Source: a virus. Taken from it: a stretch of 43,368 nucleotides of DNA. The stretch spans positions 1 through 43,368 of IMG/VR virus record IMGVR_UViG_3300035670_000442; one strand, given 5' to 3'. Both the position numbers and the translations under genes were made by a program. Below the pieces are notes generated by a model. That model was given only the letters and a program-made list of their open reading frames with translations, made no database searches and was not told the origin of the DNA. How positions within the stretch are numbered: position 1 is the first letter of the stretch; each line of letters opens with the position of its first letter. Below are positions 1 to 43,368 of the stretch, in pieces.

Positions 1-251
1 TGTTTACCATCATTCCACCCCACAGGCTAAGCTACCAAATACCAGTAAACCCTGATCTTTTACCAGACCTATATAGGCCATAGCATCCCAGGGCTCCTGA
101 GACTGTTCTGACACGTCCTCCAGTACGCCCTGGAGGTGATCATCGTCCTCAAAGGCCCATAAGCCATCCTGAGACATTTGAGTGGTCAATAAGGCTACTG
201 TCCCGTCTGGGTTTTTGTGTAGCTCCTGGAAGCCTGCAAAGGCCACCCGGT
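1..251. repeat. terminal direct repeat, left copy
   Basis: Bases 1-251 match 43118-43368 in the same orientation with one difference, T at 124 against C at 43241. The difference lies in the third position of a Val codon of the leftward gene ending at 10, so both copies encode the same residue. The repeat lies inside coding sequence. It may be a real short terminal repeat or an assembly overlap of a circularly permuted genome; the mismatch would then reflect population variation or a sequencing error. Confidence 0.95.
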
Positions 252-387
252 AACCCTCGGAAACCAGTAGACCTAGCCGGGCTACCTGTGTATCTTTGAA
301 GACAAAACCGTAGGACTTCCCGATCCTACCCATGACCTTAGCGAGTTTTCCAAGCTCTCTATTGTACCGTTGTTTATCAGCGTCCAT
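10..387 (-). CDS. hypothetical protein, 125 aa, spans the circle junction
   Basis: Small acidic protein of unknown function; no family recognised. The start is well supported: ATG at 387 is preceded by an excellent ribosome site, AGGAGG with short spacing. The start lies 106 nt inside the 3' end of the dNMP kinase-like gene, an unusually long same-strand overlap. Its stop overlaps the start of the adenine methyltransferase gene once the genome is closed (copy at 43127). Much of the gene lies inside the 251-bp terminal repeat, so the right end of the window carries a second, 5'-truncated copy. Confidence 0.75.
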   Translation of the reverse strand: MDADKQRYNRELGKLAKVMGRIGKSYGFVFKDTQVARLGLLVSEGYRVAFAGFQELHKNPDGTVALLTTQMSQDGLWAFEDDDHLQGVLEDVSEQSQEPWDAMAYIGLVKDQGLLVFGSLACGVE

Positions 388-860
388 GCTCCTCCTAGGA
401 GTCTCTCGTAACTATCGATGAACCTGTCCGACTCCAGCGTAACGGAGGAGTCTCTATACAACCTGATCACCCAAGGGTTGTCGAAACTTTCCCGGATGTA
501 CTGGGCCTCACAGTCCTTACGGACATCCGTAAAAACCGGGATTACCCCGGAGTCCTGGGCTACCCTGACATCCTCCTTTGACCTCTCCATGCCCATCCGG
601 GGATCCATCAAGGGCCAGGCGTGGTAACAGCGTACCATCAGGTCTAAAAAAGTGACCCCAGGTAGACCGGGAACCTCAGAAGCCCTGGTGCCAGGATCTT
701 CCATTGAACCCTCGGGTAACACGTACATATACTCTAGTACCCTTTTCATTGGCCCGCTAAACTTTATATTTACCAAGGGAACTTCTAAGGTTTTGCAAAG
801 GACACCAAAGGTAGTATCCTTGCCCGATCTTGATGGCCCCAGGATAACAATCGCATCCAT
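282..860 (-). CDS. deoxynucleoside monophosphate kinase-like P-loop protein
   Basis: 192 aa. The N-terminus holds a clear P-loop (GPSRSGKDT, residues 8-16), as in phage dNMP kinases of the adenylate kinase fold, which phosphorylate dNMPs to supply DNA precursors. A later D-V-R segment (FTDVRKDCEAQ) resembles the region after the core strand in that family, and the C-terminal INNGTIESL resembles its usual ending. The start codon overlaps the DNA polymerase stop (TAATG) and has AGGAG just upstream, so the two genes are translationally coupled. The 3' end overlaps the next gene by 106 nt. Class is moderately certain; nucleotide specificity cannot be told. Confidence 0.75.
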   Translation of the reverse strand: MDAIVILGPSRSGKDTTFGVLCKTLEVPLVNIKFSGPMKRVLEYMYVLPEGSMEDPGTRASEVPGLPGVTFLDLMVRCYHAWPLMDPRMGMERSKEDVRVAQDSGVIPVFTDVRKDCEAQYIRESFDNPWVIRLYRDSSVTLESDRFIDSYERLLGGAWTLINNGTIESLENSLRSWVGSGSPTVLSSKIHR

Positions 861-3559
861 TAGTATCTCCTGTATTTTCCTAACTCTATCCCGGGTAGAC
901 CGGCTATGTCAACTGGGGTCAGGCAGTAGCCCAAAGGTAGGCCCTCGGGCTGGCTCGGGGTGATCTGGGGATCTAATGGATCCTTGCGTAGCACATGGTC
1001 AACATCGATCTCTGGGAACCATGCGATCGCCTGGGGAATCCCATCAAGACCAAAGGCGTCAATAAAGGCTGCCCGGGTGTACAGGTGTGCCCACTGGAGC
1101 CCTAGGGCTGCTTTGGCTATGTGTTCCTTTAGGCATACAAGGCGGATCTCGTCATGGATGGTCATCAGTAGCCTACCCCTGACCCCTAGGAGATCCCAGA
1201 AGTGTATTGTTAGGATTACCAGGTAGTCTCTGAAGTCAGCCCCCGAGGTCTGGATAACCCAGTTTTTACGGGTAGTGGAGTAATCGAAAACACCGGCCAG
1301 AGCCCTGGTCATCTTGGCCTGGGTCAGTGGTGATCTGGGAACCTTGGCATTGGCTATTTTGGCCATAGCGTTAAAGGCCTCGGAAAACAGACCACCTGTG
1401 TAACCCTCGCCATAGTCTGACCGTTCCCCTTTGAAGGCCTTTAGGTAGGCATCGGTCATCCTTTCAGCCTCGGACTCATCCAGGGTACCCTGGGACTTCA
1501 ATAGGTAGCTTTTGGCCCCATTGAATCCCAGGCCATAGATAGCCCCGTAGTTCAGGTTCTTCGCCAGATCCCGACTTATCCCGGCGTTCTGGGCTACCTT
1601 GGAATGGAGGTCAGACCCGTCCGACTTATCACCCACCAGGGTCACCAGTCCCGCCGGTGTAGCCCCACAGTACCCATAGGTACTATCAGCGATCGCCCCA
1701 GCCAGCCAGGCCTCCTGGGATGCCACGTCAGCCCCTATGATCACGTAGCCAGGTGGTGCTTGCACCATGGATTTTAGCTCGGTACCCACCCGGGTTTTCT
1801 TAGGGTTCGGTAATACCTGCCAGAGGTTGTCGGCGCACCTACGGGTTACTGTACCCGTGACTGTAATCCTTGGGATGACTACAGGGAACCCCTCGGGTTC
1901 CTCGGATTTAATGGCGTCAACCCGAGACTCAAGGGACTTCCAGTTTACCAGGGACATCACGTTAGATACTATCTCGCTAAAGTCCTCCGGGACTGCCAGG
2001 GTGCCTTCCTCGAACCGCTTAACGTAGCCCTTGATGAACACCCCAGTTACCCGTTTCCCCCGTTCCTCTGGGTGCGGTAAGGGTCTCCCATCAGCCTTAA
2101 ACCTATCATCCTCCCAGTAGATCTCATGACCATCCCAGGTAGCCCCTAAGACCAGCGGAACCCAACGGGCACCTATGGACACCTCGCCTAGTTTGCGATA
2201 CCAAGCGGGCAGCCCTAGAGTCTTCCCCGATCTCCCAGGAGTCCAGTCTAGGCTCTGGAGTCGCCTGGGTAAACCCCGGGTAAAACCCTGAGTAGACTGG
2301 TCAACCCAGGCAGCCCTGGAGGCCCTCGGGTGATCCTTGGAATCCTCCACTATACCCTTAAGGGTATCCAGGTACCTATAGGCTAACTGGGTGGCCAGGG
2401 CCTCCAGGGCCTCCAGGGTAGGCCCCATGGTCTCCTGGGCTACCCTCCGGGCATTGTCAGCATAGCCCGGGAACCGCTCGGGGCTCATGGGCAGCCAGGC
2501 AGAGCCTAGGGCTATCTGGGCTGCTTGAGAGACCTTAGTGGGCTGATGGTTAGCCCACTCAAACCAAAGATGCCTGAAGATCTTAAAGGTGGCCAGGACA
2601 TCCTTGGCACAGTAGGACAGGACATCACCCATAATCTCTTTGACCCCTGGGCTGTAGGCCCATAGGCCCTCAGGGACTCTACGGGTCATCCATATGCGCC
2701 CGTCCTGGGGCATGGATCGCCTGGGCTCTTCTTCACCCTGGACATGCATCAGGAATCCCGGGTCAGAATGCCAGCCGTTTTGTACGATGATGTCCCGGAC
2801 GCCTTTGTCCAAAGGTTCTCCCAGGTAGAACTGGCTTAAGGCATCCAGGGACTTATCCCCGGTTTCCCTTAACCAGGGCATAGCATCGGCCATCCTAGGA
2901 CACTTAAGGTACTCTTTATAGACCCCGCGTTGCTGGTTAGTGTAGCCGCGAACAGCCATCCAGGCAGCCATGGTGTCAAACCACCGGTTGCCGGATTCAG
3001 CCTGGAGGTACTCAGCGGTTACAAAGGAGCGATCGTAGGGTGCGTTGTGCCCGATGCCCAGGAAAGGCCCTGGAACATCCAAGGTGGTCTTAAGGGGCTC
3101 ATCAGCTACCCAGGCATACCAGTGTCCTTTTAAGGGGTCTAGGAGGACGCAGCAAGCTGGTCTCCAGTCATTGTCCCCGTTGACCTTGACGGTCTCAAAG
3201 TCAATGACGGAGTTTGACCCGGGTTGTGGGGCTCCAGACTCCCAGGAACCATCCCAGGTATACCAACCGGGTTCAGTGGGGAACCACCCAGGCATCTCCG
3301 GGATGTCCGCGTTAGCTATGGCCTCCAGGGTGTCCAGGGTGGCTTGGTAGGGCCTCAGGGCATTAACCAGGGTGTCTTCCAGGGACTCCGGGGGTAGGCC
3401 TAGGTCTACGGGTTCTGAGCGGTCTATGACCTCAGACAACCCGGCCTTGGCCCAGGCCTCAGAGAACCGCTGTAGTTCCCGCTTGGTCATGGTGCTATTG
3501 TCGTAGCCTAAAATGTGCCTCGTGACTTCCGAGGGCATCAGCTTGATCTTCGGTTCCAT
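860..3559 (-). CDS. family A DNA polymerase resembling mitochondrial Pol gamma
   Basis: 899 aa replicative polymerase with a 3'-5' exonuclease. Exo motifs: DFET (D120, E122), HNAPYD (N172, D176), YCAKD (Y316, D320). Polymerase motifs: A at GADVASQE (D611), B at RDLAKNLNYGAIYG (R663, K667, Y671), C at IHDE (H802-E804). Compared with animal Pol gamma as I remember it, long stretches agree: RVGTELKSMVQAPPGY, GSDLHSK, NYGAIYG, NWVIQTSGAD, and a shared tail around IDVDHVLRK and TPSQP. The region between exo and pol also aligns (PAWYRKL, ATWDG). Ordinary phage family A enzymes (T7-like) and bacterial Pol I do not share these blocks. A ribosome site (AAGGA) precedes ATG 3559 and a promoter lies at 3580-3608. 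It heads a tightly overlapping operon with the dNMP kinase-like gene. Confidence 0.97.
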   Translation of the reverse strand: MEPKIKLMPSEVTRHILGYDNSTMTKRELQRFSEAWAKAGLSEVIDRSEPVDLGLPPESLEDTLVNALRPYQATLDTLEAIANADIPEMPGWFPTEPGWYTWDGSWESGAPQPGSNSVIDFETVKVNGDNDWRPACCVLLDPLKGHWYAWVADEPLKTTLDVPGPFLGIGHNAPYDRSFVTAEYLQAESGNRWFDTMAAWMAVRGYTNQQRGVYKEYLKCPRMADAMPWLRETGDKSLDALSQFYLGEPLDKGVRDIIVQNGWHSDPGFLMHVQGEEEPRRSMPQDGRIWMTRRVPEGLWAYSPGVKEIMGDVLSYCAKDVLATFKIFRHLWFEWANHQPTKVSQAAQIALGSAWLPMSPERFPGYADNARRVAQETMGPTLEALEALATQLAYRYLDTLKGIVEDSKDHPRASRAAWVDQSTQGFTRGLPRRLQSLDWTPGRSGKTLGLPAWYRKLGEVSIGARWVPLVLGATWDGHEIYWEDDRFKADGRPLPHPEERGKRVTGVFIKGYVKRFEEGTLAVPEDFSEIVSNVMSLVNWKSLESRVDAIKSEEPEGFPVVIPRITVTGTVTRRCADNLWQVLPNPKKTRVGTELKSMVQAPPGYVIIGADVASQEAWLAGAIADSTYGYCGATPAGLVTLVGDKSDGSDLHSKVAQNAGISRDLAKNLNYGAIYGLGFNGAKSYLLKSQGTLDESEAERMTDAYLKAFKGERSDYGEGYTGGLFSEAFNAMAKIANAKVPRSPLTQAKMTRALAGVFDYSTTRKNWVIQTSGADFRDYLVILTIHFWDLLGVRGRLLMTIHDEIRLVCLKEHIAKAALGLQWAHLYTRAAFIDAFGLDGIPQAIAWFPEIDVDHVLRKDPLDPQITPSQPEGLPLGYCLTPVDIAGLPGIELGKYRRY

Positions 3560-3579
3560 AGATTCCTTTGTTTTTCTTT

Positions 3580-3608
3580 AGTATGGACTGGTTGACCGGC
3601 CAGGTCAA
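3580..3608 (-). promoter_or_regulatory. promoter of the polymerase operon
   Basis: Leftward TTGACC (3608-3603), 17-bp spacer holding GGTCAACC, then CATACT (3585-3580). It overlaps the 3' end of the PP-loop gene and fires into the polymerase gene. Confidence 0.65.
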
Positions 3609-4378
3609 CCCAGGGAACAGGTTATACATCCTGACGTATCTAAGGCTTCGGTCTCACTGTCAGAAGCTCCTGGTTCTAACCACTCTTCCCGGTATTCCCG
3701 TAAAGTGAGATACCTAATAGTACCACCATTGGTCTTCCTTAAGAAAGGTCTAGTTCCTGGCAACTCTCTATGTAACTTTTCTTGTTTTTCCTCAAACATC
3801 TTGTATGTCTCTGGGGAGGATTGCCAGAGCTGCCTATAGTGTGCTAGACCCGCTTTACCACAAAAACCACCACAGTTGTTATGCTGGAGCCCCCAATCAT
3901 ACAGCCTCGGTCTGGAGATACCTGATCTGGCTAAAACTTCATCTGCGTACTGACGGGTGTCTATGTAGTCTTCTGCGAGTGGAGCTACTAGTGGTATTGA
4001 AAAGTGTTTTCTAGCCCTTTCTAGGCGATCTTGCTCATCATAAGAGAACTCGCAAACAACTACATCATATTGGGGGTTTTCTTTAATAAACCTATGCGTT
4101 GGCTCTCTTTTTAACACTCTACTACATGGGTCTATACGGGTGTTCACCAGGTATTTCTCTTTATAGAATACATCCCATATGTTAAGACCCTGGTCTAATG
4201 TGATTAACCCATAACCCAGATAGCGCTGGGTCTCTTTTAAGAACCTGTAAAGATCAGGATCTTCTGATCTTGTATCTGTGAATAGTAGAGTGACATCCTT
4301 TTCGCCTTTCTGCTTTAGCAGGCTGGCTGCTAAAAAACTACCCATTCCGCCAGAATAAAGAACTAAAAACTTTGTCAT
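3605..4378 (-). CDS. PP-loop (adenine nucleotide alpha-hydrolase fold) ATPase
   Basis: 257 aa. SGGMGSF at residues 9-15 is the PP-loop that binds ATP in PAPS reductases, tRNA thiolases, QueC and DndC. Cysteines cluster at NNCGGFCGKAG in the middle and CITC at the C-terminus, which could bind metal. The middle of the protein resembles phage 'PAPS reductase-like' proteins. The reaction is not predictable: nucleotide or DNA base modification, sulfur transfer and tRNA editing are all possible. The gene is clearly more AT-rich than its neighbours and lacks their CCTGG/CCCGGG-rich codon usage, suggesting recent acquisition. The ribosome site at ATG 4378 is weak; it follows the nuclease gene by 3 nt and is probably cotranscribed with it. 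Confidence 0.8.
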   Translation of the reverse strand: MTKFLVLYSGGMGSFLAASLLKQKGEKDVTLLFTDTRSEDPDLYRFLKETQRYLGYGLITLDQGLNIWDVFYKEKYLVNTRIDPCSRVLKREPTHRFIKENPQYDVVVCEFSYDEQDRLERARKHFSIPLVAPLAEDYIDTRQYADEVLARSGISRPRLYDWGLQHNNCGGFCGKAGLAHYRQLWQSSPETYKMFEEKQEKLHRELPGTRPFLRKTNGGTIRYLTLREYREEWLEPGASDSETEALDTSGCITCSLG

Positions 4379-4381
4379 AAT

Positions 4382-4936
4382 CTACACGGGTAAACGCCAG
4401 TATTTAATGGACGGTACGGGTAGCTCGATGAAACCACAGATGGTATCCCGGCCACCCTGTGTTTCTAGGGTTTTTGCTGACAGGCCCCTGATCCTGATAA
4501 AGCCCTTTTGTTCTACCCAGGCGTTAAGGGTGCCTTTGTTGTACAGGGTGGCTTTTTGCCCCTGGAGTATTAGGTACTGCTGGGCTTGACCGGTCAGGCC
4601 CCAGGACGGATACCAGCCCTCCGGGCTCCAGCCCTTAGGCATATCCAAGGACGCCAGGTAGGTTAACCAGGGCTGGCACCATGGCGTAGATGACCAGTGC
4701 TGGGTAGTCAGCTCTAGGTATATGTTCCCGTACTTTAACCCGGAGTGCTGGGCCTTGATGGACGTTGAGATACCATCGAGGTACATATCAATGTCCTGGG
4801 TGATGTCTTCCAGGGCCTCAGAGGGTGTTACATCATGCCCTAAGCTCCTCAGGTGTTCTAAGATCCTCTCTTCATCCCTGAGGCCTCCTAGGTGGTACTG
4901 GTAGGGCCTTTTAGCCTTTGATGCTCTATGTTCCAT
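4382..4936 (-). CDS. PD-(D/E)XK-type nuclease-like protein
   Basis: 184 aa. Residues 22-75 read as a small nuclease core: helix (EERILEHLRSLGHDV), then DITQDIDMYLDGIS, a strand with SIKAQ (K61, Q63) and NIYLEL (E75). An acidic residue followed by a strand with K-x-Q is the usual layout of phage PD-(D/E)XK nucleases and resolvases. It may process recombination or packaging intermediates or degrade host DNA; the substrate is not visible. No good Shine-Dalgarno site precedes ATG 4936, which follows the 56-aa gene by 32 nt, so translation may depend on the upstream gene. The family call rests on motif pattern only. Confidence 0.55.
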   Translation of the reverse strand: MEHRASKAKRPYQYHLGGLRDEERILEHLRSLGHDVTPSEALEDITQDIDMYLDGISTSIKAQHSGLKYGNIYLELTTQHWSSTPWCQPWLTYLASLDMPKGWSPEGWYPSWGLTGQAQQYLILQGQKATLYNKGTLNAWVEQKGFIRIRGLSAKTLETQGGRDTICGFIELPVPSIKYWRLPV

Positions 4937-4968
4937 TGTTGATTAGAGGGGTCTAGGCCCCTGAGTGT

Positions 4969-5139
4969 TTACAACCAGAGAAGACCTAGGCGGACAGCCC
5001 AGGCACATACAGAGGCCCAGTTATGAGCAGCTTTGAACTCACCGTTATAGAGGTCTGTTACTTCCCAACGATCCTTGGAGACCTCCTGGGCCAAGTAACA
5101 AGGGTTACCCTTGGTGTATCCGAGGTAAAGTGTTTTCAT
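4969..5139 (-). CDS. small hypothetical protein, 56 aa
   Basis: Starts MKTLYLGYTKGNPCYLAQ and ends CAWAVRLGLLWL. ATG 5139 overlaps the stop of the upstream 55-aa gene (ATGA), typical of coupled phage genes. Function unknown. It is the third member of a run of three small leftward genes driven from the promoter at 5545-5574. Confidence 0.65.
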   Translation of the reverse strand: MKTLYLGYTKGNPCYLAQEVSKDRWEVTDLYNGEFKAAHNWASVCAWAVRLGLLWL

Positions 5140-5303
5140 GGAGCCGTACCTAAGAAGTTTACATTAAGAACACGGGTTACCCCTTGGAGACTAAAAGCCT
5201 GTCGTTTGGCATCCTCCAAGGTTCTGGCGGTAATACTGTGAACCCTTACGGTTCCATGTTGCCGCACGGTAACTGAGTAGTGATAGCGATCTTGTTTTGC
5301 CAT
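5136..5303 (-). CDS. small hypothetical protein, 55 aa
   Basis: Starts MAKQDRYHYSVTVRQHGTV. The start at 5303 has a strong ribosome site (AGGAGA, 8 nt upstream). The composition suggests a small beta-strand-rich domain (YSVTVRQ, TVRVHSITA) followed by an amphipathic helix (LEDAKRQAFSL), like phage proteins that adapt or modify host enzymes, but no family is recognised. Its stop overlaps the next start by ATGA. Confidence 0.7.
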   Translation of the reverse strand: MAKQDRYHYSVTVRQHGTVRVHSITARTLEDAKRQAFSLQGVTRVLNVNFLGTAP

Positions 5304-5331
5304 AGGGTTTCTCCTATCTTTTCAAAGTCCA

Positions 5332-5349
5332 GGGCTCCCTAGGGAGCCC
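5332..5349. repeat. perfect 18-bp palindrome between small genes
   Basis: GGGCTCCCTAGGGAGCCC is self-complementary and could form a 6-bp RNA hairpin between the 51-aa and 55-aa genes. There is no T-run, so it is not a normal terminator. It may be an RNA processing or stability element. Confidence 0.6.
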
Positions 5350-5359
5350 GGTATACATG

Positions 5360-5515
5360 CTAGGCCAACCGGGTGAACCGGCCATCCCAGATAGTCCAAA
5401 GGCGGCCATGGTGTGTCCACAGGTTGGACACGTCAAAGGCTAGGTGTAGCAGTCCCTTGACCTCTAGCAGGTCTTCGATGGTTTCGTGCTCGGTAACAAT
5501 ATTCCAGGTGGTCAT
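5360..5515 (-). CDS. small hypothetical protein, 51 aa
   Basis: Starts MTTWNIVTEHETIEDLLEV, rich in Trp and His, function unknown. ATG 5515 is preceded by AGAGGG and lies about 30 nt from the -10 of the promoter at 5545-5574, making it the first gene of this leftward unit. Confidence 0.65.
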   Translation of the reverse strand: MTTWNIVTEHETIEDLLEVKGLLHLAFDVSNLWTHHGRLWTIWDGRFTRLA

Positions 5516-5544
5516 GTGGTCGCCCTCTTGGCTTAACTGTTATC

Positions 5545-5602
5545 AGAATAACCCAGGTATACCTGCTATGTCAACCCGGGTTGTTCTCTATGGTTATCAT
5601 AG
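5545..5602 (-). promoter_or_regulatory. promoter with spacer palindrome and upstream palindrome
   Basis: Leftward TTGACA (5574-5569), spacer with GCAGGTATACCTGG, -10 TATTCT (5550-5545). Upstream, CTATGATAACCATAG (5602-5588 on this strand) is centred 21 bp from the -35 edge. Same architecture as at 8598-8654, 14985-15040, 17723-17822 and 33144-33200. Confidence 0.75.
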
Positions 5603-5610
5603 ACCCGGGT

Positions 5611-7374
5611 CTATGGGATGGCCCTGATGATCGACTGGATATTGCCCATGGTCTCCCTGAGGATCTCCCCTGGTTTGGAGTCCTCTAGGATGCCCTGGTA
5701 GTGGTCTACCAACCCAGGGATACTCCGGCGTTCCTGTGACCACTGGGGTTGATAGTGGGATGATCTCTGGGGATACCCGAAACCCTTGGAGGACTTGAGT
5801 TCACCGATGATGATCCCAAAGGCTTTCTCGATGGACTTAACAGACTTCATCTGCCCAAGCTCATGTAGCTTAGGCCTCAGGTAGGACAGGCAGTCCGGGC
5901 TAAGGTGCTCTAGTAGAACCCCACTGAACTCCCTAGGGACTTCCCGCCGGTGTACCTGTACGGTCACCAGGGCCAACAGGAGATCCGGAGAAAAGTCCAT
6001 GCGACCGTAGCGATCCAAGAGCTCCTGGCGATCCCTGGGTTTCTCTTCGGCGATCGACATGGCGACCAAGTGGGCACAGGCAGCCGGTAACTCATCGGCG
6101 TGTTTTAGGGACACGTCGATCCTGAAGTTCTCCCGGTTACCCTTGATGATACCCTCCAGCTTACTGGAGTCTATCCCGGCTATCTGTGAGCCCTCCAGGG
6201 TGACCCCAGCGGCGTCCAGGAAGCGGTCTAGGGAACAACGGAACAACCACATGGCCAGGAGGATAGGATCACCCAGTCGGTTCCAATAGGGTAAGATCCG
6301 GTAGTCCTGATCGGATCCCCAACGTTCCTGGAGTTCCCAGGAGTTATAAGTATCCAGCTGGTTCAGTCGGGACAGCATCCCGGAGTCCATCCCTATGTAG
6401 TGGGAGTAGTCTGATAGGTTGGTAGCCCCTAAGACCACCGTCACGGACTCCACTGTGTCCGCGTTTTCTCCCTTTTCCTCTACCTTGACCTCTCCATTGG
6501 AGGTAACCATTTTGAGCCTGGGATCGTGGAACAACCGGCGTTGAAAGTCACCCGTGAGGTCGTCGATCATGGCCATATCAGACAGGGCGATCGGTCGCCA
6601 CCCAAACTGATTCAGGTTGGTGTTAATCTGGGTATGGGTATACCCAAGATTGTCCATGGCTTTCTGGAGGTAGCCCAGAAAGGTCGACTTACCCATACCA
6701 GCCTCCTGACCCACCATAATCCCATAGGATCTAAAGGTATGGATCAGTTCACCCTCTAGGGTTATCCCCTTACTTGGGCCAGCCATGATACGCCCCAGGA
6801 TCAGCATAAGCTGGTCAGCCTCAGCGTCAGGAAATAGGGTCAGTAGATCCCTGGCATCTATCCGCCGGACTTCCTCGGGAAACCAATGGACGGGTGGACA
6901 ATATTTGAACGCCCCAGGTAGACCGGTCAACGTCCGGGGTGTCGCTACCGTTCTCTTGATACCGTTGATTACCACTCGGGTCTTGGCCCTGGGGTCACCT
7001 AGGCGATCCTTGAAGTCTAGCAAGATACCTCCGATCACCCGGCGTGACGCCTTGGAATCTGTGGCGTTCCCTAGGTTGTACAGGGTGTTGTCTACGAAGC
7101 CAATGAACGCTGACCGGTCTAAGGGGTCACGGTGGTCTAGGGCCTTCCAACGGTACCAACCAGGATCAGGAGTTAGACCCGGGTAGACCTGTGAATCCTT
7201 GGTGTAGACCGTGTAGCCGCACCATGGGTCACCTGAGGGTACCATGATGTAGCCAAGGGTCTTAGCCTTGGCCTCCAGGGTCTCCAGGATCTCCGATACG
7301 GCAACTACCCCGAACTCGGTATCATCACGGGTATCTGTGGTTTCTCTGTGCATATCAGTACCGTATTTGTTCAT
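5611..7374 (-). CDS. SF3/D5-type replicative helicase (ATPase)
   Basis: 587 aa from ATG 7374. Walker A GQEAGMGKST (222-231), Walker B MIDD (269-272) and a sensor-like VVLGATN (about 313-319) match superfamily 3 helicases such as phage/plasmid D5-like proteins. TSNGEVKVEEKG between them matches the usual SF3 segment before motif C. The N-terminal 190 residues show no primase motif I can recognise, so priming is unexplained. A GTG two codons upstream (7380) is possible, but GAGG is better spaced for ATG 7374. A terminator lies just upstream (7389-7413), so expression probably needs read-through. Confidence 0.85.
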   Translation of the reverse strand: MNKYGTDMHRETTDTRDDTEFGVVAVSEILETLEAKAKTLGYIMVPSGDPWCGYTVYTKDSQVYPGLTPDPGWYRWKALDHRDPLDRSAFIGFVDNTLYNLGNATDSKASRRVIGGILLDFKDRLGDPRAKTRVVINGIKRTVATPRTLTGLPGAFKYCPPVHWFPEEVRRIDARDLLTLFPDAEADQLMLILGRIMAGPSKGITLEGELIHTFRSYGIMVGQEAGMGKSTFLGYLQKAMDNLGYTHTQINTNLNQFGWRPIALSDMAMIDDLTGDFQRRLFHDPRLKMVTSNGEVKVEEKGENADTVESVTVVLGATNLSDYSHYIGMDSGMLSRLNQLDTYNSWELQERWGSDQDYRILPYWNRLGDPILLAMWLFRCSLDRFLDAAGVTLEGSQIAGIDSSKLEGIIKGNRENFRIDVSLKHADELPAACAHLVAMSIAEEKPRDRQELLDRYGRMDFSPDLLLALVTVQVHRREVPREFSGVLLEHLSPDCLSYLRPKLHELGQMKSVKSIEKAFGIIIGELKSSKGFGYPQRSSHYQPQWSQERRSIPGLVDHYQGILEDSKPGEILRETMGNIQSIIRAIP

Positions 7375-7388
7375 GGGCACCTCGGGAA

Positions 7389-7413
7389 TAAAAAACCCCG
7401 GGGTTTCCGGGGT
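7389..7413 (-). terminator. intrinsic terminator upstream of the helicase gene
   Basis: Read leftward, ACCCCGG (7413-7407) pairs with CCGGGGT (7401-7395), followed by six T (7395-7390). It ends the unit that carries the 262-aa gene and sits 15 nt before the helicase start, so helicase expression would depend on read-through or antitermination. Confidence 0.85.
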
Positions 7414-7424
7414 CTGTGAACTTA

Positions 7425-7443
7425 AGCTATCCTCGGGATAGCT
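7425..7443. repeat. hairpin at the 3' end of the 262-aa gene
   Basis: AGCTATCC-TCG-GGATAGCT, an 8-bp stem overlapping the stop codon at 7442. No T-run of its own. It may protect the mRNA end or act with the adjacent terminator. Confidence 0.6.
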
Positions 7444-8230
7444 AGAAGGTAAACACGGGTAACTTGGATTCAGCCCGGGTAGTAAAGACCACTGGGATGA
7501 TAGGGTAACCCTGGGCTGATGTCTCAGTGGATTCCTTGACCTCTAGGTCTGCCGGTTCATCAGGGGTAATGACCGGGTTACGGGCTAACTTACGGTTAAT
7601 AGCCGTGTTGGCCTTAAACCAACCATGGCCCTCGATCTCGATCTTAAACTTGGCCTTTGACTCACCCTTGAAACTATTGTCCTCGTATCCGGTAACCTTG
7701 TAATCCCCAGGCTCCAGAGTGCTAAGGCTAGCCGCCGGAGTAAAGGTCTCTGACAGCAGCTTGGCCAGCTCTGGATAACCTTTCTTGAGGGCCCGCTTGA
7801 CCTCAGACAACCCAGCTTTTTCCTGACCTTCCTCTGGCTTTTTAAGGGCCAGAGAGAACTGGGGATACTGGTAGGTGATACCCGTGAGGTCTGACAAGTC
7901 GAACTCGATGACCACTTGCTTACGGTCTCCCTCAGACTCTTCGGGCTTAACCTTGAGGTACTCCAGGGGATACAGTCCACGGCCCCAGCACAGGCAAGGG
8001 ATGCCCTCTTTATTATTGGCAACATAGGGACTGTAGACCATAGGGCCAGAGCGTCCCTGGGTGACCTTAAAGGTGTAACCGGTTTCCTCAAAAGGAACGC
8101 CGATAGCTTCAGCTACCGCCTGGATGTCCCCTAGGAACTCAGCCATGACCGGGTGGTCATTTGGAATCAGTGTGGTCTCTTGGGTGTACTCAGCGTTTTC
8201 TAGGAGAGTTTGCAGCTTTAGGTTTAGCAT
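7442..8230 (-). CDS. hypothetical protein, possible ssDNA-binding/replication accessory
   Basis: 262 aa, no family recognised. It is hydrophilic and beta-rich in the C-terminal half (GDYKVTGYEDNSFKGE, KFKIEIEG), with charged loops and an end in LPVFTF. Its place between nuclease, exonuclease, methyltransferase and helicase genes fits a single-strand DNA-binding or replication accessory protein, but it lacks the acidic aromatic tail usual for T7 gp2.5 or SSB, so this is inference from context. AAAGGA precedes ATG 8230. It is the fourth gene of the unit started at 8598-8627 and is followed by an intrinsic terminator, suggesting high, separate expression. Confidence 0.7.
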   Translation of the reverse strand: MLNLKLQTLLENAEYTQETTLIPNDHPVMAEFLGDIQAVAEAIGVPFEETGYTFKVTQGRSGPMVYSPYVANNKEGIPCLCWGRGLYPLEYLKVKPEESEGDRKQVVIEFDLSDLTGITYQYPQFSLALKKPEEGQEKAGLSEVKRALKKGYPELAKLLSETFTPAASLSTLEPGDYKVTGYEDNSFKGESKAKFKIEIEGHGWFKANTAINRKLARNPVITPDEPADLEVKESTETSAQGYPIIPVVFTTRAESKLPVFTF

Positions 8231-8273
8231 GGTTTTTCCTTTAGTTTGCTTGGGTTTCTTAGGGTTTAACGGT

Positions 8274-8435
8274 CTACCCTTGGGGTTGCGTAACAGTGAC
8301 CTGAGTCACCTCGTATTTACTTACGCCGATGTGTTGATCCAAGATCGCCACATGATCGGCTTCGTTATGACAGTTGATCATGTAGATCATCCCGGGAACT
8401 ACCTCGGGCTTTAGTTTGTAGCTAACATGCTTCAT
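8274..8435 (-). CDS. small hypothetical protein, 53 aa
   Basis: Starts MKHVSYKLKPEVVPGMIYM. Its ATG overlaps the stop of the preceding 22-aa gene (ATGA). A short beta-rich protein of unknown function, sitting between two tiny membrane peptides and the 262-aa gene. Confidence 0.6.
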   Translation of the reverse strand: MKHVSYKLKPEVVPGMIYMINCHNEADHVAILDQHIGVSKYEVTQVTVTQPQG

Positions 8436-8500
8436 TCGAGTAACTCCTGAATGGCCAGGGCCAACATTAGGATAAACAGAGTGAGAACCAGGTAGGGCAT
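8432..8500 (-). CDS. tiny membrane peptide, 22 aa
   Basis: MPYLVLTLFILMLALAIQEL plus two residues: almost wholly one transmembrane helix. Start and stop both overlap neighbours (TAATG and ATGA), which argues for real coupled translation. Function unknown. Confidence 0.5.
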   Translation of the reverse strand: MPYLVLTLFILMLALAIQELLE

Positions 8501-8571
8501 TAGTCGTTCAACGGCCCCCAAATAGTCCAGGCCAGGAACACAAAGACCATCGTGATAACAATGAAAGGCAT
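8500..8571 (-). CDS. tiny membrane peptide, 23 aa
   Basis: Begins MPFIVITMVFVFLAWTIWG, one hydrophobic helix. GGAG lies upstream of ATG 8571 and the promoter at 8598-8627 is about 25 nt away, so this is the first gene of the unit. The stop overlaps the next start (TAATG). The pair with the 22-aa peptide suggests a small membrane-acting system such as superinfection or lysis control; that is speculation. Confidence 0.5.
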   Translation of the reverse strand: MPFIVITMVFVFLAWTIWGPLND

Positions 8572-8597
8572 AGGTTGTTTTCTCCTTAACTGTTATC

Positions 8598-8654
8598 AGA
8601 ATAACCCAGGTATACCTGGGAAGTCAACCGGGTTGTTCTCTATGGTAACCATAG
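8598..8654 (-). promoter_or_regulatory. promoter with perfect spacer palindrome and upstream palindrome
   Basis: Leftward TTGACT (8627-8622), spacer containing the perfect palindrome CCCAGGTATACCTGGG, -10 TATTCT (8603-8598). Upstream, CTATGGTTACCATAG (8654-8640 on this strand) is centred 20 bp from the -35 edge. Confidence 0.8.
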
Positions 8655-8662
8655 ACCCGGGT

Positions 8663-9403
8663 CTATACCCGGTAATCCACCAGGTCTATCCCGGTACCAT
8701 GGCGTCCCAAGGTGTCTGCCACCTTGGGTACAGTCCCTAGGCCACAGAAGGGATCTAGAACCCAGCCACCCTCGGGAACCAGGGACAATATGAGATCCTG
8801 GGCTAGCCTGGATGGCATAGGGCAAGGGTGACCCGGGTCGGATATGGGGTTATACCGGAGAACCCGGGAACCCAGGTGGTCATCCCAGTAGGCCTCACGG
8901 TACCTACGCCCACCCGAGGGCTTCCTAAGGTACACCAGCCACTCCAGGTTACTGGGTGGCCTATCGGATCGCACAGGGCGTCCCGTGGGCTTCTCCCATA
9001 CCCAGAAGTCCCGTAGGATCATCTTGTTAAGGTACCGGGGCAAATAGTGGGCCAAGGGTAACAGGGCTTTCTCGGGGTGACCAGGAACCAATGCCCTACG
9101 GTGTTCCAAGGTTTTACCCTTGGTTTCCCTGAGGTTACGCCTGATGGCGCTGTAGTTGTTCCAGGTGTCCCCTAGATTAACTACCATGGCACCACCGGGA
9201 ACCAGTAGGTCACTGGTAGCCCGGAGGTAACGCCCCAGGCGTAACAAGTAGACCTCTGGGGTTCTCTCTAGGCCTAGCTGGTTCCAGCCGTGACCGTAGT
9301 CTAACTTTCCCCAGTAGGGCGGGCTGGTGATAACCGCGTGATACTGGGGTTCTAGGGTTTTACAGAAAGCCAGGGCGTCCCCGATCAAGATGGTCTGGGA
9401 CAT
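8663..9403 (-). CDS. DNA methyltransferase, beta class (N4-cytosine or N6-adenine type)
   Basis: 246 aa. The catalytic TSPPYW (residues 26-31) comes first and the AdoMet-binding DPFCGLGT near the C-terminus, the circular order of beta-class amino-methyltransferases. TSPPYW favours N4-cytosine. No cognate nuclease is nearby, so it is an orphan enzyme, probably protecting phage DNA from host restriction or replacing host methylation. Start ATG 9403 overlaps the exonuclease stop (TGATG). Confidence 0.88.
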   Translation of the reverse strand: MSQTILIGDALAFCKTLEPQYHAVITSPPYWGKLDYGHGWNQLGLERTPEVYLLRLGRYLRATSDLLVPGGAMVVNLGDTWNNYSAIRRNLRETKGKTLEHRRALVPGHPEKALLPLAHYLPRYLNKMILRDFWVWEKPTGRPVRSDRPPSNLEWLVYLRKPSGGRRYREAYWDDHLGSRVLRYNPISDPGHPCPMPSRLAQDLILSLVPEGGWVLDPFCGLGTVPKVADTLGRHGTGIDLVDYRV

Positions 9404-10320
9404 CAGGCCACCTCAGGGTAGTATAGGTCTGAATCAGGGTCAAAAGGGCGAATAGCGGGCTGTAAACCGCAAGCCCTCAGATAGTCCAGGGCCTCATCAG
9501 GATCAGTCACCAGGGGCTCCTGGGGCTCACTCAGCCAATGCCGGATAACCCCAGATACCTGGGTATTTTCCCAGAGCCTGTGACCCTCGGGTGGACTCAG
9601 GAGATCGATGACCTCTAGGGGTGACCCGGGTGGTAAGTTGTCTGACTTATCGCCCTGGGATGCCTTGATCTTCCAGAGATCCCTAGGGGTCTCTATGGTG
9701 GTCTTTATCCGCCGGAGGCACCACTGGTTGATAGGCTCCATGGTGTCCCGGAGACGTGGAAAGTACCCGTACAGGCAGAACCATGAGACCCACGGGGAAA
9801 CCAGACCCATCCAGTCGGAATCCACGGTAGCCAGGATTATCCGGTTATCCGGGAAGTCCCGGGAAATCACGGTGACAGCGGCGGCCAGGTCATCGGCTTC
9901 GTAACCCGTTAGCCTCAGAACCCGGGCACCCTTGGCCTGGAGGGTTTCATAGGTCTGTTCTTTGGCCTTGGTCAAGGTACGCTTGGGTAGCTTCCGGCCA
10001 GCTTTGTAATGGATAGGCCCATGGGGTTTCTCGGTAATCCGAGGCACCTTATGCCGGGATAACTTACGGGTGACCACTGACCCATAGACCGAGGGCCTTA
10101 ACAGGTACTCAGATCGCCAGTAAGGTTTAGCATCACCCACGCAGATGATCTGGAAGTCCCCAGGTTTGACCAGAGACCCCAGCCAATGCCCAGACAACAT
10201 CCAGGCCAGGTTGGCAGACACAGCGCCTTTACGAGCATCCGGGGGTAGCCCTCCGGCGGCTTCGATAGAGTTATGGATCTGGTGTACAACCACGGACAGA
10301 TCAACAACAACAGTGATCAT
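9403..10320 (-). CDS. 5'-3' exonuclease, FEN/T5-type
   Basis: 305 aa. Metal-binding acidic residues occur in the usual places: VVDLS near the N-terminus, GYEADDLAA mid-protein, VDSDW, then the helix-hairpin-helix-like KASQGDKSDNLP. Phage enzymes of this family remove RNA primers and act in recombination and replication alongside a family A polymerase lacking its own 5' exonuclease, as here. AGAGGA precedes ATG 10320; an upstream in-frame non-ATG start (10350) lies within the promoter and is unlikely. The gene is coupled to the methyltransferase. Confidence 0.9.
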   Translation of the reverse strand: MITVVVDLSVVVHQIHNSIEAAGGLPPDARKGAVSANLAWMLSGHWLGSLVKPGDFQIICVGDAKPYWRSEYLLRPSVYGSVVTRKLSRHKVPRITEKPHGPIHYKAGRKLPKRTLTKAKEQTYETLQAKGARVLRLTGYEADDLAAAVTVISRDFPDNRIILATVDSDWMGLVSPWVSWFCLYGYFPRLRDTMEPINQWCLRRIKTTIETPRDLWKIKASQGDKSDNLPPGSPLEVIDLLSPPEGHRLWENTQVSGVIRHWLSEPQEPLVTDPDEALDYLRACGLQPAIRPFDPDSDLYYPEVA

Positions 10321-10340
10321 AGTGAATCCTCTTTTAACCC

Positions 10341-10370
10341 ATGGTAGCACGGGTTAACCGGGCAGGTCAA
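10341..10370 (-). promoter_or_regulatory. promoter of exonuclease-methyltransferase unit
   Basis: Leftward TTGACC (10370-10365), spacer with CCCGGTTAACCCG, -10 TACCAT (10346-10341). It overlaps the end of the 99-aa gene. Confidence 0.6.
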
Positions 10371-10653
10371 CCGACAAAGGTATCACCCTGATCTCCACAG
10401 ATTTACCAGGGTCAGTAAGGGATGCCCGGGCTTCCAGGTCTTCCCATACTGCCCTCATTTCTTTTAGTACATCCTTACCCGTTCCCGGGTGAAACTTGAC
10501 TACTTCCTCAGTTCCTTTACCTCCGATGGCCACAGTCTCGGAGAACCCAGTATGGACACAGAGGTCATAGAGTTCATTGAGCCTCATGGCCCGGGATACA
10601 GGGTCTAAGCCCATTTCCCGGAGTGTTGCTAGTTGTTGCTGGGGTGTAGCCAT
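10354..10653 (-). CDS. hypothetical protein, 99 aa
   Basis: Starts MATPQQQLATLREMGLDP; mostly helical with a charged C-terminal helix (KEMRAVWEDLEARA). No family recognised; the layout is reminiscent of small helical DNA-binding or terminase-small-like proteins, but that is not supported by any motif. The ribosome site is weak. It lies downstream of the HTH gene and is probably in the same transcript. Confidence 0.6.
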   Translation of the reverse strand: MATPQQQLATLREMGLDPVSRAMRLNELYDLCVHTGFSETVAIGGKGTEEVVKFHPGTGKDVLKEMRAVWEDLEARASLTDPGKSVEIRVIPLSVDLPG

Positions 10654-10701
10654 TTTTGACTAAGCTGTCACCCCAGAGTATCAAGGCCAGCCCCAGGACT
10701 A

Positions 10702-11145
10702 TCAGGACTTCCCCAGACCCATACCGCGCTCATAGGCTGCCTTTTCGGCTTGGCGTTCCAAGGCTGACTTAAGGGCACCACGCTCAGCCCCACGCTGAAT
10801 AGCCGCCTTGATCTCATGGTCACTTAGGGTGGCTTGGTTGACCTCCATGGTCTCCTGGGCGTTCAGGGCCAGATCGACATATTGATCCACAGACCCAAGG
10901 TTGTCCCGGGTGGCCAGGGACACTTCTTCTACCCGGGAGATCTGGGCGATCGCCCCGTAGTGTTCCAGCGGGTCTACGATCTCTGCCTCTACTTCCTCCG
11001 GCGTCACCAGGGCCTCCAGGGCCTTTCGTACTTCCTTAGTGACTCCCTGGTCAGTGGGTAGGCCTTTGGTCTGTAGCAGGCGGTAAGCGGTAGACCGAGA
11101 GATCCCGTGTTCTTGACAAAAGCTGTAAATGCTTTGGTATTCCAT
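10702..11145 (-). CDS. HTH DNA-binding protein next to a repeat cluster
   Basis: 147 aa. Residues 2-26 (YSFCQEHGISRSTAYRLLQT) form a clear helix-turn-helix; the remainder is acidic then a long charged helix (IKAAIQRGAERGALKSALER), probably for oligomerisation. TAGGAG precedes ATG 11145. Directly upstream lie about 15 copies of GTTTCA/TGAAAC (11158-11380), the obvious candidate binding sites. Such a pairing is seen in iteron replication initiators, plasmid partition adaptors and autorepressors. The FtsK-like gene lies just beyond. Confidence 0.75.
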   Translation of the reverse strand: MEYQSIYSFCQEHGISRSTAYRLLQTKGLPTDQGVTKEVRKALEALVTPEEVEAEIVDPLEHYGAIAQISRVEEVSLATRDNLGSVDQYVDLALNAQETMEVNQATLSDHEIKAAIQRGAERGALKSALERQAEKAAYERGMGLGKS

Positions 11146-11157
11146 ATTTTGCTCCTA

Positions 11158-11380
11158 GGCGTTTCATAGGCGTTTCACGGTTGAAACGTTGATATACAAG
11201 GCTTTGGGCACCCTGGGCGTTTCACAGATCCCTGAAACCCTTACGCATCAACGTTTCAAGGGCGTTTCAGGGTGAAACGTTGGTATATAAGGGTTTCAGC
11301 GGTTTAGGCGTTTCACAAGGCGTTTCATGAAACGTTTCACCCGTTTCAGCCCTTATATACCAACGTTTCAAGGGCGTTCC
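11158..11380. repeat. iteron-like cluster of GTTTCA/TGAAAC motifs
   Basis: About fifteen copies of GTTTCA, often as GGCGTTTCA, in both orientations. A 21-bp arm at 11273-11293 is exactly inverted at 11350-11370, each arm joining TGAAACGTT to an AT-rich GGTATATAAGG; a degenerate third arm lies at 11182-11202. It is non-coding, lies between the promoter at 11387-11416 and the HTH gene, and could be a replication origin, a centromere-like site or an operator array. Confidence 0.9.
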
Positions 11381-11386
11381 AGGATC

Positions 11387-11416
11387 AGTATAGCCTGGGT
11401 ATACCTGGGGCGTCAA
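11387..11416 (-). promoter_or_regulatory. promoter reading through the iteron-like cluster
   Basis: Leftward TTGACG (11416-11411), spacer with CCCAGGTATACCCAGG, -10 TATACT (11392-11387). The transcript would have a leader of about 235 nt containing all the repeats before the HTH gene. Confidence 0.7.
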
Positions 11417-12828
11417 CCTGGGCTCCTAGGGATACCCGCTGGCCTACCCTGGGCGTCCCAGAGAGCCTGGATGATCCCATAGATCTGCTTTCCTAAGGGA
11501 TACTGGCGACCAGTGTACCCCATGGTGGTCTTGATGGTAGCCGACGGGTTCACCCCTGTACTTAGATCAAAATATACAGCCTGGTAGTGCTGGGCTACCC
11601 CTTGATTTAGTTCCGGAACCTCCTGGAACTCGCCTGGAACTTCCTTGGAACTCGCCTGGAACTTCTGAAAAGTTCCCACGGAGTTCCAAGGGGTTCCAGG
11701 TTGGTTCCCGGGTGGTTCCGGGGCTGTATCCCTTACGGGGTGGTCGGTTCCGCCTTTTGGGGTACTTTTGGCCTCCAGGGGCCTTTTTTGGGGGCTTTTT
11801 GGGGCCTTGGGAACTTGGGGGATCTGTGCGGGTAGATCCTCTACCATACACTGACGTTTACCAGGTTCGATCTGATACCCGTGCTTGTCAGCCCAGGCCT
11901 TCCCTAGGCTACCCAGGCGGATAAAGGTGCAGTTCTCCCTAAGGCTTCCCTCACCCTCGATCCCTAGGGCCTTGACCTCAGCACCCTGAACCAGCATGAT
12001 CAGCCGGATACCAACCTTGCGGGCCTCGCGTAGGATTACCTTGATACAAGCTGACACCCCAGGGAGTTTCCCGTAGGCGTTGAACTCATCCAGGATCACG
12101 TTGACCACGGGGAACCGGTCTGTTCCTAGGTCTAGGTCACCCTGCGACCTCCTGGAGTACCGGTAGTCCATCTCAGCCACTAGGGAAGCCAGAAGCTGGC
12201 AGACAGTACAGTCCTGACCGTTCAGGATCTCCCCAAAGGGCACTGGAGGTTCTCCAGTCTCCACTAGTTCTCTCTTGACTTCCCGGGTCTCATAGGGTTC
12301 AGCGGAAACCCCAAAGTTACGCCCAGTATTGATCACTAGATCGGCCCCAGGGTAATCCCCGGGTTCATAGTGGGGTGCTGATACCAGGGTAGTCCCTCCG
12401 AGTAGCCCGGTCATCCACTCAGCCAGGGTAGACTTACCGGTACCCGTTGGCCCCAGGAGCATCATATGGGCATACTTGTCTCTATGGGTCTCAAGGTCAG
12501 ACCAGTCAAACCAGGGAACCTCTGGGGTATCCTGGGCGGCCTCCGGTAGGGCCTTGGTAGGCCCTGGGTTCATCAAGGACTGTAAGTGTAGATTCTGGTA
12601 GGCGTTATCCTCTATGTCTCGGGTATCCTGGAGCCTCATGGCGGCTTCCCGGGATATGCTGGACAGTACCAAGGACGATCCAGCCAGCCCTAGGGACACT
12701 GTAGCAGCCACCCGTTTTACCCAGGGGTCTAAGGACAGCGTAAAGGCCAGGGACAGCATAGATACACCGGTGACCACCCCAGAGGCTACCAGGGTGGCGT
12801 AACGGATCTTTAGTAGCTGGTAACTCAT
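11413..12828 (-). CDS. membrane-anchored FtsK/VirD4-like DNA translocase ATPase
   Basis: 471 aa from ATG 12828 (GAGGTGG upstream; ATGA overlap with the previous gene; an in-frame GTG nine nt upstream is less likely). Two transmembrane helices in residues 8-58, Walker A GPTGTGKST (126-134), Walker B VNVILDEFNAYG (about 240-252), then a Pro-rich linker and a small C-terminal domain (about 420-471, GVNPSATIKTTMGYTGRQ) that looks like a winged-helix DNA reader. This order resembles FtsK and conjugative coupling proteins that pump DNA at a membrane. It is odd in a lytic-looking phage and may serve segregation of a plasmid-like state, DNA entry or exclusion. Confidence 0.8.
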   Translation of the reverse strand: MSYQLLKIRYATLVASGVVTGVSMLSLAFTLSLDPWVKRVAATVSLGLAGSSLVLSSISREAAMRLQDTRDIEDNAYQNLHLQSLMNPGPTKALPEAAQDTPEVPWFDWSDLETHRDKYAHMMLLGPTGTGKSTLAEWMTGLLGGTTLVSAPHYEPGDYPGADLVINTGRNFGVSAEPYETREVKRELVETGEPPVPFGEILNGQDCTVCQLLASLVAEMDYRYSRRSQGDLDLGTDRFPVVNVILDEFNAYGKLPGVSACIKVILREARKVGIRLIMLVQGAEVKALGIEGEGSLRENCTFIRLGSLGKAWADKHGYQIEPGKRQCMVEDLPAQIPQVPKAPKSPQKRPLEAKSTPKGGTDHPVRDTAPEPPGNQPGTPWNSVGTFQKFQASSKEVPGEFQEVPELNQGVAQHYQAVYFDLSTGVNPSATIKTTMGYTGRQYPLGKQIYGIIQALWDAQGRPAGIPRSPG

Positions 12829-13202
12829 AGTGGCCACCTCATAGCACCCAGGGACAGCCCCAGGAGCGTCATAGAGACCCGGTAGGCAATCACAGGTAAC
12901 ACCGTGGGCTTTCTGAGGAACACCAGGGTACAGATAGCCCCAGCGGTCAATAGGGTTAGCCCGACAGCCACCCGGACAGCCAGAAACGGAAAAAACAACA
13001 GGTCGCCCAGCAACACTGAAGCGGCGATCTGGGTGACCACGTCATTCAGGACACCCAAGGGGTCACTGGGGAGATACAGGTGAGACTCCCAGGCCCTTAG
13101 GAAGTTCTCCGGGCGATCGGTGACCCGGTTGGTATCCAGGGTGATAGGGACATCTTGACCCCATAGACCCCTGACGATCACGGTAGGTTTAGAGTCAGCC
13201 AT
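12825..13202 (-). CDS. membrane protein, 125 aa
   Basis: A hydrophilic N-terminus (about 45 residues), then about three hydrophobic segments (VTQIAASVLLGDLLFFPFLA, VAVGLTLLTAGAICTLVFL, VIAYRVSMTLLGLSLG). Function unknown. Its stop overlaps the FtsK-like start (ATGA), suggesting the two act together at the membrane. Confidence 0.75.
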   Translation of the reverse strand: MADSKPTVIVRGLWGQDVPITLDTNRVTDRPENFLRAWESHLYLPSDPLGVLNDVVTQIAASVLLGDLLFFPFLAVRVAVGLTLLTAGAICTLVFLRKPTVLPVIAYRVSMTLLGLSLGAMRWPL

Positions 13203-13536
13203 GGTAACCCCTGCGTTTAAGGTAATCGGTCAGCCACCGGCGCATACGGATGACCTGGGATGCCAGGGACAAAGTGATCTCCCTGAGATCATCCGGGTGG
13301 GCTTGGCGGATGTTGCGTCCCAGGGCCTCCAGGTGTAACTGGTCTTCCAGAGGCATAGGTTTTTCTTCAGGTAGGCCTAGCGGTTCCATAGCTGGCCTCC
13401 CAGAACCGTGCGGACGACCGGAGGGCTGTTTAGGCCCAGCCGGAACGCCCAGGAATGACTCAGGGTTAACAGGGGCACCCAGATCAGTAAAGGCCATAGT
13501 TTCCAAAATGGGATCATTGCTTCCTCCGGCGTTCAT
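13195..13536 (-). CDS. hypothetical protein, about 113 aa
   Basis: Gly/Pro-rich N-terminal half, then a helical C-terminus (PLEDQLHLEALGRNI, EITLSLASQVIRMRRWL). The start is uncertain: ATG 13536 lies 23 nt inside the upstream gene with a weak ribosome site, and ATG 13497 is an alternative. The end overlaps the membrane protein gene by 8 nt. Function unknown; it belongs to the FtsK-like operon. Confidence 0.6.
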   Translation of the reverse strand: MNAGGSNDPILETMAFTDLGAPVNPESFLGVPAGPKQPSGRPHGSGRPAMEPLGLPEEKPMPLEDQLHLEALGRNIRQAHPDDLREITLSLASQVIRMRRWLTDYLKRRGYHG

Positions 13537-13654
13537 AGTCGTCAATAGCTTCCTCAACCGCGTCCTGGGTAGGACAGGTGAAGACCGTTTGACCCTTGCG
13601 GGCAGTCCAGGAACCCGAGCGGTTCTCGGTCAAAATGTAACCTCGGTATTTCAT
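13514..13654 (-). CDS. small hypothetical protein, 46 aa
   Basis: Starts MKYRGYILTENRSGSWTARK and ends in a charged helix DDYERRRKQ. Start overlaps the stop of the 75-aa gene (ATGA). Resembles other short phage proteins with a strand pair and one helix; no function recognised. Confidence 0.6.
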   Translation of the reverse strand: MKYRGYILTENRSGSWTARKGQTVFTCPTQDAVEEAIDDYERRRKQ

Positions 13655-13878
13655 AAGAGCACCACCAGTGAGAGTAGACCAGCCAAGGCAACGCCAGCGA
13701 TAAACCCGGACAGCCAGGAAAACTCCTGGTCTTTTAGGCGATCATCAGCCAGGCAGTAATGGATCTTCCCAAGCTTCCCATGGATGTCCCTAAGGATCGG
13801 GTAGGTGACCTGATCAGGCTCCAGTCGTCCCAAGGACTCTGAGATGTTGGCCAGGGTGTCTAGGTAGTAGCGATACAT
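13651..13878 (-). CDS. small tail-anchored membrane protein, 75 aa
   Basis: Soluble helical N-terminus and one C-terminal transmembrane helix (FIAGVALAGLLSLVVLL), with the bulk therefore likely in the cytoplasm. TAGGAGG precedes ATG 13878. First gene of the leftward FtsK-like operon, started by the promoter at 13898-13926. Confidence 0.75.
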   Translation of the reverse strand: MYRYYLDTLANISESLGRLEPDQVTYPILRDIHGKLGKIHYCLADDRLKDQEFSWLSGFIAGVALAGLLSLVVLL

Positions 13879-13897
13879 TAAACCTCCTAAAAACCCA

Positions 13898-13938
13898 AGG
13901 GTAACCCGGTTGACCCGCTAGGTCAACTTAGGTACAAT
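13898..13938. promoter_or_regulatory. interleaved divergent promoters sharing one palindrome
   Basis: Rightward: TTGACC 13910-13915, 17 bp, TACAAT 13933-13938. Leftward: TTGACC 13926-13921, 17 bp, TACCCT 13903-13898. The two -35 boxes face each other inside the palindrome GGTTGACC-CGCTA-GGTCAACT, so RNA polymerase can occupy only one direction at a time. Confidence 0.75.
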
Positions 13939-13948
13939 AGTTTTTTAT

Positions 13949-13963
13949 CTATGGTCACCATGA
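13949..13963. promoter_or_regulatory. operator-like palindrome over the regulator start codon
   Basis: The ATGGTCACCAT core (13951-13961) is identical to the upstream palindromes of other promoters. Here it lies just after the predicted start site of the rightward promoter, and its first ATG is the start codon of the HTH gene. A protein bound here would block its own transcription. Confidence 0.6.
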
Positions 13964-14466
13964 TTGACATTGACAGCCTGTATTGCCGATGGCTCCAAGG
14001 GCGATCCCTGAGAACCATAGCGGCCTCGGTAGGGATCTCCCATAACACTCTACACACCCGGTTTCAAAAGACCTATGGGCAACAGGCCACCAGCCTAACT
14101 GGGGCATCCTTGGCCCGGTCTATGGTGGCTGATAACCCGGACTGCCCAGAGACCCTGGAGTATGCCTTAGACCTCATCAAGTCCGGTCAGTTCTCCAAGG
14201 TCAAACACAGAAGCCGCCATAGCCTGTTACAGCTCGGGGTGTATCAGAACATCCGGGACTCCAGGTTAATGGATACGATCGCAGTAGCCCCAGAGGAAGA
14301 CCCTGAGATCTCCCTAGGATTCCCTATGTTCCAATGGGTATTGGATGCCCTGGTGGGCATTCTGGGTGATAGCCTACTGTGGGCTATAGGCTACCGTAAC
14401 ACACAGGTAGACCTGGGATGCCCACCTGTGTCCCTGGGTGACCTAGGGATTATTGGGTTTTCCTAG
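13951..14466 (+). CDS. HTH transcription regulator, probable operator-binding protein
   Basis: 171 aa. Residues about 14-45 form a helix-turn-helix (WLQGRSLRTIAASVGISHNT) like recombinase/response-regulator type HTHs; the rest is unrecognised. The predicted transcription start (about 13945) is only a few bases before ATG 13951, so the mRNA is nearly leaderless; ATG 13960 is an alternative. It is one of few rightward genes in the left arm. The ATGGTNACCAT palindrome over its start and upstream of other promoters suggests it is an autorepressed activator of those promoters; this is inference. The 3' end overlaps a convergent gene by 24 nt. Confidence 0.75.
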   Translation: MVTMIDIDSLYCRWLQGRSLRTIAASVGISHNTLHTRFQKTYGQQATSLTGASLARSMVADNPDCPETLEYALDLIKSGQFSKVKHRSRHSLLQLGVYQNIRDSRLMDTIAVAPEEDPEISLGFPMFQWVLDALVGILGDSLLWAIGYRNTQVDLGCPPVSLGDLGIIGFS

Positions 14467-14751
14467 GTGAGCCTCCAGGGTCTTCCGGGATAGATCTAGG
14501 TCTACCAGTGGAAGTTGTTGGCCATAGAGACCAGGGTAAGGGGAGCCGGGATAGAAGGCCCTGGAACCGTCCCCGAACTCATCAACAGTCATGGGTTCTG
14601 TCCATTCCAGGGTATAAAACCCCTGAGGGTTGGCATAGTCGGTCATATAGGAAAAGTGATAGACTCCCTCGGGGTAATCAGATCCCCTGGCCTTTAGAGC
14701 GACCGACGGATCTCCGTCTCGGTCTAAGTATTGATGCTGTTCGATGTTCAT
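14443..14751 (-). CDS. hypothetical protein, 102 aa
   Basis: Acidic, aromatic-rich protein (YHFSYMTDYANPQGFYTLEW) of unknown function. AAGG precedes ATG 14751. Overlaps the end of the HTH regulator gene tail to tail. Second gene of the leftward unit begun at 14985-15013. Confidence 0.65.
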   Translation of the reverse strand: MNIEQHQYLDRDGDPSVALKARGSDYPEGVYHFSYMTDYANPQGFYTLEWTEPMTVDEFGDGSRAFYPGSPYPGLYGQQLPLVDLDLSRKTLEAHLGKPNNP

Positions 14752-14760
14752 AGGTGTACC

Positions 14761-14955
14761 TTAACGAGTTACTTTGACAAATAGACCCCGGGACTTGTCA
14801 TAGCGGTAAGTGTGTTCCTTACCACCACGGCCACCCACCCGGGCACAAAAGCCATCCCCTGTATAGTGGATGATGTTGACAGTACCCGAGGGTAGCTGGA
14901 GGCCCTCTAGGTTCATCATCTCAGCCCCTGTTATTGTCCGAGGTAGTTTGTTCAT
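14761..14955 (-). CDS. small hypothetical protein, 64 aa
   Basis: Starts MNKLPRTITGAEMMNLEG; basic Gly-rich C-terminal half (GRGGKEHTYRYDKSRG) that could be a small beta domain. GGAGGG lies upstream of ATG 14955, about 30 nt from the promoter. Likely early host-interaction protein by position only. Confidence 0.7.
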   Translation of the reverse strand: MNKLPRTITGAEMMNLEGLQLPSGTVNIIHYTGDGFCARVGGRGGKEHTYRYDKSRGLFVKVTR

Positions 14956-14984
14956 TGGGTGCCCTCCAGGGCTTAACTGTCTCC

Positions 14985-15047
14985 AATATAAACAGGTAAA
15001 CCCACTGGGTCAACCGGGTTGTTCTCTATGGTCACCATAGGTATACC
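14985..15047. promoter_or_regulatory. divergent promoters sharing the CTATGGTCACCATAG palindrome
   Basis: Leftward: TTGACC 15013-15008, 17 bp with GGGTTTACC, TATATT 14990-14985. Rightward: TTGTTC 15019-15024, 17 bp, TATACC 15042-15047. The palindrome at 15026-15040 is centred 20 bp upstream of the leftward -35 but fills the rightward spacer, so one bound protein could activate leftward and repress rightward transcription. Confidence 0.7.
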
Positions 15048-15074
15048 TCTATGGTTGACCGGTTAGGGTAAACC

Positions 15075-15344
15075 ATGGCCAGAACGACTATCGCAGGCAT
15101 AGCAGAGCAAGCGGGTATCCCCTGGGATACTCTGCTGGATTTCAACCCAGCCCAGGTACCCTTTGATTTTCCCCCAGAGTTTGCCAAGGGCTTGGAGATC
15201 GCAGAGTCCCTGGGTGTCCAGGTGCCCCAGCCTGGCCAGGTTATCCAGGACATCCTGGGGCCGATCAGGAACCAAATAGAGACCCTGGGGAACACAGAGA
15301 TCCCCCAGGGTGAACTGTTGTCCCGTATCGAATGGCTGTTTTAG
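15075..15344 (+). CDS. hypothetical protein, 89 aa
   Basis: Starts MARTTIAGIAEQAGIPWDTL; the first 30 residues (ITAGIAEQ-like helix, then LLDFNP) faintly resemble a LysM repeat or a small HTH, but neither is convincing. The ribosome site is TAGGGTAAACC, the form used before many late genes. It runs against the surrounding leftward genes and overlaps the HNH gene end by 4 nt. Confidence 0.65.
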   Translation: MARTTIAGIAEQAGIPWDTLLDFNPAQVPFDFPPEFAKGLEIAESLGVQVPQPGQVIQDILGPIRNQIETLGNTEIPQGELLSRIEWLF

Positions 15345-16096
15345 CCCCAGTAGTATGTCTCCTGGTTGACTGGGGCATACTGGAGGTTCTCAGCCATTAA
15401 CCGGAGAAACTCCTGGGTTTCCTCAGGGGTAGCCTGGCCTTTACCACAGTTGACCAGGTAGCAACAGAGGACAGTATTATCGGGGGTATACCCCCGGTGA
15501 CTATCCAAGCGCTCAAGGCAGACTTCGGTTAACAGGGGCCTAACTTCCTCGTCTGGGTCTGGCTCTGTCATGATGATCCCGGTGTAGTAACATCTGGGCT
15601 GGCGTTGGAATAAGTCCATCAGCCATTCCCAGGTGATCGATACGTCGTCCATTAGACGCCCACGGTTTCTAAGGGTTTTTGTATTACCCCGGGCATTCAA
15701 GATTTTCACTTTAGCCCAATGTTCCCGGTTGTACCGCCGGTTTCTCTTAGCTTGGCAGGAAATACAGTATCCTTGCCGTCCATCTGCCTTTGAGGATTGC
15801 TTATGGAAAAAGTCTATGTTGTGGTTTTTCTGACAGATGGGGCAGTACCTTTCCACCCTGGGGTACGTTAGCCTGATACGCATTAGCTTGAGTCTTCTAG
15901 CTTCCTTGCGCCTAGCCCTTTCTCTGCGTTGCTTGGTACTACCCCGGGCGTCCCGTATTTTGGTTTTAGCCCAGTTTTTCCGGTCGTACCTTCTTTTACA
16001 GGCCTTACAGTATGAGTTTAGCCCATCCTTAGCCCGGGCATTCCGGGAAAACTCAGAGAGATCCAAGGTCTCTTTACACTTTGTACATTTCTTCAT
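15341..16096 (-). CDS. HNH-type endonuclease with duplicated zinc-finger domain
   Basis: 251 aa from ATG 16096. Two tandem copies of a C-x2-C...C-x2-C domain (C4/C7/C30/C33 and C85/C88/C111/C114), each followed by a matching basic stretch (WAKTKIRDARG, WAKVKILNARG). The C-terminus has a degenerate treble-clef nuclease fold: CYYTG, ERLDSHRGYTPDNTVL, then VNCGKG. Such proteins are free-standing homing or DNA-cutting enzymes in phages. An upstream GTG (16132) lies before the predicted transcription start and is rejected. Monocistronic with its own promoter. Confidence 0.75.
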   Translation of the reverse strand: MKKCTKCKETLDLSEFSRNARAKDGLNSYCKACKRRYDRKNWAKTKIRDARGSTKQRRERARRKEARRLKLMRIRLTYPRVERYCPICQKNHNIDFFHKQSSKADGRQGYCISCQAKRNRRYNREHWAKVKILNARGNTKTLRNRGRLMDDVSITWEWLMDLFQRQPRCYYTGIIMTEPDPDEEVRPLLTEVCLERLDSHRGYTPDNTVLCCYLVNCGKGQATPEETQEFLRLMAENLQYAPVNQETYYWG

Positions 16097-16122
16097 CAGT
16101 TCTGTTGTCCTTATGTTCACCC

Positions 16123-16152
16123 GGTATAGCACAGGTTAACCGGGCCGGTCAA
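16123..16152 (-). promoter_or_regulatory. promoter of the HNH gene
   Basis: Leftward TTGACC (16152-16147), spacer with CCCGGTTAACCTG, -10 TATACC (16128-16123). Confidence 0.65.
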
Positions 16153-16562
16153 CCTGTAACATAGTCCAGGCCTTCCCTGGCCTCTAGAGACCAGCCGTAT
16201 TCCCCCAGCCAGAGATTATCAGCTTCAGACCAGTGCTCTATGATCTCCTCTAATGCCTTGCTAGCCTGTCTACGGGTTCCATAGCGTTGACTCATAGGGT
16301 AGCCTAGGGTGTCGACCACTATCCAACCGCCAGCCCGTTTCACGGGTTCACTCTGGGGTGCCATGGGCCTACGGGGGATAACCGGTAAAGGTGTCCAGTC
16401 CAGGGCCGCCCTTAGGGCTTCTTCTAGGCTGGAATGGCTGCATTCGAACTTCTGGTCTCCCTTAGCCTTCACAGTTACAAGCCAGTCTTTACCCATCAGC
16501 CTGTACACATCCCAGGATGGAAACTTGAGATCTAAAGCAGCGATCAGATTATCTACGGTCAT
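16149..16562 (-). CDS. hypothetical protein, 137 aa
   Basis: Begins MTVDNLIAALDLKFPSWDVY. Two similar parts (WDVYRLMGKDWLVTVKAKG and GGWIVVDTLGYPMSQRYG), each strand-rich and followed by a helix, suggest an internal duplication of a small alpha-beta fold. TAGGAG precedes ATG 16562. Function unknown. Confidence 0.65.
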   Translation of the reverse strand: MTVDNLIAALDLKFPSWDVYRLMGKDWLVTVKAKGDQKFECSHSSLEEALRAALDWTPLPVIPRRPMAPQSEPVKRAGGWIVVDTLGYPMSQRYGTRRQASKALEEIIEHWSEADNLWLGEYGWSLEAREGLDYVTG

Positions 16563-16585
16563 GGGGATCTCCTATTTATTGACCC

Positions 16586-16615
16586 AGCCTAGCATAGGCT
16601 AACCCGCCAGGTCAA
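16586..16615 (-). promoter_or_regulatory. promoter of the 137-aa gene
   Basis: Leftward TTGACC (16615-16610), spacer with GGGTTAGCC, -10 TAGGCT (16591-16586), a weaker match. It overlaps the end of the small HTH gene. Confidence 0.5.
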
Positions 16616-16851
16616 CCTGGGTAGTCAGTCACCCAAGGGCTACCCTGGGACTCCCGGCGTCCATGCCAGTAGCCTAGCTGGTATTGGGTCTGGGAACCCG
16701 AGTAATCCTTAAGCCAATGGATACGCCGGACAACAGTTTCTTTGCACAGGTGTACCCTTGAGGCTACCTGGGCATACGTGAGGCCCTCGGACATCAGACG
16801 GAGGATCTCTAGGTCTGTGGAATCTGGTTCGGTCTTGACTGGCTTAGACAT
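16612..16851 (-). CDS. small HTH protein, 79 aa
   Basis: From ATG 16851. Residues about 12-45 (LEILRLMSEGLTYAQVASRV, then KETVVRRIHWL) are a LuxR/sigma-region-4-like helix-turn-helix with nothing else attached. It could be a phage transcription factor and is a second candidate for the shared promoter palindromes. The ribosome site is poor; a GTG at 16884 would add eleven residues. Head-to-head with the rightward 82-aa gene. Confidence 0.65.
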   Translation of the reverse strand: MSKPVKTEPDSTDLEILRLMSEGLTYAQVASRVHLCKETVVRRIHWLKDYSGSQTQYQLGYWHGRRESQGSPWVTDYPG

Positions 16852-16876
16852 CTTAGGAAAAACCCCTGGTAAAAAT

Positions 16877-17125
16877 ATGAACACTCTGGCCCTAGCGATC
16901 CCTCAGTTCACCCGGCGTATGCTGGCCATCAATGGATACTTTTTCGCCCAGGGTTTACCCCAGGCAACCTCGCCTGTGGAAACCGAGCTATGCCGTGATC
17001 GCTGGCTACCTGGACTCTGGGTAAACCCTGAATACAGGTTGACCACTCATTTCAGGTGGTTCTCGGTCTATGGTCGGATGACCCATCTGCCTACCGGCGT
17101 GTCTTCTGTATTAGCCTACGTCTAG
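16877..17125 (+). CDS. hypothetical protein, 82 aa, against the local strand
   Basis: Begins MNTLALAIPQFTRRMLAING. It fills the gap between two leftward genes with phage-like codon use and no competing leftward frame until 17091. No family recognised; weak ribosome site. The last 35 nt overlap the convergent gene. Confidence 0.45.
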   Translation: MNTLALAIPQFTRRMLAINGYFFAQGLPQATSPVETELCRDRWLPGLWVNPEYRLTTHFRWFSVYGRMTHLPTGVSSVLAYV

Positions 17126-17708
17126 ATGCCCTATGGCCCCAGTGATACTCCAGGATGTCCTTAAGTTCACTCAGGACTCCTGAGTACCATTCCCGGTACT
17201 CCTCAGGGGTGATAACAGCCTTGTGACCGTGTTGCTCATGGAACTGCCGGGTGTCATCTATGGGGCTACTTAGGGATCCATCCTTCATGGCAACGGTGGT
17301 CTTAGCACGACCCCAGAGGTTCAGGTAGTACAGGTACCGCCGGTGGTGTGCCAAGTACCTCCGGAACAATGGGAGATACGGGGCCAGCTTGTAAGCCGGG
17401 CGGGTCTGTGACCACCATAGGATGATCTGGATAGTGTCCTTGCAGGACTCTAGGCTTTTCCGGTAAGAGCTTAGGGCCAGTCCCCGCTCGAACTCAGTAT
17501 CAAAGTCTGTGTCCCGAGCCCGAACCAACCGGTGCCCCATACCATCTAATGATCTTAGGTTAGACTCCAGATTACCCCTAGCCTTGGCCGCATCTATGCG
17601 CTCAAACTTCCTGGGCTGAGACCTAGGGGCTTTACCACTAAAGGTTGTTGTGTTGCAGTGGTCAACCATGGCGGCCAGGGTTTGCTTGTTATTCATTGCT
17701 ATACCCAT
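17091..17708 (-). CDS. hypothetical basic protein, 205 aa
   Basis: First leftward gene from the central divergent promoter, a position usual for the earliest takeover genes. Strongly basic (APRSQPRKFERIDAAKARG, HHRRYLYYLNLWGRAK, RASRRRLIQKTRR), so nucleic-acid or ribosome binding is plausible; no family recognised. ATG 17708 would give a very short leader; ATG 17696 is four codons on. Confidence 0.7.
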   Translation of the reverse strand: MGIAMNNKQTLAAMVDHCNTTTFSGKAPRSQPRKFERIDAAKARGNLESNLRSLDGMGHRLVRARDTDFDTEFERGLALSSYRKSLESCKDTIQIILWWSQTRPAYKLAPYLPLFRRYLAHHRRYLYYLNLWGRAKTTVAMKDGSLSSPIDDTRQFHEQHGHKAVITPEEYREWYSGVLSELKDILEYHWGHRASRRRLIQKTRR

Positions 17709-17722
17709 ACATATAGAACCCC

Positions 17723-17822
17723 AGGATAACCCGGGTACACCTGGGAGGTCAACCCATAGAAAACTCTATGGTTACCATAGAAAACTATGGGGTTGACTTC
17801 CCAGGTGTACCCGGGTTATCTT
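17723..17822. promoter_or_regulatory. central divergent promoter pair
   Basis: Leftward TTGACC (17752-17747), -10 TATCCT (17728-17723); rightward TTGACT (17793-17798), -10 TATCTT (17817-17822). Both spacers contain CCCAGGTGTACCCGGG. CTATGGTTACCATAG (17766-17780) lies between them, centred 21 and 20 bp from the two -35 edges. It drives early leftward genes and, rightward, the structured RNA and late operon. Confidence 0.8.
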
Positions 17823-17956
17823 TAGGTCATGGAAACGGAAAGGGTAATAAGCCCCAAGGGTTCAAGCCCTGGGCAGCCCATGTAGGCTGAAACATTTATA
17901 GTAAGTCTACTAACCGGCCAAGCACCGACGGGTGCCCCGCTTGACGGGAAGAACAT

Positions 17957-18058
17957 TGATCCTATATACGCAGATTGTCAGAGTAAGGGTATTCAACGCC
18001 CCTTGCCTTATCTGAGGGCCTCCGGGCCTATACAGGAAGAAACCTGTAGTATGGATCA
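17957..18058 (+). repeat. structured RNA unit 1
   Basis: Closing stem TGATCC (17957-17962) / GGATCA (18053-18058); a 36-nt core at 17975-18010 identical to unit 2; hairpin ACAGG-AAGAAA-CCTGT (18032-18047). Exactly 100 nt before unit 2. Confidence 0.8.
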
Positions 18059-18062
18059 CCTT

Positions 18063-18159
18063 AGTCCTTTTGGCTTGTCAGAGTAAGGGTATTCAACGCC
18101 CCTTGCCTTAGCTAATGGCCTCCGAGCCTATGCTGGAAGAAACCAGCAATCCGAGGACT
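18063..18159 (+). repeat. structured RNA unit 2
   Basis: Closing stem AGTCCT (18063-18068) / AGGACT (18154-18159), different in sequence but equivalent in position to unit 1; the same 36-nt core (18075-18110); hairpin GCTGG-AAGAAA-CCAGC (18132-18147) with the same loop and paired substitutions. Confidence 0.8.
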
Positions 18160-18179
18160 TTCGCTGACTACTATCCAAG

Positions 18180-18215
18180 GTCTCATCCGGGCTATCCCTG
18201 TAACCCGGATGAGAC
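18180..18215 (+). repeat. 12-bp stem hairpin, loop CTATCCCTGTAA
   Basis: GTCTCATCCGGG pairs perfectly with CCCGGATGAGAC around a 12-nt loop. No T-run follows, so it is not an intrinsic terminator. The TATCCCT in the loop recurs in the loop at 29936-29973 and near 34721. Confidence 0.85.
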
Positions 18216-18351
18216 TCAAGAGAACTAGGCAGCACGCCGATAGGCCACCCAGGTAGATCAGGGACTACCAGAGTGGCCTAGAGGTATATCCGGGCGGTTT
18301 CAGGGTGCCGTACCACCCTGGGACAACCTGGTACACCATAGGGTAAAACCT

Positions 18352-20436
18352 ATGGACATCCAAGTAAAAATCCAGGACTACCCGGTAACCTGGGCCAGCG
18401 GTAGGGAGATCATAGATGTAGCAATAACCCTAGGACAGCAAGAAAAATCTAGCAACTGTCAGGTAACCTTAGCAGACCCGGACGGGTCTATCGGGGCTGC
18501 CTTGATCGCACACTCGGAGAAAGCTGGGGGTATAGTCGGGCTGCCTGCTAGCCAGGCTACCCAGGGTACCTCCGGGGTATCTGGTGGTACCTGGGGTGAT
18601 GCCTCGGGGGCTGAGGTTGCGATCGTGGCTGAGTGTATCGCCCAGGGTGTCACTGATGACGCCCAGATAGCCTATATCCTGGCTACTGCTAAGCATGAAT
18701 CGGGTAACTTTGTTTACACAGAAGAGATCTGGGGGCCTACCCCAGCACAGTCAGGTTATGAGGGTCGGGCAGACCTGGGGAATAACCAACCGGGCGACGG
18801 GTACAGGTACCGTGGCCGTGGTCTTGTGCAGATCACGGGTAGACGGAACTACCAGGATTGGTCAAAGCGCCTCGGGGTTGACTTGGTATCCAACCCAGAC
18901 TTGGCCAGCCAACAGGGCTATGCCTTGACCATCCTGGTTGTCGGGATGCGTGATGGTACCTTTACCACCCGGAGATTATCCCAGTACGTCCAAGGCTCCA
19001 AGCGAGATTTTACTGGGGCTCGTCAGGTAGTCAATGGTACTGACCAGGCGTCCTTGATCGCCGGGTATGCCCAGGAGTACCTAGCGCGTGTCCCGGGACT
19101 CAGGTCTGTCACTGGTTCACCGGTCACCCAGACACCACCAGAGCCCACGGACACAGGGACTATCAAGGGATCACTGATCGAGATCACCATTGATACCTAT
19201 GTGTTTCGGTTTTATCACACAGGTACTGATACCAGTAACACAGGACAGACGGTACTGACGGGTCAAGGCGTCCGTTGGCTACTCAGTAGACGCCGGAAGT
19301 CCCGGGCGATCGCCTCAGTCACCCTGAGGGGCCTAGCCCAGAAAATCGCAGAGATCCATGGCCTTACCTTGGACTACCAGGCCTCTATTAATCCTGAGTA
19401 CACCTATGTAACCCAGGAGAACATTAGCGACTACCAGCTACTCCTAAGGGAAGCTGACCGGGCTGGTCTGTGGCTATCTGAGGAAAACGGAAAGCTAACC
19501 ATCAAGGACACCCGGAATGCCCGGGATACCTCGCTGGTTCTTAGACCCGGGCTAAACCTGATCTCCTGGAAAGTATCAGACAAGGCTATCAGTACCCTTG
19601 AGGACGCCCCTGATACTAGCTTGCGTCAAAAGGAGCCCAAGGTGACCATAGATGCCCAGAGCGGCCAGTTGTCCCAGGTAGCCCCTGAGATCTCCGATGA
19701 CGCTGAGGCCACCACAGGGGAGACCCCAGAGACCCAGGGAACGCTAGCACCGGGCCAAGATGTCATAGTCACCCAGAGCCGATCCCGGTACAAAAGAGTC
19801 AAAGGATTACCCTCTATGTTCACCCTTGGACTCACCCTTGGACTACAACCCTTGGACGCTGTAACCACCCAAGGGTTACCTGGGGTACTCAGCAGAGTAT
19901 GGTTAGTAGACTCAGTGACACACCAGGTGTCCGCTGGTACCACGGCTCTACAGGTCTATAGCCCGGTAGAGGTATTAGACCTTACCCCAGAGACCCCTCA
20001 GACCTCTACGGCTGCCCCGGTAAACCCAGGCGTCCCTGGTAGCTACATCTACCCGGTTACTGGGTTCGTCGTGACCTCACCCCGTGGGCCTCGGAATGGC
20101 CGGATGCACCATGGAACCGATGTGGCCACTCCGACTGGAACCCCTATCGTGGCGTCCCAGGATGGCCAGGTAACCATAGCGGCCACCCAGAGCGGCTATG
20201 GTAAAGTGATCTACCTGAAACACCCAGATGGCTACGAGACCCGATATGCCCACCTAAGCGCCTTCAGTGTCTCGGTAGGCCAGACGGTAACCAAGGGTCA
20301 GCAGATAGGCCTATCCGGTAACACGGGGGTAGGTACTGGCCCACATCTGCACTGGGAGATCCGGAACCCGTCAGGATCATCCATCAACCCCGAGGACATA
20401 GGGCTACCCGTAAAGGTAGGGTCTAACATGGGGTAG
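18352..20436 (+). CDS. tail hub (gpD-like) with GH19 and M23 murein hydrolases
   Basis: 694 aa. Residues 1-60 and about 255-400 resemble late control protein D, the tail hub. Between them (about 85-245) is a chitinase-class GH19 lysozyme domain (AKHESGNF with E116, then [15 protein letters not shown]). The C-terminus (about 565-690) is an M23 peptidase with HHGTD and HLHW zinc motifs and YAHL. Such hubs cut the cell wall during DNA injection; having both a glycosidase and a peptidase is a rich outfit. AGGGTAAAACCT precedes ATG 18352, and SD and start are within an imperfect inverted repeat (CCATAGG/CCTATGG). It lies before the portal, far from the other tail genes. Confidence 0.9.
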
Positions 20437-20479
20437 GGGAACCCTGTGGAAACCGCTGGGACAACATAGGGTAAACCCT

Positions 20480-21934
20480 ATGGACTTCCCCGATACTATG
20501 ACCCTGGAGTCCCTGGAGACCCGGGACGAGCGTCACCAGGACAGACTGAGAACCTGGGAAGAGATCAGCGACTTCCGGTCAGGCTGGCCCCGGCTGAAAA
20601 ACAAGCTTGACTACTACTTGCCCCAGAGACCCGGGGAAGACCCAGAGATTTACCGACACAGGATCCGTAAGCCCTGCTATACCCCTGTGATGAATACGGC
20701 GATCCGTGAGTTCACAGGTAAGCTGATGTCATCGGCTATCCATGAGTCTGGGGCTGATGGCGACTTCTGGGACGCCTGGTTTGAAAAGACAGACGGTAAG
20801 TCCCAGGATAAAAATGAGCTACTGACGGACATCTTTACCTGTCTGCTGTACTACGGGGAAGTCTACCTAGGCGTAGAAAACCCCCGAACTTTCCAGGGTA
20901 ACATGATTTTACCCTATGTTTTACTGTATGAGCCCTGGTATTGCACCTACCAGGCGGATAACTGGTATCTGACCAAGCAAGTCAAGATCACCCGGACTCC
21001 ATTTGGGCGTCCAGAGTCCCGGGTGATCTGGACGTACTGGATGCCAGGGGTGACTGCCCAATATGAGGCCCAGGCAGAACTTGGGATCAATGGGGAAGTT
21101 CACCGGGTCTTCAACGGTAATGAATGGGTAACGGCGATCCCTAAGACACCTGTCCGGTTGGCCCGGATCTTTGAACACGGGGCACCCAGGGCGGCTATGG
21201 TGCACCTAGAGTTACCCGAGGAGCTCTGGACAGCCCGGCAAGCCTACCCGAAACAATGGCAACACATGATCGTAGAGAATGCCTGGGTGGACTCTGGGTC
21301 TACCGCGGGGGTAGTACAGCGTATCTACCGCCCTAGTCCACCAGCACCCATGGACGATCCCAGGGTCTCCTATAGTACCCCTGATTACTCCCAGATGGTC
21401 TCCGGGAATCACCATATTCTGATCGGGGATGACTTTAAGTTTTCAGAATCCCCTGGTGGGGCGATCGCTAACCTCCAGGGTCAGCTAGACAAAATCGAGC
21501 TACAGATCAAGCACCTGGCCAGTATGGGCTGGCAGTCGGTAGACGGTGACATCCAGAATGCCTCTGGGGCATCCAAGGCCGTTGATATGGCACTCCTGGA
21601 AGACACCATGAAAACCTATGGTAAAAAGGTACTACAGATTTACCAGGGTGTCCTGGGTTTAGTCTCAGAGTTAGCAGGCGGTCAGGGTGAGATCTCGGTT
21701 ACTGGCCTAGACACCTACGGGGTAGATAGCCTCCAGGAGATCCTAGAGGAGTCCGAGACCGTCTTTAAGTACCTAGAGTATCTCCCTGAGACTGCCGTAA
21801 GACTCTGGGTGTCCAGGTTGTCCGGGCTACTGGCTGGCTCTGTGTCCTTTGAGGATCGACAGAAGATCCAGGACGAACTGAAGGCCCTGGAGCTTAGACA
21901 ACATAGGGTAAACCCAGGAGAACAGAATGGATGA
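20480..21934 (+). CDS. portal protein
   Basis: 484 aa, usual portal size. N-terminal RHRIRKPCYTPVMNTAIREF, the central DIFTCLLYYGEVYLGVENP and the later helical QLDKIELQIKHLASMGW, plus ASGASKAVDMALLEDTMKTY and the long C-terminal helices, match phage portals of the DUF4055-like group. It forms the dodecameric ring for packaging and tail joining. The start lies in the inverted repeat ATAGGGT-AA-ACCCTAT that holds both SD and ATG. Overlaps the next gene by 8 nt. Confidence 0.85.
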   Translation: MDFPDTMTLESLETRDERHQDRLRTWEEISDFRSGWPRLKNKLDYYLPQRPGEDPEIYRHRIRKPCYTPVMNTAIREFTGKLMSSAIHESGADGDFWDAWFEKTDGKSQDKNELLTDIFTCLLYYGEVYLGVENPRTFQGNMILPYVLLYEPWYCTYQADNWYLTKQVKITRTPFGRPESRVIWTYWMPGVTAQYEAQAELGINGEVHRVFNGNEWVTAIPKTPVRLARIFEHGAPRAAMVHLELPEELWTARQAYPKQWQHMIVENAWVDSGSTAGVVQRIYRPSPPAPMDDPRVSYSTPDYSQMVSGNHHILIGDDFKFSESPGGAIANLQGQLDKIELQIKHLASMGWQSVDGDIQNASGASKAVDMALLEDTMKTYGKKVLQIYQGVLGLVSELAGGQGEISVTGLDTYGVDSLQEILEESETVFKYLEYLPETAVRLWVSRLSGLLAGSVSFEDRQKIQDELKALELRQHRVNPGEQNG

Positions 21935-22484
21935 AGCGGCGGTAAAAGCCCTGATTAAAACAGCCCTAGAGGATTTCACAGGAGACCTGGAGAGTCTCTT
22001 TGAACCCGTGACCAAGGCGATCACTAAAGACACCCGGGATTACCTTAAGGCTGTCCTAGATCCCCTGGAAGATCGCCTAGGTAAGATCGAGGCCCCTCAG
22101 GATTCCAAGGATGAGCCTGGGAAGTCTCCGGATGATACCAGGCTAGCCAAGCTTGAACAGTCCTTGGAGGCAGAACGAAAAACCAGAGAAAGCCTGGAAC
22201 TCAAGGCAGCCTTAGGGGACATCTTGGGTGGCTATGACCTCAAGTTCGCAGACCAAGCGCGTCAAGGTGTCCTGGGAGCCGCCGGGGAACTCAAGAAGTC
22301 CGGAGACTCCTGGGTGACCAAGGATGGCCGAAGCCTCCAGGAAGTTACCGAGGAGTTTATGGGGACGGACTTCGGTAAGCACCTGATGAACCCTAAAGGT
22401 AAACCGGGCAATGGTACGGAGCCGCCCCAGGGTAAGCAAGGGGAGTCAGTAGATCCCGTGACTGCCTTAGCCGGGTTTTTCTAA
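21927..22484 (+). CDS. scaffolding-like protein
   Basis: 185 aa, highly charged and helical, with coiled-coil character at about 70-95 (LAKLEQSLEAERKTRESLEL) and a disordered C-terminus rich in Lys, Gly and Pro. Its position between portal and major capsid protein is the usual scaffold slot. No protease gene is seen nearby. GGAGAA precedes ATG 21927. Confidence 0.75.
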   Translation: MDEAAVKALIKTALEDFTGDLESLFEPVTKAITKDTRDYLKAVLDPLEDRLGKIEAPQDSKDEPGKSPDDTRLAKLEQSLEAERKTRESLELKAALGDILGGYDLKFADQARQGVLGAAGELKKSGDSWVTKDGRSLQEVTEEFMGTDFGKHLMNPKGKPGNGTEPPQGKQGESVDPVTALAGFF

Positions 22485-22525
22485 GGGTACACCGGGACAC
22501 ATTAGGAAAAACATAAGGAAAAACA

Positions 22526-23830
22526 ATGCCAGCTAACACCAGCTTAACGCCTGTAGAGGCACTCAATAAGATCCTAGATAACCGGGTGGCGTCCACCCGG
22601 ATCACGGGTACCCGTACCCTTTCCAACATGGCCCTGGCCGGTCGGGTTGTGGAAGTCCGGAAGACCAATATAGACTGGCCGGTCGTCCTGGGTGGCGAGG
22701 TAGCCTCAGTAGGTTCAGTAGACGCTGACACCACTGGAACGGCTAGCGCGGATACCAAGGCTTGTAACCTGAAGATCGGGGGTTATCGGATCTTTCACCT
22801 GTTCGACTTGTCCCGGGTGGCCATCCAGGAAGCCCGCTCGGTTGGCCCTGGTGAACTGAGTAACCTTTTCGGTACTACCCTAGACATCGGTATCAATGCG
22901 ATCGCTCGTAAGCTAAACGGGTATATCTATACTGGCCTGGGTCAAACGGCCCAGGCTGAAGTAGTGGGCCTAGGTGCTGTCCTGGACAACGGGGCAACTT
23001 ATGCCACCATTGACCCGGCAACCTATGACTCCTGGAAGGCTATTGTTCTCCGGGGATCTTCTCGGGTGCTGACTGTGGGTACTGTGGCTAACTCAGCAGC
23101 CTATACGGTGACCTTTGGCGGGGTAGCCCTGACCTATACCTCGGATGCCAATGCTACCGAAGACGAGATCCTCCAGGGCCTCTATGATGTGATCTTGGCC
23201 TCTGAGGCTGCCCAGTACCTCAAGGTCTCCCCAGTGTTAGACCTGACTGGTAACACGATCACCCTGTTACTCAATAACCCTGAGGTTACTATTTCGGTAA
23301 CGGGTAACCTGACCCTTGGATCGGTGGTGACCACCAAGCGTGACATCACCCGGGCACTGATGCTAGACCTAGATCAGCGGGTGGCCATGTATGAACAGAT
23401 GTATGATACGGTGCTGACCCATCCGGCGATCGCCCGCAAGTACACTGAGGTCTTTGATACCCTGGGTATCCAGTCTGGGGCTTCCTTGATCGACCGCCGG
23501 GAACTTCGGGGTCTGCCCGCTGCTGACTTGGGTCACGGTGGCCGTTACTTCAATGGTTACCCGATCATCGAAGATCCCCAATGTCTCCGGGACTCCATGA
23601 TCACCCTGGATATGAACCAGGTAATGCTCAAGTGTTTCCTGTTAGACAACAGCCCAGCAAACCCTGATGCTATCTCTGGGGTGGCCATCAACCGGGCCTA
23701 TGGTATCCCGATCCACATCGCAGAGTTACCTAGCTCTAACAGTGCCAAGCGTACCTTTGAGATGTACGTGATGCCCCAGTTACAGGTAATGAACCGCCAA
23801 GCCGTCCAGGCTATCCGTGATCTGGCATAA
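22526..23830 (+). CDS. major capsid protein, HK97-like, with inserted domain
   Basis: 434 aa. N-terminal arm, then a helix with FGTTLDIGINAIARKL, and a C-terminal part with DTVLTHPAIARKYTEVF, DRRELRGLPAADLG and GIPIHIAEL that follow the HK97 capsid fold. Residues about 180-285 are a beta-rich insert (YTVTFGGVALTYTSDANATE...LLLNNPEVTISVTG) resembling repeats found in decorations and fibres; it probably projects from the capsomer. AAGGA precedes ATG 22526. A strong terminator follows, fitting heavy expression. Confidence 0.88.
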   Translation: MPANTSLTPVEALNKILDNRVASTRITGTRTLSNMALAGRVVEVRKTNIDWPVVLGGEVASVGSVDADTTGTASADTKACNLKIGGYRIFHLFDLSRVAIQEARSVGPGELSNLFGTTLDIGINAIARKLNGYIYTGLGQTAQAEVVGLGAVLDNGATYATIDPATYDSWKAIVLRGSSRVLTVGTVANSAAYTVTFGGVALTYTSDANATEDEILQGLYDVILASEAAQYLKVSPVLDLTGNTITLLLNNPEVTISVTGNLTLGSVVTTKRDITRALMLDLDQRVAMYEQMYDTVLTHPAIARKYTEVFDTLGIQSGASLIDRRELRGLPAADLGHGGRYFNGYPIIEDPQCLRDSMITLDMNQVMLKCFLLDNSPANPDAISGVAINRAYGIPIHIAELPSSNSAKRTFEMYVMPQLQVMNRQAVQAIRDLA

Positions 23831-23882
23831 GGTCTCCTGATACGCCCTGGGTTAACAGGACACAGGACACAGGAGACAGAGA

Positions 23883-23909
23883 GCCCCGGGTTTCCCGGGG
23901 TTTTTCTTT
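23883..23909 (+). terminator. intrinsic terminator after the capsid gene
   Basis: CCCCGGG-TTT-CCCGGGG (23884-23900) followed by TTTTTC. Separates the portal-capsid unit from the connector and tail unit. Confidence 0.92.
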
Positions 23910-23967
23910 ATGCTTGACCTAGGCCATACCAGAGGGATTCTAACTTTTCTAAGGCATTCTTTTCTAC

Positions 23968-24012
23968 TTGACGCGCTTTGATCGCTCAGGTATTTCTCTA
24001 TGGTTAACATAG
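23968..24012 (+). promoter_or_regulatory. candidate promoter for connector/tail genes
   Basis: TTGACG (23968-23973), 17 bp, TATTTC (23991-23996). A degenerate palindrome CTATGGTTAACATAG (23998-24012) covers the expected start site, a position suited to repression. Confidence 0.5.
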
Positions 24013-24041
24013 AGTATCCAGGGACGCCTTAGGGTAAACCC

Positions 24042-24383
24042 ATGACTATCTCCTTTGAACTGGGTTACCCAGATGACACCCTAGAGCCCATCCTGGAGGG
24101 CCAGAGGCTCCAAAGAACCACGGCCATCACATCTGAGCTAAGGGATGTCACCGATCAGCTCAAGGCGGCCATCCAGGATTCTATGGCCCAGGACGTTGGG
24201 GGTCTTAAGGTTGACTTTGACGCCCATATCGCCCAGGTGAAAACCGAGGGTACCCGGTTGTTACTGGAGCTGGCCCAGGTCTCCGGGCTACCCCTTAGGT
24301 ATGACAGGTTTTCAGGACGAACCTACCCAGAGGGTTCCCAGGCCTACCTGGGTAACCCGCTGTCAATCATCAGCTACGCCTAA
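24042..24383 (+). CDS. head-tail connector-like protein, 113 aa
   Basis: Helical protein (TTAITSELRDVTDQLKAAIQ, LLLELAQVSGL) placed right after the capsid gene, where head-completion proteins usually lie. No motif proves this. The ribosome site is TTAGGGTAAACCC, identical to that before the tape measure gene. Confidence 0.6.
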   Translation: MTISFELGYPDDTLEPILEGQRLQRTTAITSELRDVTDQLKAAIQDSMAQDVGGLKVDFDAHIAQVKTEGTRLLLELAQVSGLPLRYDRFSGRTYPEGSQAYLGNPLSIISYA

Positions 24384-24400
24384 CAACATAGGGTAAAAAG

Positions 24401-24946
24401 ATGACCGTTAACACCTATGGGGCTCTGTTTAGCCCCACCAAAATCACCCCAGCTATCCGTAGGGCTGCCGGTAAGGCCAGGGCATACGGAGAATACCGTA
24501 TCAAGGCCAGGACACCCATCCGGACGGGGCTGCTACATAGATCCTGGCAGGTGGATTTAGAGGGCTATGGGGTCAGGGTACGCAACAATACGCCCTATGC
24601 CATTTATAACGAGATGGGTACCCGGTACATGAGGGCTAGACCCATGGTCGCCCCAACCATACCAGAGATGCAAGCGGTATTCAAGACCGAGATCGGTCGG
24701 GAAGTCGGTAGATCCCTGGGTAACAAGATCCTAGGTGAACTCCGGTCTATCACGGCCCCAGGAGGCTACCGAGGCCTGACCGAGGGACGCCGATATATCA
24801 AGGGCAACCGAGGGTTCAGAACTAACCCGGATGTCATGCTGGAGTATACTGAACTGGCCAAGTTAAACCGGAGGTTCGGTAAAGCATTCCCAGCATTCCC
24901 GGGTCAGCTCCAGAGTCCTAAGGCCAACAGGGTAGGTGCCCGATGA
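24401..24946 (+). CDS. HK97 gp10-like head-tail/neck protein
   Basis: 181 aa, basic. [15 protein letters not shown] and [17 protein letters not shown] match the HK97 gp10 / tail-completion family (TGxLrxSw ... YaxxvE.Gt ... .ArPfl). These proteins sit at the neck. Overlaps the fibre gene by ATGA. Confidence 0.8.
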
Positions 24947-26565
24947 TTAACCGCGTTTCTAGACTACCAGGGCCTCAGGGGCCTCAGGGGCCTCAGGGTG
25001 ACCCAGGGCCTCAAGGGCCTCAGGGTCTCCAGGGTCTCCAGGGTGACCCAGGGCCTCAGGGTCTCCAGGGTGACCCAGGGCCTCAGGGTCTCCAGGGTCT
25101 CCAGGGTCTCCAGGGTGACCCAGGGCCTCAGGGTCTCCAGGGTCTCCAGGGTCTCCAGGGTGACCCAGGGCCTCAAGGGCCTCAAGGGCCTCAGGGTCTC
25201 CAGGGTCTCCAGGGTCTCCAGGGTGACCCAGGGCCTCAGGGTCTCCAGGGTCTCCAGGGTCTCCAGGGTGACCCAGGGCCTCAAGGGCCTCAAGGGCCTC
25301 AGGGTCTCCAGGGTCTCCAGGGTCTCCAGGGTGACCCAGGGCCTCAGGGTCTCCAGGGTGACCCGGGGCCTCAAGGGCCTCAAGGGCCTCAGGGTCTCCA
25401 GGGTCTCCAGGGTGACCCGGGTACTACTGAGTTCTCAGGTCTTACTGACTTGGTTGCTACTGCTCTAACCAGCGGCAACAGCGGTAAGTCCATGGCGCTT
25501 ACGTGGGATAACACAGGGGAGACGCTGACGCTGACTCCTAGTCCGGTGTTTGACACTGTGACTATTGGGCAAAGTGTTGATGCTTCTGGAGTAAATACTG
25601 GTAAAGCTTTCCTCCCTAACTTTTACGCTAACACCAACAATGCACTTAGATTAGCCGGAGAACGGCTTCAGCACGGTAGCCGTATTCATAGCCTTACTGC
25701 GTCTACAGCGACTAACGCAGACAACGCTACAGGCTGGGATTACGATAACTTTGCTACCATCACGAACGGTCAGACTATAGAGTTTGATTTTACTGGGATT
25801 AGCTCAAATGGTTACACGTATTTAGGGGCGATAGACCTGATACTGGTGACAATGAGGTCTACGGGTGCTGTGTTGCCCTCGTCTATCTTTGTAGAGTACC
25901 GCAATAGCTCGAATGTTTGGGTGGCTATCGGTACAATGACCACGCCAGTTTACTCCAGCGGATCGGGTGCTCTTTATGTGCTGCAAAACCCCATCGGGCA
26001 GCAAACTTTTATCAGAGGGATGCGGTTTACCTTTACAGGTACAGGCACAATGTTGTGCGTTGCTACGGAATGGCACCCATCGAGAGCTTCAGCATCCGAT
26101 CCTGCAGAGTACATCCGCACATCCTCTCCCTCTCGCTTAAACGTTTACGCTCCATCCATTTGGTTGCGTGGTCAATCTTCATTCCCTCGAATCGAGATTG
26201 ATAGGGACGGGGGCTTTATCAGGGTAAATGCCGGGGGAGGGACACCAGGAATATCAACATTAGGTGGTGGGTTTTTGGAGGCAAACGCAACGACTCCGTC
26301 AACCTCAACAACTACTGGCGCTATACGTACGGCAGGCGGCATTGGATCCCAAGGTGCTGTTTACGCTGGTGGTGAAGTACAAGGTACTGAGTTTCGCATC
26401 GGTGGTACCAAGGTACTAGGAGCTAGGCAAACCGGATTTACCTTAGGCAGCGGTACTGAGGCCAAGGGTGCCATAGATGACACTACTATCACCCTTCAAG
26501 AGCTGGCCCAGCAGGTTATAGCCCTCAAGGCGGCCTTGGCAGCACACGGCATTATAGGGAGTTAA
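24943..26565 (+). CDS. collagen-like fibre protein
   Basis: 540 aa. Residues 10-160 are about fifty G-X-Y triplets (mostly GPQ, GLQ, GDP), which should form a trimeric collagen stalk. Residues about 165-500 are a beta-rich adhesin-like part, and the last 30 residues are helical ([17 protein letters not shown]), possibly a trimerisation end. The base composition of about 25440-26400 differs from the rest (more AT, fewer CCTGG words), so the head of the fibre looks imported. Likely a receptor-binding or neck fibre. Lengths of the repeat tract can vary in frame by slippage. Confidence 0.85.
24970..25422 (+). repeat. collagen-coding 9-bp repeat array
   Basis: Arrays of GGTCTCCAG and GGCCTCAAG-type units joined by GGTGACCCAGGG. 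Units are multiples of 9 bp and larger blocks recur exactly, so gain or loss of units keeps frame. All three forward frames and the reverse strand stay open across parts of it, a side effect of the repeat. Confidence 0.95.
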
Positions 26566-26567
26566 CC

Positions 26568-26939
26568 ATGAGCCAACTACAACAGACCATCGCAACAGCA
26601 ACAGCCCAGGTGCAACGAGCACTAGTCCTGGGACGCCTCAACATTGACTTTAATCAGTCGTCTTTCGGGCTTGATGGCTATTTTCGGAAACTCCTGGTGA
26701 TAGATGGAGAACAGGTACCTGACCGGGTATTTGGCCCAGAGACACACCGAGTCTACCAGTCCGAGGACGAGTTCCGCCAAGCCATCAGGGATGCCGTGAC
26801 CATCAATGCACAGCTACAACAGCTACAGGCGGGAATAACTCAAGATCCGTCGTTGATGGTCGACTTGATCGCTGCCCTGATGTTTGGCCTATACGCTGCT
26901 GACCTATTGGCTGCTGATAACCCCGAGGTATTTGAATGA
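26568..26939 (+). CDS. hypothetical protein, 123 aa, fibre-associated
   Basis: Helical ends flank a small strand region (FRKLLVIDGEQVPDR). Two nt after the fibre gene and overlapping the next start, it may be a fibre chaperone or connector; function unknown. Confidence 0.65.
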   Translation: MSQLQQTIATATAQVQRALVLGRLNIDFNQSSFGLDGYFRKLLVIDGEQVPDRVFGPETHRVYQSEDEFRQAIRDAVTINAQLQQLQAGITQDPSLMVDLIAALMFGLYAADLLAADNPEVFE

Positions 26940-27310
26940 CCTACCAAGCTTACTGGGTATACGATGATGGTACCGATGGCTTAATGGTCACCATTGGTAC
27001 CTATGACCTACAGGGTAACCTGGTGGGTAATCACGCGGCAACTGGCCTAGGTGCTGGTCAATACGGGGCTCTACTTACCCTGGACACCCAAGGGGGACGC
27101 CTGACAGTCACAGGGGGCTCCAGTGACCCAGTACACTCTGGTTACCCCGGTTCAGAGCGGTCTAACATAGATCGCCTGGTTTCTTTGGCTGAGGCTGATG
27201 AGTCTGTCACCCCAGACAGGTACCAGAAGATAGCCCGAGGTACCGAGGACATCCTATTGGATAAACAAGTTACCTCTACAGGCCCAGGCTACCTGGAGGT
27301 TACCGGATGA
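26936..27310 (+). CDS. hypothetical protein, 124 aa
   Basis: Beta-rich, acidic protein (MTYQAYWVYDDGTDGLMVTI) of unknown role, coupled by 4-nt overlaps on both sides. Its place in the fibre/connector block suggests a virion protein. Confidence 0.65.
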   Translation: MTYQAYWVYDDGTDGLMVTIGTYDLQGNLVGNHAATGLGAGQYGALLTLDTQGGRLTVTGGSSDPVHSGYPGSERSNIDRLVSLAEADESVTPDRYQKIARGTEDILLDKQVTSTGPGYLEVTG

Positions 27311-27459
27311 CCTGGATACATTTGTATTACCGGCAGACAGGGGACATTATCAGGCTACCTGGGGAGAACCTACAGGTATCTATAGAACCTCGGGTCTACA
27401 CCGTAGACATAGAAATACCAACCTATGAGGTAGACCTGGATGATACGCCGGATCGCTGA
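27307..27459 (+). CDS. small hypothetical protein, 50 aa
   Basis: Begins MTWIHLYYRQTGDIIRLPG and consists of strands with little helix. Start overlaps the previous stop (ATGA) and its end overlaps the next gene by 20 nt. Function unknown. Confidence 0.6.
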   Translation: MTWIHLYYRQTGDIIRLPGENLQVSIEPRVYTVDIEIPTYEVDLDDTPDR

Positions 27460-27763
27460 TGTCATCACGGGGGATGAGTACACCTTTAAGCTTAGCGCTA
27501 GCCTCGGGGGAACACCACTACCGGGGGCTACCGAGGTCTACGCGGTACTGACAGACCGGGGAACCCCTATAACCTCTGTTATCACTGGGACTCACAATGG
27601 GACTAACTGGGACGTGGTTTTTCCCGAGGTAGAGACCCTTAAGCTACTATCAGACCCTCAGGACAAGCAGAGTCCCCTGAAGTATAAAAAAGTAACCCTA
27701 GAGGTGGAGATCGGGGGCCAGACTTGGCATTCCGATCTTACCGTGGGCCAGGGGGTTCTATGA
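27440..27763 (+). CDS. hypothetical virion protein, 107 aa
   Basis: Begins MIRRIADVITGDEYTFKLSA; an immunoglobulin-like beta sandwich is suggested by alternating strands (TEVYAVLTDRG, TNWDVVFPEVE, KYKKVTLEVEIGG). The pattern resembles baseplate-upper-like or connector modules. Coupled by ATGA to the next gene. Confidence 0.65.
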   Translation: MIRRIADVITGDEYTFKLSASLGGTPLPGATEVYAVLTDRGTPITSVITGTHNGTNWDVVFPEVETLKLLSDPQDKQSPLKYKKVTLEVEIGGQTWHSDLTVGQGVL

Positions 27764-28098
27764 CCTTAGGCGATCGCATGGTACCCCTGAGGCAACGCCT
27801 AGGCTCCCTGGAGTCACGCCTGGGCCTACGCACCTACCGGGACATCCGGGTAAGTTCAGGTCAGACCTGGAACCTCAGGGTAGTAACGGTTAATCCTCGG
27901 GACGTTGGTACCTGGCTAACCCAGAGCATCCAGGTTGTAGGGGATGAACTGGTAGTATCCGGCATTGACCGGGACATTCCCAAGGAAACTATAGAATCCC
28001 AGGAGTACACTATTGACAACGTGACCCATAGGTGCTTATGGGTTGACGACCGTAACCCGGTGGAATGGATAGCCTACCTTAAGCCAATGACAACATAG
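27760..28098 (+). CDS. hypothetical virion protein, 112 aa
   Basis: ATG 27760 overlaps the preceding stop. N-terminal helix with two similar turns (MVPLRQRLGSLESRLG), then a beta-rich domain (WNLRVVTVNPRDVG). Possibly a neck or tail-terminator component by position. Confidence 0.6.
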   Translation: MTLGDRMVPLRQRLGSLESRLGLRTYRDIRVSSGQTWNLRVVTVNPRDVGTWLTQSIQVVGDELVVSGIDRDIPKETIESQEYTIDNVTHRCLWVDDRNPVEWIAYLKPMTT

Positions 28099-28107
28099 GG
28101 TAAAACC

Positions 28108-28662
28108 ATGAAGCTTAGTCTATGGCCCTCAGAGTTTAGAGGGTGGCTAGGGGATCGCCTACAGATCACCTGGGGCACCCAAGATCCCCCGTTGGGTGTC
28201 CTTCTGGGTACCTTACCACACCCAGAGTACCTGGCCTACACTGGGGATACCTCAGCGGGTGACCGGGCTACCATGGTACAGCCTTTACACCTGATGGCCC
28301 GATACACCCCCGAGGAACACCACGGGCTACCATACAACCTGTTTAACGCCCTGTATCAAGGGCTATCCCTGGAGATCCTGAAGCGTCTACACCTGGTTAA
28401 CGGGGACATCCTTGACGTGACCCTAGACCCGGTAGAATCACCCATCAATACCAGGGTTCCCGAGGATGCCCAGGGGGGTCTGTTGGTACAGATGACCTGG
28501 GCCATACGGGTAACATTCTATGCTTCCCCCGAGGTCTACCCAGGGTTTAACCAGACCCCTGATACACCCTATGATCTCCAGACGTTGGCAGTGGGGATCT
28601 GGCGATCGCACGGTCACACCCCAGATGTCCTAGATTTCGCCCAGGACATCACAGAGCCTTAG
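28108..28662 (+). CDS. hypothetical protein before the sheath, 184 aa
   Basis: Begins MKLSLWPSEFRGWLGDRLQI. Mixed alpha-beta protein with no recognised motif. The slot just before the sheath gene is the usual place for the tail terminator in contractile phages, so that role is possible. CATAGGGTAAAACC precedes ATG 28108. Confidence 0.65.
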   Translation: MKLSLWPSEFRGWLGDRLQITWGTQDPPLGVLLGTLPHPEYLAYTGDTSAGDRATMVQPLHLMARYTPEEHHGLPYNLFNALYQGLSLEILKRLHLVNGDILDVTLDPVESPINTRVPEDAQGGLLVQMTWAIRVTFYASPEVYPGFNQTPDTPYDLQTLAVGIWRSHGHTPDVLDFAQDITEP

Positions 28663-28724
28663 GGACACCCTGGGGCCCCTAGGGTTACCCTTAGGGACAC
28701 CTTAGGGAAAACCCTAGAGGCCCT

Positions 28725-29930
28725 ATGACGCTTAACCTGACCCCTCGGACTGTACCGGGGACTTACATTAACGAGACCCAAGCGGGGGCCATCCCGGCGT
28801 CCCTGGCCACCCATGACACCGTGTACATGCTGGGTACTGCCAGCCAAGGCCCGGAGAACCAAAAAACGCTGGTGGTAGACCTGGAGGACTTTGATAATGT
28901 CTTCGGGAATACTGCCCCTTCCCGGAAAGCAGTAGCGCTGTTTTTCGCCCAGCGTACTGGGACGGGTCTATACTTCCTGAATGTGGCGGCCGCCGGGGCC
29001 TACCCCACAGTAGCAGAGATCACCACGGCCCTCGGTACCTTTGTTACCGAAGATGCCCAGGGTTTTCTGATTTGCCCTGAGTTCTACCAGGCCACGGGTA
29101 CCGGTGGTTCCCTGGAAGGTCTCCATGATGAGGTGGCCTTGGCCTGTGAGGCTCACTGTGCAGATACCCGGTTTTACTGGGTGCACCTGGTGGACTGTAG
29201 CCCCACGGTAGCCACGGCGGCTAATGTGGTCACGGCTTCCGAGGCTGAGCGGGCTGCCCTAGCTTCCCCCCTGGGACACTCAGCCTATTATCTACCCTAC
29301 TTGGTGTTAGCCGATGACTCCCAGGTAGCGCCTAGCCCTGCGATCGCAGGGGTGGCTGTACGTCGCTTCCGTACCGAGGGCTACCGTCAGCCACCCGCTG
29401 GGGTCAAGTACCCCATCTATGGGATCTCAGGGGTCTCCAAAGAGATCACCGATAAAACCCAGGGCGAACTGAACCCCGACGGGATCAATGTGATCCGCCG
29501 GTTGCCCCGTAAAGGCGTGGTCATCTGGGCAGCCCGGACACTGTCCACCCTACCTCTCTACCGCCACCTAAATGGCCGGGTAGTCCTAAACGTCCTAGCG
29601 GGTACCTACCGGAGTGCCTTTGATGAACTACTCCTGAGTGCTGTTGATGGCCTCGGGGAAGTTTTTGGCGTTCTCAAGGCCACAGCGGTTGCCATCCTAG
29701 AACCCCTGAGGTTAGCTGGGGCTATCTACGGGTCAACCCCCGAGGAAGCCTACCGGGTGGTCTGCGATCGCACCAACAACCCCGGGATCCTACTGGATGC
29801 TGGTGAGGTCAACCTAGACATCTATGTCAAGGTGTCACCTACCCTGGAGTTCCTGAACATCCGGCTAAACCGGGTTTCTCTGACCACTGACCTCAACACC
29901 CTGTTAGAGCCTAGCACCCTAGGGGCCTAG
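28725..29930 (+). CDS. contractile tail sheath protein
   Basis: 401 aa. PGTYINETQAGAIPASLATH at the start, a central variable domain, then GVAVRRFRTEGYRQPPAG, and the C-terminal INVIRRLPRKGVVIWAARTL typical of phage sheaths, with a final domain (ILLDAGEVNLDIYVKVSP) that exchanges strands between subunits. This makes the phage a myovirus. The leader contains two tandem TTAGGGA-type boxes, TTAGGGACACC and TTAGGGAAAACC. Confidence 0.93.
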   Translation: MTLNLTPRTVPGTYINETQAGAIPASLATHDTVYMLGTASQGPENQKTLVVDLEDFDNVFGNTAPSRKAVALFFAQRTGTGLYFLNVAAAGAYPTVAEITTALGTFVTEDAQGFLICPEFYQATGTGGSLEGLHDEVALACEAHCADTRFYWVHLVDCSPTVATAANVVTASEAERAALASPLGHSAYYLPYLVLADDSQVAPSPAIAGVAVRRFRTEGYRQPPAGVKYPIYGISGVSKEITDKTQGELNPDGINVIRRLPRKGVVIWAARTLSTLPLYRHLNGRVVLNVLAGTYRSAFDELLLSAVDGLGEVFGVLKATAVAILEPLRLAGAIYGSTPEEAYRVVCDRTNNPGILLDAGEVNLDIYVKVSPTLEFLNIRLNRVSLTTDLNTLLEPSTLGA

Positions 29931-29935
29931 ATCAA

Positions 29936-29973
29936 CCCATAGGTTCCCTAGTTTATCCCTGGGAACCTATGGG
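29936..29973 (+). repeat. 13-bp stem hairpin between sheath and tube genes
   Basis: CCCATAGGTTCCC pairs perfectly with GGGAACCTATGGG around TAGTTTATCCCT. No T-run. A processing site or stability element could set the ratio of sheath to tube mRNA. The loop shares TATCCCT with the hairpin at 18180-18215. Confidence 0.85.
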
Positions 29974-30001
29974 GACACCTTAGGGAAAACCCCAGACACC
30001 T

Positions 30002-30433
30002 ATGCTAAAACCGATCTCCCAGAAACAGTTCCTGGTGACCATTAACCAGGCCCAGGCATACTTTACCAAGGTCTCAGGTATTCAAGAATCCTGGGGAACT
30101 GTCCAATACAACGACGGACAGACTGGTCAAGTACGGAAACACACTGACTTTCTCGAGGTAGCCGATGTTACCTTGAGTAAGCCCTATGACCCGGCAGCTG
30201 ACCAGAGCCTTATCGAGTACCTACGGGGCCTCAAGACCACGGGGGAACGGGTAACGATCCCGGTACAACCTGTGGGTACCGGGTACCAAGCGGATGCTAT
30301 TGATGGCGCTAAGACCTTAGTGTTGTCCGAGTGTGACCTGATCAGTATCACCTACCCCTCGGTAGACCGTGAGGCCTCAGCCATGGCCATGTTAGAGATC
30401 GTGGTTAACCCTCAGCAGGTAGTATTCCAGTAA
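30002..30433 (+). CDS. tail tube protein
   Basis: 143 aa, the usual size. FLVTINQAQAYFTKVSGIQES and TDFLEVADVTLSKPYDPAAD match the T4 gp19-like tube family, which stacks in hexamer rings inside the sheath. Confidence 0.9.
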   Translation: MLKPISQKQFLVTINQAQAYFTKVSGIQESWGTVQYNDGQTGQVRKHTDFLEVADVTLSKPYDPAADQSLIEYLRGLKTTGERVTIPVQPVGTGYQADAIDGAKTLVLSECDLISITYPSVDREASAMAMLEIVVNPQQVVFQ

Positions 30434-30437
30434 TCCT

Positions 30438-30737
30438 ATGAAGCCTAAAATGAATGACCAAGGCCAGGTCAAGGTTACCCTGGGTAACACAGAGGTAACC
30501 CTAAGGCCGCCCACCCTGGCAGACCTGGAGACCATCGAGCTAGCCGCTGAGTCCTGCCAGTCCAAGGTAAGACTGACGGTTAAGACGTTCCTAGCGATCG
30601 CCTTAGATCCCCATCCTACCGAGGATGAGATCATGAGTATGGGGGCTGAGGTAGTGGAGGCCATGGCGGACGCCCTGGGTCTCTTTCCAGTTTTCAGTGA
30701 TACCCGGAGACCCTCCAGCGTACGTAGTGGCCGGTAG
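30438..30737 (+). CDS. tail assembly chaperone, short form
   Basis: 99 aa, between tube and tape measure genes as expected. TEVTLRPPTLADLETIELAAE resembles the N-terminal part of tail chaperones. Its last 41 nt overlap an ORF in the +1 frame, suggesting that a minority of ribosomes shift to make a longer chaperone, as in many tailed phages. Confidence 0.8.
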   Translation: MKPKMNDQGQVKVTLGNTEVTLRPPTLADLETIELAAESCQSKVRLTVKTFLAIALDPHPTEDEIMSMGAEVVEAMADALGLFPVFSDTRRPSSVRSGR

Positions 30738-30894
30738 GGGATTCACCCGGCATGATCTTCTAGTGTCCTTGATAGCCGCCTGTGGTCACCAGTTGACCCA
30801 GGCCTATTGGGCTGCTCTGGGTCAACCCCTGTGGCGTGTCATAGAGGCTATAGAGGCCCTGATAGAACTTGAGGAATCCAGGGGTACGCCTTAG
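30697..30894 (+). CDS. tail assembly chaperone extension (probably via frameshift)
   Basis: Given as the open frame with its first possible start (GTG 30697), but it has no ribosome site and its frame is open well upstream. More likely it is translated as a C-terminal extension of the 99-aa chaperone. Helical (DLLVSLIAACGHQLTQAYW, VIEAIEALIELEE). Confidence 0.65.
   Translation: MIPGDPPAYVVAGRGFTRHDLLVSLIAACGHQLTQAYWAALGQPLWRVIEAIEALIELEESRGTP
30711..30716 (+). other. candidate programmed +1 frameshift site
   Basis: In the chaperone overlap the frame-0 codons CCC TCC could allow the proline tRNA to slip +1 onto CCT and continue with CCA GCG in the extension frame. The frame relation (+1 or -2) is certain; the exact site is inference. 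Confidence 0.4.
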
Positions 30895-30903
30895 GGTAAA
30901 CCC

Positions 30904-32547
30904 ATGAACAGAATAGATATTGTCCTGGGACTGGTAGACCAGCTTACCGGGCCGTTAAACAAAGTCACCCGAGGCGCTGTAAAGACAGCCAGTAATGCTG
31001 GGGACAAGATAGGCGGTTCAATCAGCAACCTCGGGGGTAAGGGGTCTCCTATGGGTGCCCTGGGGTCTGCTTTGTTTGGCCTGGGGGTCACGGGGATCGT
31101 TGCGGGCGTAGGGGCGATCACGGGGGCGGTCTTTGGCCTTAACCGGGCACTATCCGAGGGTATGTCCCTAGAGTCCATGGCGATCGCTAGGTCATCAGAC
31201 ATCGGTACCAACCTGGGGATCTCCATTGGGTCAGCCCGGGCAGTCTATGACCAGACTCAGGCCCAGATTGCCCAGTTAGCCGCTGCATTACCGGGCACCA
31301 CAAAGGACTATAACGAGATCTTCAGTAACATTGCCCCTTCAGTGTCCTCGGTCTTTCGGGGTGATTCCCAGGGGTTCCAGGAAGCCGCCGTTGACATCAG
31401 TAGTAGGGCGGGTGTCCTGGCGTCTGTCAACCGGATAGACCCATCAATGAGCGGGTCAGCCATTAACCGGTTGATCTCTGGAACCTCAGGGTTCCAGGAG
31501 ATGATGGTAGTGGATATTTTCCAGAAGTCAGGGCAGCTACAACAGGCCCTCAGGGACGGCTTGGCCAACCTGGGTAAGTCTACTGAGGACTGGAAAGACC
31601 TGACCACCCAGGAACGCCTCAAGATTACCCAGGAGGCTTTCAGGGTAGCCACTCCTGACAGCCTCCTAAAGGAGTTTGAGGGTACCGCTGATTCCATTAT
31701 CCAAGGTTGGAAAACATCCCTTTTCGATCCTCTGACTGGTAGCCTAGGTGTCCTCAGGAAAATAGAGGGCCGGTCGGCCCTGGACGCCTTTACTGACCTA
31801 TTGGCGTCCCTAGATAGACTCAAGGATAAACTACCTAACATGGGTGACCCTATGGCAGGGGTCATCCGGGTTCTAGACTGGATTACTGGTCTGGTGGACT
31901 CAGTAGACTCTATGGGTGGATTTAGCCTCGGGGGCCTCCTGGGATTCACTGACCGGATAGTCTCCGGGTTTAACGGCATCCTGGATAACCTACTGACCGC
32001 CCTGGTTAACTGGGATGCGGCCACATGGGCCTCGGGCTTTGTGGATCTGGTCTGGAATGCCCTGGGTTACCTCGGGTATATTCTGGCGGGTATCGACTGG
32101 TCAACCGTGGCCGCCGTGTTGCTGACGGCAGCCTACCGGGTCATCGAGTTCCTAGGGGTTGCCCTGATAGAGCTAAACCAGCGGATCTACAGAGCCCTGA
32201 CGGACATGATGGGCCAAGCGGTAGGCTGGGTAGGGGAGTACATCGGGGATGCTATCAAATACCTTTTTGACGCTGTGGGTAAGGCTATCCGTAATGCGAT
32301 CGCAAATATCCCGATCATCGGTAACCTGGTAGCCCCAGTGATCACGGGTACACCTACGCCATCCCAGGGTATCCGTAGTGGTCGCCTACCTGTACCCAGG
32401 CCACCCGGGAACAACCAGACGGTCACCAACAACCTACAGGTATCCGTGGGTGGTACTCAGGCTACCCCAGATGAAATAGCTGAGGCCACCTTTAGCCGCT
32501 TATCCGGCCGGTATACTCAGGCCAAGCAGTCCCGGCTGGCCTCATGA
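30904..32547 (+). CDS. tail tape measure protein
   Basis: 547 aa. Glycine/alanine-rich hydrophobic segments (LGSALFGLGVTGIVAGVGAI, YLGYILAGIDW), long helices and SISNLGGKG typical of tape measures. At about 1.5 angstrom per residue it predicts a tail near 80 nm. Leader TTAGGGTAAACCC. Confidence 0.85.
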   Translation: MNRIDIVLGLVDQLTGPLNKVTRGAVKTASNAGDKIGGSISNLGGKGSPMGALGSALFGLGVTGIVAGVGAITGAVFGLNRALSEGMSLESMAIARSSDIGTNLGISIGSARAVYDQTQAQIAQLAAALPGTTKDYNEIFSNIAPSVSSVFRGDSQGFQEAAVDISSRAGVLASVNRIDPSMSGSAINRLISGTSGFQEMMVVDIFQKSGQLQQALRDGLANLGKSTEDWKDLTTQERLKITQEAFRVATPDSLLKEFEGTADSIIQGWKTSLFDPLTGSLGVLRKIEGRSALDAFTDLLASLDRLKDKLPNMGDPMAGVIRVLDWITGLVDSVDSMGGFSLGGLLGFTDRIVSGFNGILDNLLTALVNWDAATWASGFVDLVWNALGYLGYILAGIDWSTVAAVLLTAAYRVIEFLGVALIELNQRIYRALTDMMGQAVGWVGEYIGDAIKYLFDAVGKAIRNAIANIPIIGNLVAPVITGTPTPSQGIRSGRLPVPRPPGNNQTVTNNLQVSVGGTQATPDEIAEATFSRLSGRYTQAKQSRLAS

Positions 32548-32564
32548 CCCCTTAGGGTAAACCA

Positions 32565-33140
32565 ATGACTACCGCCACCATCAGCACCCTAGACGGTTCC
32601 AAGGCCTATAGCTTCCTGATCAACCCAGAGACCCTGGAGTATTCCTATGGGGCTAACTTTAGCACCCTGGGCGTCCTAGGTACTGCCCAGCCCTTGGTAT
32701 CCTACCAGTTCTCCCAAGGTTCCCTGAGTATACCTCGGGTCATGCTGCTAACCCCCGGAAACGCCCAGAGCATCCTGGGGGCTCTAGAGACCCTGGCAGG
32801 CTGGACACAACCCGGGCCTAACCTGGTTCCCGAGGTACTCAAGTTTACCTGGGGTCAGCAAGAAATCCCCCGATGCTACCTGGAGTCATGGGAGTACACG
32901 GTCTCCCGATGGCGTGATGGCCTACCCACATCAGCCCAGGGATCACTCAGGCTACTCTATGCCCCGGAGGTTCCCGAGGAAGTCCGGGTGGATGTAGTGG
33001 AACTAACTGAACGTGAGATCTCTGAGATTACCCCGAGGCTACAGGAATACTTTGGGTCTGACCAGGTGACCTTGACCCCCGATGGTCAAGTCACGGTAGA
33101 CGGCCAGCCCCAGGGGGATTACAGGGAGATCATAGACTAG
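32565..33140 (+). CDS. tail tube-to-hub adaptor (CIS tube/gp53-like)
   Basis: 191 aa. SFLINPETLEYSYGANFS followed by VSYQFSQGSLSIPRVMLL matches the family of adaptor proteins that join tube to hub in contractile injection systems. The C-terminus carries a short charged tail instead of a LysM domain. Leader TTAGGGTAAACC. Confidence 0.75.
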   Translation: MTTATISTLDGSKAYSFLINPETLEYSYGANFSTLGVLGTAQPLVSYQFSQGSLSIPRVMLLTPGNAQSILGALETLAGWTQPGPNLVPEVLKFTWGQQEIPRCYLESWEYTVSRWRDGLPTSAQGSLRLLYAPEVPEEVRVDVVELTEREISEITPRLQEYFGSDQVTLTPDGQVTVDGQPQGDYREIID

Positions 33141-33143
33141 AGT

Positions 33144-33200
33144 CAATGGTGACCATTAGGAAATACCGGGTTGACCTAGCAGGTGTACCTGGGTTATATT
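33144..33200 (+). promoter_or_regulatory. promoter with upstream palindrome, moron-type
   Basis: TTGACC (33171-33176), spacer with GCAGGTGTACCTGGG, -10 TATATT (33195-33200). Upstream AATGGTGACCATT (33145-33157) is centred 20 bp before the -35. Confidence 0.8.
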
Positions 33201-33230
33201 AGAGACAGTTGAGCCCTGGAGGGTGACCAG

Positions 33231-33392
33231 ATGACTACAGACCAAATGTGTGAATACGTGGCCAACCTAATGACCAATGGTTGGGATGTCTTCCCCGAGG
33301 GCGGTAAGGTAGCCCGCTATCACTGCCACAAGGGAGCCCAGGTAGAGCGCTGGGAGTATAACTCTAAGGACGACAAGTGGGCTAAGCTCTAA
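33231..33392 (+). CDS. small hypothetical protein, moron-like, 53 aa
   Basis: Begins MTTDQMCEYVANLMTNGWDV; contains two Cys and two His (CEY, YHCHKG) that could bind metal. GGAGGG precedes ATG 33231. It has its own early-type promoter and its own terminator inside the late tail operon, the layout of a moron: a cargo gene expressed apart from its neighbours. Function unknown; anti-defence or host control is a guess. Confidence 0.75.
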   Translation: MTTDQMCEYVANLMTNGWDVFPEGGKVARYHCHKGAQVERWEYNSKDDKWAKL

Positions 33393-33399
33393 CCCCAAG

Positions 33400-33428
33400 A
33401 CCCCAGGGAAACCTGGGGTTTCTTGTGT
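33400..33428 (+). terminator. terminator of the moron unit
   Basis: CCCCAGG-GAAA-CCTGGGG (33401-33418) followed by TTTCTTGTGTT. The T-run is imperfect, so late transcripts may partly read through. Confidence 0.75.
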
Positions 33429-33455
33429 TAACCTGGGGCTTTAAGGGAGAACCCT

Positions 33456-33650
33456 ATGGACGCTAAGACCACCCAGGCCATACAGGCCGTTCAAGATGTA
33501 ATCGCTAACCCAGAGGCATACCTAAAGACCCCTGTTGACCCAGAGGTAGCCCAGGAGCTCAACAGAGCAGCCAGGTCAGTAGGTGACCCGGACTATGTAC
33601 CTGAGGACACCTTAGGGGAAACCCTGGAAAACAATGGAGTTAATGGATGA
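33456..33650 (+). CDS. hypothetical protein, 64 aa
   Basis: Short acidic helical protein (TTQAIQAVQDVIANPEAYL). AAGGGAGAACCCT precedes ATG 33456. Overlaps the gpV-like gene by 17 nt. Function unknown. Confidence 0.65.
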   Translation: MDAKTTQAIQAVQDVIANPEAYLKTPVDPEVAQELNRAARSVGDPDYVPEDTLGETLENNGVNG

Positions 33651-34146
33651 TCTGTTAGAGGCTGCTGATGTAGCCCGAGGCCTCAGGGGGCACCTAGGGA
33701 AGACCTACGGGTTGACCCTGGGAGTGGTCTGCGATCGCAATGACCAGGGGCAGATCAAGGCCATCACACCTAAGGCCAAGACAGACTGGTTGATCCCGAT
33801 AAGGCCCCAGGACGCCTGTAGTATGCCTGTACCACCCTTGGGGGCTACGGTAGCCATTCTTTACCAGGATGGTGATGGGCACAAGGGTTTCTGGCTGGGC
33901 GTCCTGGGTAACGCCCTGAACCCCCATAAAGGTAACCTAGGGGATCACTACCAGGTCACTCCTGGGGTTCACCGGCTGACCGTCAACGACACCCTGGAGA
34001 TCCAAGTAGGCCCTGTGACCCTCCGGGTGTCCGGGGGTAACCTGGATATTTCAGGAGTGACTGGGGTGTCCATCGAGGGTGCCCAGGTGGCCACAGTAGG
34101 GGCAAGGGACTCAGCTAACCATCCATTAGTGAATAGGGGTTGGTGA
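33634..34146 (+). CDS. baseplate spike protein (gpV/gp5-like)
   Basis: 170 aa. LGVVCDRNDQGQIKAI and WLIPIRPQDACSMPVPPLGA form the OB-fold seen in gpV and gp5; GDHYQVTPGVHRLTVNDTLE and the following strands make a short spike helix. No lysozyme domain, consistent with the hydrolases being on the hub. Small spike for a minimal baseplate. Confidence 0.82.
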   Translation: MELMDDLLEAADVARGLRGHLGKTYGLTLGVVCDRNDQGQIKAITPKAKTDWLIPIRPQDACSMPVPPLGATVAILYQDGDGHKGFWLGVLGNALNPHKGNLGDHYQVTPGVHRLTVNDTLEIQVGPVTLRVSGGNLDISGVTGVSIEGAQVATVGARDSANHPLVNRGW

Positions 34147-34481
34147 TGAGGCTTAGTTATCCATTGACGGTGGAAAATGGCCGGGTGCTGACCACGGCCA
34201 CCCTGGCAGACCGGGTAGACCAGGACATCAGGTCAGCCGTGTTGACCCGTCAGGAAGAGAGGGTCATGAGGCCATCCTACGGGGTTGATGAAGACCTCTT
34301 GAGTACCCCGAGCTTGCCAGATGTCCTCAGGGAGTACCGGAAAGCGATCGCCCGAGGTCTATCAGGGTACCAAGGGGTCACCTTTGGGGTTTCAGGTTCT
34401 ATCCGGGATGATGGGTATTTAGACCTAGAGGTCAACTATACGATCCCCGAGGGACAAGGGGTGACCCAGTTGATAGTATAG
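34146..34481 (+). CDS. baseplate wedge protein, gpW/gp25-like
   Basis: 111 aa from ATG 34146, overlapping the previous stop (TGATG) with AGGGG upstream. DRVDQDIRSAVLTRQEERVM and MRPSYGVD match the gp25/gpW family (..i.qdi..il.T..GeR.m.p.fG), which anchors the sheath to the baseplate. Confidence 0.85.
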   Translation: MRLSYPLTVENGRVLTTATLADRVDQDIRSAVLTRQEERVMRPSYGVDEDLLSTPSLPDVLREYRKAIARGLSGYQGVTFGVSGSIRDDGYLDLEVNYTIPEGQGVTQLIV

Positions 34482-34524
34482 GTTGAACTTATAGTACCCA
34501 TAAGAAACGATGATGATTCCCAGG

Positions 34525-34554
34525 TTGACATAGCCGGTTAACCTGGGATATGTT
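34525..34554 (+). promoter_or_regulatory. promoter for the second structured RNA
   Basis: TTGACA (34525-34530), spacer with GCCGGTTAACCTGGG, -10 TATGTT (34549-34554). Confidence 0.6.
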
Positions 34555-34559
34555 GTATA

Positions 34560-34755
34560 TATATCGAAAGGGGGGCCAGGAGCCCCAAGGGTGGCAACCG
34601 ATAGCCCACAGGACGTGATGTGCGTCACCGGGCAAGCGCCAACGAGCGGGCCGGACGACAGCCTGGCTGACGGCGATAAACACAGCACCATCCGGTAGCC
34701 TACCGGAGTCCCTACCATGGCTATCCCCTGATCTATCCCGAGTGTCCGCTGGATA
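34560..34755 (+). ncRNA. second structured RNA, homologue of that at 17.8 kb
   Basis: Non-coding stretch behind its own promoter. GAAAGGG (34566-34572), AGCCCCAAGGGT (34581-34592), AGCCCA (34603-34608), ACCGGGCAAGCGCC plus AACGAGCG (34627-34648) and GGCTATCCCCTG (34719-34730) follow the same order as in the RNA at 17825-18330. Before the fourth block each has a hairpin with different bases: GACG/CGTC here, GTAG/CTAC there. It also has the 7-bp hairpin TCCGGTA-GCC-TACCGGA (34691-34707). It lacks the two 100-nt units. No intrinsic terminator is seen. Confidence 0.65.
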
Positions 34756-34771
34756 TACCGACTAACCCGGG

Positions 34772-34801
34772 TTGACATCCCAGGTACACCTGGGCTAATC
34801 T
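34772..34801 (+). promoter_or_regulatory. promoter of the 57-aa gene
   Basis: TTGACA (34772-34777), spacer with the perfect-arm CCCAGGTACACCTGGG, -10 TAATCT (34796-34801). Confidence 0.75.
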
Positions 34802-34828
34802 GAACACATCACCAAATGAGGAAACACC

Positions 34829-35002
34829 ATGAACCGCTATACCGTCCTAATCATCCAGTCCGCACAGACCATTGAGACCGTAGCCCGCTGGACTTTCTGG
34901 GGTCGCTTGGTTACCTGGGCTTACCAGGAACGCCAAGCTATCACCCGGGGTATCCTGAAGGCCTTAGACCAGGCGATCGCCTGGAGTCTCCAGGTAGCCT
35001 AG
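34829..35002 (+). CDS. small hypothetical protein, moron-like, 57 aa
   Basis: Begins MNRYTVLIIQSAQTIETVAR; amphipathic, Trp-rich helices (WTFWGRLVTWAYQERQ) may associate with membranes. GAGGA precedes ATG 34829 and an own promoter lies just upstream. Ends tail to tail with the fibre gene (4-nt overlap). Function unknown. Confidence 0.7.
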   Translation: MNRYTVLIIQSAQTIETVARWTFWGRLVTWAYQERQAITRGILKALDQAIAWSLQVA

Positions 35003-36435
35003 CCTAGGGGTAGGAACTGACGATAGACAACTTGACCCGCTCCAGCGGCCACCAGGTTAAACTCCTGGGTAGCCCCGAGGTCATTGATGGTGAATGTTCC
35101 ACCAGCCCCACCATGGCCGGCCCCGAGACCAGCGGGTACACTATGCTGGGCTGAGGTCTTAGTCCATTTGATGTTAGGGGTAACCACCGTGACATTGACC
35201 GGGGTGCCCCAAGATCCACCCGAGGTCAACAAAGAGGCCCCAGAGGTGTTATAGGACTCAGCCATGATGACCAGATAGCCCCCAGCACCCGGGGATCCAC
35301 CCATGGCCGCAATAGTGGAGTTGCGACTAAAGGCGTCACCACCGTCACCGCCCCGAACATCGATAACCCCTGAACCAGACACTACACAGGTTCCGAGAGA
35401 GCTAAGGAATACTAGGCCGCCACTACCGCCGCCACCGCCGGATACTGCACCGTCCCTAGGGGTACTTAGGTTACTGTATGTAGGTACCGTGGTACCCTGA
35501 CCGCCGGCTGATCCCCTGGCCTGGATGGTACCCGTTACGTTGATGGTACCGGCGGCCTCTACCCATAATACGCCACCTCCAAAACCACCAGCCCCCAGTA
35601 AGGCCCATGAGGAGCCAGTAGGGGACTGGGCACCACCCGATCTACCGCCAGATCCGCCTGGCTGGGCTCCCCAGGGATAGGCAGTACCGTTAGACCCGAG
35701 GCCCACACCCGGGAGAAACCCTGCTGGGGTTGCTGAGTCGGTGACTACTGATGTGGGCAAGGCCCCTGGGGCCATCGCTGTTACGACAAGTGTACCTTGG
35801 ACTGTAAAGTCACCGGAACATAGGATCTTGGCGTAACGGTCTACCGTGACCGTGACCCCACTTGGTACCGTAAAGTTACGGAAATAATATGTACCCTGGT
35901 CAAAAACTTCACCCGGGCTACAGGTTTTATCTGTGCTGTTAGAGCCTCCAAAGGACTTAATGGATAAGGCCACGGGTGACACTGCCTTTTGCCCTGGGTA
36001 CCTGAGGTCTTCTACGGTGGTGACCACACCTGCCAGAGTAGTTACCTTGGCCAGTAACCTCCGGACAACCGGGGGAATAACTGCGATCGCTATGGAACCG
36101 AGGCGGTCTACATAGACATAGGATGTGGCGTTATCCGGGGCAACCAGGGCTGTACTGGCGATCGCCACAACGGAACCATTAGGTAACTCAGCGGTACCGG
36201 CTGACACACTCAGGGACAGCCCGGTAGTAGCTGTGACCTTCAGGGAGTTCTCAATAGCAGCAACCCGGGCCTTAATAGCCCCAGCATCATTAGATAGCTC
36301 GGAGTCTAGTAACCTTACCCGGTGACCTAGGTACTGGGGCTGGTCATCGAAAACTGGGGTGTTAAAGGCCAGATAGGCAAGTTCAGGGGTGTAGACCTGG
36401 CCTTCAGAAAATGGGGTGTTAGGGACTAGGGTCAT
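34999..36435 (-). CDS. tail fibre/adhesin with glycine-rich tip
   Basis: 478 aa. The N-terminal part with DLRYPGQ after LLAKVTTLAGVVTTVE is a pattern common in phage fibres; residues about 235-400 are very glycine-rich (GAGGFGGGVL, GGGGGSGGL), like the polyglycine-helix tips of some adhesins. It probably binds the host surface. Leader TTAGGGTAAACCC precedes ATG 36435. Confidence 0.78.
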   Translation of the reverse strand: MTLVPNTPFSEGQVYTPELAYLAFNTPVFDDQPQYLGHRVRLLDSELSNDAGAIKARVAAIENSLKVTATTGLSLSVSAGTAELPNGSVVAIASTALVAPDNATSYVYVDRLGSIAIAVIPPVVRRLLAKVTTLAGVVTTVEDLRYPGQKAVSPVALSIKSFGGSNSTDKTCSPGEVFDQGTYYFRNFTVPSGVTVTVDRYAKILCSGDFTVQGTLVVTAMAPGALPTSVVTDSATPAGFLPGVGLGSNGTAYPWGAQPGGSGGRSGGAQSPTGSSWALLGAGGFGGGVLWVEAAGTINVTGTIQARGSAGGQGTTVPTYSNLSTPRDGAVSGGGGGSGGLVFLSSLGTCVVSGSGVIDVRGGDGGDAFSRNSTIAAMGGSPGAGGYLVIMAESYNTSGASLLTSGGSWGTPVNVTVVTPNIKWTKTSAQHSVPAGLGAGHGGAGGTFTINDLGATQEFNLVAAGAGQVVYRQFLPLG

Positions 36436-36453
36436 GGGTTTACCCTAAGCCGT

Positions 36454-37752
36454 CTAGACCCCGGCGTAGCCCGCTATCAGGACACCTAGGGATGGTTGCA
36501 TGTTTTCCACTGCGACCGCCCCCGCTTGGTTACCTATGTAGATGGTAGAGATATTGGCATTCTGTAAAAAGTTATCTGCGTAGAACCCCGTGGTAGCCCC
36601 GCCTACCTGGCCTGATCGGGTCACAGGTAAAGGCGGGATATTATTAGCCGCTAAGGTGACTTTTTCAGTACCCCTAGCCGTCGCCAGATTCAAACCAGGA
36701 ACCCTACCTGATGGCCCCTGTAAGGTTGTACTATCCATCATGACCATGGTACGTCCCCTGAAGTCGGGTACCCTGAACTCTGACCCGGATTCCCCGCCGG
36801 TATTCCAGGTAGTCCCTAAGACACCAAATAAGGCAGCATAGGTAGTTCTGGATAGTACCCTTCCATCATAGGCCACCCACCCTGTAGGCGCTGAGCTGTA
36901 GGGGAACGCTGCTATCATACCGATAGGGCATAGGGCCTTACGGATCTCATTGGCGATCGCTTGCACCCAGGAAGTATAAGCTATACTGTTACTGTTCTCG
37001 GTGCTCAGGTAGGTATCACCTATCCGGGCATCAGTCAAGGTAGCCCCATCAGCCCCGATGAACCCGGACAACCCCAGGGTACTTGGCAGGGCCTCTATGA
37101 TGTCCCGGATGGCATCCTGGGATACTGCTTGGTCTGACCCGTTCCACAGGTTGGCATCATAGGGATCAAGGGAACCAGTTACCCCTGAGCCCGGGTCACC
37201 TTTGGATGCTGCGAGGCTCCAGATGTCCGGGTCAGACCCCGGGACTACTCCTTGTAATGCCAGGGGACTCCGGTAGATCCAAGATGACCCTTGGTAGACT
37301 ACATAGTCACCGCGCTTGTAATAGTCCAGAGGTTCCCAGGGGCCTTTGAATGGGATCAGGACTTCCCGGGCTCTATCCCAGAAGTTGTCATCTACATACA
37401 GCGATCGCAGGATAGCCGCCACCGTAGTATTACGGTTCTCTGAGGTTACCCCCGTCTGGGCCTGGAGGGTGACCAGTTGTATCGGGGTCTCTGAGTCGGG
37501 CACCCGGGATCGGAATGACCACACCAGGGTCTCGATCAGGTCTACCCGATAAAACTCGAATAGATAGGATACCCCAGCCACCTCAGAGGGCTCTAGCTCA
37601 AAGGTAGCTTCCCCAGAGACCAATGGGATGTCAGCGGGTACTGGGAGAAATGATGTGGTGTCATCAAGGATCTGGTAGTCAGCCGTCACCCGGATAAACC
37701 CGGCTAGCGGTGTCCCCCGGCTATCCCTAACGTCTGCATGTATCTGGGTCAT
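36454..37752 (-). CDS. tail fibre with tail-collar domain
   Basis: 432 aa. An N-terminal beta domain, a middle segment (YKRGDYVVYQGSSWIYRS) like carbohydrate-binding fibre modules, and a C-terminal phage tail collar (CPIGMIAAFPYSSAPTGWVA, then FRVPDFRGR) as in short fibres. It lies next to the other fibre gene and downstream of the baseplate genes. Probably receptor recognition. Confidence 0.85.
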   Translation of the reverse strand: MTQIHADVRDSRGTPLAGFIRVTADYQILDDTTSFLPVPADIPLVSGEATFELEPSEVAGVSYLFEFYRVDLIETLVWSFRSRVPDSETPIQLVTLQAQTGVTSENRNTTVAAILRSLYVDDNFWDRAREVLIPFKGPWEPLDYYKRGDYVVYQGSSWIYRSPLALQGVVPGSDPDIWSLAASKGDPGSGVTGSLDPYDANLWNGSDQAVSQDAIRDIIEALPSTLGLSGFIGADGATLTDARIGDTYLSTENSNSIAYTSWVQAIANEIRKALCPIGMIAAFPYSSAPTGWVAYDGRVLSRTTYAALFGVLGTTWNTGGESGSEFRVPDFRGRTMVMMDSTTLQGPSGRVPGLNLATARGTEKVTLAANNIPPLPVTRSGQVGGATTGFYADNFLQNANISTIYIGNQAGAVAVENMQPSLGVLIAGYAGV

Positions 37753-37769
37753 AGTAAACTCGGTTTACC

Positions 37770-38522
37770 CTAAAGCGTCTCCCAGCCCATAGCCCTAGAG
37801 ACCTCTAGGGCTGCCTTCCTTAGGAGCTGTTGGATGCTGTCTATGTCCGGTATGGGCTGACCCTCCAGGTAGTCCACCGATAGGTACCCAGTGACCGTCT
37901 GACCGTCCAGGGTTGGACAGTTAACAATGACACCTACTGATAGCTTACTGGCCCCTTGGTGTAGCAAAGAACCCTCCGGCAAGGTCTCAGGGACAATCTG
38001 GTTACACAGCAACTTCAGGTGGTTTACGTAGTTTTCTGTGTAACCAGGTTGGTTCAGAGGTACCATCCAGTAAGCCTCGGGGATCGGGTCTTGACCAGGG
38101 GCCTGGGTAGTCAGAGCTATCCTACGGTACCCAGGCCCATAGACAGAAAAGGTCATTCGGATACCCCCGAGCTTGCTTTTGTACTCCTGGAGGATCCCCT
38201 CGATCTTGTCTTGCTTAGTCGTATCAGGGTCACAGCCGGAGGAATCACAAACCCAGAAGTCCGGGAACACCAGCGGGTGCAGTGATGTCCAAGGGGTGGC
38301 CAGATGGGGAGCCCCAGGGGCATCCTTGGTCAGGCGTTCAAATAGGCTGACGGCAATGTTCACCCGCTGGCTCCAGATACCCTCTACGGCTGACAAAGTG
38401 ATGGCCCCAGCCATCAGAACCCCGAGGCCCTTGAGGACAGTGTACCAATGACGCCCCAGGGTCTCAGCGGCCTCGGTGGCATCCTGGGCCATTTCGGACA
38501 GGTCGATCTTAGGTTCGGTCAT
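37770..38522 (-). CDS. membrane-anchored protein of unknown function, 250 aa
   Basis: A cytoplasmic N-terminal helix, one transmembrane segment (about 33-50, VLMAGAITLSAVEGIW), then a large soluble domain with Cys residues (VCDSSGCDPD) ending in SVGVIVNCPTLDG...TGYLSVDYLEG, which resembles a GAF-like fold. It overlaps the gpJ gene by 14 nt. As the only membrane protein in the late region it might take part in lysis or injection, but nothing proves it. Confidence 0.7.
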   Translation of the reverse strand: MTEPKIDLSEMAQDATEAAETLGRHWYTVLKGLGVLMAGAITLSAVEGIWSQRVNIAVSLFERLTKDAPGAPHLATPWTSLHPLVFPDFWVCDSSGCDPDTTKQDKIEGILQEYKSKLGGIRMTFSVYGPGYRRIALTTQAPGQDPIPEAYWMVPLNQPGYTENYVNHLKLLCNQIVPETLPEGSLLHQGASKLSVGVIVNCPTLDGQTVTGYLSVDYLEGQPIPDIDSIQQLLRKAALEVSRAMGWETL

Positions 38523-39660
38523 CGTTGGTTACCCCCGGGCCTAGGTAGTAACTCAGCGTAACCCCTGATCCTACTACATCCAGGGTCAAAAGGTCAAGTG
38601 TAGGGATAGACCAGCGAAACGACATCTCCCGGTCAATGACCCGGTTATCCACGGTCAACCGGGTCACCCCATTAACCCCCGGGGTAGACCGGACGACGTA
38701 CTCAAGTTCCCGGATTCTCAGGAGTGACCCCAGGTTGTACCGGGCGGGACTCAGGTATGCTTGGATGGCTGCCTGGATAGACTCAGCTAACGCCTGGGAT
38801 GGCTGGTCAGACTCCAGGACTACTTCGATGGTTACTGGCTCCAGGGTCACTGGGGAAACCCAGACGGAACTGCCGGCCAATACCTGGGTGCTCATGGTGC
38901 CTTGGATGTCCTGGCAGACCTCGGTAGTCGGAGGCCCATCTGGGCCTACCAGGAATACATGGCAGTGCCCGGGTGACTCAGTGTTGCGATCGCTGGATAA
39001 TAAAGGAACCGCGTAGGCTCTAGACCCTGGGCCAAGCAAGATCTGGGCCTGGTCTTCGTAGTCCCTCAGGGACACCAGGGAACCTCGGGATCTTATGGCC
39101 ACCTGGGCTCTATCCAGGTAATCCTCTAGGGACTCTAGGTCAGTACCCCCAGAGATCGGGGATTCATTGTAAATGCTTTGGACATAGTTGAGCCCAGGGG
39201 AAACCAGGTTGAACCCATAGGCCCCTAGGTTACCCTGTCTACCCGCTTGGGTGGCCTCGACTAACACCGATCCGCTAAGGGTACCCGGAGGGATTACCAG
39301 GGGTTCCTTGAGCTGGTAGGAGTATGTCCGATAGTCTACCTGGTAGCCTTGGGGTAAAAAAAACTGTTGGCCTAATGGGGCAGTCAGTAGAACTGCCAAG
39401 GTACCTTGGGCCTTGGTACCTTGCGATCGCTCGATGCCTGCTAACCTGAAGACCTCTAGGGCTGTAGCCTCGGGTAACTTATTAGCATACCATAGTAGTT
39501 CCTGGGTAGCAAAAACTTGGCCCTCCAGTAGGGCACTGACGGGGCTCCCAGGCTCAAAGTCATCCAGGAGTCCCCCCGAGGCATCCCGGGTTCTGAGTCT
39601 GGCCTGGGTCAGTAGGTATTCCCGGTTCTCCGGGAATAGTGTGATCTTGGGGAATGGCAA
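38509..39660 (-). CDS. baseplate J-like protein
   Basis: 383 aa. DFEPGSPVSALLEGQVFATQ near the start, SISGGTD-like PISGGTDLESLEDYLDRAQ, GSLVSLRDYEDQAQILLGPG and the C-terminal RELEYVVRSTPGVNGVTRL match the gpJ/gp6 wedge family that forms the baseplate ring. The start is TTG 39660 with AGGGGG five bases upstream. Confidence 0.9.
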   Translation of the reverse strand: MPFPKITLFPENREYLLTQARLRTRDASGGLLDDFEPGSPVSALLEGQVFATQELLWYANKLPEATALEVFRLAGIERSQGTKAQGTLAVLLTAPLGQQFFLPQGYQVDYRTYSYQLKEPLVIPPGTLSGSVLVEATQAGRQGNLGAYGFNLVSPGLNYVQSIYNESPISGGTDLESLEDYLDRAQVAIRSRGSLVSLRDYEDQAQILLGPGSRAYAVPLLSSDRNTESPGHCHVFLVGPDGPPTTEVCQDIQGTMSTQVLAGSSVWVSPVTLEPVTIEVVLESDQPSQALAESIQAAIQAYLSPARYNLGSLLRIRELEYVVRSTPGVNGVTRLTVDNRVIDREMSFRWSIPTLDLLTLDVVGSGVTLSYYLGPGVTNDDRT

Positions 39661-39820
39661 AGTGACCCCCTAGGGTTTCCCCTAAGGCGTTTGGACTAAG
39701 TGTACCCCGACTGAATCCCACTGGAACCCTAGGTATACATAGATTTGAGTGACTGCGTATCCCGCAACTAATCAATAGGTGACGTAAGGGTTCCAGGGCG
39801 TCCTTAAGGGTGACTTATGG

Positions 39821-39982
39821 CTACTTCCCTTTGCCCTTGGGCCTTTTGGGCTTTAGTCCACTCTTAGACCTGTGCTTACGCTTCCAGGCTTCCAGAGCCG
39901 CTTTATCGTCGTGACTGGCACACCAGGGTAGCTCGTCAGTCATATAGGACATCAGGGGTTTACCACAGATGAAACAGTTCAA
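39821..39982 (-). CDS. small zinc-ribbon-like protein, 53 aa
   Basis: Begins with TTG then NCFICGKPLM, with a second Cys-His group (WCASHDD) and a very basic tail (RPKGKGK). One CxxC plus CxxH could bind a zinc ion. AGAGG precedes the start, and TTG overlaps the gpI stop (TTGA). It sits between gpI and gpJ genes; function unknown. Confidence 0.65.
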   Translation of the reverse strand: MNCFICGKPLMSYMTDELPWCASHDDKAALEAWKRKHRSKSGLKPKRPKGKGK

Positions 39983-40566
39983 AACAGCGCCTCTCCTAAA
40001 CGGGAAAAGCCTAGGTAGAAATGGGCGTAACCAACGGCATAGGGAACTGTGGCGGGACAGTAGTTATCCAGCGTCCTCTGGGCCTCAGAGAACTCAGGGC
40101 CATACCGGAGATACTCTAGGGGCATCTTCAGGTATATCCGCATATCTTGGGAGCCAAAGGCTCCAGGCAGACCAAAGGGAAGTAAAAGCTGACCGGGTGA
40201 CCATACCACCCCATCTATCCCATGGATCCCCAGGACTTCCTGGATGACCATAAGGGTACCCTTGAATGGCCACAGGATACTATGGGCTATCCGTATCATA
40301 GCCCGCTTGACCTGGGGAGACCATTCAGTATCCCAGAATGATCCTGATAAACCAACAAGAGCCCCTAGGTAGTCTAGGGAGCCATCCTGGGCAGTATCAG
40401 GGTCTAGCTCCAGATACCAGGACTGTAAAGTGTCCCGGGTCTGTGATAGCCTAGAGTCAGCCCACTGGGTTAACCAGTCGCTCACGGGGTTATCCCCGTA
40501 GCCCTTATCGGGTAACCGGGCCTGGATGGGTCTACCAGACTCCCATGATTCTCTCTCGTAACCCAT
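39979..40566 (-). CDS. baseplate/tail protein I (gpI-like)
   Basis: 195 aa. DTLQSWYLELDPDTAQDGSL, DYLGALVGLSG, VKRAMIRIAHSILWPFKGTL and VIQEVLGI match the gpI family (…LlP.L…i…h...GT..al..al). It links wedges to fibres. First gene of the leftward late unit, from the promoter at 40708-40736. Confidence 0.82.
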   Translation of the reverse strand: MGYERESWESGRPIQARLPDKGYGDNPVSDWLTQWADSRLSQTRDTLQSWYLELDPDTAQDGSLDYLGALVGLSGSFWDTEWSPQVKRAMIRIAHSILWPFKGTLMVIQEVLGIHGIDGVVWSPGQLLLPFGLPGAFGSQDMRIYLKMPLEYLRYGPEFSEAQRTLDNYCPATVPYAVGYAHFYLGFSRLGEALF

Positions 40567-40707
40567 GGCTCCCTCTGTGGCTTCCGTGGCCTCCGTACAG
40601 GCCCCTTTGCCCTAACCTGTTTCCAGGTTAACCCCGGGGAACCCGGGTGATCCTAGGTAACTCCTGGGCTATCCGTACATAACCGAGGGCGACCTAATCA
40701 CCCCTAA

Positions 40708-40736
40708 AGTGTACATCGGATTACCTGGCAGGTCAA
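40708..40736 (-). promoter_or_regulatory. promoter of leftward baseplate-fibre unit
   Basis: Leftward TTGACC (40736-40731), spacer with CCAGGTAATCC, -10 TACACT (40713-40708). Confidence 0.65.
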
Positions 40737-40763
40737 CCCCCCATTAGTCCCTAAATCCAACAG

Positions 40764-40793
40764 TTAACCTACCGGGTGAACCTGTGATACCTT
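40764..40793 (+). promoter_or_regulatory. candidate promoter of the terminase unit
   Basis: TTAACC (40764-40769), 18 bp with GGGTGAACC, TACCTT (40788-40793). Weaker boxes than the others. Confidence 0.4.
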
Positions 40794-40819
40794 GAGCCCA
40801 TAGATAGAGGGGTACCTCA

Positions 40820-41257
40820 GTGCAACTTTACATGAACCGGATAAATCCTAAGGGTCTGGAGAACCAGGTAATAGACCTAGGGGAACTGGACAAAAAAGAG
40901 ATCCTGAGCCTGCTAACTCAGCAGGCTACCTATAGGGACAAATACTACATAGGGTTGTCAGAGGAGAATGACATCTATGTAGAACCCCAGGCTAAAGACC
41001 TGATCACCCTGAGTGAGTACCTGGAGTCCCAGGGCCTGGAGCTGACCAAGGCAGATAAGCACAGACTGGCGGGTAAAATCACCCTCCTGTACAAAAGGGA
41101 CAACCAAGGGCGTAAACCTAGGGTGATCACCAGACCGGACAAGCGGGGACTTTGGCAACTTAAGGTCAACGGGTTTAGGTTCAATGAACTCCACATCCTG
41201 GATGAGGCCCTAGAGTGGCTAAGGGATCACCATAGGTCTGATATAGGCCCAGAGTGA
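40820..41257 (+). CDS. possible small terminase subunit, 145 aa
   Basis: Starts with GTG 40820 (GAGGGG seven nt upstream). Charged helical protein (LITLSEYLESQGLELTKADK) ending in a basic strand region. It precedes the large terminase by 14 nt, the usual slot of the small subunit, but no HTH typical of that family is obvious. Confidence 0.6.
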   Translation: MQLYMNRINPKGLENQVIDLGELDKKEILSLLTQQATYRDKYYIGLSEENDIYVEPQAKDLITLSEYLESQGLELTKADKHRLAGKITLLYKRDNQGRKPRVITRPDKRGLWQLKVNGFRFNELHILDEALEWLRDHHRSDIGPE

Positions 41258-41271
41258 CGACTTAGGGAAAA

Positions 41272-42522
41272 ATGGATTTCCCCTTACATAAGGGACAACT
41301 GAAGGTATATCAGGATGGACACCGGTTTGTAACCCTGGTGGCCGGTAGACGCTTTGGAAAGACCAGGCTTGCCTTAACCCGGATCATCACAACCACCCTA
41401 GGGTTCCCTAGGGAGCCTGATCCGGTGTCCCCTGAGATCACCCTGGTTACCATGCCTACTCTACAGATGGCCAGGGGTATCATATGGACGCCGCTGGTCA
41501 ACCTCTTTGAGACCCCTGAGTTAGCCCCGGCGGTCAAGCGTATCGACCGGAGTAACTTCCGTATAGACCTATACGGAAAGCCCAGTATTCAGGTAGCTGG
41601 GGCCAACGACAAAAACGGTGATGGCCTTAGGGGAAAGCGGATCTGGTTTTTCCTGGGGGATGAGTGGCAAGATGTCAAGGCTACTGTGCTGGATGAAGTC
41701 ATCATCCCGGCCATGGCTGATACCCCCGGTTCAACCGCATTGTTCACGGGGACGCCCAAGGGACGCCAGAACCACTATTACCGGTTGTTCCAGAGGGCCG
41801 AAGAAGACCCCGAGCAATATTCAAGTTACCTGATGCCTACATGGGACAACCCCTTAATCCCTCGGGACTTTTTGGCCAGACAGAAACTACTGTTACCGCC
41901 CAGGGTCTATGATCAGGAGTTCGGGGCAAACTTCGTAAACTTCCCGGGCCAGTTTTACTCAGAGCTGACTGAGGACAACCTAGTAGACCGGTTACCTGAC
42001 GGGTTCACCCAGACGATCCTCGGGGTAGACTTTGGGGATGTCCATCCTGCTATAGTGGCCTTAGGTCTCCGGGGTAGCACCTGGTATTACCTGGAGGGCT
42101 GGCAGGGTAGTACAGGCCAGCCGATCCCAGAGCCTACCTTTCACCATCACATTAGGCGGATGGCTGCCCGCTGGAATCCCAGCGGTGTCTACTGTGACCC
42201 TAGCCGCCCATCAGCCATCCTGACCATCAGATCCCTAGGCCTACCCATGGCGATCGCAGGGTACAACAGGATCCTTGAGGGTATCACCCAGGTACACAGC
42301 CTGATCTACCAAAGACGCCTGAAGTTCCCAACGGAAAACCCTCAGGGTCTCCATGAGGGTTCAATCATTGGCCGGGATGCCTATGAACTTGCTTTATCTT
42401 ACCATGCCCGCACGGTTGACGGGGTGGCTACGGATAAGGTAGAGGATGGACAGGACGACCATATCCTAGATGCTATCCGTTACGCCCTGGCATTACCCGG
42501 TGGGTTACCAGGGGTAGAATGA
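41272..42522 (+). CDS. terminase large subunit
   Basis: 416 aa. Walker A AGRRFGKT (24-31), Walker B WFFLGDEWQD (about 125-134), coupling segment ALFTGTPKGRQNHYY, and a nuclease domain with GVDFGDVHPAI (about 248-258), CDPSRPSAI and DDHILDAIRYAL. It pumps and cuts DNA at the portal. Leader TTAGGGAAAA before ATG 41272. Confidence 0.95.
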   Translation: MDFPLHKGQLKVYQDGHRFVTLVAGRRFGKTRLALTRIITTTLGFPREPDPVSPEITLVTMPTLQMARGIIWTPLVNLFETPELAPAVKRIDRSNFRIDLYGKPSIQVAGANDKNGDGLRGKRIWFFLGDEWQDVKATVLDEVIIPAMADTPGSTALFTGTPKGRQNHYYRLFQRAEEDPEQYSSYLMPTWDNPLIPRDFLARQKLLLPPRVYDQEFGANFVNFPGQFYSELTEDNLVDRLPDGFTQTILGVDFGDVHPAIVALGLRGSTWYYLEGWQGSTGQPIPEPTFHHHIRRMAARWNPSGVYCDPSRPSAILTIRSLGLPMAIAGYNRILEGITQVHSLIYQRRLKFPTENPQGLHEGSIIGRDAYELALSYHARTVDGVATDKVEDGQDDHILDAIRYALALPGGLPGVE

Positions 42523-42542
42523 GGGTACCATTATTAAACCTC

Positions 42543-43130
42543 CTATTCCCAGTGGGGGATAACAACTACACCTAAATCCCCGAAATACCCATGGAGTCTT
42601 TCAGCGCTACCCAGGTAAGTCAGGCATGACCCGTGGGTGTTCCCCTTTACAGGTTTACCTGTGCCATCCCTGAAGGCCAACCGGCGGCTAAAGAAGACTG
42701 TGGGCCAGCATAGGATGTTGTCCTGGTTCTCCAGCTCTTTCTGGTAGACCTGGGTGGTCTGGGCTGCCTCCATGGAAAAGCTAAGAAAGCAAGCCTGGGA
42801 CACATGAGCCATCCGGTACTCATAGGTCAGCTTGGCCCAAAAGGCCTTGACCCGGGATACCCCTTCTAACGGGTGACCCTTGGGGAACTTACCACCCGGC
42901 GGGTTAAGCCAGATCCTGCTGGGGCTCTCAGGTGTGCCCCAGGGTTTATCCAGGCTACCCATACCCCTATCATCCTGGAAATAGCGGGTAGCCCTAGTAT
43001 CCATGTTAGCCTCATGGGAACTGGCCGGATCTAGGTCTATGCCACCCATAAGGGCATCAGCACGTCTGAGGATCTCTATAGGCGTCCTCCAGGTCTCTGA
43101 CTTACTGGTTAACCGGTTGTTTACCATCAT
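42543..43130 (-). CDS. phage N6-adenine DNA methyltransferase
   Basis: 195 aa. ETWRTPIEILRRADALMGG, then DLDPAS (32-37) and IWLNPPGG (73-80) follow the phage N6-adenine methyltransferase family (W.TP ... DlDPas ... wlNPPy). The catalytic tetrad here reads NPPG instead of NPPY/F, which may alter activity, though Gly-rich variants occur in this family. It may protect phage DNA or mimic host GATC/CGATCG methylation. The start overlaps the previous stop. Confidence 0.82.
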   Translation of the reverse strand: MMVNNRLTSKSETWRTPIEILRRADALMGGIDLDPASSHEANMDTRATRYFQDDRGMGSLDKPWGTPESPSRIWLNPPGGKFPKGHPLEGVSRVKAFWAKLTYEYRMAHVSQACFLSFSMEAAQTTQVYQKELENQDNILCWPTVFFSRRLAFRDGTGKPVKGNTHGSCLTYLGSAERLHGYFGDLGVVVIPHWE

Positions 43131-43368
43131 TCCACCCCACAGGCTAAGCTACCAAATACCAGTAAACCCTGATCTTTTACCAGACCTATATAGGCCATAG
43201 CATCCCAGGGCTCCTGAGACTGTTCTGACACGTCCTCCAGCACGCCCTGGAGGTGATCATCGTCCTCAAAGGCCCATAAGCCATCCTGAGACATTTGAGT
43301 GGTCAATAAGGCTACTGTCCCGTCTGGGTTTTTGTGTAGCTCCTGGAAGCCTGCAAAGGCCACCCGGT
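43118..43368. repeat. terminal direct repeat, right copy
   Basis: Same as 1-251 except C43241. It includes the last bases of the methyltransferase gene start region and the 3' part of the 125-aa gene. Confidence 0.95.
43127..43368 (-). CDS. 5'-truncated second copy of the 125-aa gene
   Basis: The C-terminal 79-80 residues of the protein also encoded at 10-387, cut off by the window end. It is identical in amino-acid sequence; the one base change is synonymous. In the closed genome there is a single full copy. Confidence 0.9.
   Translation of the reverse strand, partial: RVAFAGFQELHKNPDGTVALLTTQMSQDGLWAFEDDDHLQGVLEDVSEQSQEPWDAMAYIGLVKDQGLLVFGSLACGVE

Follow-up and report, generated by a model that had tools for sequence, protein, structure and literature searches.

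We found that the window, by which we mean the whole 43,368-nucleotide stretch of viral DNA that was analysed, encodes a DNA polymerase that is very likely the replicative polymerase of a contractile-tailed cyanophage and a true member of the mitochondrial polymerase γ (Pol γ) subfamily, most likely working with partners encoded in the same gene cassette. A sequence-only reading had proposed a full-length Pol γ-type polymerase at this position, which is supported by Pfam and PDB matches, predicted fold and phylogenetic trees. The genes that enter the argument are the following:

282-860, minus strand: dNMP kinase (phrog_139, E=6.4e-18; Pfam DNMK under cut-off)
860-3559, minus strand: Pol γ-type family A DNA polymerase (Pfam and PDB matches, AlphaFold2 model with Foldseek, aligned catalytic residues)
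4382-4936, minus strand: 184-aa protein (tblastn 34% in L142, the contig called G012 below; zero Pfam or PHROG matches)
5611-7380, minus strand: DUF5906 primase-helicase (PF19263, E=6.9e-8; phrog_25243 DNA primase, E=4e-37)
7442-8230, minus strand: 262-aa cassette protein (homologues in the same place in contigs G012 and G001)
9403-10350, minus strand: 5'-3' exonuclease/flap endonuclease (PF02739, E=5.6e-9; phrog_26716, E=6.4e-32)
28725-29930, plus strand: tail sheath of a contractile tail (tblastn nearest in Leptolyngbya phage Lbo402-yong5, Anabaena/Nostoc phages and the S-TIM5 group)
41272-42522, plus strand: terminase large subunit, TerL (tblastn nearest in Lbo402-yong5 at 40.7%, Microcystis phage Mic1 at 38.4% and Anabaena/Nostoc phages)

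The polymerase frame begins with ATG, contains zero internal stop codons and encodes 899 amino acids, which are laid out as a 3'-5' exonuclease (~residues 70-390), a spacer and a polymerase core (~residues 550-870). The sequence strings quoted in the earlier reading, including those of the exonuclease-to-polymerase connector, were all found in collinear order, and its ORF coordinates were exact, although it gave no strand: PAWYRKL lies at residue 451, ATWDG at 473, RVGTELKSMVQAPPGY at 590, GADVASQE at 609, GSDLHSK at 648, NYGAIYG at 670, NWVIQTSGAD at 766, MTIHDE at 799, IDVDHVLRK at 851 and TPSQP at 867. The arginine said to follow MTIHDE exists, but it sits two residues past the glutamate (HDEIR) rather than adjacent to it. 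Alignment with human and yeast Pol γ recovered every catalytic residue of the claimed motifs, which comprise D120/E122 of exo I, D176 of exo II and Y316/D320 of exo III, together with D611 of polymerase motif A, R663/K667/Y671/Y675 of motif B, and H802-D803-E804 with R806 of motif C. The polymerase is intact in sequence, and both its exonuclease and its polymerase activity are predicted to be live. Domain order, these catalytic residues and the predicted fold are common to the window protein, human POLG and yeast Mip1, as are the RxGxELK block, GADVxSQE (SEE in yeast), NYGxIYG, HDExR and the C-terminal (I/V)D(I/V)D..RK..TPS. In contrast, overall identity to the human and yeast proteins is 28-31%, and the window protein lacks a counterpart of the human spacer stretch between aligned blocks, ~597-712.

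Profile and structure searches assigned the protein to the Pol γ subfamily. Pfam matches were obtained for PF18136 (DNApol_Exo, the mitochondrial polymerase exonuclease domain; E=1.2e-22, 80.9 bits against a cut-off of 26.7) and PF00476 (DNA_pol_A; E=1.3e-12, 47.8 bits against a cut-off of 34.3). In a single-sequence phmmer search of the PDB, solely Pol γ chains were found at E<=1e-3 (best E=1.1e-76), which together with the Pfam E-values rules out a chance match. A profile built from nine phage members scored yeast Mip1 at 796 bits, over nearly the entire phage protein, and human Pol γ at ~737 bits, far above the top Pol I at 61.6 bits, which is the ranking that the earlier reading had anticipated. 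The AlphaFold2 model of the polymerase (pLDDT 78.8, pTM 0.80) behaved in the same way when compared with human POLG and other structures: Foldseek searches of the PDB with this predicted model placed human, mouse and yeast Pol γ at ranks 1-36 (TMq 0.68-0.80), and phage G20c and Aquifex Pol I and T7 polymerase came far below, at ~0.36-0.42.

Pol γ has been reported from cyanophages since 2011, in A-HIS1/2 and then in S-TIM5, S-CBWM1 and Mic1, and the Mic1 paper, which surveys these reports, already proposes that the phage enzymes and mitochondrial Pol γ have a common ancestor (PMC7156551). The statement that close phage relatives of the mitochondrial enzyme are poorly known is therefore mistaken. 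Among annotated phages, tblastn matched Mic1, S-CBWM1, members of the S-TIM5 group and A-HIS1/2, with identities of 26-31%, and megablast of window positions 1-24000 against known phages gave no match. Since a single-protein homologue search returned no loci, degenerate motif patterns were used for the locus search instead, and in IMG/VR such a pattern gave at least 119 candidate stretches. Among the matches listed, nearly all carry the Pol γ motif in an open frame, with few exceptions. One candidate (L015) was rejected as a different family A polymerase, and two matches of the pattern N-W-x-[IV]-Q ... H-D-E-x-R (L135 and L136) were rejected because they encode no relative. The full-length frames among the matches listed number 75, including four known phages and some duplicate copies, and form 11 groups at 60% identity; most of these frames belong to S-CBWM1-like or S-TIM5-like groups. 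The window has few close kin among them, namely the contigs G012 (46 kb), G001 (40 kb) and G013 (13.6 kb), with G007 more distant. The motif scan of a genome collection gave four matches, with Pol γ in L131 alone. This 50-kb contig (CALGUV010000039.1) carries a Pol γ of the L041 type and lies inside a MAG binned as Microbacteriaceae, so it may belong to a cyanophage and have been misbinned, or it may point to a non-cyanobacterial host. A PF18136 search of 386 cyanobacterial genomes detected no Pol γ, its seven weak matches falling in short frames of ~190-208 aa of another kind, which is in line with a phage gene rather than a host gene.

Interruptions were seen in several Pol γ genes. The polymerase of G012, the nearest relative (minus strand, ~7.4-10.7 kb), is one 1100-aa frame with a ~240-aa intein-like insert exactly in motif B (YG|C...GN|CIYG), a published intron lies in motif A of the Mic1 gene (L003, 9719-10132), and split frames, in or near motif A or B, occur in L137 (G011), L104, L133 and L083. 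Introns and inteins seem to have targeted the catalytic motifs of Pol γ repeatedly. The window polymerase is compact and uninterrupted, with 899 amino acids and motifs free of intron or intein, which makes it handy for expression and for comparison with human POLG.

Several lines of evidence bear on the host and virion. Tail sheath and baseplate J genes indicate a contractile-tailed phage. The cyanobacterial octamer HIP1, GCGATCGC, occurs 24 times in the window against 0.08 expected from shuffles, and the nearest TerL, sheath and helicase sequences are in cyanophages. The host is very probably a cyanobacterium on these sequence grounds, and the earlier description of the virus as a cyanophage is very probably right. 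The G012, G001 and G013 contigs share the window's polymerase lineage (100/100; 42-45% identity) and have related virion genes, whereas their G+C is lower and their HIP1 sites are fewer: one site was counted in G001 and seven in G012, and replication genes hold few sites. The uneven counts possibly mean that the hosts differ or that the phages have adapted to the sequence habits of their hosts. A structural gene at 24943-26565 contains a long collagen-like repeat.

The polymerase gene is embedded in a minus-strand cassette that consists, in order, of the 5' nuclease, a methyltransferase, the 262-aa protein, the DUF5906 primase-helicase, the 184-aa protein, a PAPS-reductase-like protein, Pol γ itself and the dNMP kinase. 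G012 and G001 keep the order of nuclease, 262-aa protein, helicase, Pol γ and kinase, and G007 has the nuclease, helicase and Pol γ in common with the window. The kinase and polymerase genes share a single base, where the start codon of the former meets the stop codon of the latter, and the kinase occupies the same place in G012 and G001. The 5' nuclease, a candidate for primer removal, is found in the same place in G012, G001 and G007. By our reading of its motifs, the DUF5906 protein contains a Walker A sequence (GQEAGMGKST), an acidic DD pair and a stretch, VVLGATN, that looks like SF3 motif C; its AlphaFold2 model was too poor for use (pLDDT 36.5). No family was identified for the 262-aa protein, which we guess to be a candidate ssDNA-binding protein from its position and from the acidic C-terminus, DLDNDVDF, of its G001 homologue. 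Conserved in G012 between helicase and polymerase is the 184-aa protein; the PAPS-reductase-like gene (3605-4378, minus strand) lies in the same interval of the window and is unmatched in the G012 and G001 pieces. A gene at 11413-12837 on the minus strand encodes a membrane-anchored ATPase of 474 aa that weakly matches T4SS DNA-transfer coupling proteins of the VirD4/TraD type, and one gene of Lbo402-yong5 carries the annotation 'DNA translocase coupling protein'; an ATPase that resembles such coupling proteins is unusual in a phage. Based on family and position, the DUF5906 protein would unwind and prime, Pol γ would extend and proofread as it copies the phage genome, the 5' nuclease would clear primers and flaps, the 262-aa protein may bind ssDNA, and the kinase would supply precursors for dNTP synthesis. 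We infer that the genome is replicated by Pol γ through the joint action of these partners.

To place the gene, we used three trees of phage members, each with just two eukaryotic sequences, those of yeast Mip1 and human Pol γ. These two were entered as joined aligned segments, which leaves out parts of the human spacer, and the clades that were tested were named after viewing a first tree. T7, Syn5, E. coli Pol I and a Yersinia phage polymerase served as outgroup in the larger tree, and long branches were removed in the reduced tree. Without an outgroup, the window grouped with G012, G001/G013 and G007 (100/100), and the mitochondrial sequences grouped with Mic1 and L046 (99/97). The outgroup-rooted larger tree gave a Pol γ clade (100/99) that again held mitochondria with Mic1 and L046 (98/97), and in the reduced tree mitochondria joined Mic1 (88/91) with the window lineage first to branch (85/87). 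A-HIS1/2, S-TIM5 and S-CBWM1 are, like the window, cyanophage Pol γ, and a DUF5906 primase is present in A-HIS1, S-TIM5 and S-CBWM1, but they form their own clade (99/99) at 26-31% identity to the window and lack the HDExR arginine. Mic1 (MN013189, ORF86/ORF85) and L046 share with the window the Pol γ family, HDExR, cyanophage affiliation and related TerL, but differ in an altered motif B (YSRRYNA/YSRRYSA) and in identity, which is ~30-32%; the Mic1 gene is also split by its intron whereas that of the window is unsplit. By alignment, the HDExR arginine is found in human and yeast, in Mic1/L046, in the window and in both G012 and G001/G013, but A-HIS2, S-TIM5, S-CBWM1, G007, T7 and Pol I lack it; it may be ancestral, since the trees do not make sisters of the two phage lineages that have it, those of the window and of Mic1. 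By these trees, the window and its few relatives form a third deep Pol γ lineage and the Mic1 lineage is the best candidate sister of mitochondrial Pol γ, whereas the branching order at the base of the family is unsure.

We considered whether the enzyme might instead be a phage polymerase of the T7-like or bacterial Pol I-like kind, with motifs that just resemble those of Pol γ. A general family A core is common to all of these enzymes, and weak NCBIfam matches to bacterial exonuclease and polymerase models occur far under their cut-offs. However, core identity of the window protein is 38.6% to human Pol γ, whereas its identities to T7 and E. coli Pol I are 20.8% and 23.4%, the PF18136 exonuclease and the fold ranking point the other way, and two trees set the Pol γ grouping apart from T7, Syn5 and E. 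coli Pol I (100/99 and 100/100). We rejected a T7-like or Pol I identity on trees and profile scores, and regard it as extremely improbable. The enzyme could also be an accessory or repair polymerase in a phage whose genome is copied by host enzymes. Phages of such size can depend on host replicases, but we think this reading improbable since this is the sole DNA polymerase recognised in the window and stands in a cassette with a primase-helicase, 5' nuclease and dNMP kinase. Lbo402-yong5 (OR994056), which has TerL, sheath, portal, capsid, baseplate J and hub genes related to those of the window, also argues against it: its polymerase likewise adjoins a dNMP kinase, but is a different family A enzyme, unmatched by the window protein, and its helicase fits SF2-type models. 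The pair looks like a replication-module swap of one replicase for another, and a swap of such kind has been described (PMC11348598).

Another question is how close the window gene stands to the mitochondrial enzyme itself. The window, human and yeast sequences have motif C (HDExR) and motif B (NYGxIYG) in common, and in the reduced tree the rejection of a clade of mitochondria plus window was no more than borderline (p-AU 0.0505), which would suit the closest phage relative and sister of mitochondrial Pol γ. Yet that clade was rejected in the larger tree (p-AU 0.0005), the mitochondrial sequences fell with Mic1/L046 in all three trees, and core identity to human Pol γ is ~49% for Mic1 and L046 but 38.6% for the window. 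We judge a sister relationship unlikely, since the Mic1-type phages are the group that both mitochondrial enzymes join. The earlier suggestion that the gene sits near the root of mitochondrial Pol γ holds in that it lies near the base of the whole family of phage and mitochondrial enzymes, but Mic1/L046 are nearer to mitochondria. The many residues that the window shares with animal Pol γ might also reflect a recent phage capture of a eukaryotic mitochondrial POLG gene, and the direction of transfer is unreadable from trees in which all phages as one clade is compatible with the data (p-AU 0.26 in the larger tree, 0.057 in the reduced tree). Such a capture is very improbable, as the phage diversity exceeds the yeast-human distance and comprises at least three deep lineages, both eukaryotes fall beside Mic1-type phages and away from the window, and the gene is a single uninterrupted ORF within a phage cassette. 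Taken together, we conclude that the window polymerase is another member of the published cyanophage Pol γ type but a separate deep branch of it.

The helicase partner also distinguishes these phages. Tblastn of the window helicase against the phage collection matched nine records, all of them Pol γ phages. PF19263 was found in 15 of 19 Pol γ phage records, the window counted, and a tblastn match in G001 brings the DUF5906-type gene to 16 of 19. No T7-type RNA polymerase (PF00940) or DnaB/Twinkle-type helicase (PF03796) was detected in any of the 19, with models that do match T7 and Syn5; many of these records may be fragments, so the absence is firm solely in the complete Mic1, S-CBWM1, S-TIM5 and A-HIS1. 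A primase and a 5' nuclease were noted as common to Pol γ cyanophages in the Mic1 paper (PMC7156551). In the literature that we searched, the absence of the T-odd partners from Pol γ phages was not found stated, and this observation is new here.

Replication enzymes of animal mitochondria are still described in recent papers as jointly derived from T-odd phages (PMC12230644, PMC6963530). The mitochondrial enzyme works with Twinkle, whereas the window polymerase is paired with a DUF5906-type helicase, and the presence of DUF5906 together with the absence of T7-type RNA polymerase and DnaB/Twinkle-type helicase argues against a single T-odd donor of the whole mitochondrial replisome. We tentatively suggest, as a possibility somewhat short of even, that this replisome is a mosaic from at least two phage donors, in which Pol γ would come from a cyanophage-centred, DUF5906-paired group with the window as an early-branching member, and Twinkle and the RNA polymerase would come from T-odd phages. 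The phage enzymes nearest to Pol γ do not come from T-odd phages but belong to at least three deep lineages in cyanophage-like viruses with a different helicase, which means that the single-donor idea can be tested directly with a denser sample of Pol γ from phages and protists.

Follow-up and report, generated by a model that had tools for sequence, protein, structure and literature searches.

A candidate plasmid-type DNA translocation module with a dense short-repeat array in a contractile-tailed cyanophage

Our analysis suggests, with a probability of roughly 55%, that a tailed cyanophage carries a plasmid-type, self-recognising module for the translocation of double-stranded DNA. Its ATPase is a member of a TcpA/FtsK-like family known from cyanobacterial plasmids, and a small membrane partner of two spans is encoded just upstream. 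Among members of this family, dense arrays of element-specific short repeats cluster strongly at the 3′ end of the translocase gene or within that end. The array is probably read by the C-terminal domain of the ATPase, a view supported by sequence comparison: in one clade this domain and the repeat motif change in step, whereas the motor remains similar.

The phage record

The window, that is, the whole stretch of DNA analysed, comprises positions 1 to 43,368 (43,368 nucleotides) of the IMG/VR record IMGVR_UViG_3300035670_000442, shown as one strand. Terminal repeats are absent from the record, which may be incomplete. Its genes for terminase (41272–42522), portal, capsid, sheath and baseplate are those of a contractile-tailed cyanophage, and they supply the virion part expected of a phage-plasmid. 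Searching the whole record with the PF00589 and PF00239 profiles gave no match, and no tyrosine or serine recombinase was therefore recognised; the preliminary description was right to call this a phage without an integrase. The gene scan recognised no Rep, ParA or ParM, and no T4SS partner or relaxase in the approximately 40 ORFs that it covered, which take in part of the small ones. A Pfam T4SS-DNA_transf match in the profile scan fell exactly at its cut-off. The phage primase had no plasmid relative at E 0.01, and a nucleotide search against phages gave no match. The GC content and tetranucleotide composition of the module region fall in the range seen elsewhere in the record, and an artefact of acquired DNA was rejected on these values.

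The translocase and its neighbouring genes

The gene at 11413–12837 (minus strand) encodes a protein of 474 aa. Judging from its plasmid relatives, its modelled fold and a PDB profile match to FtsK (E 1e-9), the product is predicted to be a membrane-anchored, TcpA/FtsK-like DNA translocase. It is laid out as an N-terminal hydrophobic segment, a RecA-type motor (about residues 105–350) whose Walker A is intact, a low-complexity linker, and a C-terminal three-helix putative DNA reader. Hydropathy predicts that the N-terminus is a membrane anchor and that one-span and two-span proteins are encoded beside it. The first AF2 model had a pLDDT of 44; of the second, only the motor was usable (pLDDT about 65–83), and its fold matched TcpA with Z 15.0 (192 residues, 3.0 Å) and FtsK with Z 13.3; in the C-terminal region, three helices were modelled at a pLDDT below 50.

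Three small genes precede the translocase gene on the same strand. The string begins with a single-span membrane protein of 75 aa (13651–13878), followed by a soluble protein of 120 aa (13195–13557; start codon uncertain) and a two-span membrane protein of 125 aa (12825–13202), whose gene overlaps the translocase start. The small membrane proteins described previously were thus found at the first and third of these positions, the second product being soluble. The two-span protein resembles the partners beside plasmid translocases (blastp 0.001 and 0.004; hhalign 4e-4; phmmer 1e-4 and 0.001), and 37 of 67 family loci have a partner of at least two spans, against a background of 3.9%. The soluble protein is a match by slot, with no recognised homology, to the 111–162-aa soluble proteins of Annamia plasmid L006, L037 and phage yong5, and the slot of the first gene is filled by one-span proteins of 70–131 aa in L006, L037, L044 and yong5. 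The operon order of the record is the same as in the Annamia plasmid and phage yong5.

Two repeat arrays at the 3′ end of the translocase gene

The GTTTCA/TGAAAC array, a candidate clt-like recognition site, occupies 11161–11370, 43 bp past the translocase stop. It contains 15 copies in 210 bp in both orientations (11 GTTTCA and 4 TGAAAC), where 0.08 are expected per 272 bp and the maximum in 5000 Markov sequences was 2 (E at or below about 1e-22); copies in the entire 43-kb record number only 26. A 21-bp arm, TGAAACGTTGGTATATAAGGG, lies at 11273–11293 (plus strand) and is repeated as a perfect inverted copy at 11350–11370 (minus strand). Imperfect copies were found at 11181–11201 (plus) and 11238–11258 (minus), so there are four 21-bp units whose orientation alternates, and AT-rich TATATA segments lie inside these units. 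An exact search for the unit in viral contigs found none. Both the density of the array and the exactness of its inverted arms agree with the earlier account, as does its position between an HTH gene and the membrane ATPase gene.

A second array, of the GGAAC/GTTCC type, had been overlooked there. It lies inside the ATPase gene at 11609–11815, in the linker codons of the 3′ part, with copies on both strands and in all frames and with an inverted repeat at 11613–11721.

The HTH gene (10702–11145, minus strand) lies downstream of the GTTTCA array and encodes 147 aa with weak HTH matches. The array is directly upstream of this gene, whose product could bind it, which is a counterpoint to the view that the translocase C-terminus is the reader. 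A role for the HTH protein as an array-binding regulator is possible. It had no Rep match, and searches of plasmids, phages, viral contigs and 291 cyanobacterial genomes gave no clear homologue.

Relatives on plasmids and phages

Relatives of the translocase are encoded on small cyanobacterial plasmids of Annamia (E 1e-34), Pseudanabaena (6e-22) and Nostoc (pDU1, 5e-10), and the small two-span upstream partner recurs beside them. A tblastn search of 50,697 phage records found no relative. The module is thus plasmid-like, as had been proposed, and its homologues show the opposite of a restriction to virion-related contexts. Of the HTH/ATPase pair proposed for a search on cyanobacterial plasmids, the ATPase had relatives there; the HTH protein had no clear plasmid counterpart. 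Several of the ATPase-bearing plasmids (pDU1, Tolypothrix, Calothrix and pMIC7113.06) also encode a short site-specific integrase, and some encode ParM or ParA. The hosts of every named plasmid relative are filamentous, Annamia included, which is the only true-filament genus in Chroococcales (PMC10751749). The filament association, at 0/10 versus 14/44 records (p about 0.035, calculated by hand), is statistically weak.

In sister phages the module is intact, divergent or decayed. The phage L103 has a relative of the translocase (E 1e-47) with a two-span partner and no local array; its TGTGATAACA repeats were rejected as an array, the approximately 20 copies being scattered over the contig. In the phage L102 the virion genes are kept; Walker A and the C-terminal reader are both gone from its ATPase. 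The module is absent from the terminase relatives L049–L052, and viral contigs searched by polymerase, single-protein ATPase, yong5 ATPase and HTH protein gave no usable close relatives. These genomes bear on whether the module serves the virion, for example in DNA packaging or ejection. A contractile-tailed phage does carry it, and in L103 about 1.2 kb separate the ATPase gene from the terminase gene downstream of it. However, the phage has a terminase of its own, the family occurs on plasmids without virion genes, and L102 keeps its virion genes with a damaged ATPase; we consider a virion function very improbable.

Arrays across the family and covariation with the C-terminal domain

The association of arrays with the translocase was first seen in a discovery set. 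Overall, a dense element-specific hexamer array on or just past the translocase 3′ end was found at 31 of 65 loci (48%) versus 59 of 851 control blocks (7%; p=9e-17). An independent set gave p 9.6e-7; in the independent test set of the overall comparison the counts were 14/34 versus 27/388 (p 2.6e-7), and with one locus per cluster they were 17/41 versus 39/579 (p 4.8e-9). The remaining 34 of 65 members, including pDU1, Tolypothrix and Annamia, had no array at the threshold. Protein repeats were rejected as the source of most intragenic arrays, since the copies usually occur on both strands and in several frames; L058 and L131 have copies on one strand only.

In one related clade, the array motif covaried with the translocase C-terminal domain (rho 0.65, p 0.001) versus rho 0.30 (p 0.056) for the motor. 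The motif also goes along with a 121-aa gene between the translocase and the array (rho 0.54), and linkage may account for part of the covariation. IS1-type zinc ribbons form the C-terminus in some members. A test of C-terminal class against GAA-containing motifs gave p 0.06, and no preference is claimed.

The preliminary description had offered the GTTTCA array as a possible iteron-type replication origin. Under this explanation the array would be an origin, or a centromere or operator bound by the HTH protein, and its proximity to the translocase would be incidental. The HTH gene directly beside it and the TATATA segments of its 21-bp units fit such a role, and autoregulated partition systems can show an HTH gene with upstream repeats. 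Yet what the family arrays accompany is the translocase gene, which often contains them, and not an HTH or Rep gene. In the window the array is flanked by the translocase gene and an orphan HTH gene rather than a Rep initiator gene, no Rep or Par protein was recognised, and the GC skew, proposed as a check for an origin, has no clear switch at the array. This explanation is accordingly quite unlikely.

Proposed function

We propose that the translocase would assemble as a hexamer, fixed in the membrane by its N-terminus together with the small proteins. Much as TraB binds clt, this hexamer would attach to the array of the replicon that encodes it and drive the bound duplex across a septal membrane. 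In this way, and with no need for lysis, the intracellular phage genome might be spread or segregated along a filament of cyanobacterial cells, which would suit a phage with no recognised integrase. Movement of phage DNA between filament cells, or episomal segregation, is the best reading of our comparisons, and persistence of the phage as an episome is possible.

Segregation without transfer would be an FtsK-like action at the division septum, the array serving as a loading or polarity site for sorting or resolving episome or plasmid copies into daughter cells. The motor does match FtsK, and on plasmids the module stands among maintenance genes such as the short integrases, ParM and ParA. But no tyrosine or serine recombinase is recognised in the phage record, and FtsK polarity sites (KOPS) are spread over the chromosome with no single dense cluster. 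Moreover, ParM plasmids hold the translocase and its array additionally; plasmid L013 has a separate array (6107–6210) upstream of parM. We regard segregation alone as unlikely.

A broader extension of the translocation reading is tentative and rather doubtful: undescribed TraB-like self-transfer modules would be widespread in filamentous cyanobacteria, each translocase reading an element-specific array on or beside its own gene, and some tailed phages would have taken up a module so that their genome passes between trichome cells without lysis or virions. Should the translocation reading itself be right, cyanobacterial plasmids would gain a candidate self-transfer system of the Streptomyces kind. 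Among them is pDU1, the source of common Nostoc shuttle vectors. There would also be a testable account of how plasmids and phages spread through a multicellular filament, and cell-to-cell passage would be added to the known phage lifestyles. A repeat array that moves along with its gene, paired with a reader domain that can be exchanged, would amount to a natural code, and a case for studying the joint evolution of DNA-binding specificity and target.

Comparison with known systems

Like phage-plasmids, the cyanophage lacks a recognised integrase and combines virion genes with plasmid-type ones; unlike them, it has no recognised plasmid Rep or partition genes, and its episomal state is conjectural. 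Leptolyngbya phage Lbo402-yong5 has a related portal (31.6%), a translocase homologous by hhalign (E 5e-7) and the same succession of genes: HTH, small proteins, one-span, soluble, two-span, translocase. It differs in its divergent translocase, in having an integrase and in that a dense array was not found. TcpA of the Clostridium plasmid pCW3 is the best structural match of the motor, but it works with the Tcp T4SS-like apparatus, and none was recognised in the phage record. With FtsK/SpoIIIE and KOPS the module shares the motor fold and the principle of sequence-directed loading, whereas the phage has one dense array on the translocase gene instead of dispersed sites, and no Xer recombinase in the record.

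The closest parallel to the proposed function is the TraB/clt and Spd system of Streptomyces plasmids (pSVH1, pIJ101, pWTY27). That system transfers DNA, and the cyanobacterial members are known here from their genes. They differ in belonging to cyanobacterial hosts and a phage, in a motor fold nearest TcpA, in repeats often wholly inside the translocase gene, and in an exchangeable reader domain (wHTH types or IS1-type zinc ribbon). Both have an FtsK-type motor with a membrane anchor and a C-terminal DNA reader (anchor and reader predicted here), filamentous multicellular hosts, no evident T4SS, and small membrane proteins (Spd in Streptomyces, putative partners here). Both also have a plasmid-specific short-repeat array at or over the translocase 3′ end: the clt of pWTY27 extends across the 3′ end of traA and is bound by TraA (PMC3583192), and the phage has short repeats beside and inside its translocase gene. 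This likeness makes the GTTTCA array more likely a putative recognition site of the translocase than an iteron origin.

Arrays and gene order of the phage module

The preliminary description had drawn attention to a dense GTTTCA/TGAAAC array with a perfect inverted arm. Our analysis showed that this array (11161–11370) is real, with 15 copies in 210 bp against 0.08 expected, and confirmed the arm pair as 21 bp long and perfect. It is flanked by the stop of the FtsK/TcpA-like ATPase gene (11413–12837) and the start of an HTH gene (10702–11145), both of them leftward. A second array, GGAAC/GTTCC (11609–11815), which had been missed, lies within the ATPase gene, in its 3′ part. Either of the two could be the one that the ATPase reads, and the HTH protein may bind the other.

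Four leftward genes follow one another: those for a one-span protein (75 aa), a soluble protein (120 aa) and a two-span protein (125 aa), then the ATPase gene. This order is shared with the Annamia plasmid, one genome locus (L037) and the Leptolyngbya phage Lbo402-yong5. The two-span protein matched its counterparts weakly but repeatedly (blastp 0.001 and 0.004, hhalign 4e-4, phmmer 1e-4), while the 75-aa and 120-aa proteins agreed with theirs by position and type only. A protein with at least two spans was found adjacent upstream of the translocase in 37 of 67 loci, compared with 3.9% of background ORFs. Divergent from the operon is another HTH protein (13951–14466), with homologues near the module in the sister phages L103 (7810–8325) and L102 (7696–8133).

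The 43,368 bp record encodes terminase, portal, capsid, sheath and baseplate, together with a gamma-type DNA polymerase whose best-covering relatives are in cyanophages, including Microcystis phage Mic1. It holds 24 GCGATCGC sites. Dyads of the GGTTGACC/GGTCAACC type, possibly a phage-wide operator set, occur at or near operon starts (3590–3610, 10353–10373, 13908–13936, 15008–15061, 16147, 16610, 17037 and 17747), one overlapping a promoter-like TTGACC-17-TACAAT (13910). The phosphoadenosine phosphosulfate reductase-like gene at 3605–4378 (E 8e-28) is a possible auxiliary metabolic gene, and the collagen-like tail fibre gene (24943–26565) has a strong internal ACCCTG array (n=24), a protein-level repeat.

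Relatives of the ATPase

Upon tblastn search, relatives were found on plasmids of Annamia (E 1e-34), Pseudanabaena (6e-22), Allocoleopsis, Tolypothrix, Nostoc (pDU1) and Calothrix, and none among 50,697 phage records. Of 386 cyanobacterial genomes, 20 contained a profile match (E 1e-8), as did 33 of the 291 genomes of one cyanobacterial order (E 1e-15). No experiments on any member of this family were found in the open-access papers searched.

An AF2 model built from five sequences was fair for the motor (pLDDT about 65–83 over most of residues 110–310) and poor for the rest. The top structural matches of the modelled motor were TcpA, the pCW3 coupling protein (Z 15.0, 192 residues, 3.0 Å), and FtsK (Z 13.3); the ATPase profile also reached FtsK and HerA in PDB.

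Portal searches retrieved three sister phages, Lbo402-yong5 (31.6%), L102 (38%) and L103 (34%). The same ATPase (E 1e-47) occurs in L103 together with a two-span partner, and no integrase was recognised there. The homologue in Lbo402-yong5 is divergent (hhalign 5e-7), and this phage encodes an integrase. In L102, which also has an integrase, an intact two-span partner adjoins a shortened homologue (6599–7459) without Walker A or the C-terminal part, a decayed or repurposed ATPase. That an intact module goes with the lack of an integrase is a pattern worth testing, but a set of four genomes is too small to link the two. About 20 TGTGATAACA copies are scattered in both orientations over the whole 21.5 kb of L103, reminiscent of stoperators or shared promoters.

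Arrays across the translocase family

In the first loci, used as the discovery set of our scan for dense hexamer arrays, the arrays sit at the 3′ end of the translocase gene, with a motif that differs per element. GAGACA, ATCCTG, TCATGA, GACTAA and CGTCTA arrays are found about 370–420 bp after the stop, on the far side of a conserved 121-aa gene, and others within the translocase gene itself. Most intragenic arrays have copies on either strand and in several reading frames. In 36 new loci plus L102 and L103, 13 of 33 arrays, one of which (L114) duplicates the discovery locus L008, were within 700 bp of the translocase stop, a zone making up 8.2% of the sequence (p 9.6e-7). Block tests agreed for all loci (31/65 at the translocase vs 59/851 blocks, p 9e-17), for the new set without L113 and L114 (14/34 vs 27/388, p 2.6e-7) and for one locus per 60% cluster (17/41 vs 39/579, p 4.8e-9). 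About half of the family, including pDU1, Annamia and L103, had no array at the threshold used. The two genome elements closest to the query, L013 and L014, lack an HTH gene beside the array, and in L013 a further, separate array precedes parM.

Within the nine-member clade carrying the 121-aa gene, C-terminus identity was 67–99% for the same motif, 54–70% for related motifs and 26–44% for other pairs, and motor identity was mostly 77–95% (62–65% with L071). Motif followed the C-terminus (Mantel rho 0.65, p 0.001) more closely than the motor (rho 0.30, p 0.056). Linkage may account for part of this covariation, as the 121-aa protein, whose gene lies between C-terminus and array, also correlates with the motif (0.54). 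An IS1-type zinc ribbon was matched by 2 of 24 aligned family members. The C-termini of L058, L125, L130, L131 and L006 are of zinc-ribbon instead of helix-turn-helix type, pointing to a putative swapping of DNA-reading domains.

Comparison with Streptomyces plasmids

The host genera of all the named translocase plasmids are filamentous, Annamia included. Annamia is the sole true-filament genus of Chroococcales (PMC10751749). A control plasmid Rep was present in unicellular genera too (14 of 44 records, compared with 0 of 10 for the translocase; p about 0.035, calculated by hand).

In Streptomyces plasmids, a single FtsK-like protein, TraB, reads short repeats (clt) with its C-terminal winged helix, and Spd membrane proteins serve spreading across septa (PMC5365140, PMC4170104). 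In pWTY27, the clt overlaps the 3′ end of traA by 16 bp and runs on for another 159 bp; TraA binds the 7-bp repeats that it contains (PMC3583192). The cyanobacterial module appears alike in its parts and their placement. This likeness, together with the filamentous hosts, leads us to favour array-directed DNA pumping, in which the translocase would drive the duplex DNA of its own element across a septal membrane, either in movement between cells or in segregation at division, both of which would suit the sequence.

Follow-up and report, generated by a model that had tools for sequence, protein, structure and literature searches.

Tandem RNA units with compensatory stem changes in the putative late-operon leader of a predicted cyanobacterial phage

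Phage HK022 encodes two similar structured RNAs of ~70 nt, putL and putR, near its early promoters, with putR lying ~270 nt from its start (PMC9378689). They offer the closest working analogy to the locus described here, at which a structured RNA likewise appears shortly 3' of a phage promoter and ahead of a long operon, with two related copies in the genome. Membership fails on architecture: a put RNA is ~70 nt long, consists of two stem-loops and occurs once per early transcript, whereas here two adjacent units of ~100 nt precede late genes, each predicted to fold as a four-way junction.

Tandem glnA RNAs and the structured RNAs of cyanophages make a cyanobacterial setting plausible for such an element (PMC2864571). 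The glnA and Downstream-peptide (glutamine) RNAs share that setting, and some glnA and glycine RNAs are tandem; our locus differs from these and from other tandem riboswitches in having no Rfam match at E values up to 5 and virion genes downstream. The manA, wcaG and PhotoRC-II RNAs are structured RNAs of cyanobacterial phages, some of them in potential 5' leaders, but the present units lie in another gene context and have no Rfam match. GOLLD and ROOL are phage-associated structured RNAs too, yet they are single and much larger, as against two 100-nt repeats with no Rfam match here. Repeated small structured units are also found in the STAXI and pan motifs, and a dimeric protein has been proposed as the partner of pan. 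STAXI folds as a pseudoknot, whereas the pan motif is one stem bearing bulged A residues (PMC2864571), and the present units have no Rfam match that would link them to either. An earlier reading of the sequence alone had invoked cooperative riboswitches and multimer-forming RNAs, the latter idea being what recalls GOLLD and ROOL, and we keep both as analogies only.

The window analysed is the whole of IMG/VR record IMGVR_UViG_3300035670_000442, 43,368 nt in length. Its first and last 251 bases are identical (1-251 and 43118-43368), a direct terminal repeat from which the record appears to be a complete phage genome of ~43.1 kb. The portal, terminase, sheath and major head proteins are ~24-42% identical to those of Leptolyngbya phage Lbo402-yong5 and of prophage-like loci in cyanobacterial genomes, four of which carry several of these genes and a fifth portal and terminase only; the A-family polymerase resembles cyanophage polymerases. 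From these virion protein and polymerase relatives we infer a contractile-tailed phage with a cyanobacterial host. When proteins were used to look for close relatives of the hub, the portal and the gene at 17091, one distant hub match was the sole result. Leftward genes (polymerase, primase, methylase, nucleases) occupy 10-17708 and a contiguous block of rightward virion genes occupies 18352-34481. The 643-nt gap between them (17709-18351) contains the RNA units, and its other features and the genes that follow are:

17723-17752, minus strand: mirror leftward promoter-like site, TTGACC-N18-TATCCT, half of a 38-nt-arm inverted repeat
17793-17822, plus strand: rightward promoter-like site, TTGACT-N18-TATCTT with a palindromic spacer (CCCAGGTGTACCCGGG), from motif matches; predicted start near 17829
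17829-17956, plus strand: 5' part of the putative leader, modestly structured (z=-2.0)
18180-18215, plus strand: strong GC-rich hairpin that follows unit 2 and resembles a terminator but lacks a U-run, not called by the terminator scan
18216-18351, plus strand: rest of the putative leader, with two more long hairpins before the start codon (18160-18351, z=-6.8)
18352-20436, plus strand: first late gene, a 694-aa baseplate-hub-like protein with glycoside-hydrolase-19-like and peptidase M23 domains
20480-34481, plus strand: downstream virion genes (portal, major head, collagen-like fibre, sheath, tail, baseplate)

The inverted repeat (17718-17755/17790-17827) consists of two outward-facing mirror copies of a promoter-like TTGAC-N-TCCCAGGTGTACCCGGGTTAT motif, the general form of which is TTGAC-N18-TATNNT with a palindromic spacer. 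The 27-mer motif pattern occurs with 0 mismatches at 17793 (plus) and 17752 (minus), where 0 are expected by chance, and recurs at 8601-8627 (minus) and 33171-33197 (plus) with two and three mismatches, respectively, zero again being expected. The motif TTGACNTCCCAGGTRTACCTGGGTTATNNT is present also at 5574 (minus), 11416 (minus) and 34772 (plus), with a weaker version at 34525 (plus). The recurrences at 5574, 8627 and 11416 on the minus strand and at 33171 and 34772 on the plus strand all lie within or border intergenic gaps. The palindrome in the spacer, whose best form is CCCAGGTATACCTGGG, points to an operator lying between the -35 and -10 elements.

Given that 17793-17822 is the sole plus-strand promoter-like site in the gap before the virion block, transcription is predicted to start near 17829 and to produce a leader of ~520 nt. 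The units would then sit ~130-330 nt into this structured late-operon leader and at least 190 nt from the start codon. By position the locus qualifies as a cis-acting leader, with a promoter-like site at 17793-17822 followed by the first gene at 18352, both on the plus strand. Compared with shuffled sequences, 17828-18351 folds with z=-5.9 on the plus strand and -3.7 on the minus strand, while 11 coding windows used as a control range from +0.7 to -2.7. The 18160-18351 segment folds with the same strength whichever strand is taken. The gap at 11146-11412 is also very palindromic (z=-8.8 on the plus strand and -7.2 on the minus strand) and contains a 43-nt-arm inverted repeat as well as ACGTTTCA motifs that recur; strong hairpins by themselves therefore do not set a region apart in this genome. 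The terminator scan found no plus-strand terminator-like site in the leader, and no further plus-strand promoter site was seen between the 18180-18215 hairpin and the late genes.

The units themselves, on the plus strand at 17957-18058 and 18063-18159, are ~100 nt each. As the sequence-only reading had reported, they share an identical 36-nt core, TTGTCAGAGTAAGGGTATTCAACGCCCCTTGCCTTA, at 17975-18010 and 18075-18110, offset by exactly 100 nt, with a chance expectation of 0; the two-unit repeat spans 70 nt at 91% identity. For the outer stems the offset is 106 nt on the 5' strand and 101 nt on the 3' strand, since the linker of unit 2 is six bases shorter on the 5' side and one base longer on the 3' side. 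Two covarying stems in that reading are borne out: the closing stem, TGATCC/GGATCA (17957-62/18053-58) against AGTCCT/AGGACT (18063-68/18154-59), and a hairpin, ACAGG/CCTGT against GCTGG/CCAGC, with the same AAGAAA loop in both units. It had missed a third covarying stem, CAGAT/ATCTG (17971-75/18010-14) against TGGCT/AGCTA (18071-75/18110-14), as well as a small conserved hairpin, GGC-CUCCGR-GCC. On the plus strand both units are predicted to fold into a four-way junction, composed of a closing P1; a P2 with an internal loop and a longer P2b capped by the 10-nt loop UAUUCAACGC; a 3-bp P3 hairpin with loop CUCCGR; and a P4 hairpin with loop AAGAAA. All of the following are on the plus strand:

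17957-18058: unit 1, with P1 17957-17962/18053-18058 plus an inner ATAT/GTAT
17971-17975/18010-18014 and 17980-17989/18000-18008: P2 and P2b of unit 1, 10-nt loop UAUUCAACGC
18017-18019/18026-18028 and 18032-18036/18043-18047: P3 (CUCCGG) and P4 (AAGAAA) of unit 1
18063-18159: unit 2, architecture as unit 1, with P1 18063-18068/18154-18159
18071-18075/18110-18114 and 18080-18089/18100-18108: P2 and P2b of unit 2
18117-18119/18126-18128 and 18132-18136/18143-18147: P3 (CUCCGA) and P4 (AAGAAA) of unit 2
17975-18010: core copy 1, from the repeat and identity search
18075-18110: core copy 2, from the same search

We took unit 1's own minimum-energy structure and projected it on unit 2, a comparison of two paralogous copies and not of independent homologues, in which all 23 substitutions between the units fell in paired columns. 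Eight pairs are double-compensatory (four in P1, two in P2 and two in P4) and a single pair, in P2, carries a one-sided change from A-U to G-U. Three aligned pairs are broken in unit 2: two at the end of P3, which is longer in unit 1, and one in the inner extension of P1. Three further pairs of that extension fall in the gap, as the linker of unit 2 is shorter. Within P1, P2 and P4 no double change breaks a pair, with the exception of a single pair in the inner P1 extension. When the 23 substitutions were placed at random, at least 8 double-compensatory pairs arose in 0 of 200,000 trials (maximum 6), and every substitution fell in a paired column in 4.5e-5 of trials. With the positions fixed and the bases randomised, 0.8% of trials reach 8 double-compensatory pairs, so that much of the signal comes from changes falling in paired positions. 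P2b and the 3-bp P3 are invariant between the copies and thus give neutral evidence on the fold. A check for loop-loop kissing yielded only a weak 4-pair match, and a check of the P2b register minor alternatives only.

Folding z-scores on the plus strand are -3.5 for unit 1 and -2.5 for unit 2, against -1.5 and -1.8 on the minus strand, and both the A-U to G-U change in P2 and a U-G pair in P2b form pairs on the plus strand only. No open reading frame longer than 49 aa overlaps the gap and none spans both units. The copies differ almost wholly in ways that preserve the fold, and the conclusion that the shape of the RNA is under selection, as the sequence-only reading had argued, is well supported by compensation in three stems, the plus-strand preference, the plus-only U-G pairs and the lack of an open reading frame across both units. 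Since strong hairpins are common across this genome, it is covariation and strand preference, rather than stability, that mark out the tandem units.

A coding remnant, named beforehand as the finding that would overturn a structural reading, deserves consideration on account of one database match. The core resembles, in antisense, the lysozyme gene of Escherichia phage Halfdan (40/48 identities, 83%, E=0.01-0.06 in the collection search), a likeness that covers Escherichia phages Halfdan and Shy. We judge the match to be chance, because its E-value is borderline, the similarity is confined to the core and the differences between units track stems rather than codons. Stops also interrupt the units, and we reject the idea that they are coding sequence antisense to the Halfdan/Shy lysozyme gene as wholly improbable.

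We looked for relatives of the units at several levels. The whole window gave 0 matches to Rfam 15 at gathering cut-offs, including the riboswitch, GOLLD, ROOL, manA, wcaG and STAXI models, and relaxing the search of 17700-18360 to E values up to 5 produced only matches far below the cut-offs, with no riboswitch among them. Exact and gapped DNA patterns (the core; P2 loop with internal loop; core with P3; P3 with P4) had no matches in viral contigs, or only matches judged to be chance by spacing, context and model score, and the exact 24-mer was absent from the genome contigs. A covariance model, R1, built from the two units recovered its own genome as a positive control and found nothing convincing in related phages, in 47 viral records whose polymerase is related, or in 386, 36 and 388 (partly overlapping) cyanobacterial genomes; resting on two near-identical cores, R1 is strict in sequence and would miss diverged relatives. 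One partial R1 match of 15 bits (E=0.05) was judged chance from its sequence. Searches of phages and plasmids by blastn added just one match to that of the Halfdan type, weaker and due to chance, the tandem repeats in Leptolyngbya phage Lbo402-yong5 and the prophage loci included no similar pair, and we found no description of the tandem element in the literature. On these comparisons the units appear to form a tandem RNA element that so far lacks a known relative and belongs to no catalogued family. This absence of homologues is not proof of uniqueness, because near records may be missing from the collections and metagenome contigs lay outside the scan.

What might such an element do? We rate at about even the proposal that the tandem four-way-junction domains act in cis, by whatever mechanism, in the late-operon leader. 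Transcription from the phage promoter motif at 17793-17822 would yield an RNA that opens with a short structured 5' segment, followed in turn by both units, three strong hairpins and the hub/lysin start codon. The conserved unpaired parts of the units (the P2 internal loop and the UAUUCAACGC, CUCCGR and AAGAAA loops) are carried on stems that vary freely, and may be binding surfaces offered in duplicate. The binder could be a protein of phage or host, a small molecule, or RNA polymerase itself. Binding would change how readily polymerase reads through the hairpins that follow, or how accessible the first ribosome site is, and would thereby set expression of the late operon. The units are probably a cis-acting binding platform that controls late transcription or translation. 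The compensatory changes in P1, P2 and P4, the better plus-strand folding with its strand-specific G-U and U-G pairs, the lack of coding sequence, the sole plus-strand promoter-like site, the folded leader and the contiguous virion block downstream all speak for action in cis. Against it stand covariation drawn from two paralogous copies with no homologue found, a transcript whose start and extent are predicted, a hairpin at 18180-18215 that lacks a U-run and so makes no termination or antitermination step evident in the sequence, the equal folding of 18160-18351 on both strands beside an even more palindromic gap at 11146-11412, and the distance from units to start codon. A bolder version, in which the units are a phage regulatory RNA of a new class, tandem four-way junctions transcribed first in the late operon that load onto RNA polymerase, or bind a phage protein in pairs, and switch on virion genes in cyanobacteria, we regard as doubtful.

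Within action in cis, processive antitermination of the HK022 put or nut kind is a doubtful option, in which the nascent units would load onto RNA polymerase, alone or with a phage protein, and let it pass terminators in the 16-kb late operon. In its favour, the units follow a promoter and precede both strong hairpins and a long operon, and the purine-only P4 loop on its 5-bp stem recalls boxB. The precedent of putL and putR as paired structured RNAs (PMC9378689) helps too, but tandem four-way junctions are not the two-stem RNA present singly on each early transcript, no N-like protein was identified and the leader has no called plus-strand terminator-like site. A cooperative tandem ligand-binding riboswitch, as in glycine or glnA RNAs, is less likely still: two homologous, covarying ~100-nt domains with a strictly kept core do lie in tandem downstream of a promoter-like site, yet no Rfam riboswitch model is matched, searches of bacterial genomes gave no homologues, and the genes that follow encode the virion hub/lysin and then other virion proteins rather than metabolic enzymes or transporters. 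These two are sub-readings of the cis model that the present data cannot separate. Alternatively, a stand-alone RNA running from 17793 to the 18180-18215 hairpin could act in trans as a decoy, inhibitor or scaffold, with the units as binding sites for protein or RNA of host or phage; we consider this unlikely. A strong hairpin does end the structured part 20 nt past unit 2, constant loops on changing stems fit binding by a protein and the start codon is far away, but that hairpin lacks a U-run and was not called by the terminator scan, and ending transcription there would leave the late operon without a promoter of its own. Least favoured among the non-coding functions is an element acting as DNA (a replication origin, or a packaging or recombination site), with the inverted repeats extruded as hairpins, which we think improbable. 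The location would suit it, since the two gene blocks diverge here close to a weak cumulative GC skew minimum, in a genome with many palindromes; the G-U pairs and better plus-strand folding favour RNA, the adjoining large inverted repeat is explained by two mirrored promoters, and the skew signal is small and coincides with the change in gene direction.

The locus presents a well-supported case of an RNA structure under selection, in a phage lineage that has been little sampled and at the natural control point of virion gene expression. If the units do control the late operon, they would constitute an RNA-based late switch in phages of cyanobacteria, and the presence of two copies per transcript makes structure-function tests straightforward.

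Several other features of the genome were recorded. Between 34525 and 34770, a promoter-like site is followed by ~200 nt without a called gene and then by another promoter-like site at 34772; the segment has no Rfam match and is possibly a second non-coding RNA. A long 9-nt-periodic repeat at 24897-25450 lies within the gene for the collagen-like (Gly-X-Y) fibre protein. A translation-start motif, CNTTAGGGTAAACC or CATAGGGTAAA(C)CC, is common to virion genes just 5' of the ATG, with sites upstream of 18352, 20480, 21927, 24042, 24401, 28108, 30904 and 32565 on the plus strand and of 34999 on the minus strand. At 18352 and 20480 this motif is palindromic with the start codon, as in CATAGGGTAAACCCTATG.
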